A DNA stretch of 64,000 bases from Ignavibacteriota bacterium. Its GTDB lineage: Bacteria; Bacteroidota; Ignavibacteria; Tepidaquicellales; Tepidaquicellaceae. Every line of letters starts with the position of its first letter. Position 1 is the stretch's first letter. The stretch spans positions 62,001 through 126,000 of the forward strand of contig JAPLFJ010000011.1 in assembly GCA_026390735.1 (NCBI GenBank), read 5' to 3'. The notes below the pieces were generated by a model that did not search any database, was not told where the DNA came from, and saw only the letters and a program-made list of their open reading frames with translations. A program made the position numbers and the translations under genes. Shown here one piece after another: positions 1-64,000 of the stretch.

Positions 1-118
1 AATCCGCTCTTTCCGCGTCATCCGCGTTCCATTCCTAATTATTTTGTAACAGTGCAAATCAGTGTGCCATCTCTTCTTCTAATCCGTTCTTTCCGCGTCA
101 TCCGCGTTCCATTCCTAA
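1..118. repeat. Two copies of a 38-bp dispersed repeat
   Basis: Positions 1-38 and 81-118 are identical except at one base (position 7, c versus t). The first 30-31 bp of each recur in reverse orientation downstream of the giant surface-protein gene: the 81-copy matches 7991-8020 and the 1-copy matches 8288-8318. The first copy touches the window edge and may extend further left. No open reading frame is associated with it. Confidence 0.85.
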
Positions 119-615
119 GTCTCTTACTTTTCTAATTACCTGACATCTTCCTCACACATCCCCCCCATTACAAAAATCACCCCGAAAACCTGGGGTAACA
201 GCCCCTTTCTGTTTTGCCCAAAATCGCCCATTTTCTCAATTTGAGAATACTATTTCCAAAAACTAATCTGAAATCGCACTATAGTGCAAAAATTAATGCA
301 TAATATACATAAACCACTCTCCTGAGACCATAAAAATCCTTGGGGTAGTCAGCAAATCATATTTCTCAGAAACTCTCAGAATCAACCCTAAACTCCTGAT
401 ATATCATAGTATTACGCCCACCTTCCCGTTTTTTCTTATTTTACATTAAACAATGCCTTTCTCAAAACGAGACTCGTGTCTCAGAATGAAAAGAAAAACC
501 TCTGTCTCTCTCATCAAAAAACCTTAATTGTAAGCCGTAATCGCCGTTTTCATCCTGGCACGCTAATTGATAATAATAATGTAATTCATTAACTAATTTT
601 AAAAAGGATATTAAA
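119..615. other. Non-coding leader region upstream of the T9SS protein
   Basis: About 500 bp with no convincing gene. The stretch is A/T-rich, with short C-runs around 160-185. It probably holds the promoter of the gene starting at 616. A purine-rich aaaaagga lies a few bases before that start codon and could act as a weak ribosome binding site. I could not assign a -10/-35 or Bacteroidota-type promoter with confidence. Confidence 0.5.
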
Positions 616-3600
616 ATGAAAAAGACATTTCTCACCGTTTTAACGACGGTTCTGCTCACAGTTTTATTTGTGCAATCTGGAAATGCACAGGTAACTGTAT
701 CTGGTTCAAACACAAAAGATGGCACCTACACTTCACTTACAAAAGCAGGCGGTGCATTTGCTGCACTTAATCTTGTATCTCAAGTAGGATATACCATTAC
801 TATTTCCATTACTGCGGATGTCACTACCGAAGACGGCACAAATGCTTTAACCGGTGCAGCAGGTATGTGGACAAGCCTTACCATTACCCCAAGCGGAAAC
901 AGGACAATTTCGGGCGGAGTTGCCATGCCATTAATCGATCTTTCCGGAGCAGATTACGTAACAATAAACGGCGTTGGTCTCACTGGCAGCAATACGCTAA
1001 CAATTTCCAATACCAGCGTCGCTACGACAGCAGGCACTTCTACCATTCGTTTGATAAATGGCGCTACGAACAATACAGTGAAGTATTGTACCATTAAAGG
1101 TTCTGAAATGGTACCAAACGTGAATGCTCCTGCAGCAGGTAGCGGTGTTATACTTTTCTCAACAACAACTGCTCTTTTAGGAGGTAACAACAATAATACT
1201 ATCGATCACAATAATATTACCTGTGCTGCAGATGCAAACAGACCTTTGAATGCTATATACTCACTTGGGACTGCTTCATACGAAAACGTTACAAACACAA
1301 TCAGCAACAACAATATTTATGATTTTCTTAACAAAACAGCTGCCTCAAACGGAATATTCCTTACCAGTAATACAAGTGCCTGGACAATTTCTGATAACAA
1401 TTTTTATGAAACAGCACTCTTCACTGCAACTACTCCCAATGCTGCTTATGTTATCATTAATGTTTTGAATAGCACAGGAGTAAACTTTACCGTCTCAGGT
1501 AACTATATAGGTGGTTCGGCAGCAGACCACAGCGGGACGTGGACAAAAACAGGGTCATACGGTACTTTTAATGGTATTTCTGTTACCGCAGGCACAGCCT
1601 CAGCAAGTAATATACAAGGGAATACCGTCAGTAAATTTAACTGGTCTAATGAAGCTAATACTGTATGGTTGGGAATATTTGTTAGTACCGGTAATTTCAA
1701 TATAGGAACTACAAGTCCAAACACAATTGGAGCTGCAACTGGAACCGGTTCCATTATCGTAAATCAAACAAGTCCTTCATATAGCTCCCCTACGTATGTA
1801 TTTGGAATTCAAACCGGCGGTAATATTGTAAACTGTAACAATAATATAATTGGCTCTATAACTGCAACACACTCAACCATTGAAAAAGGTGCAGGGATTA
1901 CGGGCATCTATATAAATAGCACGACAACTACAACAAGCAACAACACAATAGGAAGCACTACAACAGCAAACAGTATTAATGCAACTTCCATTTCCACTTT
2001 GTCTGACCAGTATGTAATTGGTATAGATCGTACTGCTAATGGAGGAGCATGTACTATTTCGGGAAATACCATTGCCAATTTGAGTAACGGAAGCACTAAC
2101 AGCAGTTTAGGAATTTTAGCAGGTATTAATTACAGCGGCAGCACAACCGCAAGTACTGTTTCAGGAAATTTTATCCGCAGTTTATCTGCAACTGGAAGTG
2201 TAACCACTGCATCAGTGTATGGAATTAAGATTGTGACAGGTACGGCAATAACAACTTATTCCAATAATATTATAAGTATTGGCGGAAACACTCCATCAAC
2301 AATTTATGGAATATATCAGAATGCCGCTTCCGGTGGTATTAGCAAACTGTATTTTAACACAGTATATATTGGAGGAACATTAGGCAGTGGTTTAAATCAA
2401 TCTTATGCTTTGTATAGTGCCTCAGCATCAGGTACCCGAGACTTCAGGAATAATATTTTCTACAATGCTCGTTCAACAACCGGAGGTTCCAGTCTGCATT
2501 ATGGAATGTATATAGTAACTCCCGGAGGTACTCTTACCTGCGATTATAACGACTATTATGTAACAGGAACAGGGGGTGTGATTGGTTTTTACTATACAGA
2601 AGATAAAACAACATTACCTATAGTTCCACTTACAGGAGCTGATTTAAACAGTAAAAATGTGAACCCTGGATTTGCCAGTGTCGGAGGCATAACACCATCA
2701 GATTATACACCTTCTAATCTCACGCTTTCCGGTGCATCGGGAACAGGTATAACAGTTGATTATAACAACACTGCAAGAACATATTTCTCAATGGGCGCGT
2801 TCGAATATACGGTTAATTCCAATATAACAGTTACGGCAACATCGGGAACTCTCAATGGGCATGCCATGACGTTAAAAGATGTTTTTGATGGCATCAATGC
2901 AGGCATATACAAGGGTGATATAGCAATTAAGATTAGCGGTAGCACCACCGAAACCGCTACGGCTGCTTTGTATCAAAGCGGATACACAGGTGGAGGAGGA
3001 ACTTCCAGTTATACTTCCGTAAACATTTATCCTACTGTTACGGGATTAAGTATCTCGGGAAACCTTGCAACACCTCTGATTGACCTTAACGGAGCAGATA
3101 ATGTAACTATCGACGGACGGGTGAACCAAACAGGAAATACGGACCTGACGATTTCTAATACCAACACTTCGACAACAGCAGGTACTTCTACCATCCGGTT
3201 TATCAATGATGCTTCAATAAATACCGTTAAATACTGCACGATTAAAGGCTCAGAGACGGTTATAAACACTGCATCAGCAGGTAGTGGTACCTTGTTTTTC
3301 TCCACCGGAACAAGTACGGGTAACATTACCAATACCATCACCTATAACACCATCACCTCCGCAGGAGCGAACCTGCCCTTCAATGCCATCTATTCTTACG
3401 GAACAGCTGCTAAAGAAAACAGCGGGATATCCATTACGAACAACAACATTCAGGATTATTCAGGTGCATCCCCCAATGGAATCTACCTTGCCAGCAACAG
3501 TTCGGCATGGACGATCACCGGCAACCGGTTTTTCCAGACTGCCACAAGGGACATCACCGGAATACAACGGGACATCAACATCGTTACCGCCGGCGGCGGA

Positions 3601-6600
3601 TATGTGATCAATAACAATATTATCGGGTACAGTTCTGCTTTGGGAACCGGCACAAGCACATTCACCGGCACCGCGAACCTGATTCCCATTGAACTGACAG
3701 TAGGAACATCGACTGCATCCGAGATTCATGGAAACACCATTACGGCCATTTCATTTTCAACATCAAACACCACTAATGTAGGATCCGGTATTTTTTCGGG
3801 CATCAGCGTTCTTGCCGGAACAGTGAATGTTGGAACAACAACTGCCAATACTATCGGTGCTGAAACCGGTAATGATGCCATCACGATCACCCCTTTGACA
3901 GGAACGCCGTTTATTCAGGGAATTTATGCAACTTCAACAGGAACAGTCGGTATCCAGAACAATAAAATCGGCGGTATCAGTGTCAACGGTGCAGCAACTA
4001 TCGGATTTACCTTTTTCGGAATCAACACCGCAGGCACGGCTGGCAATATTACCATTTCGGGGAACACCATCGGCAGCACTTCCACGACCAATTCGATAGC
4101 CGTGGGAACAAACGGTACCACCACAACCGGTGTCTGTAGCTTTTACGGCATCAAGCAGGCGGCAACCGGAACTGTTTCCATCACCGGAAATACCATACAG
4201 AACTGTTCGGCATATGGTACCGGCGCTTCAATATTCTGGGGGATATACAATGCCGGAAGTACGGGTACCACGAACATTTCCACTAATAACATCCTGAACG
4301 GCACGCTGACAGGAACAGGCACGCTGACAGGTATTTATAATGGTGCTGCACCGACCACCTTAAATATCAGTACCAATACCATCAGCACCTTGACATCGGC
4401 ATCAACGGCAACTGTCATCGGTATTCAACATACAGCTAATGCAACAACCGCCAACATTAATGGTAACATCATCAACACACTTACATCGAGCGGTGCGTCG
4501 TGCAACATTTCGGGAATAAATTCATCAGGCGGAACCACGGTGAATATATACTCCAATACCATCAATGCTTTGTCGGGTTCAGGGGCAACCAGTCCAATTG
4601 TTAACGGGATTCAAATTAGTGGAGGAACTACGACAAATGTTTATATTAACAATATTTACAACCTTTCGCAGAGCGGAGCATTTGCAACTACGGCAGGCGC
4701 AGTAAACGGAATGCTTATTTCTGCAGGAACAACAGTATATGCTTACAACAATTTCATCAGCGAACTGAAAGCGCCGGCAGCAAACATTGTTGATGCCGTC
4801 AGGGGTATCAGCATTACTTCCACCACAACTTCAACAACCTACGGAGTCTATAACAATACTGTGTTTCTGAATGCCTCCTCCTCCGGAACAAATTTCGGAA
4901 GCAGCGGCATTTATCATACTGCCAGCCTAACTGCCACCACGTCTGCACTTGACCTGCGAAACAATATCATAGTAAACAACTCCACCCCCAAAGGGACAGG
5001 TTATACCGTTGCTTTCAAAAGTGGCCCCGGTACGGCCGGTTACCTGGCAAACTATGCTTCCACATCGAACAACAACAATTTTTACGCCGGAACACCAGGA
5101 ACATATAATGTAATTTATTTCGATGGCACAAGTTCAGCACAAACGCTTTTCGCCTATAAGACCGGCGTATTCACGGCAGGCACCATAGCCCCCCGTGATG
5201 CTGCTTCCGTTACGGAACTCCCCCCGTTTGTGAATATATCCTCTTCGCCGTATGACCTGAGAATAAGTACAGGTTCAGCAACATTTTGCGAAGGCAGAGG
5301 GTCGGTGGTTTCCACACCCATCGCTATTACAACTGATTATTACGGAACGGCACGCTACCCGAACGACGGTTATCCGGTGAATGCTACCTATCCTCCAACA
5401 CTACCTGATATCGGTGCCCATGAATTCGGTGGCATTCCGCCATCAAGCTTATCGGGAACAGTAAATGTAGGCAGCTTGCAGACGTACACCTCGCTGACGA
5501 ATGCAGGAGGGCTGTTTGACGCCATTTACAATAAAGGGTTTTCTGGTAACCTCACTGTACTGATTACCTCCGACCTAACTTCAGAAACAGGCAGTAATGA
5601 ACTACCGCAGTGGACAGGCTCGAACACACTGACCATTTCGCCTTCAGGGGGGGCAGCAAGAACCGTTTCAGGAACGGTTAATGGCGCCCTGATTTCGTTA
5701 AACGGTGCGGATAATGTAACCATCGATGGACTGAATACAGGAGGCAACAGTTTAACGATATCCAACCCCAACACGGGAACATCAGCATCCACCATTAAAT
5801 TCATCAACGATGCAACCGGAAATACGGTAAAGAACTGCACTATTACCGGCTCGTCATTAAACCCAACCGGAGGTATCATATTTTTCTCCACAACCACAGG
5901 AACAACAGGAAATAGTAGCAACACAATAAACAATAATAACATCACAAATGCTGCCGATGCGAACAGACCTTTGAATGCCATTTATTCACTGGGAACGATT
6001 GCAAAAACAAACAGCGGAAACACAATCAGCAATAACAATATTTACGATTTCCTGAACAAAGGAACAGCATCAAACGGAATTCAACTGGCGGCCTATAATA
6101 CGGGATGGTCTATTACATCAAACAGTTTTTATGAAACCGCTTCGTTCGTACCAACGGCTGCTGTTACTTATGTGCCTGTCAATATCTCTGCAATCACTTC
6201 AACTGATATCAGCATCAGCGGAAATTACATTGGAGGAAGCGCACCAAGTTGCGGGACTACGGGCAGCGTAACCAGCTGGACAAAGACAAATGCGTTTACC
6301 AATACGTTTAATGCTATTAACCTGAACGTTGGTCCAAAGGTTACCACAGAAACGAGTGTACAGGGAAACACCATTAAAAACTTTACCTGGGGTGATGCTG
6401 CTGTTGCATCCGCCTGGACGGCTATTAATATTCCGACCACCGCAACCGGGAATATAAACATTGGAACTGTAACCGGGAATACTATCGGGACAACAAGCGG
6501 CACCGGGCCCATTGTTATTACAGGCGGAGCCGCGTCCAGCCTTGTATATGGAATAAAATGTGCAGGAACGACGGGTATAAATACCATTTCGGGCAATACC

Positions 6601-7923
6601 ATTGCCGGATTAAACAACGCGACCGCTAACTCAGGAACCCTGGCAGGCTTGTACTACAGTGGTTCAACCACCGCGGGTAGTTTGGTATCAGGAAACTTTA
6701 TAAATGGACTTACAGCTACGGGCACCGGAAGTACGGTGAATATTTATGGGATTCAGATTGCAGCCGGCGCCACAACCTATGCCAATAATATTATCAGTCT
6801 CGGCGGGAATACTCTGACGATTATTTATGGCATCTATGAAACAGGGATCGCAAATCACAACAATAATCTCTATTTCAATACAGTATATATAGGTGGAACA
6901 CCTGCATCGGGCACTAACAAATCCTACTGTTTATACAGCGCAGTTACAACCAACTCCAGAAACTTCAGGAATAATATTTTCTACAATGCTCGTTCAACAA
7001 CCGGAGGTTCCAGTCTGCATTATGGAATGTATATAGTAACTTCCGGGGGGACATTTACCTGCGATTATAATGATTATTATGTTTCAGGTACGGGTGGTAA
7101 ACTTGGTTTTTATGCCACAGATAAAGCAACTTTGCCTATTGTATCAGGAGTAACAGGAAATGATGCGACCTCTAAAAACAGAGTTGTATATTTTGTCTCT
7201 GCAACAGATTTGCGCCTGACCGGAAGTTCAATCGGTGATCTTAATTTAATTGCAACACCAATAAGTGGTATTACGACTGATTATTTCGGCAATACAAGAA
7301 GTCTACTCTACCCATACCTTGGCGCAAATGAAAATATTGATTCACCTCTGCCCGTAACACTGTCTTCGTTCACTTCATTTGTAAACAACAGAGATGTTAA
7401 ACTGAACTGGGTGACGGCGTCGGAAGTTAATAATGCAGGGTTCTTCATAGAAAAATCAGAATTCAGAAATCAGAATTCAGAATGGAAGAACGTTGGATTT
7501 GTCGCAGGAAAGGGAACGACGAATGAGCAGACATCATACACTTTCAGTGATACAAAACTAAACTCAGGAAAATATCAGTACAGATTAAAACAGATTGATA
7601 ACAACGGAAACTTTAAATACCATAATCTGAACGGCGTAGTGGAAGTTGGTCTTCCGACGAAATATGAGATTAGCCAGAACTATCCTAATCCGTTTAATCC
7701 GATGACGAAGATAGATTTCCAGTTACCGACAGACGGGAAAGTGTCTCTGAAGATTTACGATATCACAGGAAGAGAAATGGCAACACTCGTAAACAATGAA
7801 TTTAAGAAAGCCGATTATTATACCGTGATGTTCAACGGAAGCAGTCTTTCAAGCGGTGTTTACTTCTACAGGATAACTGCAGATAAATATGTGATGACTA
7901 AGAAGATGGTCTTACTTAAATGA
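616..7923 (+). CDS. Giant secreted beta-helix protein with T9SS C-terminal sorting domain
   Basis: A 2435-residue protein very rich in Thr, Ser, Asn and Gly. Residues 1-25 form a signal peptide ending in GNAQ. The body has three homologous modules starting near residues 27, 734 and 1614. Each opens with a short beta domain followed by lines such as LNGADNVTIDG and NTIxNNNI, typical of right-handed parallel beta-helix proteins (NosD/pectate-lyase-like). Near residue 2240 a fibronectin-like segment begins (LPVTLSSF, LNWVTASEVNNAGF). The last ~85 residues are a type A T9SS sorting domain with NYPNPFNP near residue 2355 and the ending MTKKMVLLK. The expected route is Sec export, T9SS passage across the outer membrane, and surface anchoring or release. 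Adhesion or matrix function is possible but not shown. An 80-bp exact repeat links modules one and three. Confidence 0.9.
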   Translation: MKKTFLTVLTTVLLTVLFVQSGNAQVTVSGSNTKDGTYTSLTKAGGAFAALNLVSQVGYTITISITADVTTEDGTNALTGAAGMWTSLTITPSGNRTISGGVAMPLIDLSGADYVTINGVGLTGSNTLTISNTSVATTAGTSTIRLINGATNNTVKYCTIKGSEMVPNVNAPAAGSGVILFSTTTALLGGNNNNTIDHNNITCAADANRPLNAIYSLGTASYENVTNTISNNNIYDFLNKTAASNGIFLTSNTSAWTISDNNFYETALFTATTPNAAYVIINVLNSTGVNFTVSGNYIGGSAADHSGTWTKTGSYGTFNGISVTAGTASASNIQGNTVSKFNWSNEANTVWLGIFVSTGNFNIGTTSPNTIGAATGTGSIIVNQTSPSYSSPTYVFGIQTGGNIVNCNNNIIGSITATHSTIEKGAGITGIYINSTTTTTSNNTIGSTTTANSINATSISTLSDQYVIGIDRTANGGACTISGNTIANLSNGSTNSSLGILAGINYSGSTTASTVSGNFIRSLSATGSVTTASVYGIKIVTGTAITTYSNNIISIGGNTPSTIYGIYQNAASGGISKLYFNTVYIGGTLGSGLNQSYALYSASASGTRDFRNNIFYNARSTTGGSSLHYGMYIVTPGGTLTCDYNDYYVTGTGGVIGFYYTEDKTTLPIVPLTGADLNSKNVNPGFASVGGITPSDYTPSNLTLSGASGTGITVDYNNTARTYFSMGAFEYTVNSNITVTATSGTLNGHAMTLKDVFDGINAGIYKGDIAIKISGSTTETATAALYQSGYTGGGGTSSYTSVNIYPTVTGLSISGNLATPLIDLNGADNVTIDGRVNQTGNTDLTISNTNTSTTAGTSTIRFINDASINTVKYCTIKGSETVINTASAGSGTLFFSTGTSTGNITNTITYNTITSAGANLPFNAIYSYGTAAKENSGISITNNNIQDYSGASPNGIYLASNSSAWTITGNRFFQTATRDITGIQRDINIVTAGGGYVINNNIIGYSSALGTGTSTFTGTANLIPIELTVGTSTASEIHGNTITAISFSTSNTTNVGSGIFSGISVLAGTVNVGTTTANTIGAETGNDAITITPLTGTPFIQGIYATSTGTVGIQNNKIGGISVNGAATIGFTFFGINTAGTAGNITISGNTIGSTSTTNSIAVGTNGTTTTGVCSFYGIKQAATGTVSITGNTIQNCSAYGTGASIFWGIYNAGSTGTTNISTNNILNGTLTGTGTLTGIYNGAAPTTLNISTNTISTLTSASTATVIGIQHTANATTANINGNIINTLTSSGASCNISGINSSGGTTVNIYSNTINALSGSGATSPIVNGIQISGGTTTNVYINNIYNLSQSGAFATTAGAVNGMLISAGTTVYAYNNFISELKAPAANIVDAVRGISITSTTTSTTYGVYNNTVFLNASSSGTNFGSSGIYHTASLTATTSALDLRNNIIVNNSTPKGTGYTVAFKSGPGTAGYLANYASTSNNNNFYAGTPGTYNVIYFDGTSSAQTLFAYKTGVFTAGTIAPRDAASVTELPPFVNISSSPYDLRISTGSATFCEGRGSVVSTPIAITTDYYGTARYPNDGYPVNATYPPTLPDIGAHEFGGIPPSSLSGTVNVGSLQTYTSLTNAGGLFDAIYNKGFSGNLTVLITSDLTSETGSNELPQWTGSNTLTISPSGGAARTVSGTVNGALISLNGADNVTIDGLNTGGNSLTISNPNTGTSASTIKFINDATGNTVKNCTITGSSLNPTGGIIFFSTTTGTTGNSSNTINNNNITNAADANRPLNAIYSLGTIAKTNSGNTISNNNIYDFLNKGTASNGIQLAAYNTGWSITSNSFYETASFVPTAAVTYVPVNISAITSTDISISGNYIGGSAPSCGTTGSVTSWTKTNAFTNTFNAINLNVGPKVTTETSVQGNTIKNFTWGDAAVASAWTAINIPTTATGNINIGTVTGNTIGTTSGTGPIVITGGAASSLVYGIKCAGTTGINTISGNTIAGLNNATANSGTLAGLYYSGSTTAGSLVSGNFINGLTATGTGSTVNIYGIQIAAGATTYANNIISLGGNTLTIIYGIYETGIANHNNNLYFNTVYIGGTPASGTNKSYCLYSAVTTNSRNFRNNIFYNARSTTGGSSLHYGMYIVTSGGTFTCDYNDYYVSGTGGKLGFYATDKATLPIVSGVTGNDATSKNRVVYFVSATDLRLTGSSIGDLNLIATPISGITTDYFGNTRSLLYPYLGANENIDSPLPVTLSSFTSFVNNRDVKLNWVTASEVNNAGFFIEKSEFRNQNSEWKNVGFVAGKGTTNEQTSYTFSDTKLNSGKYQYRLKQIDNNGNFKYHNLNGVVEVGLPTKYEISQNYPNPFNPMTKIDFQLPTDGKVSLKIYDITGREMATLVNNEFKKADYYTVMFNGSSLSSGVYFYRITADKYVMTKKMVLLK
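2441..2520 (+). repeat. 80-bp exact direct repeat, copy 1
   Basis: Identical over 80 bp to 6962-7041 inside the same gene, with weaker similarity continuing downstream. It encodes the segment NNIFYNARSTTGGSSLHYGM. The surrounding homologous modules differ much more at DNA level, so this stretch looks recently homogenised. Confidence 0.9.
6962..7041 (+). repeat. 80-bp exact direct repeat, copy 2
   Basis: Second copy of the repeat at 2441-2520, located near the end of the third module of the giant surface protein. Identity starts and stops abruptly at both ends. Confidence 0.9.
7453..7480 (+). repeat. Two perfect tandem copies of a 14-bp unit inside the coding region
   Basis: The unit aaatcagaattcag occurs at 7453-7466 and 7467-7480, within the fibronectin-like segment and upstream of the T9SS sorting domain. 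Because 14 is not a multiple of three, loss or gain of one unit would shift the frame and remove the sorting domain. Confidence 0.85.
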
Positions 7924-7990
7924 TGAATTCTGAATTGAAGAGCAAGAAAAGAAAAGAAGATTTTACCACGAGAGTGCACAGAGAAGAGAT

Positions 7991-8020
7991 TGGAACGCGG
8001 ATGACGCGGAAAGAACGGAT
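7991..8020. repeat. Inverted copy of the left-flank repeat (pairs with 82-111)
   Basis: This 30-bp stretch is the exact reverse complement of 82-111, including the base that distinguishes the two left-flank copies. Confidence 0.85.
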
Positions 8021-8213
8021 AAGGACGGATAGAGTTTTTCAAGTTTAGAGACAAGAAGAGATTTAAGAAAAAATTGATAGTTTTAACCCTTAATAAAAAG
8101 CGGGGGGAACAATGATGAAGTGAACCCTGCTTTTAAAAATAGAGTGAATAAAAATAGAGTTTACTTTTGTCGGGAGCGGTGAGAGTAAAGTAGTTAATGA
8201 ATCCTTTCGGGAA

Positions 8214-8243
8214 CCGGCAGATGTATGGAGATATGTCTGCCGG
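8214..8243. other. GC-rich hairpin
   Basis: An 8-bp perfect stem (ccggcaga / tctgccgg) with a 14-nt loop. There is no T-tract immediately after the stem, so it is not a standard intrinsic terminator for the upstream gene, although a run of five T follows 10 nt later. Confidence 0.5.
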
Positions 8244-8287
8244 GAAGAAAGGCTTTTTCAATTATGAATTGAAGAGCAAAAGAAAAT

Positions 8288-8318
8288 TGGAACGCGGATG
8301 ACGCCGAAAGAGCGGATT
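8288..8318. repeat. Inverted copy of the left-flank repeat (pairs with 1-31)
   Basis: A 31-bp stretch that is the reverse complement of 1-31 with a single mismatch. It shares the distinguishing base of the first left-flank copy, so the four copies form a nested A-B ... B'-A' arrangement around the giant gene. Confidence 0.8.
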
Positions 8319-8368
8319 ATCGCTGATAAAGATTTTTTAGGGTTAAAGATTAGATTAAAGATAAAGAT

Positions 8369-8421
8369 TTTTTTAGGGTTAAAGATAAGAAAAGATAATT
8401 CTGGTTTACCAGCGTATGAAT
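8369..8421. repeat. 53-bp direct repeat, copy 1
   Basis: Identical to 8596-8648 (offset 227). A partial third copy of its first ~20 bp lies near 8332-8353. Confidence 0.85.
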
Positions 8422-8448
8422 GATGATTTTATAACTAAATAAATGATT

Positions 8449-8489
8449 CCCCTCCTCGGAGGGGTGGATTCGTCTGTTCTTTGGACGAA
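8449..8489. repeat. Double-hairpin palindromic element
   Basis: Two adjacent stems: cccctcc/ggagggg at 8449-8464 with a 2-nt loop, then ttcgtc/gacgaa at 8469-8489. Similar small GC-rich palindromes are scattered in intergenic DNA of Bacteroidota and Ignavibacteria genomes, from general memory, so this is probably a multicopy genomic repeat and not a gene-specific signal. Confidence 0.6.
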
Positions 8490-8595
8490 GACGGGGTGGG
8501 TCAGGCTTTATATTTTTCTTTTAATGTAATTTATGCATCTAGTGATTTAGAACTTTCCCGCCAAATATACGAAAGGCACGAAATTAAGATAGAGA

Positions 8596-8648
8596 TTTTT
8601 TAGGGTTAAAGATAAGAAAAGATAATTCTGGTTTACCAGCGTATGAAT
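8596..8648. repeat. 53-bp direct repeat, copy 2
   Basis: Exact copy of 8369-8421. The ~174 bp between the two copies includes the 3' side of the palindromic element region and a stretch with no recognisable coding content. Confidence 0.85.
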
Positions 8649-8760
8649 TGAAGAGCAGAAAGAAAAGATTTTACCACCAAAACACCGGAAGAACTTAGAC
8701 ACGAACCAGCCGTAACTGAATAATTTCCTGAATAAGAACTAACCTTCATTTTTTATATTT

Positions 8761-9942
8761 CTAAATGGTGCTGCCGGAAAGGATGCCTTTTGACTTAGTG
8801 TATTCTTTGCTTATAATATAATGCTTTTTGATTCCGATATTATCGCAGATTTTCTTCAATGCTGTAACGTCCCTTTCGTTACCTTTGTTCTTGACTTCAA
8901 ATGCTGTTTCATTATTCAATATAAAATCAATTTCACTTGTATTGCGGACGTTGTAATATTTCAGTTCTCCGTATTTTGAAAGCTGGTTAGCAATCGCATT
9001 CTCAAACATTTGCCCCGAGGATATTCTTGCAAATATATTCAGTATCCCGTTATCGCTGAAATATACTTTCCTGCCTCCCGCTACACTCCTGTCAACACTT
9101 TTTGAATACTTTGGGATTAATTTTATAAAGAATATTCCCTGTAAAAACTCAAGGTAACTGTAAGTCTTTAAACGGTTTACACCAAGTTCCGATGCCAGTT
9201 TTGTAACGTCCAGTATGTTTCCCGTCCTTGCCGAAAGAAGTATAATTAAATCCCGTAATTCTCTTATATCCGATAAATCACTTAATAAGCGTAAATCTTT
9301 TTCAAAGAATGAAGAGAATATGTTCCTCAGTACCTGCCGTTTAGTCTCATAATCATCTGTCAGCACTACTTCAGGTAAACCGCCGTACTCCAGATAGTCG
9401 TTGTATTCATTCTCCAGTTTCTTATATTCATACTCTCCCGTAGGCTTTACCGCAGAAAACCTGATGTGTTTTTCAGATTTCGGCTGGTCACTGATAAAGT
9501 ACATGTATTCTCTGAAGTCCAGCGGCGGGAGTATGAACAGGAATTTCCTCCCGCTCAATGATTCAGGGAAAAGATTTTTCAGGTAGTAGTTTGATGAACC
9601 CGTTACCAGAAACTTTACTGAATATTTATCTATAAGGTATTTCATGATTTTTGTAATCTCAGGATAGTTTTGTATCTCGTCTATAAAAACATAAACCCTC
9701 TTGTTCTTTTGTGATTTGGATTCTTTCAGCAGGTTTGTGTATATGCCGTCGTAATTGCTGTTTTCGAACAATAATAAATCCAGCGGGTTGTCGAAATCAA
9801 ACCAGATTTTCGGGTGTTTCACTTCCTCGTAAACCTGCCTGAGCAGTGTTGTCTTTCCAACCTGCCTCATACCTGTAATTACGAGAGCATTTTTATGCTC
9901 AAGATACTTTATTAGTTCATCGTACAAATATCTCTTTTTCAT
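8761..9942 (-). CDS. AAA-family ATPase with DUF4143 domain
   Basis: A 393-residue P-loop ATPase of the AAA_14/DUF4143 type (COG1373-like). Walker A is GMRQVGKTT at residues 24-32. Walker B is VYVFIDEIQ around residue 83-91, with the catalytic pair D88/E89. The C-terminal half carries the DUF4143 region, including the segment NTSEIDFILNNE, which resembles a nuclease-like DUF4143 fold. Such proteins are common, often multicopy and patchily distributed, and their function is not established. The gene stands alone between repeat-rich non-coding stretches on the opposite strand to its neighbours, which suggests horizontal movement. No partner toxin or antitoxin is visible. Confidence 0.85.
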   Translation of the reverse strand: MKKRYLYDELIKYLEHKNALVITGMRQVGKTTLLRQVYEEVKHPKIWFDFDNPLDLLLFENSNYDGIYTNLLKESKSQKNKRVYVFIDEIQNYPEITKIMKYLIDKYSVKFLVTGSSNYYLKNLFPESLSGRKFLFILPPLDFREYMYFISDQPKSEKHIRFSAVKPTGEYEYKKLENEYNDYLEYGGLPEVVLTDDYETKRQVLRNIFSSFFEKDLRLLSDLSDIRELRDLIILLSARTGNILDVTKLASELGVNRLKTYSYLEFLQGIFFIKLIPKYSKSVDRSVAGGRKVYFSDNGILNIFARISSGQMFENAIANQLSKYGELKYYNVRNTSEIDFILNNETAFEVKNKGNERDVTALKKICDNIGIKKHYIISKEYTKSKGILSGSTI

Positions 9943-10269
9943 GGTGTAAATTATTTCTTACAAATATGCACATATTTGTAAATTAATGCAACCTTAAAAT
10001 AATGCTGAATTTTATGTGAGTTATAAGAGGTTAATGATGTACCTTCTCCGCTGATTATACAGAAGAGTAAAAAATTTTTACCGCCGGGAAGAAAGGCTTT
10101 TTTAAAATTATTCGCTGATTGTTGTTCGTTGGCAGCTTCCCGTCGTCTCGCTTGTCAGTGGTTTCTCACAGTCCGTGTTTACTTCCTTTTCAGGACAAAA
10201 TCATCCTCTTTGACTTCTTTTGCATTTATTATTTCAATTGTTAATCTTAACTTTGAAAAATTATAATAT
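9943..10269. other. Divergent intergenic region
   Basis: About 330 bp between two divergent genes, with no open frame of note. It should contain both promoters. It includes a second copy (10083-10102) of a 20-bp piece also present at 8239-8258. Near the 10270 start there is no Shine-Dalgarno sequence, only an A/T-rich leader. Confidence 0.5.
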
Positions 10270-12762
10270 ATGCAAAATTACTTAACTGATGCGCAGTTGC
10301 AGGCAGAATTCAATCATTGTGAGTTTTGCGAAGAAAAACCCTGCAAAGAAGCGTGTCCTGTTGATTGTTCCCCGGCTGATTTTATAATGGCTGCAAAGCG
10401 TGGATTACCTCAGGACTTTAGCCGCTCTGCGGCAATCATTATGGGAAGCAATCCCCTCGGCGGTGTTTGTGGATACGTTTGCCCTGACTTTCATTGTATG
10501 AAGGCCTGTGTTCATAAAACATTCGATAATGCCGTTAATATCCCGCCTGTTCAGGCAACTATAATTAAAAAAGCAAAAGAAATGGGCGTTATGCCCGTGT
10601 TCGATAATGCCGTTCCTAACGGTAAAAGAATTGCCGTTATCGGTGCAGGTCCTGCTGGTCTTGGTGCGACTGCCGTGCTGTCACAAAAAGGTTATTCCGT
10701 TGATGTGTTTGAAAAAGGAACTAAACCTGGTGGTATGTGTAATCTTATTCCTGACCTCAGACTCGATAAGAAAGTGCTCTATTCAGATGTCGATTTCCTT
10801 AAGGAACTCGGCGATATTAATATTATCTATAAAGCAATCGTTGTTGAACCGAAAGCACTATTATCTGAATACGATGCAGTTGTCGTTAGTTCAGGTCTTG
10901 ATGTAGAACATAAACTTAACGTTAAAGGCGAAGATTTTGCCTATCACTGGATTGAATATCTTGAGAATCAGAAATCTGTTAACGTTAAAGGCCTGAATGT
11001 TGCCGTTGTAGGCGGTGGTGCAATCGCCGTTGATGTTGCTGTTACTGCTAAATCCAAAGGTGCAGGTAACGTTGAGATGATTTGTCTTGAGAAGTTCGAT
11101 GAAATGCCTTTAACTAAACACGAACGTGATTTAATTCTTCAGTATGGTGTTGAAATTACAGGCAGAACCAAAGTTGATACTATAAACGGTCTTTCAAAAG
11201 GTAAAACAAGAAAGATAAAAGGAATTAAGACTTCAAAAGTAGTCTTACCAAAAGGTGAGAAGTTCCATCCTGCAAAGATGAAGGCCGATAAGAATGCTAA
11301 TCCGCAGTCAAGAAAGTTCGATGTTATTATAATTTCAATCGGAAGTAAATCAACATTCCAAACCGATAAGTTCAAAGGTGTTTTCTATGCTGGTGATATA
11401 GTGAACGGTCCTACTACAGTTGTAGAAAGCGTTGCAGCAGGTAAAAACGTTGCCGCACAGGTTGATGCTTATATCTTTAGTACTCCAAAACCTGTTATTA
11501 AAAAGAATATTAAGAGTCATATAGGATTAGACGGTAAGAATTTAATGCCTGTTTCTGTTAAGTCGGATTTCTTCGGCAGGGAAATTATTTCTCCGTTCCT
11601 TCTTTCTGCCGCTCCTCCGAGCGATGGATATGAGCAGATGAAGAAAGCTTACGAAGCCGGCTGGGCTGGCGGTGTTATGAAAACTGCATTCGATAACGTT
11701 GATATTCATATCCCCGCTGCTTATATGTTTGCAGTAACTAAATCTACTTACGGTAACTGTGATAATGTTTCAGGACATCCTCTCGATAGAGTTTGCACCG
11801 AAATAAAGAAACTCGTATCTGAATATCCTGACAGATTAACCCTTGCCTCAACAGGCGGCCCCGTCTCAGGCAACGATGCTGAAGATATGAAAGTATGGCA
11901 GTCGAACACTAAGAAACTTGAATCTGCAGGAGTTATGGGAATAGAATACAGTCTTTCCTGTCCGCAGGGCGGCGATGGTACTAAAGGCGATATCGTTTCA
12001 CAGGATGCGGAACTTACTGCTAAGATTATTGACTGGGTTATGCAGATTAGCGATGCAAACGTTCCAAAACTTTTTAAACTTACTGCAGCTGTTACATCTA
12101 TCTATCCTATAATGACTGCAATCAAAGAAGTGTTCGATAAATATCCGAATAAAAAAGCCGGCGTCACTCTTGCAAATACTTTCCCTGCTCTTTCTTTCAG
12201 AAAAGGAACAAAGGAAAACTGGGAAGAGGGAGTCGTCATCGGTCTTTCAGGCGAAGGTGTTATTCCTATCAGTAACCTTACTCTTGCTAACGTTGCAAGA
12301 CACGGTATTACTGTCTCGGGTAACGGCGGACCAATGGATTATAAATCAGCAGCAGACTTTCTTGCACTCGGTGCAAAGACTGTTCAGTTCTGTACTATAG
12401 TTATGAAATACGGATACGGAATCATTAACGAACTGAATTCAGGACTTAGTTATTTACTCAAAGAACGCGGCTTGAATTCTGTCGGCGAATTAATCGGATA
12501 TGCTTTCCCGAACCCTATCACAGGGTTTATGGAACTTACTCCTGTTAAAAAAATATCCGCAGTGAACAAAGACCTATGTGAACATTGCGGTAACTGTGAA
12601 AGATGCCCGTATCTTGCAATAGAACTTAACGGAAAGAAAGTACCCGTAACCGATGCATCAAAGTGTATCGGCTGTACAATCTGCGTGCAGAAATGCTTTG
12701 CAGGTGCTCTCTATATGAGGGAAAGAACCAAAGAAGAAATGAGCGTTTTAAACGAAGCTTAA
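10270..12762 (+). CDS. Dihydropyrimidine-dehydrogenase-like Fe-S flavoprotein (PreT-PreA-type fusion)
   Basis: An 830-residue multidomain oxidoreductase. Cys clusters at C17/C20/C25/C29/C33 and C67/C71/C76/C80 match the N-terminal iron-sulfur domain of DPD and GltD proteins. G125-G130 (GAGPAG) binds FAD and GGGAIAVD near 248 binds NAD(P)H. Residues ~430-760 are a dihydroorotate-dehydrogenase-like FMN barrel (SLSCPQGGDG near 562), and the C-terminus has two 4Fe-4S motifs (C770-C779 and C799-C809). The domain order matches eukaryotic DPD. The loop that carries the catalytic Cys in DPD instead reads DIVSQD (V576-S577), so uracil reduction is doubtful. Next to ssnA, ygeY and ygeW genes it probably replaces YgfK, the Fe-S reductase of purine degradation, which I recall as having the domains in the opposite order. 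It could also accept electrons from the molybdenum hydroxylase. Confidence 0.8.
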   Translation: MQNYLTDAQLQAEFNHCEFCEEKPCKEACPVDCSPADFIMAAKRGLPQDFSRSAAIIMGSNPLGGVCGYVCPDFHCMKACVHKTFDNAVNIPPVQATIIKKAKEMGVMPVFDNAVPNGKRIAVIGAGPAGLGATAVLSQKGYSVDVFEKGTKPGGMCNLIPDLRLDKKVLYSDVDFLKELGDINIIYKAIVVEPKALLSEYDAVVVSSGLDVEHKLNVKGEDFAYHWIEYLENQKSVNVKGLNVAVVGGGAIAVDVAVTAKSKGAGNVEMICLEKFDEMPLTKHERDLILQYGVEITGRTKVDTINGLSKGKTRKIKGIKTSKVVLPKGEKFHPAKMKADKNANPQSRKFDVIIISIGSKSTFQTDKFKGVFYAGDIVNGPTTVVESVAAGKNVAAQVDAYIFSTPKPVIKKNIKSHIGLDGKNLMPVSVKSDFFGREIISPFLLSAAPPSDGYEQMKKAYEAGWAGGVMKTAFDNVDIHIPAAYMFAVTKSTYGNCDNVSGHPLDRVCTEIKKLVSEYPDRLTLASTGGPVSGNDAEDMKVWQSNTKKLESAGVMGIEYSLSCPQGGDGTKGDIVSQDAELTAKIIDWVMQISDANVPKLFKLTAAVTSIYPIMTAIKEVFDKYPNKKAGVTLANTFPALSFRKGTKENWEEGVVIGLSGEGVIPISNLTLANVARHGITVSGNGGPMDYKSAADFLALGAKTVQFCTIVMKYGYGIINELNSGLSYLLKERGLNSVGELIGYAFPNPITGFMELTPVKKISAVNKDLCEHCGNCERCPYLAIELNGKKVPVTDASKCIGCTICVQKCFAGALYMRERTKEEMSVLNEA

Positions 12763-12780
12763 ATAATTAATAATAAAAAC

Positions 12781-12810
12781 CTCCTTCCTAAGCTCCGGCT
12801 AGGGAAGGAG
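12781..12810. other. Intercistronic hairpin
   Basis: An 8-bp perfect stem, ctccttcc/ggaaggag, encloses an inner agc/gct stem, between the DPD-like gene and the SsnA-like gene. No T-run follows, so it may be an mRNA-stability or attenuation element, or a dispersed palindromic repeat, more than a full terminator. Confidence 0.55.
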
Positions 12811-12824
12811 TAAAAACATAATTT

Positions 12825-14162
12825 ATGACATTGGCGAATACTATCTTAATAAAAAACGGAGTAATAATCACTCTCGGCGAAAACCCGAAAGTGCTGTACA
12901 ACCATTCAGTTTTAATTGAAGGTGAAAGAGTAAAGAAAATTGGTGAGACTAAAACATTTACAGATAAATACGATAAGGTATTAGATGCACACGGGAAAGT
13001 CGTGATGCCTGGTTTCATAAACGCACATATGCATTTCTACAGCACTCTCGTAAGAGGTCTTGGAAAAGCAAATCCATCAAACAATTTCAATGAAGTGCTT
13101 GAGAATCTCTGGTGGAGACTCGATAAGAAACTTGATGCCGATACTAACTACTACAGTGCTTTGATTATGGCAATCAGTGCAATCAAACACGGCACCACAA
13201 CTTTAATTGACCATCACGCAAGTCCTTTTGCTGCAAAGGGTTCTTTGAACCTGATAGCAAAAGCAGTAAAAGAAACAGGTCTGCGTGCATCACTCTGTTA
13301 TGAAGTTTCTGACAGAGATGGTGAGAAGATTGCACAAGAGGGTCTTGAAGAGAATACCGAATTCATTAAGCAATGTCAGAAGAATAACGACGAACAGTTA
13401 AAAGGTTTATTCGGACTTCATGCATCTTTCACAATTAATGATAAGACTCTCGAAAAAGCATCACAACTCGGTAATGATTTAAATACAGGTTTTCACGTTC
13501 ACGTTGCCGAAGCAGAATCTGATGAAGATTATAATGTTAAGAATTTCGGAATGCGCGTCGTTGAAAGACTCGATAAGTTCGGAATACTCGGAAACAACAG
13601 TATTGCAGCACACTGCGTTCACGTAAACGATAATGAGATTGATATTCTTGCAAAGAACGGTACAGTCGTTGTTCATAACCCACAGTCAAACCTGAACAAT
13701 GCAGTAGGTATTGCAGACATTATTAAGTTGCAGGAAAAAGGTATTCTCGTCGGGCTCGGTACTGATGCTATGACTGTTAAAATGCTCGAAGAATTGCGCG
13801 TAGCACTATGGGCTCAGCATATCAGGAACCAGAACCCTACCTGCGGATTTATGGAAGTTGCAAACACACTCTTAAACAATAACCGTATCATCGCGAATAA
13901 ATACTGGAACATACCGCTCGGTACAATAGAAGAAGGTGCTGCGGCAGATATTGTATTAATAGATTACTATGCACCTACACCGCTCGATGGTAACACATAT
14001 CTGGGGCATATTATATTCGGTATATCACAGGCCGCAGTTGATACTACTATTGCAAACGGTAAAGTACTGATGGAAAATAAAATTTTAAAGATTGATGTGA
14101 ATGAAGAAGAAGCATCAGCAAAAGCACAGGAGTTAACAGTTAAACTCTGGGAAAGGTTTTAA
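12825..14162 (+). CDS. ssnA: SsnA-family putative aminohydrolase
   Basis: A 445-residue member of the amidohydrolase superfamily, closest in recalled sequence to E. coli SsnA. Shared signatures include LWWRLDKKLD, TTLIDHHASPF, VHNPQSNLNN and DYYAPTPL. Metal-binding features are the NAHMH motif at residues 66-70, HVH at 224-226, a His in AAHCVH near 264, and the Asp of GLGTDAMT near 312. SsnA is one of the conserved genes of the selenium/molybdenum-linked purine cluster, and studies of gut bacteria (from memory) tie this gene set to anaerobic urate breakdown. The exact reaction is not settled; hydrolytic deamination or ring opening of a purine-derived heterocycle is likely. It begins the tightly packed part of the operon, with only 2 nt before the next gene. 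Confidence 0.88.
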   Translation: MTLANTILIKNGVIITLGENPKVLYNHSVLIEGERVKKIGETKTFTDKYDKVLDAHGKVVMPGFINAHMHFYSTLVRGLGKANPSNNFNEVLENLWWRLDKKLDADTNYYSALIMAISAIKHGTTTLIDHHASPFAAKGSLNLIAKAVKETGLRASLCYEVSDRDGEKIAQEGLEENTEFIKQCQKNNDEQLKGLFGLHASFTINDKTLEKASQLGNDLNTGFHVHVAEAESDEDYNVKNFGMRVVERLDKFGILGNNSIAAHCVHVNDNEIDILAKNGTVVVHNPQSNLNNAVGIADIIKLQEKGILVGLGTDAMTVKMLEELRVALWAQHIRNQNPTCGFMEVANTLLNNNRIIANKYWNIPLGTIEEGAAADIVLIDYYAPTPLDGNTYLGHIIFGISQAAVDTTIANGKVLMENKILKIDVNEEEASAKAQELTVKLWERF

Positions 14163-14164
14163 TT

Positions 14165-15361
14165 ATGTACGATAAAATATCTAAAAGAGCAAAAGAACTG
14201 GAAAAAGATACAGCAGATTTCTTATGTGATTTAATACGTACTCCTTCTTTTTCTGGTAAAGAAAAAGATGTGATTGAACTTATTAAAGCAAAGATGCTCA
14301 AAGAAGGTTTCGATGAAGTTAAGATAGACGGACTCGGAAACGTAATCGGTAGAATTGGTAACGGTAAAAAAGTTATTGCCTTCGATGCACATATCGATAC
14401 TGTATATGCAGGCGAAATGTCACTCTGGGATTTCGACCCGTTCACTCCTGAAATAAAAGACGGTAAAGTATGGGGACGCGGTTCCGTTGACCAGAAAGGC
14501 GGTATGGCTTCTATGGTTTATGCTGGTAAGATGATTAAGGAACTCGGACTTAATAAAGATTATACTATTTACTTTACTGGTACTGTAATGGAAGAAGACT
14601 GCGACGGTCTTTGCTGGCAGTATATCATAAACGAAGAAAAGATTAAACCTGAAATGGTCGTTATCACTGAACCGACTAATATGAACATCTATCGCGGACA
14701 CAGAGGAAGAATGGAAATTATGGTAAACATAAAAGGATTCTCCTGCCACGGCTCAGCTCCCGAAAGAGGTGATAATGCAATCTATAAGATTTCAAGAATT
14801 GCACTCGAGATAGAAAACTTAAACGACAGACTTGCTCACGATGAATTTCTTGGCAAGGGTTCTGTGTGTGTAACACAGGTATTCTTCTCCTCGCCTTCAC
14901 AGTGCGCAGTTCCCGATGCAGCAAGTATTCAGCTCGACAGAAGATTAACATACGGAGAAACTAAAGAGTCTGCAGTTGCCGAAGTAAAGGAAGCAGCAAG
15001 AATAGCAGGTTATCCCGATGCACACGTTGAAGTCTTAAAGTATGAAGAGAAAGCTTTTACGGGTTTAGTCTATCCGACGGAAAAATATTTCCCAACCTGG
15101 AAAATACCCGAAGATTCAGTATACCTTAAAGATGCAGTCTTTGCATACAAGAAAATATTAAAACTCGAACCGAAAGTAGATAAATGGACGTTCAGCACTA
15201 ACGGTGTTGCCATTGCAGGTATGCATGGCATTCCTTGTATAGGCTTAGGACCGGGTAATGAAGTTCTCGCACATATGCCTAATGAAAATTCACCCGTTGA
15301 ACATTTAAGTGAATGTGCTGCAGTTTATGCAGGACTTGTTTATAAAATGAATAATCCATAA
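14165..15361 (+). CDS. ygeY: YgeY-type M20 family hydrolase
   Basis: A 398-residue zinc-dependent M20-type amidohydrolase/peptidase. The core metal motifs are visible: DAHIDT (residues ~77-82), GRGSVDQKGG (~107-116), MEEDCDG (~141-147) and TEPTN with RGHRGR (~170-185). The length and these motifs fit the YgeY group linked to selenium metabolism, related to ArgE/DapE deacylases. It sits 2 nt after ssnA and 1 nt before the next gene, so all are translated from one message. In the purine-degradation context it should cleave an amide or ureido bond of an open-ring intermediate. The true substrate cannot be read from sequence. Confidence 0.85.
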   Translation: MYDKISKRAKELEKDTADFLCDLIRTPSFSGKEKDVIELIKAKMLKEGFDEVKIDGLGNVIGRIGNGKKVIAFDAHIDTVYAGEMSLWDFDPFTPEIKDGKVWGRGSVDQKGGMASMVYAGKMIKELGLNKDYTIYFTGTVMEEDCDGLCWQYIINEEKIKPEMVVITEPTNMNIYRGHRGRMEIMVNIKGFSCHGSAPERGDNAIYKISRIALEIENLNDRLAHDEFLGKGSVCVTQVFFSSPSQCAVPDAASIQLDRRLTYGETKESAVAEVKEAARIAGYPDAHVEVLKYEEKAFTGLVYPTEKYFPTWKIPEDSVYLKDAVFAYKKILKLEPKVDKWTFSTNGVAIAGMHGIPCIGLGPGNEVLAHMPNENSPVEHLSECAAVYAGLVYKMNNP

Positions 15362-15362
15362 T

Positions 15363-16523
15363 ATGTATTACGAATGTTCATCCTGCAGTAAGACTTACAA
15401 GAGAGATGAAGTTAAGTATCTTTGTCCTGACTGTTCGGTTGATTATAAACCTGGCGAACCTTTAAAAGGCGTTCTTCTCGCTAAGTTCGATTATGAATAT
15501 ATCGGAAAGAAGTTTACGAAGGATAATCCGGACGTAAATCTTTTCTCTGCAGTAGAAGAAAAGTATTTCCCTGAATTCAAATGCGGCAACACTCCATTCT
15601 TAAAGTTTACGAAGTTAAACAAACAAACAGGTTATGATAATCTATGGATTAAGAATGACTCTCTAAACCCGAGCGGTTCATTCAAAGACCGTGCTTCGTT
15701 CCTCGTCGTTGCAGAATCTAACAGGATTAAAGAAGATACTATCGTAACCGCTTCTACAGGTAACGCTGCAAGTTCACTCGCAGCAGTTTGTGCAGCTGCA
15801 GATAAGAAAGCAATTATCTTTGTTCCCGAATCTGCTCCAAAAGCAAAACTGCTTCAGATGTTTATCTATGGTGCAGACGTAAGAAAAGTAAAAGGTACTT
15901 ATGACGATGCATTTCGATTATCACTGGAATACACCGAAAAGAATAAAGGTCTTAACAGAAATACTGCATACCATCCATTAACCATCGAGGGAAAGAAATC
16001 AGCAGGGCTTGAAATATTCATACAGAACGGCTTTAAATCTCCCGACGCAATTCTCGTTCCCGTTGGCGACGGTGTTATTATTTCCGGAATATACAAAGCA
16101 TTCTACGATTTAAAAGAAGCTGGTATTATAAGTAAACTGCCGAAACTTATTTGTGTTCAGGCAGAAAGCTCGAATGCCATACACAATTTTATTCAGACAG
16201 GTATTTATAAGAATGCCGATAATCCGGGTACTGTTGCCGATTCAATCTCTGTATCAGCTCCGAGTAATGCATACATGGCAGCTAAATCTGTTAAAGAATC
16301 AGACGGATTCTCTGTTACTGTAAGCGATGATGAAATTATGATTGCACAACGCGAACTCGCAATGGCAACAGGAATATTCGCAGAACCGTCCTGTTCAACT
16401 GTCTTAGCAGCATTGAAGAAATTAAAAGAACAACTAAACCCAAAAGAACAAATCGTTCTTTTAATAACAGGCAGCGGACTTAAAGATATTGATGCCCCTT
16501 TAAAATATTCACATTTAAACTGA
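15363..16523 (+). CDS. Threonine-synthase-like PLP enzyme with N-terminal zinc-ribbon-like segment
   Basis: A 386-residue fold-type II PLP enzyme. It starts with two CxxC pairs (C5/C8 and C21/C24), a rubredoxin- or zinc-ribbon-like knuckle found in one class of threonine synthases. The catalytic Lys lies in SGSFKDR near residue 108. The phosphate-binding stretch TASTGNAASS is near 140, and the C-terminal ITGSGLKD closes the fold. Threonine biosynthesis genes (homoserine kinase or dehydrogenase) are not nearby. Placed between ygeY-like and molybdenum hydroxylase genes, it more likely acts as an ammonia-lyase or beta-eliminating enzyme on an amino-acid product of ring cleavage. A true threonine synthase remains possible. 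Confidence 0.7.
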   Translation: MYYECSSCSKTYKRDEVKYLCPDCSVDYKPGEPLKGVLLAKFDYEYIGKKFTKDNPDVNLFSAVEEKYFPEFKCGNTPFLKFTKLNKQTGYDNLWIKNDSLNPSGSFKDRASFLVVAESNRIKEDTIVTASTGNAASSLAAVCAAADKKAIIFVPESAPKAKLLQMFIYGADVRKVKGTYDDAFRLSLEYTEKNKGLNRNTAYHPLTIEGKKSAGLEIFIQNGFKSPDAILVPVGDGVIISGIYKAFYDLKEAGIISKLPKLICVQAESSNAIHNFIQTGIYKNADNPGTVADSISVSAPSNAYMAAKSVKESDGFSVTVSDDEIMIAQRELAMATGIFAEPSCSTVLAALKKLKEQLNPKEQIVLLITGSGLKDIDAPLKYSHLN

Positions 16524-16531
16524 TGTAATTT

Positions 16532-18808
16532 ATGAATAAAGAAAACCCTAAATCGTGGAGGAATGACGCTTACGCAAAGGTTACAGGTCGTGCGAAGTAT
16601 ACAGACGATATTAAGTTTCCGTTTATGCTTCATGCAGTTCCTGTCTATACTGATTCAGTTCATGCAATCATAAAAAGTATAGATACTTCAGCGGCTGAAA
16701 AAGCCGAAGGCGTAGTTAAAGTCATTACTCATAAGGATATTAAAGGCGCTCTTACATTCGGACAGATAATAAAAGACTATCAGATATTCGCTAAAGATAA
16801 AATATTCTTTAATGGCGATGTTGTTGCAATGATAGTTGCTGATACACGCTTTAATGCTATTAAAGCAATTCCTCTTGTTAATGTAGATGTTGAAGAGTTG
16901 ACACCTATACTCGATACTGAAGTTGCAATGGATCCCAAAACTCCTTTCATACACGAAGAACACGGCTCTAATATTATTAACGAACATTGTGTAAGAAGAG
17001 GAAACGTCGAAGAAGGGTTCAAACAATGCGATATTATTCTCGATGAAGTATTCCACACACAGTTTATAGAACATTCATACATGGAACCCGAAGTTGCAAT
17101 CTGTAATCCGAGGTACGACGGCGTTATGGAGGTTTACGGAAGTATGCAGCATCCGTTCAGCACAAGAAGATTCGTTTCGTCAACACTTGGTTGTGCGTTA
17201 TCGGAAGTAGAAGTTATAGGGACACCTATGGGTGGCGGATTTGGTGGTAAAGATGATACTGCGGCAATAGTCTGCGCAAGAACTGCTCTGGCTGCTGCGA
17301 TTACAGGCAAACCCGTAAAATGTTCTTACACAAGAGAGTGGTCAGTAAGGGAAAGTTATAAGCGTCACCCTTATAAAGTTTATTATAAGATGGGTCTGAC
17401 GAAAGATGGAATCATCAAAGCAGTGAAATGTAAAATCATTGCCGATGGCGGTGCCTACTGTTCTGTTACTCCCTGGGTAACCTGGCGCTCGACTGTTCAG
17501 TGCTGCGGCCCTTATACCGTTAAGAATGTTCACTGCGATACTTACGGCGTTTATACTAACAATGTCTTCACTGGTGCAATGCGTGGCTTCGGCTCACCGC
17601 AGATGAACTTCGTAATCGAGTCTTTGATTGAAATGGCTGCAAGGAAATGCAATCTTTCGGTTATTGAAATCAGAAGAAGAAACATGGTCAGACAGGGAAG
17701 CACGACTATAACAGGTCAGAAACTCGATAATCATAAAGTTGCAATGGAAGAAACTCTCGATACTGTACTGAAAGAGTTTTTGTTTGAAGATAAACTTAAG
17801 AAATGTTCTTACGGTAAAACTGATGAAGATGAACTGTACGGAGTAGGTCTCGCTATGAGTTACAGAGGTATGAGTCTCGGTGCCGAAGGTGTTGATTTCA
17901 ATTCTGCAATTATTAATGTTCAGCCCGATGGTTCAATACTTCTTGAAACAGGTATTCACGAAAACGGACAGGGTTCCGAAAGTGCGCTGTGTATGATTCT
18001 TGCACGTGAACTCGGAGTTACTCTTGAAAGGATTAGATACAGAAGACCTTCAACTTCCACTATTCCCGACGGTGGGACTACTGTCGCATCACGCGGAACA
18101 GTGCTCGGCGGAGGTGCAGTTGTCAAAGCAGTTGAAAACCTTAAATATAAGATATCTGAATTTATTTCTAAGAAGTATAATTGTGAAATTGATGCTGTAA
18201 GCATTAAAGACGGCGTCGTTCATTTTGGTAATGATAAAAAGACTTTTGATGAAGTTATAAAGGAAATGTTCGGTTCCCGTGAATATCCTCACGTACTCGG
18301 TATTTACAGGCCTCCTGTAGTTTCCTGGAATGAACATAATGGACAGGGAGATGCTTATTTCTCCTGGACGTATGGATGTCAGGCAATTGAAATATCTATA
18401 AATAAGAAAACAGGTAAACTTAAACTTCTTAATGCAATTGCTGCTCACGATTGCGGTAAAGCTGCAAACGTTGAAATGACTATCGGACAGTTTTACGGTG
18501 GCATTGCAATGGGTATCGGTTATGGAATATTCGAGGAAGTTAAGTTTAAAGACGGTAAAATCATAAATGATAATTTCAATTCATACCGTCTGCCACGTGC
18601 AACTGATATGCCTGAAATGAAAGCAATACTCATTGAAAATCCCGATCCTAATTCTCCTTCTGGTGCAAAAGGTATAGGTGAACCCGTAAATGAACTTATG
18701 GCACCCGCTCTGGCTAATGCCATTTATAATGCAACAGGGAACAGATATTTCAGACTCCCTATTAAAGTAAAACTCGGAGAGGAGGAAATTATATGCAGAC
18801 GACCATAA
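16532..18808 (+). CDS. Molybdenum hydroxylase large subunit (xanthine-dehydrogenase type)
   Basis: A 758-residue molybdopterin-binding subunit of the xanthine oxidase family, of a length typical for separate XdhA-type subunits. Visible signatures are DAYAKVTGRAKYTDD at the N-terminus, GGGFGGKDD near residue 235, GAMRGFGSPQ near 350, NGQGSES near 480, and the catalytic glutamate in KGIGEP near 715. It hydroxylates a purine-like heterocycle using water and passes electrons to the 2Fe-2S subunit encoded next. The two genes overlap by 16 nt. Genomic company with ssnA, ygeY and ygeW places it in the selenium-linked purine hydroxylase group. There is no in-frame TGA; the selenium in such enzymes is a cofactor ligand, not selenocysteine. 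Confidence 0.88.
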   Translation: MNKENPKSWRNDAYAKVTGRAKYTDDIKFPFMLHAVPVYTDSVHAIIKSIDTSAAEKAEGVVKVITHKDIKGALTFGQIIKDYQIFAKDKIFFNGDVVAMIVADTRFNAIKAIPLVNVDVEELTPILDTEVAMDPKTPFIHEEHGSNIINEHCVRRGNVEEGFKQCDIILDEVFHTQFIEHSYMEPEVAICNPRYDGVMEVYGSMQHPFSTRRFVSSTLGCALSEVEVIGTPMGGGFGGKDDTAAIVCARTALAAAITGKPVKCSYTREWSVRESYKRHPYKVYYKMGLTKDGIIKAVKCKIIADGGAYCSVTPWVTWRSTVQCCGPYTVKNVHCDTYGVYTNNVFTGAMRGFGSPQMNFVIESLIEMAARKCNLSVIEIRRRNMVRQGSTTITGQKLDNHKVAMEETLDTVLKEFLFEDKLKKCSYGKTDEDELYGVGLAMSYRGMSLGAEGVDFNSAIINVQPDGSILLETGIHENGQGSESALCMILARELGVTLERIRYRRPSTSTIPDGGTTVASRGTVLGGGAVVKAVENLKYKISEFISKKYNCEIDAVSIKDGVVHFGNDKKTFDEVIKEMFGSREYPHVLGIYRPPVVSWNEHNGQGDAYFSWTYGCQAIEISINKKTGKLKLLNAIAAHDCGKAANVEMTIGQFYGGIAMGIGYGIFEEVKFKDGKIINDNFNSYRLPRATDMPEMKAILIENPDPNSPSGAKGIGEPVNELMAPALANAIYNATGNRYFRLPIKVKLGEEEIICRRP

Positions 18809-19254
18809 ACAAAAAAGTGTATAATATTCCCGATGAATTAAAAGATGTAAGACTAACAGATTATTTAAGAGAATACCTGGATTTAACAGGTGTAAAGAAT
18901 GCTTGTGAAATGAGGGCCTGCGGTGCATGCGCAATTCTCGTCAACGATAAATCTATGCGCATTTGTCATGCCACGGTTAAGGATGTAGAAAATTGTGATG
19001 TTCTTACTATCGAAGGTATGGAAAATGAGGACGGTACATTGCATCCTTTACAGCAGGCATTTGTTGACTATGGCGCTGTACAGTGTGGATTCTGCACACC
19101 GGGAATGGTGCTTACTGCTCACGCATTATTATTGTCAAACAATTCTCCTACAAGAGAACAAATAAGAAAAGCACTGCAGAGTAATCTTTGCAGATGCACC
19201 GGATACCAGCAAATTGTTGATGCCATAGAAGCGGCATCGGTTTATTATAAATAA
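18793..19254 (+). CDS. Molybdenum hydroxylase 2Fe-2S subunit
   Basis: A 153-residue small subunit with both expected clusters: a plant-ferredoxin-type site with C38, C43, C46 and C58, and the helical site with C98 and C101 (CGFCTPGM) plus C133 and C135 (CRCTGY). It starts inside the end of the large-subunit gene, a 16-nt overlap that suggests coupled translation. It carries electrons away from the molybdenum centre. In most bacterial three-gene sets an FAD subunit (CoxM/XdhB type) is encoded beside it. None is present here, so the next acceptor must be something else, such as ferredoxin or the DPD-like flavoprotein at 10270. Confidence 0.9.
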   Translation: MQTTINKKVYNIPDELKDVRLTDYLREYLDLTGVKNACEMRACGACAILVNDKSMRICHATVKDVENCDVLTIEGMENEDGTLHPLQQAFVDYGAVQCGFCTPGMVLTAHALLLSNNSPTREQIRKALQSNLCRCTGYQQIVDAIEAASVYYK

Positions 19255-19265
19255 AATTTAATTAA

Positions 19266-20414
19266 ATGGAATTAAAGACTAAACTTGAAGGACTAAAGAA
19301 ATTTAAACAGGGACTGTACGGAAAAGACTTTCTGCTCACAACTGAAAAGACACTCGATGAACTTAAGTACATTACCGAACTTGCTGAAACATTAAAAGAG
19401 TTTCATAAACAGGGAAAGTCATTCAAACTTTTTGATTCAGGACTCGGTATTTCTATATTCAGAGACAACTCTACCAGAACCCGTTTCAGTTTTGCCTCGG
19501 CAGTGAACGCAACCGGACTTGGTATATCTGACCTCGATGAAGTGAAAAGTCAGATTGCTCACGGCGAAACTGTAAGAGAAACCGCAAATATGATTTCTTT
19601 CCTCGCTGAAATTATCGGTATCAGAGATGATATGTTTCTTGGCGAAGGTAATAAATATATGCGCGAAGTTTCTGATGCCGTTCAGGAAGGATTTGAAAAG
19701 GGCGTGCTACACAGAAGACCTAACGTAGTCAACCTTCAGTGTGACATAGACCATCCTACTCAGTCTCTCGCAGACCTTGGAAAACTAAAAGATTATTTTG
19801 GTGGTTTCGAAAACCTTAAAGGTAAAAAACTTGCTATGACCTGGGCGTATTCGCCGAGTTACGGTAAACCTTTATCCGTTCCGCAGGGAATCGTTACTTT
19901 AATGACAAGATTCGGAATGGATGTTACTCTCGCATATCCTGAAGGTTATAATTTAATCCCTGAACTTGAAGCAAAAGTAAAAAGCGATAACCCTTCTTTC
20001 AAAGTTGTTAATTCTATGGAAGAAGCTTTTAAAGATGCAGACATAGTCTACCCGAAATCCTGGGCACCGTTTGAAGTTATGAAACAAAGAACCACATTAC
20101 TTCAGAACAGTGATAAAGACGGATTAAAAGAACTCGAGAAAAAATGTCTTGCAAACAACGCAAAATATAAGAACTGGGAATGTGATGAGGCAAAGATGAA
20201 GTTAACAAAGGGCGGAGAAGCATTGTACATGCACTGTCTGCCTGCTGATATTACCGATGTCAGTTGTAAAGAGGGTGAAGTATCTAAAGACGTATTCGAG
20301 AAATACAGGATTCATACATACCACGAAGCAAGTTATAAACCATTCGTTATCGCAGCGATGATACTTTCTTCTAAATTTGAAAATCTTGAATCTGAATTAT
20401 TAAATAAATTATAA
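19266..20414 (+). CDS. ygeW: YgeW-type knotted carbamoyltransferase
   Basis: A 382-residue aspartate/ornithine carbamoyltransferase relative. The carbamoyl-phosphate site is DNSTRTRFSF (near residue 67), followed by HPTQSLADL (near 161) and MHCLPAD (near 325), as in YgeW proteins, which belong to the knotted, N-carbamoyl-amino-acid class. The amino-acid substrate of YgeW is not firmly known. In purine degradation it is thought to run in reverse, phosphorolysing a carbamoyl group to give carbamoyl phosphate, which a carbamate kinase turns into ATP. No carbamate kinase gene is in this window. The gene follows the 2Fe-2S subunit by 11 nt and precedes a PLP enzyme by 1 nt. Confidence 0.88.
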   Translation: MELKTKLEGLKKFKQGLYGKDFLLTTEKTLDELKYITELAETLKEFHKQGKSFKLFDSGLGISIFRDNSTRTRFSFASAVNATGLGISDLDEVKSQIAHGETVRETANMISFLAEIIGIRDDMFLGEGNKYMREVSDAVQEGFEKGVLHRRPNVVNLQCDIDHPTQSLADLGKLKDYFGGFENLKGKKLAMTWAYSPSYGKPLSVPQGIVTLMTRFGMDVTLAYPEGYNLIPELEAKVKSDNPSFKVVNSMEEAFKDADIVYPKSWAPFEVMKQRTTLLQNSDKDGLKELEKKCLANNAKYKNWECDEAKMKLTKGGEALYMHCLPADITDVSCKEGEVSKDVFEKYRIHTYHEASYKPFVIAAMILSSKFENLESELLNKL

Positions 20415-20415
20415 T

Positions 20416-21861
20416 ATGTCACAAATAATCAAAAGTATTAATGAAAAGGTTCGTAAGTCATCGGCTAAAAGATGCAAAGATAAAGGAATCACTATTCCTA
20501 CTTTCAAACAGTTAAGAAACCCTGAACTTATACCAAACGACGTTAAAGAGAAATTAAAATCCATAGGTCTCTGGGATGTTAATCCTTTAAACCTTTATAG
20601 AATCACCTGGAAGAACGACATTAAAATAGGTCAGTTCGGAAAAGTTAATTACTTCGAAATCCCTAAAGAGATTACAGGTATTAAAGCGAGAGTCATAGGA
20701 TTAGTCGGAAAGTATTTTCCCACTGGTGCTCATAAAGTTGGCGCAGCATTCGGTTGCCTCGTTCCGAGACTTGTCAGCGGTGAGTTTGATCCTGTCAAAC
20801 ATAAAGCTGTATGGCCTTCTACAGGTAACTACTGCCGTGGCGGAGCATTCGATTGCAGGCTTCTCGATTGTACTCCTATCGCAATTCTTCCTGAAGAGAT
20901 GTCAAAGGAAAGATTCGACTGGTTGAAAGAAATCGGTGCAGAAGTTATTGCTACTCCTGGATGCGAATCTAATGTTAAGGAAATTTATGATAAGTGCTGG
21001 GAATTAAAAGCTGACCCTAATAATATTATATTCAATCAGTTTGAAGAATTTGGTAATCCGATTTTCCATTATAACGTTACTGCACCCGCAGTTGAAGAAG
21101 TGTTTGGCTATCTGAAGAATGATAAATCAAGAATGTCCGCATTTATTTCTGCAACAGGTTCTGCAGGTACTATTGCAACAGGTGATTACCTGAAGAAACT
21201 TCACCCTCATCTGAAAATATCCGCTTCCGAAGCATTGCAGTGTCCAACACTTTATATGAACGGTTTCGGCGGACACAGAATAGAAGGTATCGGTGATAAG
21301 CATATTCCGTGGGTTCATAACGCAAGAAATACCGATATGGTTACTGCAATCGACGATGAAGACTGTATGAGGATTATGAGATTGTTTAATGATAACGAAG
21401 GTAAAGAATATCTTAAGTCTGTCGGTGTTTCAAGCGAAGATATAGAAAATCTTGTGTCACTCGGAATTTCGGGAATATCAAATATGCTTTCTGCAATCAA
21501 GACTGCAAAGTATTATGAAATGGATGAGAATGATTTCATCTTCACTATGTTTACCGACTCTATGGAAATGTATCAGTCAAGACTCGAAGAAGTTAATGCC
21601 GAAAAGGGTGCATACTCCTCAACACAGGCAGCAGTTGACTTTGGCTCGTGCCTTATGAAACAGACTATTGACTACACTAAAGAACTTTCGTTCTACGATA
21701 AGAAAGCAATTCATAACCTGAAATATTATACCTGGGTTGAACAGCAGGGAAGAACAGTTGAAGAGTTAAACGAACAATGGAACCCCGAATACTGGACAAA
21801 CCTTTTTGAAAACGAAGTTGAATACTTCGATAAAATGATTGAAGAGTTTAATTCACTTTAA
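20416..21861 (+). CDS. PLP-dependent fold-type II lyase (cysteine-synthase-like)
   Basis: A 481-residue PLP enzyme. PTGAHKVGAAFG (near residue 102-113) is the likely Schiff-base lysine segment, PSTGNYCRGG (near 134) the substrate loop, and SATGSAGTIATGDYLKK (near 245) the phosphate cup of the cysteine-synthase/tryptophan-synthase-beta fold. It is longer than cysteine synthase (about 310 residues) and does not match my recollection of E. coli YgeX at the N-terminus. It occupies the position of YgeX, the 2,3-diaminopropionate ammonia-lyase of these clusters. I infer an amino-acid lyase that releases ammonia from a ring-derived amino acid. The stop codon is followed directly by the next start. 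Confidence 0.7.
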   Translation: MSQIIKSINEKVRKSSAKRCKDKGITIPTFKQLRNPELIPNDVKEKLKSIGLWDVNPLNLYRITWKNDIKIGQFGKVNYFEIPKEITGIKARVIGLVGKYFPTGAHKVGAAFGCLVPRLVSGEFDPVKHKAVWPSTGNYCRGGAFDCRLLDCTPIAILPEEMSKERFDWLKEIGAEVIATPGCESNVKEIYDKCWELKADPNNIIFNQFEEFGNPIFHYNVTAPAVEEVFGYLKNDKSRMSAFISATGSAGTIATGDYLKKLHPHLKISASEALQCPTLYMNGFGGHRIEGIGDKHIPWVHNARNTDMVTAIDDEDCMRIMRLFNDNEGKEYLKSVGVSSEDIENLVSLGISGISNMLSAIKTAKYYEMDENDFIFTMFTDSMEMYQSRLEEVNAEKGAYSSTQAAVDFGSCLMKQTIDYTKELSFYDKKAIHNLKYYTWVEQQGRTVEELNEQWNPEYWTNLFENEVEYFDKMIEEFNSL

Positions 21862-22431
21862 ATGCTGAACTTATCTGCCATAATACTTGCTGCGGGAAGC
21901 GGAAGCAGAATCGGTACTCCAAAACTGAAACTGAAAATTGATGAAGAGTATTTTATAAACGTAATCATCAGAAAGTTATCATCAGCTGGAGTTAAGAATA
22001 TATCGGCTGTTATCAGGGAAGATTATAAAGAATGGTGTCTCGGGAATGTTCCTGAGGCACTTTTTATTTTAAACGAAGACCCCGAAAAAGGTATGTTCCA
22101 TTCTGTTAAACTCGGGATATTAAACTCAAAAAAATCAGACGGGATAATAATTTTTCCTGTTGATTATCCTTTTGTTGAAACAACCACAATCGTAAAGTTA
22201 ATAAACTCATTTGAAGAAAACTCCGGATGCATTATCAAGCCATGCTATGAAAATAAGTCTGGTCATCCTTTAATAATACCTAATCAGTTATTTGAGTTTA
22301 TTGTAAAGAACAGTAGCAATGAAAACCTTAACTTCGTTATTCGTCAGTCTAAACTGCCCATACAAAACGTAAACGTAGATGACAAAGGTATACTTAAAAA
22401 CATTAACCACAAAGAAGATTTAGAAAGTTGA
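21862..22431 (+). CDS. MocA/MobA-like molybdenum cofactor nucleotidyltransferase
   Basis: A 189-residue NTP-transferase. The N-terminal motif LAAGSGSRIGTPKLKLKID (residues ~10-28) is the nucleotide-binding loop of the MobA/MocA/GlmU fold. FPVDYPFV (near 94) holds the metal-binding Asp, and GHPLIIP (near 134) is typical of MocA proteins. MocA adds CMP to molybdopterin to make the cytosine dinucleotide form used by xanthine-oxidase-family hydroxylases, matching the hydroxylase subunits in this operon. It begins right after the previous stop (TAAATG) and is the last gene of the cluster. E. coli YgfJ is the counterpart there. Confidence 0.85.
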   Translation: MLNLSAIILAAGSGSRIGTPKLKLKIDEEYFINVIIRKLSSAGVKNISAVIREDYKEWCLGNVPEALFILNEDPEKGMFHSVKLGILNSKKSDGIIIFPVDYPFVETTTIVKLINSFEENSGCIIKPCYENKSGHPLIIPNQLFEFIVKNSSNENLNFVIRQSKLPIQNVNVDDKGILKNINHKEDLES

Positions 22432-23002
22432 TATAATTAACTTTACACAAAAAATAATCCTCCCGCTGTCATTCCTGCATGTTTTTAGCAGGAATCTCTA
22501 CTCCTACAATTCCTTCTCTAAATCTCTAACCTTAAAATTCTTTTACTCAGTGATAATCAGTCAAAATCGTTTCTTATGTTGTGCCAATTTTCTTTCTCCT
22601 GCTTACTTTCTCCTGCTTATTTTTTATCATACGACAAATATACCTATCTCGGACGCATCTTGGAGCAAGTTAGAACGAGAAACATACGAGAACCATACCT
22701 GAAGACGCCTGAAAACGTTATACTTTCAGGTATTCAAAGCCGAAATGAACGAGGAGATGAACGGTCAAATAAGTGGTTTAGCTGTCATTATCGCCTCCAA
22801 TATAAACCAGATTGCATTTTAGTTTACATTTATTGTAGTAGAATAAACAGTTACGAGAAAAAACACACAAGTTGACCCAATTATTTTGACAGGATAATAG
22901 TTAAAAATTTTGAATAACCAAGTTTCTTAGGTGCGACATTATTTCTAATGATAAACCTAAGTGCTTGTATTGTTATTTCTATTCAAAATAATCCCTTTCT
23001 CA
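22432..23002. other. Intergenic boundary between operon and A/T-rich island
   Basis: About 570 bp with no credible gene. A 99-codon frame at 22576-22875 resembles no protein and has no plausible start context. The only clear structure is the hairpin at 22471-22495. Composition becomes visibly more A/T-rich to the right, and this is where the co-directional catabolic operon ends and the accessory island begins. Confidence 0.55.
22471..22495. other. Hairpin after the purine-type operon
   Basis: An 8-bp perfect stem, attcctgc/gcaggaat, with a 9-nt loop that is itself T-rich, 40 nt after the mocA-like stop codon. There is no T-tract after the stem, so terminator function is uncertain. It may be a copy of a dispersed intergenic palindrome. 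Confidence 0.45.
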
Positions 23003-23918
23003 AAAATATCATTAAATGATAAAATCTGATGAAATAATTACATTAATTTACAATCAAGAAGATTCTTATAAACTTTAATTAATAATATTATGAAATGCTC
23101 AAAAACATTTATTAGATTTGCGATAGTTATAATAATGACTTATTTCTACTGCATCCCTTTGTTCTCACAGGAAGTAGTTGAAGGACATCCAAAGACCTAC
23201 AAATATTTTAAGATATTAGTCCATACAGATGATGATAATGTATTCCTGGATGTGCAAAAAGAAATGTATGTTAATCCATTAATAAGATCTTATATCCTGG
23301 TTGTAAATATATCTGACCTCAATCCTGAAAACCATTATATAGTATTTGGTGAAGAGAACGATGCCTCAAAAATCTGTACGTCTTGGAACTCGATAAGCCC
23401 TAAAACGCGACTGAAGCTTGTAAATTGGTGTGCATCCAATAAAATTAATTTGCAATCAACAAAATATCATTAAATGACAAAATCTAAGGAAACAAATCCT
23501 TTAATTTGTAAACAAGTAGATTTTTATAAATATAAATTAATAATATTATGAAACGCTCGAAAACATTTATTAAATTAGTGCAAGTCATAATAATGACTTA
23601 TTTCTATTGTCTACCTTTGTTCTCACAGGAAGTAATAGAAGGAGATCCAAAGACATACAAATATTTTAAGATATTAGCCAATAGTGATGACGACCCTGTT
23701 TTTTTAGATTTACAGAAAGAGATGTCGGTTGATCCTTTATGCAGTTCATATATTCTAATAGTTAATGTCTCGGATATCAATCCCGAAAACCATTATATAG
23801 TTTTTGGTGAAGAAGTAGATGCCACAAGTCTTAGGGCTGCCTGGAATACAATAAGTTTGAAAACCCAGCAGAAACTTTTAAACTGGAGTGCGCCGAACAA
23901 ATCTAACTTGGAGTCAAT
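23003..23918 (+). repeat. Tandem duplication, unit 458 bp
   Basis: The 17-bp sequence aaaatatcattaaatga occurs at 23003-23019 and 23461-23477, and the two start codons at 23090 and 23548 are the same 458 bp apart. The intervening DNA and the first ~122 residues of the two encoded proteins are clearly homologous. A segment containing the leader and the 5' part of the gene was duplicated in tandem, leaving a full-length copy downstream and a truncated one upstream. The copies have since diverged. Confidence 0.85.
23090..23473 (+). CDS. Truncated paralogue of the following envelope protein
   Basis: A 127-residue protein with a hydrophobic signal peptide ending near LFSQ (residue ~27). It is homologous over nearly its whole length to the N-terminal 122 residues of the 414-residue protein at 23548 (shared TYKYFKIL, LNPENHYIVFGEE-type lines) and stops where the tandem duplication unit ends. 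It may be a non-functional remnant, or it may still make a small periplasmic domain. The frame is intact and the start has the same AATAATATTATG leader as the full copy. Confidence 0.65.
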   Translation: MKCSKTFIRFAIVIIMTYFYCIPLFSQEVVEGHPKTYKYFKILVHTDDDNVFLDVQKEMYVNPLIRSYILVVNISDLNPENHYIVFGEENDASKICTSWNSISPKTRLKLVNWCASNKINLQSTKYH

Positions 23919-24792
23919 AAAATTATATGCTTCTACTCCGTTTACGTTTGGAATATCACGTGTAAGAAGTAATGAACTCTTTTCTTCTGTAAAACTTTAT
24001 AGGGAAGTTACAGGCAGTTTAAATTATATTAATCCATACTTTCAGCTATTTGGTGGAGAAAGATTAGGCAGTTCATTAAAAGGTTCACTGGGAGCATCGT
24101 TTGGAATTGGCACAAAATACAGCGGACCTTTCGAAAGTGACCAGATATCTTTAGGTTTAAACGTTATTGGTTTGTCAGTTAACTATATAACACGGCTTGA
24201 AGGATTAAATACGCAAACATTAAACTCAAAAGGAGAAGGAAGCCCCTATTTAAATCAATACAACAATATATTCTCGCCTCCTAATGCTTGGGAAATAAAC
24301 CTTGTGCTTCCGTTCGGTAATTTTTTTGAATTCGGTTTCTATAGACCATTTGGAGAAAATAAAATAGGTGGTCCTGCACGTTACTCATTCTATCAAAATG
24401 GCGACTCATCAAAGGCGATGCCCAATAACATTATAGAAGGAAATTATTTCAATTGTGAATTCAGGTATCCTTTCCGTTTTTTCAGTGCAACTCGCTCGCA
24501 AATTTATGCAGCATATTATCTAAAAGAAGTTAACATGGGCTTTATTACCAGAGAAAGTCGTTTAGCTGGTTCTGTATTCGATTTAAGAATAAACTATAAT
24601 ATATCAAGTATACGTAATAATCAGTTATTGTTTGAATTTATGGCATCAAATATTTTCTCTGGATTTGGTCTGCCATCTATAGCTGTTGGTCCATCTTTCA
24701 GATTTACAAAACTCGAAAGCGGCAACTTTGGAATGCACACATTCTTCATAAATGCCCGTTTCAAACTTGGGGATTATTATGACAGCAAATAA
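23548..24792 (+). CDS. Signal-peptide envelope protein, putative outer-membrane beta-barrel
   Basis: A 414-residue protein with a signal peptide (about residues 1-27, ending LFSQ). The N-terminal ~120 residues form a soluble domain (TYKYFKIL ... NPENHYIVFGEE). The rest has alternating aromatic/glycine-rich strands (GSLGASFGIGTKYSG, FEFGFYRPFGE, FNCEFRYPFRF) and ends in FFINARFKLGDYY, consistent with an outer-membrane barrel. I do not recognise the family. It lies directly upstream of the signalling island on the same strand but is separated from it by a hairpin terminator, so it is probably a separate transcription unit. It could be the envelope component sensed by the downstream kinases, but nothing in the sequence proves that. 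Confidence 0.7.
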   Translation: MKRSKTFIKLVQVIIMTYFYCLPLFSQEVIEGDPKTYKYFKILANSDDDPVFLDLQKEMSVDPLCSSYILIVNVSDINPENHYIVFGEEVDATSLRAAWNTISLKTQQKLLNWSAPNKSNLESIKLYASTPFTFGISRVRSNELFSSVKLYREVTGSLNYINPYFQLFGGERLGSSLKGSLGASFGIGTKYSGPFESDQISLGLNVIGLSVNYITRLEGLNTQTLNSKGEGSPYLNQYNNIFSPPNAWEINLVLPFGNFFEFGFYRPFGENKIGGPARYSFYQNGDSSKAMPNNIIEGNYFNCEFRYPFRFFSATRSQIYAAYYLKEVNMGFITRESRLAGSVFDLRINYNISSIRNNQLLFEFMASNIFSGFGLPSIAVGPSFRFTKLESGNFGMHTFFINARFKLGDYYDSK

Positions 24793-24912
24793 ACTTAAAT
24801 TATTTTCATAATTATCGTAAAATGACTGAGTTGAGATTTTATAATACTATGCCAATGTTGAACTACAGCCTGAAAAACCGCAAAAGGCAAATTGATAACC
24901 ATTATGATGATT

Positions 24913-24938
24913 ACAGCAGCCTGGTTTCAGGCTGCTGT
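24913..24938 (+). terminator. Probable intrinsic terminator after the envelope-protein gene
   Basis: An 11-bp perfect stem, acagcagcctg/caggctgctgt, with a 4-nt loop, ending in TTT. The T-run is short, so efficiency is uncertain. It separates the 23548 gene from the WYL regulator. Confidence 0.65.
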
Positions 24939-25029
24939 TTAAACAAATCAGATAGTGAAAAGTCAAATTATTAGATAGAATATTTAATCGGTTTTATATA
25001 AACTTAAACATAAAAAGAATATATTTATA

Positions 25030-26277
25030 ATGAACAATCTACCGGCTTTTAAAAGACAAATTGAAATGCTGTCAATATTTTATCCTTATAATAAAATCAG
25101 AGATTGTAGCGTTCTTGATTTGGCAGAGAAATATCGTGTCGCTAAAGTTACTATTGACAGAGATATGAAAGATTTGCGCAGTATGGGTATCCCAATAAAT
25201 TGCGTTTATGGAAAAGGTATCGAAATTACCGGCAAGGTTAATCAGAAAATCATTGCAGAATTAATTGTAAAATATATTGCAATGTACCATTCCGATATTA
25301 TCGTTCAAAACACATTATTCAACGCAGTCAACGAAAACAACATTTCACATGTATTTATATTCAGCAACCTGAATGACGCAGTAGAGAACAAAAATATAGT
25401 TCTGCTTAAGTATAAGTTAAGCGAAGAATCAGTATTGGATGTACTTGTATTACCTTGCAAAATAATTCACAATATTAATGAACTTGAATTTATAGGCGTA
25501 CATGATAATACAGTAGAAATATTCAAGTTTAACAACATTCTTTCTTTAAAGATTACCTCAGAAAGAAATATGACCAATTACGACTCAAAGATTAATGAGT
25601 TTCTGAAACAAACCACTAATTCTTCTTCTGCTAAAATATTCTTAAAGCTTCAATTTGAGAACAATTCAACAATAGATAAATTTAATATTAACAACTTTGT
25701 AGTCACAAAGAAATTAGATGATAATGTTATTGAAGCAGAAATCAGTCATAATTCATTAGATAACCTGGCAAAATGGGTTATAGAGCAGTATGGTAAAGTA
25801 AAAGTACTTGAACCAAAAGAGCTCAGGGACAGGATAATCGATATAGCGCAATACACCTTAAAGCTTTATACCGAAGAACCTCCAATTGAAGAATTACATA
25901 AGAAACTTGATTTACCAAAACGTAGAACATCAAAATCTGAAAACGATAAATCGGATAATATCAAACCTCAGAAAGAATCTTCTTTAAAGCTCAAAGAGAA
26001 AGAAGATAAAATAGAAAAGAAAAGCAGAGAAATAAAAAGTGCTAAATATTTAAAAGTTAAAAAACCTGTTGATATGGCTGATTCCGTAGAACATAATTTT
26101 GATAAGAATGGATATATGGCTCTTCATAGTCATGCAGGTACCTGGGATAATCAATTACAAGAAGGCAGTATTTATGATTTTATTGAAGTTGAACTTCCGA
26201 TTGAATCATTAAATGATTATTCTGTCGAAAAACCTTCTTTTTTAAAAAGAATATTTAATTGGGTAATACAGAAATAG
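25030..26277 (+). CDS. HTH-WYL transcriptional regulator with long C-terminal extension
   Basis: A 415-residue protein. Residues ~1-70 form a DeoR/HTH_11-type winged helix (LDLAEKYRVAKVTIDRDMKDL). Residues ~120-290 resemble a WYL domain and its C-terminal extension, ending with KVLEPKELRDRIIDIAQ, a line typical of WYL proteins. After residue ~300 there is a Lys/Glu/Ser-rich linker and an unrecognised ~65-residue tail (from about VDMADSVEHNF to the end). WYL regulators often control phage-defence loci and sense nucleic-acid or nucleotide ligands. Its position at the head of the kinase-HEPN-Clp gene string, on the same strand with 53 nt to the next gene, makes it the likely regulator of that operon. 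Confidence 0.75.
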   Translation: MNNLPAFKRQIEMLSIFYPYNKIRDCSVLDLAEKYRVAKVTIDRDMKDLRSMGIPINCVYGKGIEITGKVNQKIIAELIVKYIAMYHSDIIVQNTLFNAVNENNISHVFIFSNLNDAVENKNIVLLKYKLSEESVLDVLVLPCKIIHNINELEFIGVHDNTVEIFKFNNILSLKITSERNMTNYDSKINEFLKQTTNSSSAKIFLKLQFENNSTIDKFNINNFVVTKKLDDNVIEAEISHNSLDNLAKWVIEQYGKVKVLEPKELRDRIIDIAQYTLKLYTEEPPIEELHKKLDLPKRRTSKSENDKSDNIKPQKESSLKLKEKEDKIEKKSREIKSAKYLKVKKPVDMADSVEHNFDKNGYMALHSHAGTWDNQLQEGSIYDFIEVELPIESLNDYSVEKPSFLKRIFNWVIQK

Positions 26278-26330
26278 TTACATTATACATCAAACAAAGT
26301 GATTTACATTTAAATTAAATAGAATAAAAA

Positions 26331-26786
26331 ATGGAAGATATTGACCTGATAAGGCAATATGCAAAAGCATGGAACAATCTTGATGTGAAATTTATAGAGC
26401 ATTATTTATCAAATGATTATCATTTTGAATCACAAATGGGATTTAATCATATTAAATCTAAGACCGAGTATTTAAGATACCTTGATGATAAGTTTAACAT
26501 AATCAAAAAAGCCAACGAAGAAGGCGACTCTTTTTTAAATGCTGAAATTGGTTACTACAATGATAATCCGTGCTTAATCTTACTTCAAATACATAACGAA
26601 CCTAAAATGACAGGTTCTTTAACTAAAATAGTTTCTGAAGGTAAAGAAGAATGGATTAATAAAACTTCTAAAGTAATTGAAACTGTATTATTGATAGAAT
26701 GTGAAGGTGATAAAATATCAAGTGGTATATTATGCATAATTCCGACCGCCTATGAAGTTCAGAGAACAGGTGAACTACCAATTTAA
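26331..26786 (+). CDS. Small NTF2/SnoaL-like hypothetical protein
   Basis: A 151-residue cytosolic protein. Its N-terminus (IRQYAKAWNNLDVKFIEHYLSNDYHFES) has the look of SnoaL/DUF4440-type NTF2-like folds, where the first helices are followed by a strand lining a small-molecule pocket. No catalytic residues can be assigned. It has no signal peptide or membrane segment. It starts 53 nt after the WYL regulator and ends 26 nt before the FHA-kinase, so it is probably co-transcribed with the signalling genes and may bind a ligand or modulate a kinase. Confidence 0.5.
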   Translation: MEDIDLIRQYAKAWNNLDVKFIEHYLSNDYHFESQMGFNHIKSKTEYLRYLDDKFNIIKKANEEGDSFLNAEIGYYNDNPCLILLQIHNEPKMTGSLTKIVSEGKEEWINKTSKVIETVLLIECEGDKISSGILCIIPTAYEVQRTGELPI

Positions 26787-26812
26787 TAATTCATTATTAA
26801 TTATATTCTGTT

Positions 26813-28120
26813 ATGAAGGTAAAATTAGAAGTAAAGAACGGTCCAAACAAAGGTAAAACATTTGAGTTTTCTGAACATGACACATTTTTATTTGGTAGAT
26901 CTGATTTAGCTAAATGTCAACTAACTAATGACGATTATGTTTCTCGATTTCATTTCTTGTTAGAATTAAATCCACCAAAAATATGGCTCAAAGATCTTGG
27001 TAGTAAAAATGGAACGTATGTAAATGAAGTTAAATTTGGCGGAAGAGAGCAGGCAGATCCTCTTAAAGTTGATATTGAAAATGTCGCAAAGTTTTACGAA
27101 AAGCACAATTTAGATACAATAAATTACCAGACAGAAATCTTTGATAATGATGAAATCCGTGTTGGAGATAGTACAATATTAGTTACTATTGAAAAAGATG
27201 TTCAACCCGTTAATAAATCAATACCCCCAGATGACCTTTCTGCTGATTTTGATATTGACTCTTTAAACGAGATAGTAAAATCAGGGAAACCAAATATCCT
27301 GTCCGTTATTCCAAATTACGAGATACTTAAACTTATTGGTGAAGGTGGCATGGGAGCTGTATATCTTGCTAAAGATATAAATAATGGATATCTCTTTGCG
27401 ATTAAAATCGTTAAACCCGGTCAAAGTGTCAATCCTTCAACGCTAAAGAGATTTCGTGAAAGAGAAATGAAGATTGCTAAATCACTGCGTCACAAGAATA
27501 TTGCCTGCTGTTTTGATGTTGATTTCAAAAATGGATTATACTATATGATAATGGAATATGTCATTGGAAATGATATTCAGCAAATGATTAATATTAATGG
27601 TATGTTCAATCTTCAGTATGCTTGTGAAATAATCATTGATGCCTTGGAAGGCCTATCATATATACACAAACATAACGTAATTCACAGAGATATTAAGCCA
27701 TCAAATATACTCGTCTCAAATAACAAAGAAGTAAAGATAACGGATTTCGGGCTTGCAAAAGATCTTACAGTGGATAATTCTATTACCGGTGGCAGCGAAT
27801 ACGCAGGAACATATCCTTATATGCCGCCTGAACAAATATATAATTTTAAAAATTGTAATATTTCATCCGATCTTTTTTCAATGGGGGCAACGTTATATTA
27901 TATGTGTACAAAAGATTATCCTCACGATTATCCCAAGGGAAAAGATGCAATGCTCGTAAATATACAAGACCCAATAATTCCTATAGAAAAAAGGATAAGA
28001 AATATTAATAAATCTTTGACTAAAGTTATTAATAAATCCTTAAGCCTTAAAATGAATGAGAGATACCAGACTGCACAGGAAATGCAGGCAGCATTAAAAG
28101 AGGCATTAATCAAAAATTAA
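26813..28120 (+). CDS. FHA-domain serine/threonine protein kinase
   Basis: A 435-residue protein. The N-terminal ~130 residues are an FHA phosphothreonine-reading domain (FGRS near residue 27, SRFH near 43, DLGSKNGTYVN near 61-71). The kinase domain follows from ~165: GEGGMGAVY near 176, FAIKIV for the ATP-anchoring Lys, HRDIKPSN near 291, DFGLAK near 311 and PPEQ near 340. All catalytic residues are present. There is no membrane segment, so it acts in the cytosol. FHA and kinase on one chain suggests it binds phosphorylated partners, possibly other kinases of the operon, and spreads the signal. It sits 11 nt before the PP2C gene, a classical kinase/phosphatase pair. Confidence 0.92.
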   Translation: MKVKLEVKNGPNKGKTFEFSEHDTFLFGRSDLAKCQLTNDDYVSRFHFLLELNPPKIWLKDLGSKNGTYVNEVKFGGREQADPLKVDIENVAKFYEKHNLDTINYQTEIFDNDEIRVGDSTILVTIEKDVQPVNKSIPPDDLSADFDIDSLNEIVKSGKPNILSVIPNYEILKLIGEGGMGAVYLAKDINNGYLFAIKIVKPGQSVNPSTLKRFREREMKIAKSLRHKNIACCFDVDFKNGLYYMIMEYVIGNDIQQMININGMFNLQYACEIIIDALEGLSYIHKHNVIHRDIKPSNILVSNNKEVKITDFGLAKDLTVDNSITGGSEYAGTYPYMPPEQIYNFKNCNISSDLFSMGATLYYMCTKDYPHDYPKGKDAMLVNIQDPIIPIEKRIRNINKSLTKVINKSLSLKMNERYQTAQEMQAALKEALIKN

Positions 28121-28131
28121 AATAATATTAT

Positions 28132-28869
28132 ATGGATAAAACAAATATTTCTGGAAAAACTAACATCGGGAAGAAGAGGGAAAACAATGAGGATGCGTAT
28201 TATGTAGACGAGGTAAATAACATATTTATAGTTGCTGACGGTATGGGTGGTCATAATGCAGGTGAAGTTGCTAGTGCTAAATCAATTGAGCTTATTAAAT
28301 TTGGGTTGGATAGTTTCGCATTACAGGAAATGAAGCAAAACCCATCAAAGATTGAAGATATTTTAAAACGAGTATTATCTGATGTAAATGAAAATATATA
28401 TGAACTTGGCAATAATAATCCTGACTACCACGGTATGGGTTGCACAATAGTATTAACATATATCGAGAATAATTATTTACATAAAATTCACGTAGGTGAC
28501 GCACGATGCTATGTTTGTAGAAACGATAAAATCGAACAACTGGGTGACGATCATTCATATGTTGGAGCTGCAATTAAAATGGGTTATATGACAAAAGAAG
28601 AGGCACGAAAGAGTCCCGAAAAAAATAAAATAACAATGGCAGTCGGGACTTCAAATAATATTCAACCTGATTACAGAAAATATGAATTACAAAAAGGTGA
28701 CATTATTATGCTATGCTCTGATGGACTATGGGATATGTTGTCAGATGAAAATATTCTTAAGATAATAAATACAAATAAATCTGCTCAGGAAATAAGTGAA
28801 CAATTAATTACCGAAGCAAATAATTCAGGTGGTGTCGATAATATCACAGTCATTGTAATTAAAAATTAG
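28132..28869 (+). CDS. PP2C-family protein serine/threonine phosphatase
   Basis: A 245-residue PPM/PP2C phosphatase of the compact bacterial type. The metal-binding and core motifs are all present: RENNEDAYY (~19), VADGMGGHNAGEVAS (~35-49), HGMGCTIVL (~103), HVGDARCYV (~122), LCSDGLWDML (~193) and GGVDNITVIV (~232). It is expected to reverse phosphorylation by the neighbouring kinases; it is the only phosphatase for three kinases in the island. It lies 11 nt after the FHA-kinase and 30 nt before the WD40 kinase. There is no transmembrane segment. Confidence 0.93.
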   Translation: MDKTNISGKTNIGKKRENNEDAYYVDEVNNIFIVADGMGGHNAGEVASAKSIELIKFGLDSFALQEMKQNPSKIEDILKRVLSDVNENIYELGNNNPDYHGMGCTIVLTYIENNYLHKIHVGDARCYVCRNDKIEQLGDDHSYVGAAIKMGYMTKEEARKSPEKNKITMAVGTSNNIQPDYRKYELQKGDIIMLCSDGLWDMLSDENILKIINTNKSAQEISEQLITEANNSGGVDNITVIVIKN

Positions 28870-28899
28870 CAGAGTATTATAAAATGATTATAGTTTGGA

Positions 28900-31800
28900 A
28901 TGAGTAATAACAATTTGGAAAACATTGAACAAGATATAAAAGACATTCCTCTAAAATGGAATATCGGTGATTTTATTGCAGACTTGTATGAAGTAACAGG
29001 GGTTCTGGGCGAAGGTGGTATGGGAATCGTTTACAAAGTTCATCATAAGGAATGGGATGTAGATTTAGCAGTTAAAAGCATTCGTCCTGAAATATTAAAT
29101 AATACTGGTTTAGAAAACTTTATTAAAGAAGCCGAAACATGGGTAAATCTTGGATTGCATCCAAACATCGTTAGCTGTTATTATGTCAGGAAATTAGGTG
29201 AGGTTCCAAGAATATTTTCAGAATATGTTGATGGTGGAAGTCTGAAAGAATGGATTCAAACTGGAAAACTATATGAAGGCAGAAAAGAGGAAGTATTAGA
29301 AAGAATACTTGATATAGCAATACAGTCTGCATGGGGTTTGAAATATGCTCATGAACAGGGATTAATTCATCAAGACGTAAAACCTGCGAATATATTAATG
29401 TCATCAGATGGGTCGGTAAAAGTCACGGACTTTGGCATAGCAAAGGTCAAGAAAAAATCTGACATAATATCTCAAACTTATAATGACCCAAATAAGTCTG
29501 TACTTGTAAGTTCCGGTAGTATGACTCCTGCATATTGTTCACCTGAACAGAAAGAAGGCAAACCACTAAGCAGAAGGACCGATATTTGGAGTTGGGCTGT
29601 ATCCATTTTAGAAATGTTTACTGGGGGTGTTCATTGGGTAAGCGGAACTGTAGCAGAAACAATTTTAGAACAGCATTTAATAAATGGTTGTGAGAACATA
29701 AATATTCCGAATATTCCAGATCAGCTTGCGGAATTATTAATACAATGTTTTCAATATAATCCTGAAGATAGACCGAATGACTTTGAAGAAATATCAAAAA
29801 GATTATTTGATATTTATTCTGAAATACATAATTCTAAATATTACAGAACTACTCCTAAGTCTGCTGATTTACTCGCAGATAGTCTAAATAATAAAGCTAT
29901 ATCCTTTCTTGATTTAGAAAAATTTGATAAAGCTGAAGAGTGTTGGAAAGAAGCATTAAGGATTAATCCGCAGCATCTTCAAAGTAACTTTAATTATAAT
30001 TACTTTCATTGGGGAATCGGAAATATTTCTGGAGATAATTTAGTCAAGCAATTGGAGGCAATTAAGCTAAACTATTTGGATAATATTGATTACTGGTTAT
30101 GTTTAGGTTGGATATACTATGAATTGGGTGATGTTGATGCAATCAATGAAATCCAGAACTCAAAGTATAGAATAAAAGATAAAAAATTCAATGACACATT
30201 AAATGATAAAGACCAACCGATAGGAAAAGAAATAAGAAAATTTACTGAAGACGATGACGATGTACGTACTGTTTGTTTTTCTCCCGATGGGAAGTATGTT
30301 TTGTCTGGAAGCGATGATTGTAACATTAGGCTTTGGGATATTCAATCTGGTAATAAGATTAGAACATATATAGGCCATTCAGGAAGTATACACTCTGTTT
30401 GTTTTTCCCCTGATGGGAAGAATGCTTTGTCTGGAAGCTATGATTGTGAAATTAGGCTTTGGGACATTCAAACTGGTGAAACGAGTAGAGTATTTAAAGG
30501 TCATACAAGAAGCGTGCATTCTGTTTGTTTTTCTCCTGATGGAAAGTATGCTTTGTCTGGAAGCAATGATTATACTGTTAGGCTTTGGGATATTCAATCT
30601 GGTAAGGAAATTAAAAAATTTAATGGCCATACTGATAATATAAATGTAGTCTTAATCTCTCCAAACGGTAAATATATTTTGTCTGGAAGTGATGATACTA
30701 CACTTCGTTCGTGGGATATTGAAACAGGGAAAGAAATTAAAACAATAGAGATTGATGGCGAAAAAGTACTATTTCTGAAGTTCACTGAAAATAATAACAT
30801 TGCTATATCTGCAAGTAAAGATAATACAATCATTTTTTGGGATATCTTAAATGGGGAAAAAATTAGAAGCATAAAAGGAAGTGATAATTTATTGAGTTCT
30901 CTTACCATTTCTCCAAACAATACTTATGTACTTTCAGGATCTGTCGATTCTAATATTTACTTTTGGGAAGTATCCTCACTCAAAGAAATCAAAACATTTG
31001 AAGGACATAAAGATAGTATAAAGTTTTTATCTTACTCACAAGATAGTAGATATGTATTGTCTGGGAGTGGTGATAATTCTTTCTATTTATGGGAAATTCA
31101 TTATCCACAAAAAAAGATCGATAATAATTATCCTTTGCTTAGTAAAATAAAATCAGTTACGGAATTAATTGAAATCGAAAATGTAAATAAAGAGCAACTC
31201 GAAGAAATTAAAAATCTTCGCAATAGAAAAAAATATATTGAGGCATATGATTTAATAGAATCATTACAAAATTCACCATATTTAGAAAAAAGTAATGAGT
31301 TGTTAAATATTAAAAATGATATTTGCAAACAAAGTGGATTTAGAAGGATAAGACTCAAAAATGTATTTTGCGTTAATATTTTTCGGGGACATACAGACAG
31401 AATTTATTCAGTTGATTTTTCTTGTGATAACAAGAAGGCCTTATCCGGAAGTAGAGATAAAACAATCAGACTATGGGATATTGAGACGGGAAAAGAGATT
31501 AGAAGGTTTGAAGGGCATACAGGTGAGGTTATTTCTGTAGAATTTTCCCCTGATGGTAGATATGCCTTATCCGGAAGTAAAGATAATACAATCCGACTAT
31601 GGGAAATTGAGACAGGAAAAGAGATTAGAAGGTTTGATGGGCATACTGAATCTGTATGGTCTGTATGTTTTTCACCTGATGGGAAGTTCTTATTATCAGG
31701 AAGTTTGGATAATACTATTAGGTTATGGAATGTGGACACTGGTCAAGAAATAAGAATATTTACTGGACATACCGATGAAGTAATGTCAGTTTGTTTTTCT

Positions 31801-33849
31801 CCTGATGGTAGATATGCTTTATCCGGAAGTAGCGATGAAACAATTCGATTATGGGATATATCTACAGGAAAAATCAAAAATATCTTTGAAGGGCATGAGC
31901 AAACTGTTTTCTCGGTTACATTTTCTCCAAACGGAAGAAGTATATTAACAGGAAGCTTAGATAAGTCAGTTCGTTTTTGGGATACATCTACATGTAAAGA
32001 AATGAAAAAGATATTTTTAAATTATGTATTATCTGCCTTATATTCACCAGATGGGAAGTATGCTCTTTTTGTAAATACTGATAAGACGTTTAATATATGG
32101 GATGTATCATTATATAAGGAAATTGGAAAGTTTAATGGACATAATAGTGCCGTAATTTCTACTGTTTATTCTAATGACGGCAGATATATATTATCGGGAA
32201 GCTTTGACAAAACAATGTATTTATGGGAATTCGATTGGGATTGGGAATTTGTAGCGCATTCTGATTGGAATGAAGATGCAAGGCCCTATCTAGAAATATT
32301 TTTAGAATTACACAGAGATTATGGAACTGATGGCATTTCAAAAGTAGGGATGTCCAATTGGGGTGATGATGATTTTAGTAATTTTTATGTTGATTTGCAG
32401 AATAGAGGCTTAGGGTATATAAGACCAGAAAGGATAAAAGCAGAATTAGAAAATATGAAAAGGGTTTATTATAATATATTTGATAATATTAGTAGCATAA
32501 AGAACACAGAAAATCATTTCAATGATAATCAATTAATTCAATTATCAAATGTCACATCTAATTCTTTTAACAAAATATTATTAAAAGCTCAATATGAGTT
32601 CGATAATAATAAGTTGAAAGAATCGTATTTTACGATTACTGAAGCTCTAAATATAAAAGAAGAAACATATAGTAATAAACTCCTTAGTCTCTATTATAAA
32701 ATCGGTAAAAAAGGGATTAAAAAAGGATTAAAAAGTCTTTCCCTTGTTAAATCATTTGAAGGTCATAAAAAGTCAATCAATTCGGTTTGTTTTACATCTT
32801 GTGGGAAATTTATAGTTTCAGGTAGCAATGATAATACTATTAAATTATGGAATTGTGAGTCTGGTGAATGTATAAGGACATTTGAGGGTCACCAGGATGC
32901 TGTTAAATCTATTTGTGTTTCACCAAATGGGAATTTAATTTTATCTGGTAGTCGTGATAACACAACTAAATTATGGGATATCAACTCAGGGCTTTGTATA
33001 AAAACATTTAATGAGCACACGGATTCAGTTCAAAATGTTTATTTTTCGCCAAAAGGAGAATATGCTTTTTCTCTAACTAGTGATTATCAGTTAAATATTA
33101 TAGATATGAGTTTAAGTAAATGCACAATTAAAATTGATTCAAAAAGCAAACATATTAGCTGTGTATCCATCTCACCTGATGGAAAATATTTCTTGTCAAA
33201 TGATCTAGAGATTAAAATGATTGCTTCGAACTTTTTTCGTCATATAAATATTATTCAAAGAAATGATACTGTATATTCCTCAGTTTGTTTTTCCCCAAAT
33301 ATGAAATATGTTTTATCAGGTAGTGATGAAATAATATTATATGATATTAAATCAAACATAAACAGAAAGTATCCGAATAATCCATTTGATGAAATATCAA
33401 CCGTTTGTTTTTCTCCAAATAGCAACTATTTTATTACTGGAAGTAAAGATAAATCAATAAAATTATGGGGTATATCAAATGACAAAGTTATTGAAACGGT
33501 TTATGGGCACAATAGAGAAATAAATACTGTTTGTTTTTCCCCAGATGGAAATTATATAATATCAGGTAGTGATGGTAGAACAATAAAACTGTGGCAGTTA
33601 ATTTGGGAGTATGAGATACCCGAACCTGCCGATTGGAATGAAGGTGTAAGACCATATCTTGAAATATTCCTTGAACGTAATAGACGTTATGATTCTGGTA
33701 TTTTAACAAAAATTGGAAAACCAGTTTGGAATAATAAGGAGTTTAATATGTTTTACGAAGATTTACAAAACAGAGATTTCGGATGGCTTAGAAAAGATGG
33801 AGTAAGAGCTGAATTAGGAAAAATGACCCGTGATTTGAATGTTGATTAG
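28900..33849 (+). CDS. Giant WD40-repeat serine/threonine kinase (three seven-bladed propellers)
   Basis: A 1649-residue protein. The kinase domain (~25-310) has GEGGMGIVYK near 36, the Lys in LAVKSI and DFGIAK near 174, but the catalytic loop reads HQDVKPAN (near 156): the Arg of HRD is Gln while the catalytic Asp stays. A TPR-like helical region follows (~320-430). Then come three blocks of seven WD40 blades, at about 453-737, 829-1115 and 1288-1570, with GHxxxVxSVCFSPDGKYxLSGSxDxTIRLWD-like lines of ~42 residues. Propellers II and III are each followed by a ~70-residue module starting DWNE...RPYLEIFLE. Linkers after I and II contain TPR-like hairpins. It is probably a cytosolic scaffold kinase; no membrane span is seen. 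Blades 1-3 are near-identical in DNA. Confidence 0.9.
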   Translation: MSNNNLENIEQDIKDIPLKWNIGDFIADLYEVTGVLGEGGMGIVYKVHHKEWDVDLAVKSIRPEILNNTGLENFIKEAETWVNLGLHPNIVSCYYVRKLGEVPRIFSEYVDGGSLKEWIQTGKLYEGRKEEVLERILDIAIQSAWGLKYAHEQGLIHQDVKPANILMSSDGSVKVTDFGIAKVKKKSDIISQTYNDPNKSVLVSSGSMTPAYCSPEQKEGKPLSRRTDIWSWAVSILEMFTGGVHWVSGTVAETILEQHLINGCENINIPNIPDQLAELLIQCFQYNPEDRPNDFEEISKRLFDIYSEIHNSKYYRTTPKSADLLADSLNNKAISFLDLEKFDKAEECWKEALRINPQHLQSNFNYNYFHWGIGNISGDNLVKQLEAIKLNYLDNIDYWLCLGWIYYELGDVDAINEIQNSKYRIKDKKFNDTLNDKDQPIGKEIRKFTEDDDDVRTVCFSPDGKYVLSGSDDCNIRLWDIQSGNKIRTYIGHSGSIHSVCFSPDGKNALSGSYDCEIRLWDIQTGETSRVFKGHTRSVHSVCFSPDGKYALSGSNDYTVRLWDIQSGKEIKKFNGHTDNINVVLISPNGKYILSGSDDTTLRSWDIETGKEIKTIEIDGEKVLFLKFTENNNIAISASKDNTIIFWDILNGEKIRSIKGSDNLLSSLTISPNNTYVLSGSVDSNIYFWEVSSLKEIKTFEGHKDSIKFLSYSQDSRYVLSGSGDNSFYLWEIHYPQKKIDNNYPLLSKIKSVTELIEIENVNKEQLEEIKNLRNRKKYIEAYDLIESLQNSPYLEKSNELLNIKNDICKQSGFRRIRLKNVFCVNIFRGHTDRIYSVDFSCDNKKALSGSRDKTIRLWDIETGKEIRRFEGHTGEVISVEFSPDGRYALSGSKDNTIRLWEIETGKEIRRFDGHTESVWSVCFSPDGKFLLSGSLDNTIRLWNVDTGQEIRIFTGHTDEVMSVCFSPDGRYALSGSSDETIRLWDISTGKIKNIFEGHEQTVFSVTFSPNGRSILTGSLDKSVRFWDTSTCKEMKKIFLNYVLSALYSPDGKYALFVNTDKTFNIWDVSLYKEIGKFNGHNSAVISTVYSNDGRYILSGSFDKTMYLWEFDWDWEFVAHSDWNEDARPYLEIFLELHRDYGTDGISKVGMSNWGDDDFSNFYVDLQNRGLGYIRPERIKAELENMKRVYYNIFDNISSIKNTENHFNDNQLIQLSNVTSNSFNKILLKAQYEFDNNKLKESYFTITEALNIKEETYSNKLLSLYYKIGKKGIKKGLKSLSLVKSFEGHKKSINSVCFTSCGKFIVSGSNDNTIKLWNCESGECIRTFEGHQDAVKSICVSPNGNLILSGSRDNTTKLWDINSGLCIKTFNEHTDSVQNVYFSPKGEYAFSLTSDYQLNIIDMSLSKCTIKIDSKSKHISCVSISPDGKYFLSNDLEIKMIASNFFRHINIIQRNDTVYSSVCFSPNMKYVLSGSDEIILYDIKSNINRKYPNNPFDEISTVCFSPNSNYFITGSKDKSIKLWGISNDKVIETVYGHNREINTVCFSPDGNYIISGSDGRTIKLWQLIWEYEIPEPADWNEGVRPYLEIFLERNRRYDSGILTKIGKPVWNNKEFNMFYEDLQNRDFGWLRKDGVRAELGKMTRDLNVD
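30256..30633 (+). repeat. 126-bp tandem repeats coding WD40 blades
   Basis: Three consecutive ~126-bp units (42 codons each) encode blades 1-3 of the first propeller. Long stretches are almost identical in DNA, for example ctgtttgtttttc at 30267, 30393 and 30519, followed by closely matching gatgg...tttgtctggaagc lines. A similar pair of near-identical units lies at about 31435-31650 in the second propeller. The repeat pattern indicates recent blade duplication. Confidence 0.8.
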
Positions 33850-33900
33850 CTTAAATGCTTTTAATTTTTTTTAAATATACATTAAACAGTATACAGATTG

Positions 33901-35175
33901 ATGGATGACAGAACTAAAAAAATATTGCAGTTTGCGGGATTAGATTATAAAGAATATGTTTCCCCAAAAGTAGATATTGAAGCCCAAGAAAAAGCAATAA
34001 TTCTTAAGATTAAAGATATTTTGCCAAACATAGAAATTGTTGAGAACAAGATAGTGTTTACTAATATTATTAAAATTCTAAATAACAAATATCCTTTTCT
34101 AAAATTTAAGTTTCTAAAACTAAAAGATGATGGAACCGATAAATATAAGTTCCTTATAGTTTCAAATATATTTAGACATTTAAATCATTTCACTTATGTG
34201 TTTTGTAACTCTGAATCAGATTTGTTGGGACTATTAATTAATATTGAATCTTTAGTAAGCAAAGACATTTCTTCACTCCAAAATTACACTGGTATTTATT
34301 ATAATGGGAAAGCAGAACTCGGGATTTTATTAAATCACAAATTTAATAATGTAGAAACTGTCAATAACTTACTTAACGAAGAGTTTAATTTTAAAATCAA
34401 CAAGAAACAGATAAAAGTTAAAATCGACAAACCAACAGATGTCTTTGAATTTGTGTTCGATGAATTGAGATTTAATTACAAATATTGCATAAATATATTT
34501 AATGTTGATGAAATTGAAAATTCAGAAAGAGATAATATAATTGATAGTATATTATCTACAGTTATTAAAATAATAATGACACATTTTGGAATCTCAGTTG
34601 ATTATACTAACCATATACCTTTACAAAAAAGCAATTCATATTTTAATATTACGGTTGAAAAGACTGCTTTTAATAATATTAAACTGAAGAAATATAATCC
34701 TGTTTTACTATCTTATTATAATAGTGCTTTATTTATAAAATCTTTAAATTTTCAATATTTGGCTTTTTATAACATTATTGAATATAATTTTCATCAATGT
34801 TATCTTGATATATATGATAAGAAATCTATTGAAAATCAAAAGGAGAAGACTTTGCTGCAAAATGTTTTAGAATATTTTGTCAAATTAGAAGGCTTCAAAA
34901 AAATATTTAATTTGGAAGATAATATTAAATCACGAATAATTGGTAAAGATATTAAGTCTGAAACAATAAGGTTAACTGAAAGTCATTTTTATGCTGATTT
35001 GGCTAATCATATTTATGAAATTAGAAATTCCATTGTGCATTCAAAGCCGGATAATGAAAAGTTACCTTTGTTGAATAAATATTTTGATTCACACAGGCAG
35101 AATTTATACGATGAAGTTAATTTGGTTAAATGGATAGCAAAAATAATTATTGAAGAGACTTCTCAAAATATTTAA
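33901..35175 (+). CDS. HEPN-domain protein (Apea-like), putative RNase effector
   Basis: A 424-residue protein when started at ATG 33901; a TTG one codon earlier is possible. Residues ~1-290 are not recognisable, being rich in Asn/Lys/Ile with no signal peptide or membrane span. The C-terminal ~140 residues are helical and contain EIRNSIVHSK with R375-N376 and H380, an Rx4H motif as in HEPN ribonucleases, in the sequence setting of Apea-type HEPN domains. HEPN proteins commonly cleave RNA in abortive infection and toxin-antitoxin systems. Located between the WD40 kinase (51-nt gap) and the ClpC-like ATPase (30-nt gap), it is the best candidate for the effector of this operon. Catalysis is inferred from the motif alone. 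Confidence 0.7.
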   Translation: MDDRTKKILQFAGLDYKEYVSPKVDIEAQEKAIILKIKDILPNIEIVENKIVFTNIIKILNNKYPFLKFKFLKLKDDGTDKYKFLIVSNIFRHLNHFTYVFCNSESDLLGLLINIESLVSKDISSLQNYTGIYYNGKAELGILLNHKFNNVETVNNLLNEEFNFKINKKQIKVKIDKPTDVFEFVFDELRFNYKYCINIFNVDEIENSERDNIIDSILSTVIKIIMTHFGISVDYTNHIPLQKSNSYFNITVEKTAFNNIKLKKYNPVLLSYYNSALFIKSLNFQYLAFYNIIEYNFHQCYLDIYDKKSIENQKEKTLLQNVLEYFVKLEGFKKIFNLEDNIKSRIIGKDIKSETIRLTESHFYADLANHIYEIRNSIVHSKPDNEKLPLLNKYFDSHRQNLYDEVNLVKWIAKIIIEETSQNI

Positions 35176-35205
35176 CGTTAAAAATAAACATATAAAAGCA
35201 ATATT

Positions 35206-37455
35206 ATGAAGAAATTATCATCTGGTGCGGAGTTAACTTGGGATATTGCTGCTTCTGAATCAATATACTCAAAGTACGAATTTATTGAGGTTGAGCATAT
35301 CCTTATTGGTTTATGTAGTCTTGAAAAGATTAAAGAGCATAATTATGATAAGGGTGAGGTTAATAGTGAACATAAAGAAATATCCGCAATTATGGCAAAA
35401 TTTAATGTAGATATAATACATCTTAGAAAAGAAATCCGTAGAAAACTTGGTAATCAGAATTTCGACAGAAAAGAGAAGTCTATTCATAGAAGTATTGATT
35501 GCAAAAAGATATTTGCATTAGCTGACACCTTAAATTCTAATAATGATTTTATAACCTCCATTGATTTATTGGTTGCAATATTGACCAATTCGAGTGATAT
35601 AATATCTGATGTATTTTCTAAATCCGGAGTGAATATCAATGCAATGAAAGAATATGCTCTTAATAATGATGATAATTCCAAACTACCTTTTCTCGTAAAA
35701 TATGGCAGGAATTTAATAGACGATGCAAAGAGTAATTTGATTTATCCAGTAATAGGAAGAAGGAAAGAAATACTTAGTGTAATTCAAACACTTGCCAGAC
35801 AATCAAAGAATAACCCTGTATTAATTGGTGAAGCGGGTGTTGGAAAAACAGCTATTGTCGAAGCTTTGGCGATTAGGATTAAAGATGGTAAAGACAAACA
35901 AATTATCGGTGATAAAGTAATTTATCAGATAGATATGGGTGTACTTACCGCTGGTACAAAATACAGGGGTGAATTCGAAGAAAGACTTGAAGGAATAATT
36001 AAAGAAGCACAGTCAGACCCTAATATTATATTATTTATTGACGAGATTCATACTATTGTTGGAGCTGGAAAAGCCGAAGGAAGCTTAGATGCTTCTAATA
36101 TTTTAAAGCCTGCACTTGCCAGAGGAAAATTAAAATGTATAGGTGCGACAACTATTGATGAATACAGAAAATATATTGAAACCGATAGTGCACTTGAAAG
36201 AAGATTTGAAAAAATCATCGTTAATGAACCGGATATAAATGAAACCTTTGAAATCCTTAAAGGGATTAATTCCCATATAGAAGAACACCATAACGTTATT
36301 ATTAAAGATGTAGTTTTAAAGGCTGCTATCGAACTGTCAGTTAAATTTGATAATGATCATAGGTTACCTGATAAAGCCATAGACCTAGTTGATAAAGCTT
36401 CTGCAAAAACACGTATTCCTTTACTCAGTATGCAGGAAAATATGAATTATATAAACAAATCTAATGACGTTAAAATCGAAACGATAGCTGAAGTGTTGTC
36501 AGAAAAGATAAATATTCCTGTTGATATAATTATTGGACATACTGATATAAACTCAAGGGTGGTAGGACTGAAAGGATATTTACGGGAACATATTGTAGGG
36601 CAGGATTTAGTTATTGATTCTATTTGCAAAAGACTTTTAATAGCTCAGTCCAAAATTGTAACCAGGAAAAAACCTTTATCTGTGTTTTTATTCTTCGGAC
36701 CTACGGGTACAGGGAAAACCGAAATAGCTAAATTAATATCTGAATATTTATTCGGAACTGAAAAGAATTTGATTAGATTAGATATGTCTGAATATATGGA
36801 ACAGCACAGTATTTCAAAATTGATAGGTTCGCCTCCGGGTTACGTGGGATATGATGACGAAGGACAGTTAACAGGAAAACTGAGGACATCACCTTATTGT
36901 GTTGTTTTGCTGGATGAAATTGAGAAAGCTCATCCCAAAGTATTTGATATCTTTCTTCAATTATTCGACGAAGGCAGAATTACAGATTCAAAAGGCAGGA
37001 CAATTGATGGAAAGAATGCAATATTCATAATGACTTCTAATATAGTCTCAGAGAAAAAAATTGAATTAGGCTTCCAGCAACATGAATCAGTGCAGGATAT
37101 CGTAATATCAAATTTGAAACAGCACTTTAGAACTGAGTTTATTAATCGCATTGACGAAATAATAGAATTCTCACAACTCAATCTTAATGACATTAAAATA
37201 ATAACAAAGAAGCTATTAGATAAATTATCAGAAGAGTTCTTCCTTAACCACAAAAAGAAACTCGTCTATAGTGATGATGTTATTACGTTTGTGTCAAATA
37301 TTGGATTCGACGAAGAATTCGGAGCAAGAAATTTAAAAAGGGAAATTGAGAACCTTATCGAATACCCGTTAAGCAAAATATTAATCGAACATAAATTTAC
37401 AAATAAAGATAAGATAACCGTAAGTGTTAAATCAGATTCGTTAATATTCTCTTGA
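35206..37455 (+). CDS. ClpC/ClpA-like Hsp100 AAA+ unfoldase
   Basis: A 749-residue protein. The N-terminal ~155 residues are a double Clp_N repeat-like domain. The first AAA+ module has Walker A GEAGVGKT near 208 and Walker B LFIDEIHTI near 276. The second has GPTGTGKT near 499 and LLDEIEKAH near 569, with FINRIDEIIEF near 646 as sensor-2 context. The chain is shorter than ClpB (about 860) and leaves no room for a full middle domain, so it is closer to ClpA/ClpC architecture. The tripeptide LGF near 622 lies where ClpC has its ClpP-docking loop. It should unfold proteins with ATP. A housekeeping Clp would not normally be encoded inside a kinase/HEPN operon, so this copy is probably dedicated to the system. 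Confidence 0.88.
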   Translation: MKKLSSGAELTWDIAASESIYSKYEFIEVEHILIGLCSLEKIKEHNYDKGEVNSEHKEISAIMAKFNVDIIHLRKEIRRKLGNQNFDRKEKSIHRSIDCKKIFALADTLNSNNDFITSIDLLVAILTNSSDIISDVFSKSGVNINAMKEYALNNDDNSKLPFLVKYGRNLIDDAKSNLIYPVIGRRKEILSVIQTLARQSKNNPVLIGEAGVGKTAIVEALAIRIKDGKDKQIIGDKVIYQIDMGVLTAGTKYRGEFEERLEGIIKEAQSDPNIILFIDEIHTIVGAGKAEGSLDASNILKPALARGKLKCIGATTIDEYRKYIETDSALERRFEKIIVNEPDINETFEILKGINSHIEEHHNVIIKDVVLKAAIELSVKFDNDHRLPDKAIDLVDKASAKTRIPLLSMQENMNYINKSNDVKIETIAEVLSEKINIPVDIIIGHTDINSRVVGLKGYLREHIVGQDLVIDSICKRLLIAQSKIVTRKKPLSVFLFFGPTGTGKTEIAKLISEYLFGTEKNLIRLDMSEYMEQHSISKLIGSPPGYVGYDDEGQLTGKLRTSPYCVVLLDEIEKAHPKVFDIFLQLFDEGRITDSKGRTIDGKNAIFIMTSNIVSEKKIELGFQQHESVQDIVISNLKQHFRTEFINRIDEIIEFSQLNLNDIKIITKKLLDKLSEEFFLNHKKKLVYSDDVITFVSNIGFDEEFGARNLKREIENLIEYPLSKILIEHKFTNKDKITVSVKSDSLIFS

Positions 37456-37479
37456 TATGTCAAACTTAACATGATGTAA

Positions 37480-39465
37480 ATGGAATCAATAAATAACTAC
37501 AATATAATTGAAAAAATCGGCGAAGGGGGAATGAGTAAGGTTTATCTTGCAGAGCATAAGTATCTTCACAAACTTAATGCTTTGAAAAAACTTAAATTGC
37601 AGGATAAAACAATTATTGAGAAATTTATTAAAGAAGCTCAGATTCTTTATGGTTTAAATCATAATTACATTGTAAAAGTCGAAGATTGCTTTGATTATGA
37701 AAACAACCTGTACATTGTTATCGAATATGTTAAAGGTCTCTCGTTAGATAAATACATAAAAAAGGATGGAAGGATTGAGCAACGCAAGGCGTTAGAAATA
37801 TTTAAGAAAATACTTTGCGGGGTTGAATACGCACACTCATCTAATATTATTCATAGAGATATAAAACCTTCTAATATTATGATTGATGAAAATGTTAATC
37901 CTAAAATACTTGATTTTGGAATAGCAAAGATAATAAACACTGGATTAACAACGAGTTCAACCACTACTTTGATGAACATTGGTTCTCCTGCTTATATGAG
38001 TCCCGAACAATACAAAAGCGAGACTGCTGACTTAAGAACTGATATATATTCTCTTGGAATTGTATTTTATGAAATGTTAACAGGTGTGAATCCATATTTA
38101 CTGGAAGATGCAACTCCGGTTTCTTTAGGTTATAAGATTGTTCACGAACCATTACCTGACCCGAAAACATACTTTCCTGAAATAAATAAACACTTTAGGG
38201 AAATTATTCTGAAGTGTACACAGAAAAATCCATATGACAGATATAATAACTGCAAAGAAATAATAGAAGCATTAGATAAAATATTGTCAGGCTCGATTAA
38301 AGTTGATAAAATTCAAAATGCACCTAATATTCCAAATAAGAAAACAGGATTTAGACTTAAGAAAAATAAAGCCGTCTCGATATTAATAATTTTAGTGATT
38401 CTTATTTCTGTAAGTATTTTAGGCAAATATATATTTTTTGATAAAACATTTTATAATGAAACAATATCTAATAACAAAAATGATACAACAAATAGCGTAA
38501 CTGTTGTTGATCAATGGAAATACAAGCCGAGCAGTTCATATTTTGATTTTCATAAGATACAGTTTATTAATAATACCGGTTGGATGATTTCTTGGAGCAA
38601 TGAAAATAAAGGTTTAAGCTATATTTATAAAACAAACAATGAATGTACATCAAAGGACGAGATATATAAATCAAATCCGTCGAATAGAATAAAAGATATA
38701 TTTTTTGTAGATGACAAAATAGGTTGGATGTTAGTAGGATCTAATTATGAATATTGGAAATCGCAACATTTTAAATTATTTAAGACTACAAATGGAGGCG
38801 AGAAATGGATAAATCAACTTAATACAACACAATTGTTCGTTGGACATTATGATGAATACGATTGGAATAGTTTGACTTGTTTATATTTTATAAATAGCAA
38901 TATAGGTTTTGTCGGTAGTGATGGGTGTATATATAAGACAATGAATGGTGGATATAAGTGGTCTAAAACTGTAATTAATAATGTATTAGGTGTTAAAAAC
39001 TATATCACTGGATTATTCTTTGTTGATTCCGATAATGGATGGGGGAGTTGTAATGATGGAGTTTTCGTAAAGACTACCAATGGTGGGGAATCCTGGCAAA
39101 CCATATTTACAAAATATAAAAAATCATTTCATTGTAAAACTTTTTTTATCAATACAACAACAGGATGGGCAGTAGGTAATGGAGGTTCTATAGTTAAAAC
39201 CACTGACGGAGGTATTAATTGGAACAAACAGCATTCAGACGCTCAAAATAACCTTAGAGATATATTGTTTGTTAATGAAAACACAGGTTGGATTGTTGGA
39301 GGAATGGGGACATTACTAAAAACAACAAATGCTGGTGAAAAATGGGAATATGTTACAATACCAAATCGAAATTTTTTAAATAGTATCGCAAAAAGTAATG
39401 ATAATAAATTATATATCGCCTGTGATAAAGGAGGAATCTTAACACTTGATTTGGAAAAACATTAA
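37480..39465 (+). CDS. Membrane serine/threonine kinase with extracytoplasmic YCF48/BNR-type domain
   Basis: A 661-residue protein. The kinase domain (~1-275) has GEGGMSKVY near 14, HRDIKPSN near 126, DFGIAK near 146 and a SPEQ line near 175. One transmembrane helix lies at ~298-318. The outer part (~330-661) contains repeated lines of the form GWxxGxxGxxxKTTNGGxxW, at least five of them, as in YCF48/BNR propeller-like or photosynthesis-system-II assembly domains. By the positive-inside pattern the kinase is cytosolic and the repeat domain periplasmic, so the protein looks like a one-pass receptor kinase that senses something outside the inner membrane. It is the last gene of the co-directional string, 24 nt after the Clp gene. 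Confidence 0.9.
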   Translation: MESINNYNIIEKIGEGGMSKVYLAEHKYLHKLNALKKLKLQDKTIIEKFIKEAQILYGLNHNYIVKVEDCFDYENNLYIVIEYVKGLSLDKYIKKDGRIEQRKALEIFKKILCGVEYAHSSNIIHRDIKPSNIMIDENVNPKILDFGIAKIINTGLTTSSTTTLMNIGSPAYMSPEQYKSETADLRTDIYSLGIVFYEMLTGVNPYLLEDATPVSLGYKIVHEPLPDPKTYFPEINKHFREIILKCTQKNPYDRYNNCKEIIEALDKILSGSIKVDKIQNAPNIPNKKTGFRLKKNKAVSILIILVILISVSILGKYIFFDKTFYNETISNNKNDTTNSVTVVDQWKYKPSSSYFDFHKIQFINNTGWMISWSNENKGLSYIYKTNNECTSKDEIYKSNPSNRIKDIFFVDDKIGWMLVGSNYEYWKSQHFKLFKTTNGGEKWINQLNTTQLFVGHYDEYDWNSLTCLYFINSNIGFVGSDGCIYKTMNGGYKWSKTVINNVLGVKNYITGLFFVDSDNGWGSCNDGVFVKTTNGGESWQTIFTKYKKSFHCKTFFINTTTGWAVGNGGSIVKTTDGGINWNKQHSDAQNNLRDILFVNENTGWIVGGMGTLLKTTNAGEKWEYVTIPNRNFLNSIAKSNDNKLYIACDKGGILTLDLEKH

Positions 39466-39467
39466 GC

Positions 39468-39483
39468 ATCAATTATAATTGAT
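39468..39483. terminator. A/T palindrome between convergent genes
   Basis: A perfect 16-bp palindrome, atcaattataattgat, lies between the ends of two convergent genes, with T-rich DNA following on the plus strand. Its stem is A/T-only, so terminator function is a weak guess. Confidence 0.3.
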
Positions 39484-39498
39484 TAAACATTTTTATTT

Positions 39499-39798
39499 CT
39501 ACCAGAATCTCCACCATTTCTTCTTTTCATTTTTAGGAGTTTCTAAAAGTCCAAGCTCCCTTAATACACCCACAGATTTTGATAAATATTCTCTTGTTTC
39601 AGGTGTCAGTTGTAGTTCTTTTCCTTCTTTTATATCATTACCCATTTTCTTCAATGAATTCTCATCAAAGTAATGATCAGTCATTGCCACTGAAATAATA
39701 AAGTCTTCCTCAGTGATTGGTTCAGAATTGCAAACAGGACAGTTATTAAAAGCCCCAAATTTTATTGCCCCGCATTTAAAACATACTGCTGTTGTCAT
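39499..39798 (-). CDS. Small zinc-ribbon-like protein
   Basis: A 99-residue protein with an N-terminal zinc-knuckle, CFKCG (C6/C9) and CPVCNSE (C20/C23), then a helical region and a basic, aromatic C-terminus ending KKKWWRFW. The only recognisable feature is the four-cysteine ribbon. It is convergent with the receptor-kinase gene, so it is not part of that operon. Function unknown; nucleic-acid or protein binding through the ribbon is typical for such small proteins. Confidence 0.65.
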   Translation of the reverse strand: MTTAVCFKCGAIKFGAFNNCPVCNSEPITEEDFIISVAMTDHYFDENSLKKMGNDIKEGKELQLTPETREYLSKSVGVLRELGLLETPKNEKKKWWRFW

Positions 39799-39957
39799 AT
39801 TTAAAATTACTAAATTACTTTATAATGTCACTTAACGTAACTATTCAAAGTTAATTATTAAATTACTTACAATATTATCATCAATTGATAAAATTGATTC
39901 TTGCTGCTTTTCTAATTTAATATTGAGGGAGAAACTTTTAAATATTAAATAAATCAA

Positions 39958-40407
39958 ATGAGAAAGACTATTATTCTAATTTTATTGGTTACTTCGCCAG
40001 TATGTTATTCTCAGGAGGAAAATTATAATATTCTTTATTGCAATGATGCCACGTCTTCATACTGGAGATACATTACTTTTGAAAATATGTACAATGTCGA
40101 TAAAATGCTTGAAATATTAGTTAAAGAACTTAAAGAAAGAGGATTCAAAGTAATATCTTATAACGACAAAACTCATTATATCTCGTCCGAGAAGGAACTT
40201 TGTCTAAACATCAACTTTACATTTTGTGTTTATGATTCAAATTTCAATCCGTTACTTACTCAACCCAAAAACACAATAGGGTTTTGTGCTCATATTTACA
40301 GTTATATCATTTATGAACTTCCCGTTGATATTAAAGTTTACGCCCGCAACAAAATCCCTCAATTGCAGGAAGAATTATTGTCTTCATTAAAGTCCTGCAA
40401 AAAATAA
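39958..40407 (+). CDS. Secreted hypothetical protein
   Basis: A 149-residue protein with a signal peptide (about residues 1-19, ending CYSQ). The mature part has an alpha/beta look (NVDKMLEILVKELKERGFKVISYND) with several Cys residues (near 29, 81, 89, 107) that could form disulfides in the periplasm. I recognise no family. It is in the same A/T-rich composition zone as the signalling island, 160 nt from the preceding divergent gene, and is probably the last gene of the accessory region. Confidence 0.6.
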   Translation: MRKTIILILLVTSPVCYSQEENYNILYCNDATSSYWRYITFENMYNVDKMLEILVKELKERGFKVISYNDKTHYISSEKELCLNINFTFCVYDSNFNPLLTQPKNTIGFCAHIYSYIIYELPVDIKVYARNKIPQLQEELLSSLKSCKK

Positions 40408-40609
40408 TAAAAATTTGATAAAATAAGGAAATACGATTTGCGATTTTCTAAGTGGTCAAAGAATACGTAAAATTTAATGTATCCTTCATAAATAGTCAGG
40501 CTTTGCATTTTTACAACTCAACTCACCCCCGTCCTCTAATTATTCTATATATTTTCTATTTTTAATTAATTAGTTTTACATAACAATTACCTCAAAATTT
40601 ATTAATAAT

Positions 40610-43015
40610 ATGGACACAATTAAAGCAAAACCTTTTAGTTTAGGACCACGCAGGGGAAAGTTCTACGATGTAAATGATATCTTAAAGTCATTAACCCCGA
40701 TTCAAAAAGAAGAAGTTGAGAAGTTTGAAAAACTTGACCTTATTTACAGAACTCTTTGCGGTCTCCTCTATAACTTTGTTCCTACAAGCGGACACCCGGG
40801 CGGCTCAATTTCATCCGGCAGGTTTGTGGAATCAATCTTATATAAAACAGCTGATTATGATTTTTCAATCCCGACATCAGATAAGAATGATATGCTTGTA
40901 TATGCTGCTGGACACAAAGCTATGGGACTCTATGCGATGTATGCTCTTCGTAATGAAATAGTCCGTGCCTATAAACCCGAACTTCTTCCCGACGAAAAGA
41001 ACCAGTTGCGTTTTGAAGATATGCTTGGTTTCAGAAGAAATCCTGTTAACGATACTCCGCTGTTCAAAAAGTTTAATTCAAAAGCACTCGACGGACATCC
41101 TACTCCTGCAACTCCTTTCGTTAAGGTTGCAACTGGTGCAAGCGGCGTTGGTATCCCTGCAGGTTTCGGTCTTGCTCTCGGTGCCATCGATTACTACGGA
41201 CCGAATGCTCCTAAAGTTCACCTTGTTGAAGGCGAAGGCGGTATGACTCCGGGACGTGTTTCCGAAGCACTCGCAGCTGCATCTTCAATGTGCTTACATA
41301 ATATTATTCTTCATATAGATTTTAATCAGGCTTCTATCGACAGTAACAGAGTCTGCCGTGATGGTGATCTTAAAGGTGACTATGTACAGTGGGATCCGGC
41401 CGAACTTACTTACCTTCACGATTTTAATGTTATCTATTGTGATGACGGTAAAGACCATACAAAAGTTATTGCTGCTCAGACATTCGCAAAGCAACTTAAC
41501 AACGGAATGCCGACGGCAATCGTATACAGAACCATCAAGGGCTGGCAGTATGGTATCGAAGGAAAAGGTTCGCACGGTGCAGGACATAAATTCTGCTCAC
41601 CAGAATTCTATAAATTCCTTTCTACTTTTGAAAATACTTTTGGTGTTAAAATGCCTGTTTATGAAGCAAAGGCAACTACTGAACTTAAGAATGAATTCGG
41701 ACAGTTAGTACCTAACTTTGAAGGTGACTGGAGTAAAATCAATATCGAGAAATATTACTGGGATTCATTATTAATAATGCGCGAAGTAATTGAAACAAAT
41801 AAAGACCTGAAGTTTTTTGCTGATGCAATTTCTGATTCTAAAGCAAGACTCGATAAATTAAACAGAACTCCACGCGATAATAAAACAGAACTTGAAAAAT
41901 TATACACAGATAAATCAATATCATTCGATAAAACTCCTGAGGAACTTAAGGTCGTTCCGGGAACAGTAACAACTATCAGAGCAGTACTCGGTGCATCACT
42001 CGGATACATTAATCATAAAACAAACGGTGCAGTTCTCGGTGTCGCAGCAGACTTACTCGGTTCAACGAGTGTTAACCTTGTCGGCGAAGGATTCCAGAAC
42101 GGATTCTTCAATGCAGTTGATAATCCGGGTTCAAGAATATTAACCATCGGTGGTATCTGTGAAGATGCTATGGGTGCAATGATGGGCGGTGTAGGTGCTT
42201 ACGGAAGAAACATCGGTGTAAGTTCATCATACGGTGCTTTTATCTCTGCGATGGAACACACAGATGCAAGACTTCATTCTATCGGTGAAATGAGCAAGGT
42301 CGAACACTATGGCGGTCATTTCAACACATGGGTTCTCGTTAATGCTCACGCAGGTTTGAAAACAGGTGAAGACGGACCAACACATGCAGACCCGCAATGC
42401 TTACAGTTATTGCAGGGTAACTTCCCTAAAGGTACAGTTATTACTCTCACTCCGTGGGAACCGGGCGAAGTCTGGCCGTTATTAATTGCAGGTTTGATGA
42501 AACGTCCTGCAGTTCTTTCTCCTTACGTCACAAGGCCTAACGAAACAATCGCAGATAGAAAAGCATTAAAACTTGCTCCTGCTACAGATGCAGCAAAAGG
42601 TTTGTATGCACTCAGAAAAGCAGATCCGAAGAAAAAACTCGATGGCAGTATAGTACTTCAGGAAAGCGGCGTGACGATTGAATTCATTAACGGTGCACTT
42701 CCAAAACTCGATGCCGAAGGATATAACTTAAATATCTTCTACGTCTCAAGCGCAGAACTCTTCGACTTATTGCCTGAAAAGGAAAAAGAAGAAATCTACC
42801 CTCAGTCAATCGCACAAACTGCAATGGGTATAACTGGATTCACTCTTCCTACAATGGAAAAATGGATTACTTCATATGAAGGCAGAAGCAGAATTCTTCA
42901 TCCGTTCCGTAATGGATACTTCCTCGGAAGCGGTGCCGCTGAAAGCGTGCTGAAACAGGCAGGTCTCGATGGCGATGGAATCTATGAAGAAGTAATTAAG
43001 TATATCAAGAAATAA
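40610..43015 (+). CDS. Transketolase-family thiamine diphosphate enzyme
   Basis: An 801-residue protein, longer than the usual ~660-residue transketolase. The N-terminal half shows SGHPGGSISSGR (near 63), GHKAMG (near 103) and the thiamine-diphosphate/metal motif GEGGMTPGR ... DFNQAS (near 207-244). The C-terminal half has GGICEDAMGAMMGG (near 510), GEDGPTHADPQ (near 585) and a final regulatory-type domain. It should transfer a two-carbon ketol unit between sugar phosphates in the pentose phosphate pathway. The extra ~140 residues, mostly between the two halves (~330-460), are of unknown purpose. It is monocistronic, ending in a strong terminator. The composition is closer to the first operon than to the A/T-rich island. 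Confidence 0.85.
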   Translation: MDTIKAKPFSLGPRRGKFYDVNDILKSLTPIQKEEVEKFEKLDLIYRTLCGLLYNFVPTSGHPGGSISSGRFVESILYKTADYDFSIPTSDKNDMLVYAAGHKAMGLYAMYALRNEIVRAYKPELLPDEKNQLRFEDMLGFRRNPVNDTPLFKKFNSKALDGHPTPATPFVKVATGASGVGIPAGFGLALGAIDYYGPNAPKVHLVEGEGGMTPGRVSEALAAASSMCLHNIILHIDFNQASIDSNRVCRDGDLKGDYVQWDPAELTYLHDFNVIYCDDGKDHTKVIAAQTFAKQLNNGMPTAIVYRTIKGWQYGIEGKGSHGAGHKFCSPEFYKFLSTFENTFGVKMPVYEAKATTELKNEFGQLVPNFEGDWSKINIEKYYWDSLLIMREVIETNKDLKFFADAISDSKARLDKLNRTPRDNKTELEKLYTDKSISFDKTPEELKVVPGTVTTIRAVLGASLGYINHKTNGAVLGVAADLLGSTSVNLVGEGFQNGFFNAVDNPGSRILTIGGICEDAMGAMMGGVGAYGRNIGVSSSYGAFISAMEHTDARLHSIGEMSKVEHYGGHFNTWVLVNAHAGLKTGEDGPTHADPQCLQLLQGNFPKGTVITLTPWEPGEVWPLLIAGLMKRPAVLSPYVTRPNETIADRKALKLAPATDAAKGLYALRKADPKKKLDGSIVLQESGVTIEFINGALPKLDAEGYNLNIFYVSSAELFDLLPEKEKEEIYPQSIAQTAMGITGFTLPTMEKWITSYEGRSRILHPFRNGYFLGSGAAESVLKQAGLDGDGIYEEVIKYIKK

Positions 43016-43036
43016 GAAGATTACAATACGCTAATA

Positions 43037-43063
43037 AAAAAAGGGGCTTATAGCCCCTTTTTT
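43037..43063. terminator. Bidirectional intrinsic terminator
   Basis: A 12-bp perfect stem, aaaaaaggggct/agcccctttttt, with a 3-nt loop, placed between the convergent transketolase and small secreted-protein genes. A-tract and T-tract on opposite sides allow termination in both directions. Confidence 0.92.
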
Positions 43064-43082
43064 ATTGAATATCTGTCGTTAC

Positions 43083-43448
43083 TTATTTAGTCGCTAAATA
43101 CTGAAACGTTCCATCGCCGTTAATCTGAAGTGCAACAAGTTTGCAGGCGTCGATATGTGTGAACGTTATATGACCGTCTGCTGCATCTGTAATCTTCATA
43201 TCAAATAAACAGGTTGTTCCGAATTCTGCAGGAATATTCACGCTGATTGTTGAACCATTCTCAAACAGATTGTTAGGAAGAATGTCATTACCCCAGTGAT
43301 TTGCTTCTGCAGGTGATACGAATACATCAACCAGTGTTACACCGGTGTTGTTCGTTACCTGAAATGTTAATGCCTGTGCAGATGAATTCTTTGCTGAAAA
43401 GAAAGATATTCCTGCAATTACTAAAAATAGAAATAATAGCTTTTTCAT
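43083..43448 (-). CDS. Small secreted hypothetical protein
   Basis: A 121-residue protein with a signal peptide (about residues 1-25, ending SSAQ). The mature part is a short beta-rich domain (LTFQVTNNTGVTLVDVFVSP, TTCLFDMKITDAADG) with two Cys residues that may pair. It resembles small periplasmic beta-sandwich proteins of unknown function. It is convergent with the transketolase gene and shares its terminator. No functional assignment is possible. Confidence 0.65.
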   Translation of the reverse strand: MKKLLFLFLVIAGISFFSAKNSSAQALTFQVTNNTGVTLVDVFVSPAEANHWGNDILPNNLFENGSTISVNIPAEFGTTCLFDMKITDAADGHITFTHIDACKLVALQINGDGTFQYLATK

Positions 43449-43636
43449 AGTGTTTCCCTTTTGTTTAATTTTTTAATTAATTGTTGTTCTATAGGTTTTA
43501 AAACCCTAATGCAGAGATATTAATTCCCAAAATAACATAACGTATCATTTATTCCTGTTCCGATTAAACTTCCATTGAAGGCGAACTAAATAGACTTTAA
43601 GATGATTATCAATCTATATAAATTGAACTAAAAAAT

Positions 43637-44101
43637 ATGCAGTCAAAATCTAAAACAGTAAAAGAATACATAAACGATATTCCTCCCGAACGTGCCGAAG
43701 CATTCAGCAAACTACGGAATACTATAATTAAAAATCTTCCAAAAGGATTCGAAGAGGGGCTTTACTATGGTATGATAGGTTATTGCGTCCCCCATAGTAT
43801 TTATCCGAAAGGATATCACTGCAAACCCGAACAGCCGCTTCCGTTCGCAAACATTGCTTCACAGAAAAACTTTATCGCATTCTATCATATGGGCCTCTAT
43901 GCAAACCCTGATTTATTTAATTGGTTTGTTACGGAATTTCCAAAACATACTGACGCAAAACTCGATATGGGTAAAAGTTGTGTGCGCTTTAAGAAAACGA
44001 GCGATATCCCGTTTAAATTAATTGGTGAATTAATGAAGAAGATTTCTGTCAAAGACTGGATTCAGTTGTACGAAAAGAGTTTTCTTAAATCAAAAAAATA
44101 G
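43637..44101 (+). CDS. DUF1801 domain protein
   Basis: A 154-residue single-domain protein of the DUF1801/YdhG-like group: KTVKEYINDIPPERAEAF at the N-terminus, GFEEGLYYGMIGYCVP in the middle, and GKSCVRFKKTSDIPFKLIGEL near the C-terminus are characteristic of that family. Function is unknown; the fold is related to iron-chaperone-like proteins of Firmicutes. It is monocistronic with no obvious partner. Confidence 0.8.
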   Translation: MQSKSKTVKEYINDIPPERAEAFSKLRNTIIKNLPKGFEEGLYYGMIGYCVPHSIYPKGYHCKPEQPLPFANIASQKNFIAFYHMGLYANPDLFNWFVTEFPKHTDAKLDMGKSCVRFKKTSDIPFKLIGELMKKISVKDWIQLYEKSFLKSKK

Positions 44102-44444
44102 TACAACATTAATTCTTTCAAATTGTGCAATACTTTAATGAAATAGCACTTTTTGGGGAACTTTCTTCCCTTATTTGATGTTTAAGATAGTAAAGGAAAT
44201 AGTAGCCCGATTTCTGAAATATTAAGGTGTTTTTCCTGTAATTAATGATATAACTGTTGTAAAAACAACAAGATTAAGATTTCTCCACTGACAGTCCGCT
44301 CATAGTCCAATAATCCTCCACTTATATTCCACTGACCTCTCTTAGTTCTCCCGTACTTCTCCCGTATCAACCTAATATAATCATCGTTTACCAATAATAT
44401 ATCATTTGCTTAGATAAAGCCTCACTATAATTTGAATGTAATTC
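44102..44444. other. Intergenic region with short tandem repeat
   Basis: About 340 bp without a gene, between a plus-strand gene and a minus-strand operon end. It contains a tandem pair of 11-mers (ttctcccgtac at 44346-44356 and ttctcccgtat at 44357-44367), preceded by loosely periodic cc-act pieces from 44280, and a small hairpin gttgt/acaac near 44255. This looks like a degraded intergenic repeat. Confidence 0.5.
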
Positions 44445-45683
44445 CTATTTTGCAGGTAACAACTTTGCCTTTACCTCTCCAAACCCAACTGTATAATTCT
44501 CACCCTTGGCATATGCCCTCATTATTACTGTGTCGCCGTCCTCTATGAATTTTCTCTCTTCTCCCGAAGGCAATTTTATCGGCTCCGTTCCTCTCCACGT
44601 TATCTCAAGCATCGAACCTCTCGCATCTTTCGTCGGTCCGCTTATCGTTCCCGAGGCCATCATATCGCCGGTTCTTGTGTTGCATCCGTTTACAGTGTGA
44701 TGTGCCAGATGCTGTCTCATATTATAATATAAATATTTGTAGTTTGATTCGCATATCATAACCGCTTCATCCATTTTCCCGCTCTTTAATTTCACTTCAA
44801 GGTTAATGTCAAAAGTCGGATTTCCTTTCGTTTGTAAATAAGGCAGTAATTCTTTTTCAAACTTTGGTCCTTCTGTCCTGAATGGCTGCAGAGCATCAAG
44901 TGTTACAATCCAAGGCGAAATTGATGTTGCAAAGTTCTTCGCAAGGAAAGGCCCAAGCGGCTGGTATTCCCACGCCTGTATGTCCCTCGCACTCCAGTCA
45001 TTCACAACTACCATTCCGAATATATGTTCTTCTGCATTCTCAACTGTTATATTCTCACCAAGGTTATTTCCCGTTCCGATAAAAAATCCCATCTCAAGTT
45101 CAAAATCCATTTGCTTGCTCGCTCCGAAAACTGGCGCAGCATTCGGGTCTGGACGTGTTTGCCCCTTCGGTCGCCTCACGTCTTCACCACTTACAATAAT
45201 TGAACTCGACCTTCCGTGATACGCTATCGGTATATGCAACCAGTTTGGCATTAACGCATTTTCCTTGCCGCGAAACATTTCTCCGACATTAGAAGCGTGC
45301 TCTCTCGATGAATAAAAATCTGTGTAATCACCTATGCTCACAGGCAATACCATTTCTACATCCTTCATTAAATGAAAACATTCATTTCTTATAACCTCGC
45401 TATCCCTGAGCTCAGCATTATCCGCATCAAGCAGTTTCTGTATTCTGTTCCTCGCATCTGTCCACACCTTCTTTCCGCATCCCATAAATTCATTCAGCGT
45501 TTCTGTCTGAAAGACTTTCTTCTCTTGGAAAATATAACCGATTCCTTCAAGCATCTTTAAGTCTAATACATAATCTCCTATTGCCGTTACAATTCTTTTC
45601 TCTCCGTTTATCAGAGCAACTCCGAACGGTATGTTCTCTATCGGAAAATGTGAATCCCTGCCGTATGTAATAAATGACTTCAT
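44445..45683 (-). CDS. fahA: Fumarylacetoacetase
   Basis: A 412-residue enzyme, the normal length for the family. Active-site and metal motifs are present: DYTDFYSSREHA (near 118), IAYHGRSSS (near 152), RPKGQTRPD (near 168), FELEMGFFIG (near 193-202), NDWSARDIQAWEYQPLGPF (near 228-246) and the KNFATSISPW line. It cleaves fumarylacetoacetate into fumarate and acetoacetate, the last step of tyrosine/phenylalanine or homogentisate breakdown, in the cytosol. The other pathway genes (HPD, homogentisate dioxygenase) are not in the window. It lies 7 nt after the 326-residue partner gene on the same strand, so the two form an operon. Confidence 0.93.
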   Translation of the reverse strand: MKSFITYGRDSHFPIENIPFGVALINGEKRIVTAIGDYVLDLKMLEGIGYIFQEKKVFQTETLNEFMGCGKKVWTDARNRIQKLLDADNAELRDSEVIRNECFHLMKDVEMVLPVSIGDYTDFYSSREHASNVGEMFRGKENALMPNWLHIPIAYHGRSSSIIVSGEDVRRPKGQTRPDPNAAPVFGASKQMDFELEMGFFIGTGNNLGENITVENAEEHIFGMVVVNDWSARDIQAWEYQPLGPFLAKNFATSISPWIVTLDALQPFRTEGPKFEKELLPYLQTKGNPTFDINLEVKLKSGKMDEAVMICESNYKYLYYNMRQHLAHHTVNGCNTRTGDMMASGTISGPTKDARGSMLEITWRGTEPIKLPSGEERKFIEDGDTVIMRAYAKGENYTVGFGEVKAKLLPAK

Positions 45684-45690
45684 ATATGTT

Positions 45691-46671
45691 TTATAATAAG
45701 TTTAATTTCTTTAAATCTTCTCTCGGTTCATCAAAACTACAACTTCCAAAAGAAAGAACAAATTCATTTCTTGCCTTACTTACCATTTCAGCACTCGCAG
45801 GTATATCATTCCATCTGAATTCTTCTTCCGTAAATTTAAACGAACCTGCATTCTCATCATTCACTATTTCCGTAATCTCCTTAAGTGATAGTGAATTTGC
45901 ATAAGTTAATACACCCGCACCAAACACATTCATGAACCCGTGCATCTTCGTAGATACAGAATCGTTGTAATGCCTTATAGGATGATGCAGTCCGGCTGTT
46001 GCTTTAAACTGCAACTTATGTTCTTTACAAGATTTTAATGCAAAGGCAACCTGTTCAGATGTCGGGAAAAGTTCCGGAGTCACTCCGCCCGTCCTCAATT
46101 TAAACCCTGCATTCCCCCCTTTTTTGTCACTTTCCGCCATTGTATAAGTAAGTTTCTCAATCACAAACTCGTAATCATTGTTTACAGGCGGTTCGAAGAA
46201 TATCTTACTCCCGAATAATCCGTGTTCATTAAAGATTATTGAACAGTCATTTAAGAATTTCTTGCATGCACCCGAATTGTTCTTTCCTGAAATATCATCC
46301 GGTAGTTTTGCCTCAAAATTATCCGTTACTATCAGTTCACTGTGCTCGCTCACAAAACCCTTAATCATCGTTAAATCTTTATCGAGTGTCTTCAGAAATT
46401 CCTTTGTGGTTTTACCTCCGGAAAGAAGTAAAGCAAAAGATACCCACCTCTCTGACTTAAAATCGTGCAATTGCTTCGATATTCCTGAGTCATGATTAGT
46501 AAATTCTTCAAATGATTTTATTGAGCAGATAAATTTATCCATCATCCGTTCATCTTCGGAATTCAGATATTCCAGATAGTTCAGAAATGCCGTTTCAAGG
46601 TCAAGATTGGCAGGAGGATACATTCCTGCATAATCAATCAGCCTTTTCATAAAATTGTTAAATGATGCCAT
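45691..46671 (-). CDS. Uncharacterised protein co-transcribed with fumarylacetoacetase
   Basis: A 326-residue cytosolic protein that I do not recognise by family. It has no signal peptide or membrane span. Sequence hints of an alpha/beta barrel are scattered (ATAGLHHPIRHYNDS near 235, MHGFMNVFGAGVLTYA near 253). It precedes the fumarylacetoacetase gene with a 7-nt gap, a coupling that suggests a role in aromatic amino-acid degradation or detoxification of its reactive intermediates. Confidence 0.6.
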   Translation of the reverse strand: MASFNNFMKRLIDYAGMYPPANLDLETAFLNYLEYLNSEDERMMDKFICSIKSFEEFTNHDSGISKQLHDFKSERWVSFALLLSGGKTTKEFLKTLDKDLTMIKGFVSEHSELIVTDNFEAKLPDDISGKNNSGACKKFLNDCSIIFNEHGLFGSKIFFEPPVNNDYEFVIEKLTYTMAESDKKGGNAGFKLRTGGVTPELFPTSEQVAFALKSCKEHKLQFKATAGLHHPIRHYNDSVSTKMHGFMNVFGAGVLTYANSLSLKEITEIVNDENAGSFKFTEEEFRWNDIPASAEMVSKARNEFVLSFGSCSFDEPREDLKKLNLL

Positions 46672-46943
46672 ACCCCTTATTTGTTTCCCGTAATAACATT
46701 AAATAATATATATAAATTCATATCTTAATAATATTATATAATCAGGGAACTGATGGAAATATAATGATAAATCTGCATTTTCTGTCTTTTTTGGATTTTG
46801 GTATAAATATACTGAAATCTTCAGAATTATTGCTTTTTCTTAAAGAAAATGGAAGTCCTCCTAATTCCTTAATATATTAAATAATTAGATTTTTTTGATA
46901 GTAGAAAAGTAGTATTTTAAATCTTTTACAGATAAAATTTAAT
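46672..46943. other. Divergent promoter region
   Basis: A strongly A/T-rich 272-bp region between divergent genes. It must carry promoters for both the fumarylacetoacetase operon (minus) and the YfhO-like gene (plus). No clear Shine-Dalgarno or canonical promoter could be assigned. Confidence 0.5.
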
Positions 46944-49544
46944 ATGGCAAAATCTAAAACTCCGGTTACAAAAGCAAAAGTCACTTTGGCTAAAGACAAA
47001 GAAGAAAAGAACGGTTTTACGTTCTTCGATGATAATAAACCCGTCGTCTTACTGGCATTAATCGGGATTATTCTTCTCGCAATATTGGTGTTCTTTAATA
47101 AAGGTGTGTTCGAGGGAAAAATATTCGCTTCTGCGGATAATCTTTCCCCTCTTACGTTCAGAACCTTTATTAGTGACGCAAAAGCCCAGGGTATTTTCCC
47201 TCTGTGGATTCCTTATATTTTTATGGGAATGCCATCTCTCGCTTCAATGACGGCTGCGTTGCCATCTATTCATAATTTTTATTCCTTCGTCTGGGATAAA
47301 GCCTTTGAGGCGTTTTCGGGTGGTAATCTCTTTGCTCTTACCCTGCCGTATTATTTTATCTTCGGCGTTACATTGTTCTTCTATGCCCGCTATAAGTTTA
47401 AGAATAATTTAATATCACTCTTTATATCACTGCTCGGCGTCTTTGCTACTGGGATTATTCAGTTGATTATAGTCGGCCACCATACTAAAATGATGACCTT
47501 CGCATTCTATCCTTTGATATTATTCATTCTTGAAAAAGTTGCTGACGATGATGAAAAGAACTGGTATCAGCTTTTCTTTTACTTCGCAATATTAACTATA
47601 TCTTTATACCTTCAGATTCACTTCCACCATATTCAGATGCTCTTCTATTCGTTTATGATGATTGGTCTGTACATTGCTTACCTGTTCGTGTATGCAATGG
47701 TAAAGAAACTTCAGAGAGCAAACATCGTTAAATCACTTATTATATTGATAGTAGGTTTAATAATTGCATTCGCTATGGATGCAGATATTATTCTTTCAAT
47801 TAAAGAATACAACAAGTTTTCAATGCGCGGTGCTCCAAGCATTACATCTGTTCAGGATGGAACAGGTAGTGTTGATAAGCCGCTCAGTTATGAATATGCA
47901 ACTAACTGGTCTTTCAGTCCGGGTGAAGTTATGACGTTTGTTCTTCCTTATTATTATGGCTTTGGCGGCGTTGAAGTTAAAGACCCGAAGTCAAATCAAA
48001 CACAGAGAGCAAACCTTTACTGGGGACAGATGCCGTTTACCGATTCTCCTGTCTATTTCGGAGTCGTGGTCCTGCTTCTTGCAGTCATAGGTATAGCTTA
48101 TAACTTTAAACGGAATCCGTTCGTTCAGGCAACTACATTTATTATTGTTTTCTTCCTTCTGCTTTCATTCGGCAGAACATTCCCTCTGATTTATGATATC
48201 TTCTATAACTATATGCCGTTCTTCAGCAGTTTCAGGGCTCCTGTCATGATTCATTATTATATCGATCTTGCATTCGTTATTCTTGCAGGATATGGATTAT
48301 TGTCGGTTATATCTTTCATAAAGAATCCGCAGGATGAAAATAAACTTCTGAAGACTTCCTATGTAGTTGGAGGAATTGCACTTCTGATGTTCTTCGTTTC
48401 ACTGTTTGGTTTTGAAACTTCATACACAAACTCAGTCCTGACAGGACCTATGGCTCAGAAACTGTCTGCCCAGGGTTATCCGGCTCAGCAGGTTGCAGGT
48501 TATTTAAAGCAGCAGGTTGCACCTATAGCTTATGAGAATGTTATATCTGACTTACGCCTGCACGGATTTCTGATATTAATAATTGCAGTATTGTTCTATC
48601 TGTATGCGAAAAGAAATATTGCAAGGAATCTGATGCTTATTTCTGTAATCGTTATCGGATTATTTGATCTTTTAAGTGTCAGCGCCAAGACGTTGCACTG
48701 GGATGAGAAGAAGCAAAGGGATGATTCTTTTGCTGAAACAGATTATACAAAGTGGATTTTAAACAAAGACCCTGATACTTATACGTACAGAGTTGCACAA
48801 TTTAATAAAGGGAATTTAATCACATCCAACGATCTGGCATATTTCAGGTTGAATCAGTTCAATGGCTATCAGGGTGCCAAATTAAGAATCTATCAGGATG
48901 CAGTTGATGTTGCAGGCGGTGAAAACCCATTCCTGTTAGGTCTTGCGAATGTGAAGTATGTTATTTCTGATTCACCTATGAAAGATACTGCGTCATACGT
49001 GGAAGCATACAAAGGCTCTAACATCGTTTATCTTAACAGGTATGCAATGCCAAGAGCGTTCTTCGTTAATGAATGCAAAGTGGAAACAGGTATAAACATT
49101 CTTAATAATATTAAACTTGGTAATTTTGACCCGAGAACTACTGCCTTTGTTGAAAAGAAAATTGATGCTAATATTGAGAAGTCAGATTCAACAAATTTGG
49201 CAAAGATTACAAATTTTGGAATACATAATATCGATTACGATGTAAATGCAAGTGGTAATAATCTGCTCGTGTTAAATGAAGTATATTATCCTGCGGGCTG
49301 GAAGGCATACGTAGACGGAACTGAAACTGAAATATTTAAAACCAACTATCTGCTCAGGTCAATCGTTGTCCCGAAAGGTAAACACAAAGTCGAGTTAAAG
49401 TTCTATCCTGAAACATATTTTATGGGAAAGAAAATCAGTATCGCAGCAAACATTCTGGTTACTCTTATATTAATCGGCGGTATTGCAGGTATATTTATTT
49501 CCAGAAGGAAAAAGGATCCAGTTGTTGCTCAAAAAGAAGAATAA
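46944..49544 (+). CDS. YfhO-family polytopic membrane protein
   Basis: An 866-residue protein with a basic N-terminus and about a dozen membrane helices, followed by a periplasmic C-terminal domain and one last helix. The line FPLWIPYIFMGMPSLASM (near 87-104) and the C-terminal YYPAGWKAYVDGTETEI (near 785) with VPKGKHKVELKFYPE are hallmarks of YfhO/GT-C-like proteins, which transfer sugars to envelope polymers from lipid carriers (lipoteichoic-acid glycosylation in Bacillus). In a Gram-negative it probably decorates a surface glycan. It is separated by only 14 nt from the following biotin carboxylase gene but is functionally unrelated to it. Confidence 0.82.
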   Translation: MAKSKTPVTKAKVTLAKDKEEKNGFTFFDDNKPVVLLALIGIILLAILVFFNKGVFEGKIFASADNLSPLTFRTFISDAKAQGIFPLWIPYIFMGMPSLASMTAALPSIHNFYSFVWDKAFEAFSGGNLFALTLPYYFIFGVTLFFYARYKFKNNLISLFISLLGVFATGIIQLIIVGHHTKMMTFAFYPLILFILEKVADDDEKNWYQLFFYFAILTISLYLQIHFHHIQMLFYSFMMIGLYIAYLFVYAMVKKLQRANIVKSLIILIVGLIIAFAMDADIILSIKEYNKFSMRGAPSITSVQDGTGSVDKPLSYEYATNWSFSPGEVMTFVLPYYYGFGGVEVKDPKSNQTQRANLYWGQMPFTDSPVYFGVVVLLLAVIGIAYNFKRNPFVQATTFIIVFFLLLSFGRTFPLIYDIFYNYMPFFSSFRAPVMIHYYIDLAFVILAGYGLLSVISFIKNPQDENKLLKTSYVVGGIALLMFFVSLFGFETSYTNSVLTGPMAQKLSAQGYPAQQVAGYLKQQVAPIAYENVISDLRLHGFLILIIAVLFYLYAKRNIARNLMLISVIVIGLFDLLSVSAKTLHWDEKKQRDDSFAETDYTKWILNKDPDTYTYRVAQFNKGNLITSNDLAYFRLNQFNGYQGAKLRIYQDAVDVAGGENPFLLGLANVKYVISDSPMKDTASYVEAYKGSNIVYLNRYAMPRAFFVNECKVETGINILNNIKLGNFDPRTTAFVEKKIDANIEKSDSTNLAKITNFGIHNIDYDVNASGNNLLVLNEVYYPAGWKAYVDGTETEIFKTNYLLRSIVVPKGKHKVELKFYPETYFMGKKISIAANILVTLILIGGIAGIFISRRKKDPVVAQKEE

Positions 49545-49558
49545 CAAATTTTAATATT

Positions 49559-51061
49559 ATGTTTAAGAAAATCTTAATCGCTAACAGAGGCGAGATTGCA
49601 GTCAGAATAATTAACACTGCACGTGAAATGGGTATTAAAACCGTTGCCGTGTATTCTGACTTTGACAGATATTCACTCTACACAAAGTTGGCTGACGAAG
49701 CTTACCATATTGGTGAGTCTCCTGCTTCGCAAAGTTATCTGCTTGCTGACAGAATTATTGCAGTTGCTGTAAAATCCGGTGCCGAAGCAATTCATCCCGG
49801 ATATGGTTTCTTATCAGAGCGTGCTGTATTTGCAAGAGCCTGTGCCGCTGCAAACATTAAGTTTATCGGCCCTCCTCATACTGCCATAGATGACCTTGGC
49901 AGTAAAACAAAAGCAAAACAGCTTGCTATAAAGAATAATATCCCTGTAGTTGAAGGTACTAATTCGGCAGTTCAGGATATTGATGAGGCTAAGTCCATCG
50001 CTAAGAAAATTGGTTTTCCTGTTATGATTAAAGCATCTGCAGGAGGTGGAGGAAAAGGTATGCGTGTTGTAAGAGCAGAAGAAGAACTCGAAGCTTCTAT
50101 ACGTATGGCACAGAACGAAGCAAGGTCTTCCTTCGGCGATGAAAGTGTTTTCATAGAAAAATATGTTGACTCTCCTAAGCACATTGAGTTTCAGGTACTG
50201 GCTGATGAACACGGAAACGCAGTTCATCTCGGCGAGAGGGAATGCTCAATGCAGAGAAGACACCAGAAAATTATAGAAGAAACTCCATGCTCAATAATGG
50301 ATGATGATTTAAGGTTCAGAATGGGTGAGTGTGCAAAGAAGATAGTACTTGCCGCAGGGTACACTAATGCGGGTACTGTTGAATTTATGCTTGATAAGGA
50401 CAGAAACTTCTACTTCCTCGAAGTTAACACCCGTCTTCAGGTTGAACATCCTATTACTGAAATGAGAACAGGGCTTGACCTTGTTGCTCAGCAGTTGAAA
50501 ATTGCCTCAGGTGAGAAACTATCTTTCACACAGGATGACGTTAAATTTAATGGCGCTGCGATAGAATGCAGAATCTGTGCTGAAGACCCTGATAATAACT
50601 TTATGCCGTCAATCGGTAAACTTAAGTACATAAGCAGAAACCTTGGCAATGGTATGCGCGAAGATACAGGTATTGAACAGGGGAATGAAATTTCTATTTA
50701 TTATGATTCGATGATAACTAAACTTATATCCTATGGTCCCGACAGAAAGTCTGCAATAGATAAGATGGAAAGAGCTTTAAGAAATTACACAGTAATTGGT
50801 GTTAAGACTAACATAAGTTTTCTTCTAAACCTTTTAAAATGCCCTGAATATTTCGACGGTAATTACAATACACAGTTTGTGGAAAAGATATTCCTTCCAA
50901 GACTTGCTGAGACCAAAGAAACTTTAAGTATTGAACTTGAAAACGCTATGGCAATTGCATCAGCATTGTTTAAGGAAAAAGGTGAACATACCGTTAAAGT
51001 AAAAACAGGTAAAAATGGCAATGCTAAAAATTCCTGGCTTAGAAGAAAGGAACTTCACTGA
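49559..51061 (+). CDS. accC: Biotin carboxylase subunit (AccC-type)
   Basis: A 500-residue ATP-grasp enzyme. The biotin carboxylase signature is complete: ILIANRGEIAVR at the N-terminus, HPGYGFLSER (near 82), GGGGKGMRVV (near 163), ECSMQRRHQKIIEE (near 230) and LEVNTRLQVEHPITEM (near 290). It carboxylates biotin on the carrier protein encoded next, with which it overlaps by one base (TGATG). It is longer than E. coli AccC (449) by a C-terminal extension of low complexity. No carboxyltransferase gene is adjacent, so it could serve acetyl-, propionyl- or another acyl-CoA carboxylase; the symbol names the type only. Confidence 0.88.
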   Translation: MFKKILIANRGEIAVRIINTAREMGIKTVAVYSDFDRYSLYTKLADEAYHIGESPASQSYLLADRIIAVAVKSGAEAIHPGYGFLSERAVFARACAAANIKFIGPPHTAIDDLGSKTKAKQLAIKNNIPVVEGTNSAVQDIDEAKSIAKKIGFPVMIKASAGGGGKGMRVVRAEEELEASIRMAQNEARSSFGDESVFIEKYVDSPKHIEFQVLADEHGNAVHLGERECSMQRRHQKIIEETPCSIMDDDLRFRMGECAKKIVLAAGYTNAGTVEFMLDKDRNFYFLEVNTRLQVEHPITEMRTGLDLVAQQLKIASGEKLSFTQDDVKFNGAAIECRICAEDPDNNFMPSIGKLKYISRNLGNGMREDTGIEQGNEISIYYDSMITKLISYGPDRKSAIDKMERALRNYTVIGVKTNISFLLNLLKCPEYFDGNYNTQFVEKIFLPRLAETKETLSIELENAMAIASALFKEKGEHTVKVKTGKNGNAKNSWLRRKELH

Positions 51062-51585
51062 TGAAAAAGTATTTTATTAATATTAATGGTGCCGAAACTC
51101 CGGTCGAAATCGAGGTTTCGGAAAACGAAGTTAAGTTCAATCAACAGGACCTATCTTCATATGAATATAAGTTCATAACAGATGAGTTGCTTCAATTAAG
51201 AGTAAACAACGTAAATTATTTGTTTAAGGCTGAAACTGTTCATGATACTGATATAAAAAACACTGAATTTATCCTTAAGCACGATTCGAAATATTACAGC
51301 ATGGTATGTAAGAATGAACTTGAACTCCTGACAGAGAAATTTTCAAAGAACAGGGGCGGTGCGAAGATTAAGAACGAACTTACATCTCCTATGCCGGGTG
51401 CCATAGTTAAAATAAACGTTAAAGAAGGCGACTCGGTGAAGAAAGGTGATGTGCTTGTTGTCCTTGAGGCAATGAAGATGGAGAATGAACTGAAGGCAAC
51501 GGCTGATTGTAAAATACAGAAAATCATGGTTGAGGAAAAGATGTCTGTAGATAAAAATCATTTACTCATTAAATTCGAAATATAA
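51061..51585 (+). CDS. Biotin carboxyl carrier protein
   Basis: A 174-residue protein whose C-terminal ~75 residues are a biotinyl/lipoyl domain. The biotin-accepting lysine is K139 in EAMKMEN, and the preceding SPMPGAIVKI and following DKNHLLIKFEI lines complete the fold. The N-terminal ~95 residues are a beta-rich domain that probably contacts the carboxylase, as in propionyl-CoA or pyruvate carboxylase-type carriers. It is translationally coupled to the biotin carboxylase gene by a 1-nt overlap. Confidence 0.9.
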   Translation: MKKYFININGAETPVEIEVSENEVKFNQQDLSSYEYKFITDELLQLRVNNVNYLFKAETVHDTDIKNTEFILKHDSKYYSMVCKNELELLTEKFSKNRGGAKIKNELTSPMPGAIVKINVKEGDSVKKGDVLVVLEAMKMENELKATADCKIQKIMVEEKMSVDKNHLLIKFEI

Positions 51586-51597
51586 ACAAAGTATAAT

Positions 51598-52602
51598 ATG
51601 CAGCTTGGATTAGCCTTTGCTTCAATATTTGCCGCTGTAATCCCGATGTTTATTTATTTACTAATTATCTGGTGGATGGACAGGAATGAAAGAGACCCCT
51701 TCTGGGTAGTCTTTCTGAATTTCTTCTGGGGTGCTACGGGTGCTGTATTTCTTGGTATAATAGGGAGCATAATATTTCAAATTCCTTTGTCAATGGGTAT
51801 TCAGACATTGTTCGGTAGTGATTCCGGAAACTTGAATGACCTGTCTGGGGCAATAATAACGGCTCCGCTTGTAGAAGAATTCACAAAAGGTATGTTTGTT
51901 GTTATGATTGCCGCGTCAAGAAAATTTGACGGTGTTGTAGATGGTGTAGTGTATGGAGGTGCAATCGGACTTGGTTTTGGAATGACTGAAAACTTTCTGT
52001 ATTTTCTTTCATACGGAACTGAACCTGCATCCTGGTTATTCCTTGTAATCATAAGGACATTATTCTCTGCAGTAATGCATTGTATGTCAACTGCTACTCT
52101 TGGCGGATTCATTGGTCTTGCAAAGTTTAAACCATTAGGATATAAGATCTTATTAGTACCTGCAGGATATTTGATTGCTGTCTTTCTTCATTTCTCATGG
52201 AACCTGACTGTAAGTTTTCAATCTACAACATTATTCGGGTTCTTATTCCTTTTCTTATACTTCGTAGCATGGCTTGCGATATTCCAGATAGCTGTATACA
52301 TGGAAGGCAAAACTATTGCTAAAGAATTAAATGATGAATCTGCCAGCGGATTAATCCCTGTCGAACATATGCAGTATCTTCCATTCGTATTACGAAGGAA
52401 TAAGTATGGCTGGTGTCCTCAGGGTGTAAACCAGAAAGAATACGTAAAAGTTGCCGTTACTCTTGCATTAAGAAAGCATCAGATTAAACACCTTAAAGGA
52501 AACAAACGGAATTCATATCAGCAGGAAATAGAAGCGCTAAGATATTCAATACAAATGATGTTCTACAATGCTCACGTTCAGTATTATTACCAGAAAAGTT
52601 AA
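51598..52602 (+). CDS. PrsW-family intramembrane metalloprotease
   Basis: A 334-residue membrane protein with about seven or eight helices. PrsW-type motifs are visible: APLVEEFTKG (near 92-101) with the paired glutamates, DGVVYGGAIGLGFGMTENFLY (near 118-138, quoted only in part as DGVVYG...ENFLY), and HCMSTATLGG (near 160) with the metal-binding His. PrsW proteases cleave anti-sigma factors inside the membrane; other members of the family have unknown roles. The C-terminal ~90 residues are cytosolic and charged. It follows the biotin carrier gene by 12 nt and precedes the glycan operon by 14 nt. Confidence 0.82.
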   Translation: MQLGLAFASIFAAVIPMFIYLLIIWWMDRNERDPFWVVFLNFFWGATGAVFLGIIGSIIFQIPLSMGIQTLFGSDSGNLNDLSGAIITAPLVEEFTKGMFVVMIAASRKFDGVVDGVVYGGAIGLGFGMTENFLYFLSYGTEPASWLFLVIIRTLFSAVMHCMSTATLGGFIGLAKFKPLGYKILLVPAGYLIAVFLHFSWNLTVSFQSTTLFGFLFLFLYFVAWLAIFQIAVYMEGKTIAKELNDESASGLIPVEHMQYLPFVLRRNKYGWCPQGVNQKEYVKVAVTLALRKHQIKHLKGNKRNSYQQEIEALRYSIQMMFYNAHVQYYYQKS

Positions 52603-52616
52603 AAATATTTAATATA

Positions 52617-53459
52617 ATGATTGAACAGAAGATACTATCCATTATAATTGTTACATGGAATACTAAACAACTTATTGAGGATTGTATAGATTCTATCATT
52701 TCACTACCCGAATATTCAGAAGCATATGAAATTATTTTAATCGATAATAACTCATCTGATGGAACAGATAGACTTGTTCTGGGAAAATACAAGACGATTA
52801 CGTATATCAGGAACGATAATAATGCAGGGTATGCTCCTGCTGTTAATCAGGGAATTAAAATAGTAGAAGGCAAATACGTTTTATTGTTGGGAAGTGATAC
52901 AGTCCTGAAACCAAACAGCCTAAAAAGATGTATAGATTTTCTTGATGAAAATAATAATGCAGGAGCAGTAGGTTGTAAACTTGTCTTTCCTGATGGAAAA
53001 CCGCAGGGCAATTGTAAGAAATTCCCAACTCTAATAAATGGTATCTATACTTATCTCTCTCTTGATAGATTGAATCACGATTATGATATGCTGTGGTTTA
53101 ATTATGATAAAACTGTTAAAGTTGATCAGATTGCAACTACTTTTCTTATGATAAGGTGTGATTTGATTAAAAAGCTTGGCGGGTTTGACGAAAGATATAA
53201 AATTCTGTATAACGATGTTGATTTGTGCAAACGTATCTGGAATGAGAATAAAGAAATATATTTTCTTCATGATGCCGAAGTCATTCATCATGGAAGCTAT
53301 TCCACTAAGAAAGCAAAATACCAGGTGCGCAGGAATATGTACGATGATATTATGAGATATTACAGAGATAATTTTGGTATGATGGCTTATATTTTATATC
53401 CTGTTTTGTTGTTAAGATTATTTTTAATTTCATCATTAAGTAAAAAACAACAATTTTGA
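52617..53459 (+). CDS. Family 2 glycosyltransferase
   Basis: A 280-residue GT-A-fold enzyme. IIVTWNTKQL begins the nucleotide-sugar fold, DNNSSDGT (near 43) is the UDP/dTDP-sugar loop, LLGSDTVL (near 91) stands for the DxD site and LYNDVDLCKRIW (near 198) is the catalytic-base region typical of rhamnosyltransferase-like family-2 enzymes. A hydrophobic C-terminal stretch may attach it to the membrane. It is the first gene of the glycan operon. Its stop overlaps the TTG start of the flippase gene by 4 nt. Confidence 0.88.
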   Translation: MIEQKILSIIIVTWNTKQLIEDCIDSIISLPEYSEAYEIILIDNNSSDGTDRLVLGKYKTITYIRNDNNAGYAPAVNQGIKIVEGKYVLLLGSDTVLKPNSLKRCIDFLDENNNAGAVGCKLVFPDGKPQGNCKKFPTLINGIYTYLSLDRLNHDYDMLWFNYDKTVKVDQIATTFLMIRCDLIKKLGGFDERYKILYNDVDLCKRIWNENKEIYFLHDAEVIHHGSYSTKKAKYQVRRNMYDDIMRYYRDNFGMMAYILYPVLLLRLFLISSLSKKQQF

Positions 53460-55003
53460 GCCTTACTGAAAGAGTAATTAAAAATACTTTTTATCACCTA
53501 GTATCCCAGATTATCGGTTTTATTTTTCCTTTAATTATAACTCCTTACATACTTTCAAAGATAGGTGAGACGCAGTTTGGTATATATGCTCTGGTTCTTG
53601 GTTTCATAGGCACTTTCGGGTTATTTGACCTGAGTGTTTCCACTTCATTTATTAAATTCATTTCGGAATATTACAATCAGAAAAAGAACGATGAATTGAA
53701 TAAATTTATAAGTACTGGGTTAGGACTGTATATTTCATTCAGTTTGCTATTCACGATTATAGGGTTTGTGTTCACTGATTATTTTGTTACGCTGATAAAT
53801 GTACCGCCGGAACTTAATGTAATGGCAATCCTGGTTCTGCGAATCGGTCTTTTGGTTTTCTTTATTGCTACTTCTTTTACAATTTTTGTTTCCATTCTTA
53901 TCAGTATACAGAAAATATACCTTACTAGCATAAACGGTATAGTTATGGGCCTTCTTAATTTAATCCTTACAATACTTTTTCTTAATCTTGGATGGGGATT
54001 GACGGGTATATTGTATTCTCAGTTGATTACAGTATTATTAAGCACTGTGATTAATATTATATTCGTTTATAGATCAGTGCCTGAACTTAAAATAAGGTTT
54101 AAATATCTTAACAAGGTTTCTTTTAAGAATATGTTTTCCTTTGGTGCTCAGATGCAGGTATCAAGACTTGCAGCTTTTACATCTGAAAAGTATGATGAGT
54201 TTCTGCTGGCATTTTTCTCTGTTCTGGGAAATGTAACATTTTTTAACCTCGCAGGAAGAATATCCAGGCTCGGAAGGTTTCTGCCGTTTCAGATTTTTCA
54301 GCAGATTGCTCCTGTTGCGGCTGAACTGAATGCTAAAGGGGAAAAGGAAAAACTTGCTCAGCTATTCGAAGATGCAACAAAATATCTCTCGCTGATAACA
54401 CTGCCCGTTTTTACTTTCATATTTATTTTTGCCAATGTTATTATTTTTGCTTGGATGGGTGAGAGGTATGAATTGACTTCTCAAATACTGAGAATTCTGG
54501 TTATTGGACAGATTGTTAATATGATTTTCTCTGCACCCGGCAACGCTATTATTCCTAACATCGGTATCCCTAAATATTCAATGCACGAAGGACTCATAAA
54601 CCTCGGTTTGAATCTAATAATCAGTTTCTTTCTGATTAAATATTACGGTATTCTCGGTGCTGCAATCGGAAACACAACGGCAATAGTAATATCCTCTGTT
54701 TATGTGTTCTACGTATCCGCAAAATTCTATAAGTTAAACATTTATACTTTTTTAATCCGAGATTATCTTAAACCGATAGTAATAGTTTTATTGTGCGGCA
54801 TTGTATCTTTCTTTACTCTGTTGTTATTCGAAAACTATTATAATCCTTATGTGAACAGATTTACTGCGTTTACGGCACTGATTTCATCGGGTCTTGTATT
54901 TGTAAGCCTCTACGTATTAACTATTTTTAAGTCAGGTTATCTCAAAGAGAGAGATAAAGTTTTATTGGGCAAATTTTTAAATAAGATAATCCTTAAGAAA
55001 TAA
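53456..55003 (+). CDS. Polysaccharide flippase (Wzx-like, MATE/MOP superfamily)
   Basis: A 515-residue protein with about 13-14 membrane helices, starting with ERVIKNTFYHLVSQIIGF and PLIITPYILSKIGETQFG, the standard opening of Wzx-type flippases. It should move lipid-linked oligosaccharides built by the neighbouring glycosyltransferases from the inner to the outer face of the inner membrane. The most likely start is TTG at 53456, which overlaps the preceding stop codon by 4 nt (TTGA), consistent with coupled translation. The stop is coupled to the next start in the same way (TAATG). Confidence 0.88.
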   Translation: MSLTERVIKNTFYHLVSQIIGFIFPLIITPYILSKIGETQFGIYALVLGFIGTFGLFDLSVSTSFIKFISEYYNQKKNDELNKFISTGLGLYISFSLLFTIIGFVFTDYFVTLINVPPELNVMAILVLRIGLLVFFIATSFTIFVSILISIQKIYLTSINGIVMGLLNLILTILFLNLGWGLTGILYSQLITVLLSTVINIIFVYRSVPELKIRFKYLNKVSFKNMFSFGAQMQVSRLAAFTSEKYDEFLLAFFSVLGNVTFFNLAGRISRLGRFLPFQIFQQIAPVAAELNAKGEKEKLAQLFEDATKYLSLITLPVFTFIFIFANVIIFAWMGERYELTSQILRILVIGQIVNMIFSAPGNAIIPNIGIPKYSMHEGLINLGLNLIISFFLIKYYGILGAAIGNTTAIVISSVYVFYVSAKFYKLNIYTFLIRDYLKPIVIVLLCGIVSFFTLLLFENYYNPYVNRFTAFTALISSGLVFVSLYVLTIFKSGYLKERDKVLLGKFLNKIILKK

Positions 55004-55944
55004 TGATTGGAATCGTAATACCGAATTTTAACGGCGTTAAACATCTTGATGTTTGTTTTAGATCATTATCAGAACAATCTTATTCTGATTTCAAGGTTTT
55101 GCTGATTGATAATAATTCTTCTGATGACTCCGTGGAGTTTGTTAAAAAACATTATCCTGAAGTTGAAGCTATCATAAATCCTGAAAACTATGGTTTTGCA
55201 AAAGCTGTAAACATTGGGATTAACAGATTCCTTGATTCTGGTTGTGAATATATCCTTCTGCTTAATAATGATATTGAATGCGATAAAAACTTCGTTTCAG
55301 AAATGGTAAAAGGGTTTGTGTCTGATGATATAGGTTCTGTTGCCTGCAAGATGATTAACTATTATAATAGGAGTGTTATTGATTCAGCAGGGGATTTTAT
55401 CAAAAGAAAAGGGTCTCCATATGCAAGGGGACACGGAGAGCCTGATAATGGGCAGTATGATAACCCCGGGTATATTTTTGGTGCTTGTGCCGGTGCTGCT
55501 TTGTATAAATCTGATATATTTATTAAAGTTGGCTTATTTGATGAGGATTTTTTTGCATATTTTGAGGATGTTGATTTAGACTTGAGGATGCAGTTAATGG
55601 GTTACAAATGTTACTATACTCCTAAGGCAGTTTGCTATCACAAGAGGGGAGCAACATCTAAATCAAGAATTGGGTATGAAACAATGCTGTGCGAAAAAAA
55701 TCTGTTGGCAATACGGATAAAAAACTATCCGGTGCAGGTCTATTTAAAATATCAGTTCTTCTTCGCTGCAGGCAGAATTAGAAGATATTATCGAATACTG
55801 CGATATATATCTTTTAAAACTTTTTTTATGGCAATTTATGGATATCTGTTAGGTCTGTTTTATTTGCCTAAACATGTTTTGAAAAGAAGTTATATTCACA
55901 GTAATAAGATAATAAGTAATAAGGCTTTTGAAAAACTGTTTTAA
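55003..55944 (+). CDS. Family 2 glycosyltransferase
   Basis: A 313-residue rhamnosyltransferase-like family-2 enzyme. Motifs are IVIPNFNGVK, DNNSSDDS (near 36), LLNNDIE (near 88) as the DxD-equivalent and FAYFEDVDLDLRM (near 185). The C-terminal region is basic with a hydrophobic patch, as expected for peripheral membrane attachment. It overlaps the flippase gene by one base. It would add one sugar of the repeat unit; donor and linkage cannot be read from sequence. Confidence 0.88.
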   Translation: MIGIVIPNFNGVKHLDVCFRSLSEQSYSDFKVLLIDNNSSDDSVEFVKKHYPEVEAIINPENYGFAKAVNIGINRFLDSGCEYILLLNNDIECDKNFVSEMVKGFVSDDIGSVACKMINYYNRSVIDSAGDFIKRKGSPYARGHGEPDNGQYDNPGYIFGACAGAALYKSDIFIKVGLFDEDFFAYFEDVDLDLRMQLMGYKCYYTPKAVCYHKRGATSKSRIGYETMLCEKNLLAIRIKNYPVQVYLKYQFFFAAGRIRRYYRILRYISFKTFFMAIYGYLLGLFYLPKHVLKRSYIHSNKIISNKAFEKLF

Positions 55945-55950
55945 TATGTA

Positions 55951-57312
55951 ATGATAAGAAACCATAAAATAATATTCATCCTTTTATATTTTGTAGTTTT
56001 TTCTGCAACTTTTTCATTTATTGTTCCTGTTTTTGAGTCTCCTGATGAAAACCTTCATCTGCAGTATATTAATTATGTTACAAAATACAAAAAACTGCCG
56101 GATCAGTATGAAGGAATGGTTAACAAAGAGAAATTTGTCGGACAAGGTCATCAGCATCCTTTGTATTATGTTATAACTGGGTTTCTAAATTATACTTCCA
56201 ACAATGGTAAAATGCTTGATATAAAATATCATTTCAATAAACTGCATGTATGGAATGGAGGAAACTTAGAACATGTTCCTTACTTTTATAATATTCGTGA
56301 TGATGTATTTGATAATACCGGAGAAAAATACACTTTTTATCTCTTAAGGATTCTTTCTGTTATATTTGGCGCATTAAATGTGCTGTTCATTTATAAAATT
56401 GGAAAGATCATTACAGATAATGAGAATTTCTCTCTCTTTGCTGCTTTTATAGCTGCTTCGCTGCCGCAGTTTGCCTTTATTTCAGGTATGATTAATAATG
56501 ATAACCTTGCTAATCTGATGAGTACTATCTGCTTGTTCCTTATTATCAAAATATTCAAAGAAGGTTATAGTATGAAACAGATTGTATTGTTAGGTATTGC
56601 TCTTGGAATATCTGTGCTGACAAAAAAGACCCTTATGTTTCTTCTGCCGGGAATAGTTTTAATGTTCCTTTACAAATCCGTAGTAATTGATAAAGAGTAC
56701 AAGGGTTATTTTAAATACGTGCTCGTTATTTTGCTTCTGACGGTTCTTATCACAGGCTGGTATTTTGCCAGAAACATTATTCTATACAATGATATTCTTG
56801 GTACCCGTATGGAAATAGATACCATGCCGACATTAGTAGATAAAAAATCTCTCTTTTCATATTATTTTGTTTCAACTTTCCCGCGCGGATTATTTATTTC
56901 ATTTGTCGGTTTATTCGGGTGGATGAACCTTAAACCGCCTTCTTACATACATCTTTTGTACATATTTTTTGCTCTTGCAGCTTTTTATGGTTTTGCAAAA
57001 TCTAAAATCATCAAAGAAAAACACTTGTTTAATACTGTTATCCTTATGTCTGCGTTTGTGTTTATCTGTTTTTGCGGAATCATATATTTTAATCTTACAT
57101 TTACTCAATACCAGGGCAGGTATATGTTTCCTGTTCTATCGTTGATTGTAGTAATCCTTTCATTGGGTTTGAAATATTTTGCTGGTGTATTTAGCAGTAA
57201 TCTTATAAGAAAAGTATTAACAATTGGAGTCATTGCTATTTTATTCTTATTTGATATTATATGTCTAATTGAAACTTTTGGTTTTTATAATACCCCTTCA
57301 AATTACTTATAG
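55951..57312 (+). CDS. Polytopic membrane protein, GT-C/DUF2142-like
   Basis: A 453-residue protein with roughly ten membrane helices. Early in the chain VFESPDENLHLQYINYV (near 26-42) places acidic residues in the first periplasmic loop, as in GT-C enzymes and DUF2142 proteins. It probably uses a polyprenyl-phosphate sugar as donor or acts as a polymerase or ligase for the glycan; Wzy-like function cannot be excluded. It sits 6 nt after one glycosyltransferase and 5 nt before another. Confidence 0.72.
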   Translation: MIRNHKIIFILLYFVVFSATFSFIVPVFESPDENLHLQYINYVTKYKKLPDQYEGMVNKEKFVGQGHQHPLYYVITGFLNYTSNNGKMLDIKYHFNKLHVWNGGNLEHVPYFYNIRDDVFDNTGEKYTFYLLRILSVIFGALNVLFIYKIGKIITDNENFSLFAAFIAASLPQFAFISGMINNDNLANLMSTICLFLIIKIFKEGYSMKQIVLLGIALGISVLTKKTLMFLLPGIVLMFLYKSVVIDKEYKGYFKYVLVILLLTVLITGWYFARNIILYNDILGTRMEIDTMPTLVDKKSLFSYYFVSTFPRGLFISFVGLFGWMNLKPPSYIHLLYIFFALAAFYGFAKSKIIKEKHLFNTVILMSAFVFICFCGIIYFNLTFTQYQGRYMFPVLSLIVVILSLGLKYFAGVFSSNLIRKVLTIGVIAILFLFDIICLIETFGFYNTPSNYL

Positions 57313-57317
57313 GCAAA

Positions 57318-58352
57318 ATGGTATCAATAATTATACTTAACTACAATGGAAAAGGATTTTTAATGGCTTGTCTTGATTCGATTCTTAAACAAACATTCAC
57401 TGATTTTGAAATAATTCTTTTTGATAATTGCTCATCAGATAGTAGTGTGAGTTTTTTAAAAGAAAATTATTCTACAGATAAGGTAAACATAGTCGTTTCA
57501 GAAAAGAATCTTGGCTTTGCCGGTGGAAATAATGAAGCGTTGAAACATTCTAAAGGTGAATATGTAGTCCTTCTGAACAATGATACAGTTGTTGAAGAAA
57601 ATTGGCTCGCAGAACTGGTAAGTTCTTTTGAAGTTGGACCCACAGTAGGTATTGCTCAGTCATTGGTATACACAGAGGGTATTCCTTTAAAATATTTTGA
57701 AATGAATGGTACTTTAAATCTTTTCGGTCATAACATTATGAGGTTCTTTGATGTTGCGCCAAATGGAATTGGTGATATATTTATGGTAACAGGTTGTTCC
57801 TTAATAGTAAAAAGAGAAGTATTAAATGAAGTAAACGGATTATTCCTTGATGAGTACTTCGCTTATGCCGAAGATTCATTTCTCTCTTTTAAGATTAAAT
57901 TTGCAGGTTATAGAAGCATTCATAACGCCAATTCAGTGGTCCGTCATTTAGGCGGTGCTACTATGAAGAAGTATAAAAGCAGGTTTGTTACTTATTATCA
58001 GGAGCGGAACAGGATATTGAATTTCCTTATTTTCTTCTCAGATTCTTTCAGAAGAAAATACTATCCCTATTTATTGTACAATTTACTGTTGAAGTTTTCT
58101 TATTCAATATTTTTCAGAAAGTATTCATTTATCGGTCTTATTAAGGCATATTTCTGGATAATCCGGAATTCGGAGTGGATTGAGAGCAGGAGAATAGAAA
58201 TGAATAAGATTAAAAGGGTAAAAGAAGAGGATGTTTTAAAAATCCTAAGCGGGAAAATTGCTAACGGTGATAATTTATTAGAAGTCTTTTTAAATAAAAT
58301 ATCATTAACTTATTTAAAGTTGGTTAACATTAAAGTATTTGAAAGTAATTAA
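57318..58352 (+). CDS. Family 2 glycosyltransferase
   Basis: A 344-residue family-2 enzyme of the rhamnosyltransferase-like type. SIIILNYNGKGF opens the fold, DNCSSDSS (near 37) and LLNNDTVVEENW (near 90) mark the donor and metal sites, and FAYAEDSFLSFKIK (near 182) is the catalytic region, with EDS where sister genes have EDVD. A C-terminal basic extension is longer than in the neighbours. It is in the glycan operon, one base before the next gene's ATG. Confidence 0.86.
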   Translation: MVSIIILNYNGKGFLMACLDSILKQTFTDFEIILFDNCSSDSSVSFLKENYSTDKVNIVVSEKNLGFAGGNNEALKHSKGEYVVLLNNDTVVEENWLAELVSSFEVGPTVGIAQSLVYTEGIPLKYFEMNGTLNLFGHNIMRFFDVAPNGIGDIFMVTGCSLIVKREVLNEVNGLFLDEYFAYAEDSFLSFKIKFAGYRSIHNANSVVRHLGGATMKKYKSRFVTYYQERNRILNFLIFFSDSFRRKYYPYLLYNLLLKFSYSIFFRKYSFIGLIKAYFWIIRNSEWIESRRIEMNKIKRVKEEDVLKILSGKIANGDNLLEVFLNKISLTYLKLVNIKVFESN

Positions 58353-58353
58353 T

Positions 58354-59208
58354 ATGTTCTTATCAGTAATCATAGTTAACTATAATCAGGAAAAATATCT
58401 TCATAGATGCATTGCTTCCTTGAGGAAGTTTCTGTTGTGTGAATTTGAGATTATAGTTGTCAATAATTCTGGGGAGATCTCAGGTTTAGAAGATGTTAAA
58501 TTAATTCAAAGTGAAAATAAGGGATATTCTTTTTCAAATAATAAAGGAGTTGAATCTGCGAAAGGGGAATTTCTGTTATTCCTGAACCCTGATACTTTGT
58601 TAACCAAAGAACTGTCCAGCGATTTGTTTAACGAAATCAAAAACCTGAAGTTCGGAGCTATAGGACTTGGTCTTTGTTATCCGGATATGAGTTTCCAGCT
58701 GTCTTTTGGAGCTGATAATACTTTTAGCGGAGAGATTGCGAACAAAAAGAATGAACTCTCAAATAAAGATAAATTTTCTGTAGAAGCCGGTAAAGTGAAA
58801 GAGAAATTAAATACTGTTTCAGAGGTTGACTGGGTTTCAGGTGCAGCCTTGCTGACAAAGAAAGTAGATTTTATTAAAGCCGGGAGATTTAACGAAAGGT
58901 ATTTTCTGTACTATGAAGACTCCGACTTGTGTCTGAAGTATAAGTTAGCAGGGTATAAAAATTACTATTTCCCCGGTACTGAGATTATTCATTATAAAGG
59001 AGAAAATACTCAGGAAGATTTTAAATCTAAGACTTATTATTATGCCAAGGAATCGCAGCTTATATATTATAAATTGAATAACGGATATTCCCAGTATATA
59101 ATGTTAAGGGTTTATTTGTTTTTCAGATTTCTGGTGAAGTTTATTCTTAAACCTGATAAAGCAGTTTTTAATTTAATTATACTGATATTGAAAGGTGTAA
59201 AAGTATAA
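58354..59208 (+). CDS. Family 2 glycosyltransferase
   Basis: A 284-residue family-2 enzyme. I place the start at ATG 58354, one base after the preceding stop; an upstream TTG at 58339 would add five residues but lies inside the previous gene. Motifs are LSVIIVNYNQEKYL, LNPDTLL (near 79) and YYEDSDLCLKYKLAGYK (near 187). The donor loop reads VVNNSGEISG in place of the usual DNxSxD, so the first Asp of that loop is missing. Activity may still be retained through NPD. It ends one base into the GT9 gene (TAATG). Confidence 0.82.
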   Translation: MFLSVIIVNYNQEKYLHRCIASLRKFLLCEFEIIVVNNSGEISGLEDVKLIQSENKGYSFSNNKGVESAKGEFLLFLNPDTLLTKELSSDLFNEIKNLKFGAIGLGLCYPDMSFQLSFGADNTFSGEIANKKNELSNKDKFSVEAGKVKEKLNTVSEVDWVSGAALLTKKVDFIKAGRFNERYFLYYEDSDLCLKYKLAGYKNYYFPGTEIIHYKGENTQEDFKSKTYYYAKESQLIYYKLNNGYSQYIMLRVYLFFRFLVKFILKPDKAVFNLIILILKGVKV

Positions 59209-60278
59209 TGATAATATCACGAGTAGAGAACATACTGATTATGAAATTCTGTTGCTTTGGTGATCTGGTATTTATTTCACCTGTTATAGCATCTTTTAAA
59301 TTTAATTATCCTCAGTCAAAAATTACTCTTATTTGTTCACCATGGGTTAGGGATATTGCCCCTTACTTCAAAGATGTTGATGAGGTTATAGAATATTCAT
59401 TGAATGAAAAAGGTAAGTTCTTCTCGAAAGTTAAGTCATTCCTTAAGTTAATTTTACTTCTTAAATCAAAAAATTTTGACACTGTCTTCCTGGGACACCG
59501 GAATGATGTATTTGGATACATAGGTAAATTCTCCGGTATTAAAAACATATTTGGATTTAAAGAGACAAGATACGTCAATCTGGGTACTGAATTTGATAAG
59601 AATGCTTATGAACCTATGAGATATTTATCTGTATTGGAAAAGCAAGGTCTTCATACAATAAAGAAACTGTCTTTGGAAAAAAGGGTAGATAAGAAAACCA
59701 TTAAGAGTAAATATGAACTTAGTAATAAAATTACTATTGGGCTTTTTCCATTCGGAGGGATTAACCCTGGAACGGATATGGAAATAAAAAGATGGAGTCT
59801 TGATAAGTATATTGTTTTGTCTGAAGAATTGAAAAAATCTTATCCTGATTTCGATATTATTCTGATAGAGGGAAAGGAAAGTACAGAAAAGATTAATAAA
59901 GATACAATCTGTAAAAAATATACAGTTGATGCGGACCTGATTTCTGTTTGCGATATTTTTGTAAGCGGAGATACAGGCCCTTTGCATATTGCATCTGCAT
60001 TTAATGTTAACACTGTTTCTATATTCGGGCCTTCAGACCCTGAACTTATTGCTCCACGAAATGAATATACAAATGGTGCAGTTCACGAAACAATCTGGAA
60101 GAATATTATATGCTCACCCTGTTATACACCGGAAACGGCTATTGACAGAAAATCAGATAAGTGGGTTAACAGTAAATTTATATGTCATACGAAAACGCTC
60201 GAATGTATTAAAAGCATAACCGTTGAAGAAGTAAAACAGAAGATCGAAACTATAATTAAATTAAAGAGATTAATATGA
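59208..60278 (+). CDS. Family 9 glycosyltransferase (heptosyltransferase-like)
   Basis: A 356-residue GT-B-fold enzyme. The N-terminal NILIMKFCCFGDLVFISPVI is the acceptor-domain opening of ADP-heptose:LPS heptosyltransferases, and the C-terminal GDTGPLHIASAF ... IFGPSDPELIAPR (near 247-283) is their donor-site signature. It would add heptose or a related sugar to a lipid core. It overlaps the preceding glycosyltransferase by one base and nadD by 4 nt. It is the only GT-B enzyme among the glycosyltransferases of this operon. Confidence 0.88.
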   Translation: MIISRVENILIMKFCCFGDLVFISPVIASFKFNYPQSKITLICSPWVRDIAPYFKDVDEVIEYSLNEKGKFFSKVKSFLKLILLLKSKNFDTVFLGHRNDVFGYIGKFSGIKNIFGFKETRYVNLGTEFDKNAYEPMRYLSVLEKQGLHTIKKLSLEKRVDKKTIKSKYELSNKITIGLFPFGGINPGTDMEIKRWSLDKYIVLSEELKKSYPDFDIILIEGKESTEKINKDTICKKYTVDADLISVCDIFVSGDTGPLHIASAFNVNTVSIFGPSDPELIAPRNEYTNGAVHETIWKNIICSPCYTPETAIDRKSDKWVNSKFICHTKTLECIKSITVEEVKQKIETIIKLKRLI

Positions 60279-60874
60279 AACGATATGGAATTTTCGGAGG
60301 TAGTTTTAATCCTCCGCACGTAGGTCATTTGATACTCGCAGAAAACATAAGAGAACAGTTGTCTCTTGATAAAGTTATTTTTATCCCGTCAGGAAAACAT
60401 CCTTTAAAGGATGATATTTCCGCTGTTAATGCAGAGCATCGTCTGAATATGGCTCGTCTTGCATTCGAAAAAGATCCGCACTTTGAGGTTTCTGATATTG
60501 AAATTAGTAAAGCCAGGCAGGGTATTACTAATTACACAGTTGATACTTTGATCGATCTGTACAACCAGTACAAAGATGACTTTATTAAAATATATCTGAT
60601 TGTTGGGATTGATAATCTTATTGAATTTCCTCAATGGAAGAATCCTCATAAACTGTTTCTTATCTCTGAAGTAATAGTTATGAACAGGCCTGGCTTCCTT
60701 GTTCAGGATGTCAGTGACGAATTCTCGCGCAAGGCGAGATACGCTAGCGTTCCAATGCTGGAAATATCTTCAACAGATATTCGGTTCCGTGTAAAAGAGG
60801 GGAAGTCAATAAAATATCTCGTTGATCCGGAAGTAGAAGATTATATACTTAAGTATAACCTTTTTAAGAATTAG
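60275..60874 (+). CDS. nadD: Nicotinate-nucleotide adenylyltransferase
   Basis: A 199-residue nucleotidyltransferase. GGSFNPPHVGH (residues 8-18) contains the HxGH ATP-binding motif, and ISSTDIRFRV (near 168) is the ISSTxIR signature of the C-terminal ATP site. It adenylates nicotinate mononucleotide in NAD biosynthesis, an essential step. Length is normal for NadD. It overlaps the GT9 gene by 4 nt (ATGA) and is followed 12 nt later by another glycosyltransferase, so an essential housekeeping gene is embedded in the glycan operon. Confidence 0.92.
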   Translation: MKRYGIFGGSFNPPHVGHLILAENIREQLSLDKVIFIPSGKHPLKDDISAVNAEHRLNMARLAFEKDPHFEVSDIEISKARQGITNYTVDTLIDLYNQYKDDFIKIYLIVGIDNLIEFPQWKNPHKLFLISEVIVMNRPGFLVQDVSDEFSRKARYASVPMLEISSTDIRFRVKEGKSIKYLVDPEVEDYILKYNLFKN

Positions 60875-60886
60875 TATGAATCTGAA

Positions 60887-61825
60887 ATGGTATCTGTAAT
60901 AATCGTAAACTATAATACTTCTGAAATACTTGAGAGATCTTTAGAATCTGTAAAAAGGGTTGAGGGTAATATGGAGTATGAAATCATTGTTGTAGATAAT
61001 TGTTCCGATGAAATTAACTCATCGAAACTTGACTCACTCTCTTCTTTGTATCCCTCGGTTAAGTTCATTCGGTTGAAAGAAAAAGTCAGCTTTTCGGAAG
61101 CAAACAATATCGGAGTTAAGAGTGCTACTAAAAAAGAATATCTGCTGATTATGAACCCTGATATAATATTCTCCGAACCGCTTTTTGATAAACTTATAAA
61201 TGTTATTTCCTGTAATAAATCTATAGGTGCAGTAACTCCTCTGCTTATAGGAGAAGACAACAAGTTTCAGTACAGTTATTTTCAGAGATATCCTACTATC
61301 ATGAGGTTTATTTGCTTTATATCTGTCTTTGCAAAACTCTTCGACAAAAAGAAATACTTTCAAAATAAATATTTGATGAATCTGGATATCAATACAGAGT
61401 CTGATGAGATGCAGTTTGTTGAACAAATACCTTGTGCATTCTTCTTTACAACTTATAGTATTTTTATGGAAATCGGAATGATGGATACTTCTTATGAATT
61501 GTTCTTTGAGGATGTCGATTTATGCTACCGTTATAATAAAAAATATAAACTTGCAGTTATTCCAAAGATGAAGGTGCATCATTTAAGTGGTGTGAGCTTC
61601 TCAGTTCCGGATAACTGGTGGATGTACGGAAGGTTTGTTACGAGTATGATTATTTTTTTCAGACTTCATAAAAGTAAATTAAGCTTTGTTTCGCTGAAGT
61701 TTATTGCCAGGATGAATTCACGTTTGATTCTTTTTAGTGAGTTGATGAAGTCTCCCTCGAAAGCATCTTTAAATCACAGATATAAGAAACATAAATATCT
61801 TTTAGATTTGTTAAAAGAAGATTAA
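60887..61825 (+). CDS. Family 2 glycosyltransferase
   Basis: A 312-residue rhamnosyltransferase-like family-2 enzyme. VSVIIVNYNTSE, DNCSDEIN (near 35), MNPDIIFSEP (near 88-97) and ELFFEDVDLCYRYN (near 204-217) are the standard motifs. The C-terminal ~90 residues are basic with a hydrophobic run. It closes the glycan operon after nadD. Confidence 0.87.
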   Translation: MVSVIIVNYNTSEILERSLESVKRVEGNMEYEIIVVDNCSDEINSSKLDSLSSLYPSVKFIRLKEKVSFSEANNIGVKSATKKEYLLIMNPDIIFSEPLFDKLINVISCNKSIGAVTPLLIGEDNKFQYSYFQRYPTIMRFICFISVFAKLFDKKKYFQNKYLMNLDINTESDEMQFVEQIPCAFFFTTYSIFMEIGMMDTSYELFFEDVDLCYRYNKKYKLAVIPKMKVHHLSGVSFSVPDNWWMYGRFVTSMIIFFRLHKSKLSFVSLKFIARMNSRLILFSELMKSPSKASLNHRYKKHKYLLDLLKED

Positions 61826-61895
61826 ATTATGTAAGTATCTTTTTGAAACTGATATCATAAAATTTCGTATTCAGATTATATAATTAAAAATTATT

Positions 61896-62684
61896 ATGGA
61901 AAACAATCAAGAACCATTAGAGCAAAATCCATCGGTTGAAGAACCTTTGGAACAACTATCTATAACAGATGCTATTACAGGAGTTCTCACGGGTCCCGGA
62001 GAGACTTTTGAAACTATGGTTAGCACAAAGAAGAAGAATTACTGGGTAATTCCGGTTTTGCTGTCAATAGTTATAGGAATAGTTGTAACGTTTATATTTT
62101 TCAGGGATGCACAGCTAATGTCAGGAATTATGGATAAGCAGAAAGCACAACTTGAGAAAAGAATGGATGAGCAGGTAAAGAGCGGGAAGATGTCTCCTGA
62201 ACAGTCAAAACAGGCAACTGAGCAGGCCGAGAAATTTATGGATCCCAAGAGCACATTTTTTCAGATAATGGGGTATGGCGGTGTTGTCTTGGTGCCTTTT
62301 TTAATGCTGTTTGTTCTTAGCCTTGTTTATCTTTTATCCCTAAAAGCTTTTAAGGCAGATGTTGATTTTGGAAATCTGCTTAATGTTGTTGGGCTTCCTT
62401 TGGTTATAACAACAATAGGTTCTATTATAAGTCTTGTACTCTCAATTGTTATGGGAACTGTTTCAACACTTTCACCGGCTTTGATTTTGAATGAAGGTAT
62501 GGTTGGAGTTAAAATGGCAGAGTTTTTTACTAAAATAGATCTGATATCTATTTGGTACTATTTTGCCGTTGCTGCAGGACTTTCAAAAGCAGCTAAAATA
62601 TCATCAGGTAAATCATACGGAATAGTTTATGGTGTTTGGATATTCTGGATTGTTATTACAAGTGCTTTTAGTTTTATATTCTAA
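61896..62684 (+). CDS. Yip1-family membrane protein
   Basis: A 262-residue protein with a charged N-terminal tail, the line ITGVLTGPGETFETM typical of Yip1-domain proteins, a first membrane helix (~50-70), a charged coiled stretch (~75-112, MDKQKAQLEKRMDEQVKSG-like) and four further helices. In bacteria the function is unknown; a role in membrane organisation or transport is assumed from eukaryotic Yip1. It is probably monocistronic and ends in a strong shared terminator. Confidence 0.8.
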   Translation: MENNQEPLEQNPSVEEPLEQLSITDAITGVLTGPGETFETMVSTKKKNYWVIPVLLSIVIGIVVTFIFFRDAQLMSGIMDKQKAQLEKRMDEQVKSGKMSPEQSKQATEQAEKFMDPKSTFFQIMGYGGVVLVPFLMLFVLSLVYLLSLKAFKADVDFGNLLNVVGLPLVITTIGSIISLVLSIVMGTVSTLSPALILNEGMVGVKMAEFFTKIDLISIWYYFAVAAGLSKAAKISSGKSYGIVYGVWIFWIVITSAFSFIF

Positions 62685-62691
62685 ATAAAAT

Positions 62692-62724
62692 ACTGCAGAG
62701 ACGTTTATAAAACGTCTCTGCAGT
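62692..62724. terminator. Bidirectional intrinsic terminator
   Basis: A 15-bp perfect stem, actgcagagacgttt/aaacgtctctgcagt, with a 3-nt loop, flanked by AAATA on the left and TTATTTTT on the right. It lies between the convergent Yip1 and E1 genes and can serve both. Confidence 0.92.
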
Positions 62725-62730
62725 TTATTT

Positions 62731-64000
62731 TTAATAGAATTTAGGAAATGCCTTCGGGTTTGCCTCATTCATTATTTCATACACCGTCTTAATAACATCT
62801 TCTACACTTGGCTTTGTGAAATAATCTCCGTCAACACCGTATGGTGGTCTGTGAGCCTTTGCGCTTAAGCACTGTGGCTTTGAATCAAGATATTGATAAC
62901 CGCCCTGTTCGTCAACTATCTGTTGCATCATAAAAGCCGTTGCCCCTCCAGGTACGTCCTCATCAACGAATAATACACGATTAGTCTTTTGTATAGATTT
63001 AAGTATGATTCCGAATCTGTCAAAAGGTAATAATGTCTGTACATCAACTACTTCAATACTGATTCCAAGTTCTTTAAGCTTTGCAGATGCACCTTTAACG
63101 ATATCCACGGTTGCTCCGTATGTTACCACCGTTATATCATTACCTTCTTCTAATACTTCAGGTAACCCAAGCGGCAAACATATATCTGCAATGTTATCAG
63201 GTAACTTTTCTTTAAACCTGTATGCATTCAGTCTTTCAATAACCATTCCCGGGTCATCTGATTTCAAAAGTGTATTGTAAAATCCTGCTGCCTGTGTCAT
63301 GTTTCTCGGTACACAGATGTGAATACCGCGTAAGCAGCTTATGATAGTTCCCATCGGTGAACCTGAGTGAAATATTCCGACAAGTCTGTGGCCTCTTGTT
63401 CTTATTATCAATGGCGCTTTTTGTCCGCCTGCTGTTCTGTAATGTAAATTAGCAAGGTCATCAGTTAATATCTGTATAGCATAGAATAAATAATCGAGGT
63501 ACTGAACTTCAACTATCGGTCTTAATCCTCTTAACGCTGCACCAATTCCCTGACCAACAATGGTCTGCTCACGAATACCTGTATCGGTTACTCTGATGTC
63601 TCCGTATTTTGACTGTAGTCCTGCCATTCCCTGATTCACGTCTCCGAGTTGTCCGACGTCTTCTCCTATTGCGAATACTCTCGGGTCGCGTTTGAACACT
63701 TCATCGAAGAAAGCAAGAAGTACTTCTCTCCCTGCTACCATTGGAGACTTATCTGAATAAACAGGTTTAACTTCTTTCACGAGTAGCGGACTTTCATCCG
63801 ACTGACTGTGAAGGAATGTATTAAATCTCTTTTCGTTTTCTTTTAAATAATCATTGTACCAGATATTGAGTTTCTCACGCTCGGTTGTTGATTCATTCTT
63901 TGTTGCTACCAAAACATCAAATGCTGTCGATGCAGAAACCTTACGTTCCATTTCAGTTGAACGTGTTAATGTTAAATTAAGACTTTCAATAGTATCTTTT
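62731..64000 (-). CDS. 2-oxoacid dehydrogenase E1 component, beta part (5' end outside the window)
   Basis: The C-terminal ~325 residues are a complete E1 beta subunit: AIGEDVGQLGDVNQ (about 325 residues from the end), DTGIREQTIVGQGIGAAL, RTRGHRLVGIFHSGSPMG and the final VEDVIKTVYEIMN. It acts with E2/E3 in a pyruvate or branched-chain 2-oxoacid dehydrogenase complex, using thiamine diphosphate. The apparent Met at 63951 is probably internal: the frame stays open upstream to the window edge (ending ...TLTRSTEMERKVSAS in part), and ~80 residues of non-beta sequence precede the beta domain. A fused alpha-beta E1, common in Bacteroidota, is the best reading. Confidence 0.85.
   Translation of the reverse strand, partial: KDTIESLNLTLTRSTEMERKVSASTAFDVLVATKNESTTEREKLNIWYNDYLKENEKRFNTFLHSQSDESPLLVKEVKPVYSDKSPMVAGREVLLAFFDEVFKRDPRVFAIGEDVGQLGDVNQGMAGLQSKYGDIRVTDTGIREQTIVGQGIGAALRGLRPIVEVQYLDYLFYAIQILTDDLANLHYRTAGGQKAPLIIRTRGHRLVGIFHSGSPMGTIISCLRGIHICVPRNMTQAAGFYNTLLKSDDPGMVIERLNAYRFKEKLPDNIADICLPLGLPEVLEEGNDITVVTYGATVDIVKGASAKLKELGISIEVVDVQTLLPFDRFGIILKSIQKTNRVLFVDEDVPGGATAFMMQQIVDEQGGYQYLDSKPQCLSAKAHRPPYGVDGDYFTKPSVEDVIKTVYEIMNEANPKAFPKFY

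Follow-up and report, generated by a model that had tools for sequence, protein, structure and literature searches.

A WD40 kinase with three propellers and two copies of an uncatalogued module in a putative phospho-signalling cassette of an Ignavibacteriota bacterium

Architecture of the propeller kinase

The window analysed here is a stretch of 64,000 nucleotides from an Ignavibacteriota bacterium (GCA_026390735.1, contig JAPLFJ010000011.1, positions 62,001 to 126,000 of the forward strand). It includes a run of genes on one strand (25030-39465), separated by gaps of about 11-53 nt, in which a WYL-type regulator, a SnoaL-like protein, an FHA-kinase and a PP2C phosphatase precede the propeller kinase under study, and HEPN-like, Clp-type AAA+ and kinase-YCF48 genes follow it (Table 1). 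The propeller kinase gene is intact, with an ATG start and a frame of 4950 nt. Two antisense open reading frames over its WD40 repeats (30594-30920 and 31404-31739, minus strand) were regarded as by-products of the repeated sequence and not as genes.

Table 1. Features of the propeller kinase gene and its neighbours, in window positions
Feature	Position	Strand	Remarks
HTH-WYL/WCX-type regulator	25030..26277	+	head of gene run
Small SnoaL-like protein	26331..26786	+	sub-threshold
FHA-kinase partner (HRD)	26813..28120	+	conserved cassette member
PP2C phosphatase	28132..28869	+	conserved cassette member
Propeller kinase: kinase, TPR, three WD40 propellers, two modules	28900..33849	+	1649 aa
Ser/Thr kinase domain, non-RD (HQD)	28963..29829	+	Gly loop, Lys, catalytic Asp and DFG intact
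TPR region, kinase/propeller I interval	29851..30219	+	TPR_1, E 1.3e-12
Propeller I	30223..31104	+	7 blades, no module behind
Helical linker 1	31105..31386	+	family-conserved
Propeller II	31387..32232	+	7 blades, closed ring in model (Z 48, rmsd 0.9)
Module A (DWNEDARPYLEIFLE...)	32251..32460	+	helix, hairpin, two helices
Helical linker 2	32461..32760	+	diverged copy of family linker
Propeller III	32761..33600	+	7 blades (one degenerate), closed ring in model (Z 42, rmsd 1.6)
Module B (DWNEGVRPYLEIFLE...)	33619..33846	+	
425-aa protein (TTG start), C-terminal HEPN-like region, RNSIVH (Rx4H)	33898..35175	+	candidate effector, sub-threshold
Clp-type double AAA+ ATPase	35206..37455	+	both Walker A/B sets, LGF tripeptide in D2
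Kinase with C-terminal YCF48/BNR-type propeller repeats	37480..39465	+	

The kinase domain was assigned using NCBIfam (aa 23-309), the TPR region between it and propeller I using Pfam, which also gave many WD40 repeat matches. A blade HMM trained on the 1649-aa protein and its relatives returned exactly 21 blades in three sets of seven (aa 453-733, 830-1111, and 1288-1567). The original prediction of a kinase, a TPR-like region and 21 WD40 blades in three propellers was thereby confirmed.

AlphaFold2 models were built with alignments of window and relative sequences. For propellers I and II with module A the mean pLDDT was 87 and the pTM 0.58, a value at which the relative placement of the two propellers is untrustworthy; for propeller III with module B the pLDDT was 86 and the pTM 0.84. 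In each of the three propellers 28 strands were modelled, blade 4 of propeller III being restored despite its weak score with the blade HMM (14 bits). The models of propellers II and III were superposed on complete seven-blade rings over 284 of 286 and 282 of 286 residues, respectively, while matches to the model of propellers I and II either fell on propeller II or spanned both rings at an rmsd above 12. Of the three closed rings expected, II and III are supported by ring superposition; for I, 28 strands are predicted. Each inter-propeller linker was modelled as about three helices in which Pfam recognised no TPR, so that the TPR-like hairpins claimed for these positions stand as helical linkers.

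PkwA from Thermomonospora curvata (5YZV), likewise a kinase fused to a highly repetitive seven-blade WD40 propeller, ranked at the top of the structural matches for propellers II and III, and the window protein resembles it in having a catalytically intact kinase N-terminal to the WD40 region and a closed seven-blade propeller (II and III). PkwA is known for a single propeller, whereas the window protein has three, together with a TPR region, linkers, two modules and a non-RD kinase. Apaf-1, which was among the matches covering both propellers, also uses two tandem WD40 propellers as its sensing end but has a STAND NTPase with caspase recruitment and no kinase, and superposed only at the rmsd given above. 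The HQD catalytic loop of the window kinase, in place of HRD, is shared by most of its relatives and defines a non-RD kinase, a type usually independent of activation-loop phosphorylation; the neighbouring FHA-kinases with matched loops have HRD.

The module family and the duplicated unit

A profile of the module matched the window protein twice (aa 1116-1191, 107.8 bits; aa 1572-1647, 112.5 bits) and nowhere else, in agreement with the prediction of a module of about 70 residues beginning DWNE behind propellers II and III and not behind I. The two copies are clearly similar (49% identical over 68 aa, E 9e-24), and both retain the family motif. The models predict a helix, a short hairpin and two helices. 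No Pfam family covers the module, a search against PDB sequences gave nothing significant (best E 0.051), and the structure-library matches of the module-bearing models were taken up by the propeller. Judged by its sequence conservation, the module, for which we use the family name DWNE/DWDE, is a genuine conserved domain that is uncatalogued in Pfam.

When 84,980 species genomes and samples of whole genomes were searched with the module profile, the module was found C-terminal to WD40 propellers in several phyla: Chloroflexota, Planctomycetota, Cyanobacteria, Desulfobulbaceae, Eubacteriales, and Ignavibacteria. The carriers were Ktedonobacteria, Anaerolineae, Phycisphaerae and other planctomycetes, Cyanobacteria, Ignavibacteria, and MAGs from Desulfobulbaceae and Eubacteriales and one labelled Tannerella. 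About 1% of the sampled genomes of Cyanobacteria, Chloroflexota and Planctomycetota were positive, and one of 296 in the window's own phylum. In all examined loci with a sufficiently long flank the module stood behind a WD40 propeller. Weak matches in two genomes, G073 (E 3e-4) and G008 (0.005), were discarded as chance matches to proteins without propellers. Phage records yielded no module, and two scans of viral contigs yielded none that was confirmed.

The usual architecture in relatives is kinase-TPR-seven blades-helical linker-seven blades-module, to which the window protein adds one linker-propeller-module unit. The alignment of the units containing propellers II and III starts within the linker (31% identity, 470 columns). 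BLAST alone revealed no similarity between linkers 1 and 2; the linker profile of the relatives did, scoring linker 2 at a modest 9.4 bits with all of 200 shuffles lower (best 5.0). The suggestion that propeller plus module is the duplicated unit was nearly right: on these alignments the unit is linker, propeller and module, the preceding helical linker belonging to it as well. In a FastTree phylogeny of the modules, which are short sequences, both window copies grouped with an orphan module of the Ignavibacteria genome G009, which suggests that the duplication arose in the window's lineage. A comparable 7+7+6 arrangement occurs in a planctomycete (G1139, L083), whose two modules group apart from those of the window; the three-unit form therefore probably arose more than once.

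Several relatives depart from the usual form. A FISUMP (Fib_succ_major) domain (E 9e-48) forms the end of kinase-WD40-module proteins of G009 (L012 2-3583, L011/L025). The orphan module, which lacks a propeller, lies directly downstream of such a protein and resembles a displaced C-terminus. A Rhodopirellula MAG (L017 172-8058) encodes a 2629-aa ORF with two kinase-propeller units, the first kinase having HQA in place of HQD and likely being a pseudokinase. On a contig of the Eubacteriales MAG (L016 1-7530) the kinase-propeller-module gene is present as three or more paralogues in tandem.

The third unit could also be a non-functional leftover of duplication or of fusion between tandem paralogues, in a gene that is decaying or recently rearranged. 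In favour of this, one blade of propeller III is degenerate and this propeller has diverged more than the other two; G009 shows an orphan module and altered C-termini, and L016 tandem paralogues. We nevertheless consider it improbable: the reading frame and the kinase motifs are intact, the family motif persists in both modules, the model of propeller III is still a closed ring, and the form with three propellers and two modules recurs in a planctomycete.

Neighbouring genes and genomic setting

An FHA-kinase was encoded within a few kb of the module gene at about 15 of the 24 loci, and a PP2C at eight; at least five planctomycete, Ktedonobacterial and Rhodopirellula loci had no FHA-kinase neighbour. 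The window FHA-kinase scored 521 bits with the FHA-kinase profile, the best of three in the genome. Across 18 genomes the best match to this profile adjoined the module gene in most, a count biased toward adjacency by profile members drawn mostly from module loci, with G1027 and G1112, which are outside the profile, behaving alike. In G373 and G1149 the best match was on another contig, G377 had none, and the planctomycetes G1139 and G1175 had many weaker matches elsewhere in the genome. The distances of propeller kinase and FHA-kinase covaried over ten loci (Spearman r 0.75, p 6e-4), to which shared taxonomy contributes. In the cyanobacterial genome G608, a single 905-aa chain (L087 7855-10569) combines a propeller of seven blades with the module, an FHA domain and a kinase that is degenerate; a MoxR/vWA-type Mg-chelatase-like gene lies upstream of this fusion. 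The Stanieria plasmid pSTA7437.02 (L108 8992-13376) carries, close to a caspase-family gene, an FHA-kinase of the dedicated type together with a kinase-FGE protein that is divergent. This pair was rejected as a cassette, the kinase-FGE protein not being of the propeller-kinase type.

The remaining members vary. Clp-type AAA+ genes were found in the cassettes of the window, G009 and Phycisphaerae, and in few clusters overall, the Phycisphaerae clusters also holding a Clp/FtsH-M41 hybrid; the LGF tripeptide of the window protein is a possible ClpP docking site. HEPN-type models matched one region of the 425-aa protein, all below curated cut-offs (MauJ, which is HEPN-like, E 1.5e-4; HEPN_Apea, E 0.035; RiboL-PSP-HEPN, E 0.041), and this gene had no counterpart in 59 relatives. 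The kinase-YCF48 gene belongs to the same transcription unit and was not seen in the cassettes of relatives. Promoter and terminator scans gave signals no clearer than those of shuffled sequences. In two Ktedonobacterial genomes an ADP-ribosylglycohydrolase gene lies near the cassette (L072 12395-13444, assigned by Pfam; L014 14389-15336, by sequence).

PpkA, PppA, Fha and ClpV form the threonine phosphorylation pathway of type VI secretion, and the combination of kinase, FHA, PP2C and Clp-type ATPase at the window locus recalls it. A similar regulatory role appears most unlikely: the VipB/TssC sheath protein was detected in none of ten cassette-bearing genomes (an Escherichia coli control was positive), so that type VI regulation is rejected as far as VipB can tell, and the Clp-type ATPase scored below the ClpV cut-off (589 against 885 bits). 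A second comparison is with the MoxR-vWA and related NTP-dependent conflict systems of multicellular bacteria, which likewise have a patchy distribution with enrichment in Cyanobacteria, Chloroflexota and Planctomycetota and are equipped with diversifying recognition parts and sometimes kinases, FHA, PP2C or AAA+ (PMC7159879). The core of the window cassette differs from these in consisting of two kinases and a PP2C, with no MoxR-vWA pair. Pfam scans of the neighbours contained neither MoxR nor vWA, the AAA+ protein being Clp-type (bpMoxR 18.4 against a cut-off of 27); a vWA gene does lie near one of the Chloroflexota cassettes.

The GC content is about 0.26-0.33 in the cassette and about 0.35-0.42 in its flanks. 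In a genome of the same genus (G002), conservation covers the block on the left as far as 22431 and the gene on the right at 40610, and genes 23548-39465 were not found beside either conserved flank; since G002 has these flanks on separate contigs, no clean single junction is seen. The module was absent from all four same-genus genomes. Phage-type DnaB, DnaD-like and excisionase-like genes directly adjoin the cassette of G009, and a Nostoc mobilizable plasmid carries a kinase-propeller gene with an FHA-kinase. The cassette apparently represents a rare, patchy, mobile set of signalling genes common to distant bacteria.

Elsewhere in the window, a catabolic block (10270-22431) contains dihydropyrimidine-dehydrogenase-like, amidohydrolase, M20 peptidase, molybdenum hydroxylase, carbamoyltransferase-like and MobA-like genes, and its synteny with G002 stops where the low-GC island starts. 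A 2435-aa protein (616-7923) has a Por secretion C-terminal sorting domain and no further Pfam match.

Blade variability and putative function

Blade identity within propellers ranged from 0.27 to 0.80 across the family and was 0.46, 0.54 and 0.40 in the window. Between the window and G009, blades at the same position were barely more alike than those at other positions (0.53 against 0.52, and 0.60 against 0.56), as expected under concerted evolution. Among 28 propellers of the module family the four most variable of 41 blade positions were 23, 5, 7 and 25. Aligned on the conserved V and D, these correspond to codons 25, 7, 9 and 27 of HET-D/E, which are under positive selection in Podospora (PMC1805685), and they include R1-2, R1 and D-1 as defined by Wu et al. 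(PMC3419727). For blade pairs with at least 75% DNA identity, dN/dS was 1.33 (0.81-2.08) at the four top-face positions, compared with 0.38 (0.31-0.49) in the loops of the bottom face and 0.22 (0.18-0.27) at the remaining positions. The four-position set is that of the literature but was chosen after a first look at the entropies. The top-face interval includes 1 and thus indicates free or positive change concentrated on the top face, with positive selection unproven. Most of the signal is contributed by relatives, Ktedonobacter and Phycisphaerae among them; blades of the window protein itself are older and show the top-face pattern only partly. HET-D/HET-E share with the window family the repetitive blades, the variation at four matching positions and signs of concerted evolution, but have a NACHT NTPase in place of the kinase and a positive selection that is established (PMC1805685). 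Against a recognition role stands the observation of Hu et al. (PMC5587647) that hotspot variability is general in highly repetitive WD40 proteins.

The anatomy of the protein and its cassette are well supported by these comparisons, from which we infer a function. The earlier description of a large binding scaffold fused to a kinase holds for the kinase and the three propellers and misses the recurrent phospho-signalling cassette and the top-face variation. We propose, with evenly balanced confidence, that this gene product serves as a sensor kinase with diversifying propellers in an accessory phospho-signalling cassette, probably of conflict type, a self/non-self or conflict (defence-like) receptor being its most likely role. 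The top faces of the propellers would bind a target protein, and this binding would activate or cluster the non-RD kinase, which in turn would signal to the dedicated FHA-kinase. There the FHA domain would read phosphothreonine and the HRD kinase amplify the signal, while PP2C would reset the phosphorylation state; output may pass through other cassette genes, namely the Clp-type unfoldase and possibly the HEPN-like protein. The module may couple the propeller end to the FHA-kinase, as the one natural fusion suggests.

The main and strongest alternative is ordinary proteostasis or developmental signalling, in which the propellers would bring endogenous clients to the kinase of a non-immune scaffold, and the cassette would tune proteostasis or development via the Clp unfoldase, with no role in conflict. 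Kinases, PP2C and Clp are also parts of ordinary signalling and proteostasis, Cyanobacteria and Planctomycetes commonly encode WD40 kinases (PMC5587647), and the module occurred on no phage or viral contig. We nevertheless regard this reading as rather unlikely, since accessory recognition fits better with the patchy presence of the module, with a low-GC island absent from same-genus genomes and a plasmid copy, and with variation concentrated on binding positions.

The conflict-type reading can be carried further, to an undescribed mobile immune system in which a WD40 sensor kinase, variable at those surface residues that also vary in fungal allorecognition receptors, signals through a dedicated FHA-kinase and PP2C to a Clp unfoldase or HEPN ribonuclease, the DWNE module serving as shared coupling domain; this we put forward only tentatively. 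PADLOC 2023 gave no system-specific match, only matches to shared domains such as kinase, AAA and WYL, and text searches of open-access papers found no description of the cassette.

A conserved domain without a Pfam family, together with a cassette of kinase, FHA-kinase and PP2C that recurs in several phyla, provides a concrete and testable unit with which to ask what large repetitive WD40 kinases do in the bacteria that have them. Should the propellers prove to be recognition surfaces, the same variable positions would have been reached for recognition in bacteria as in fungi.
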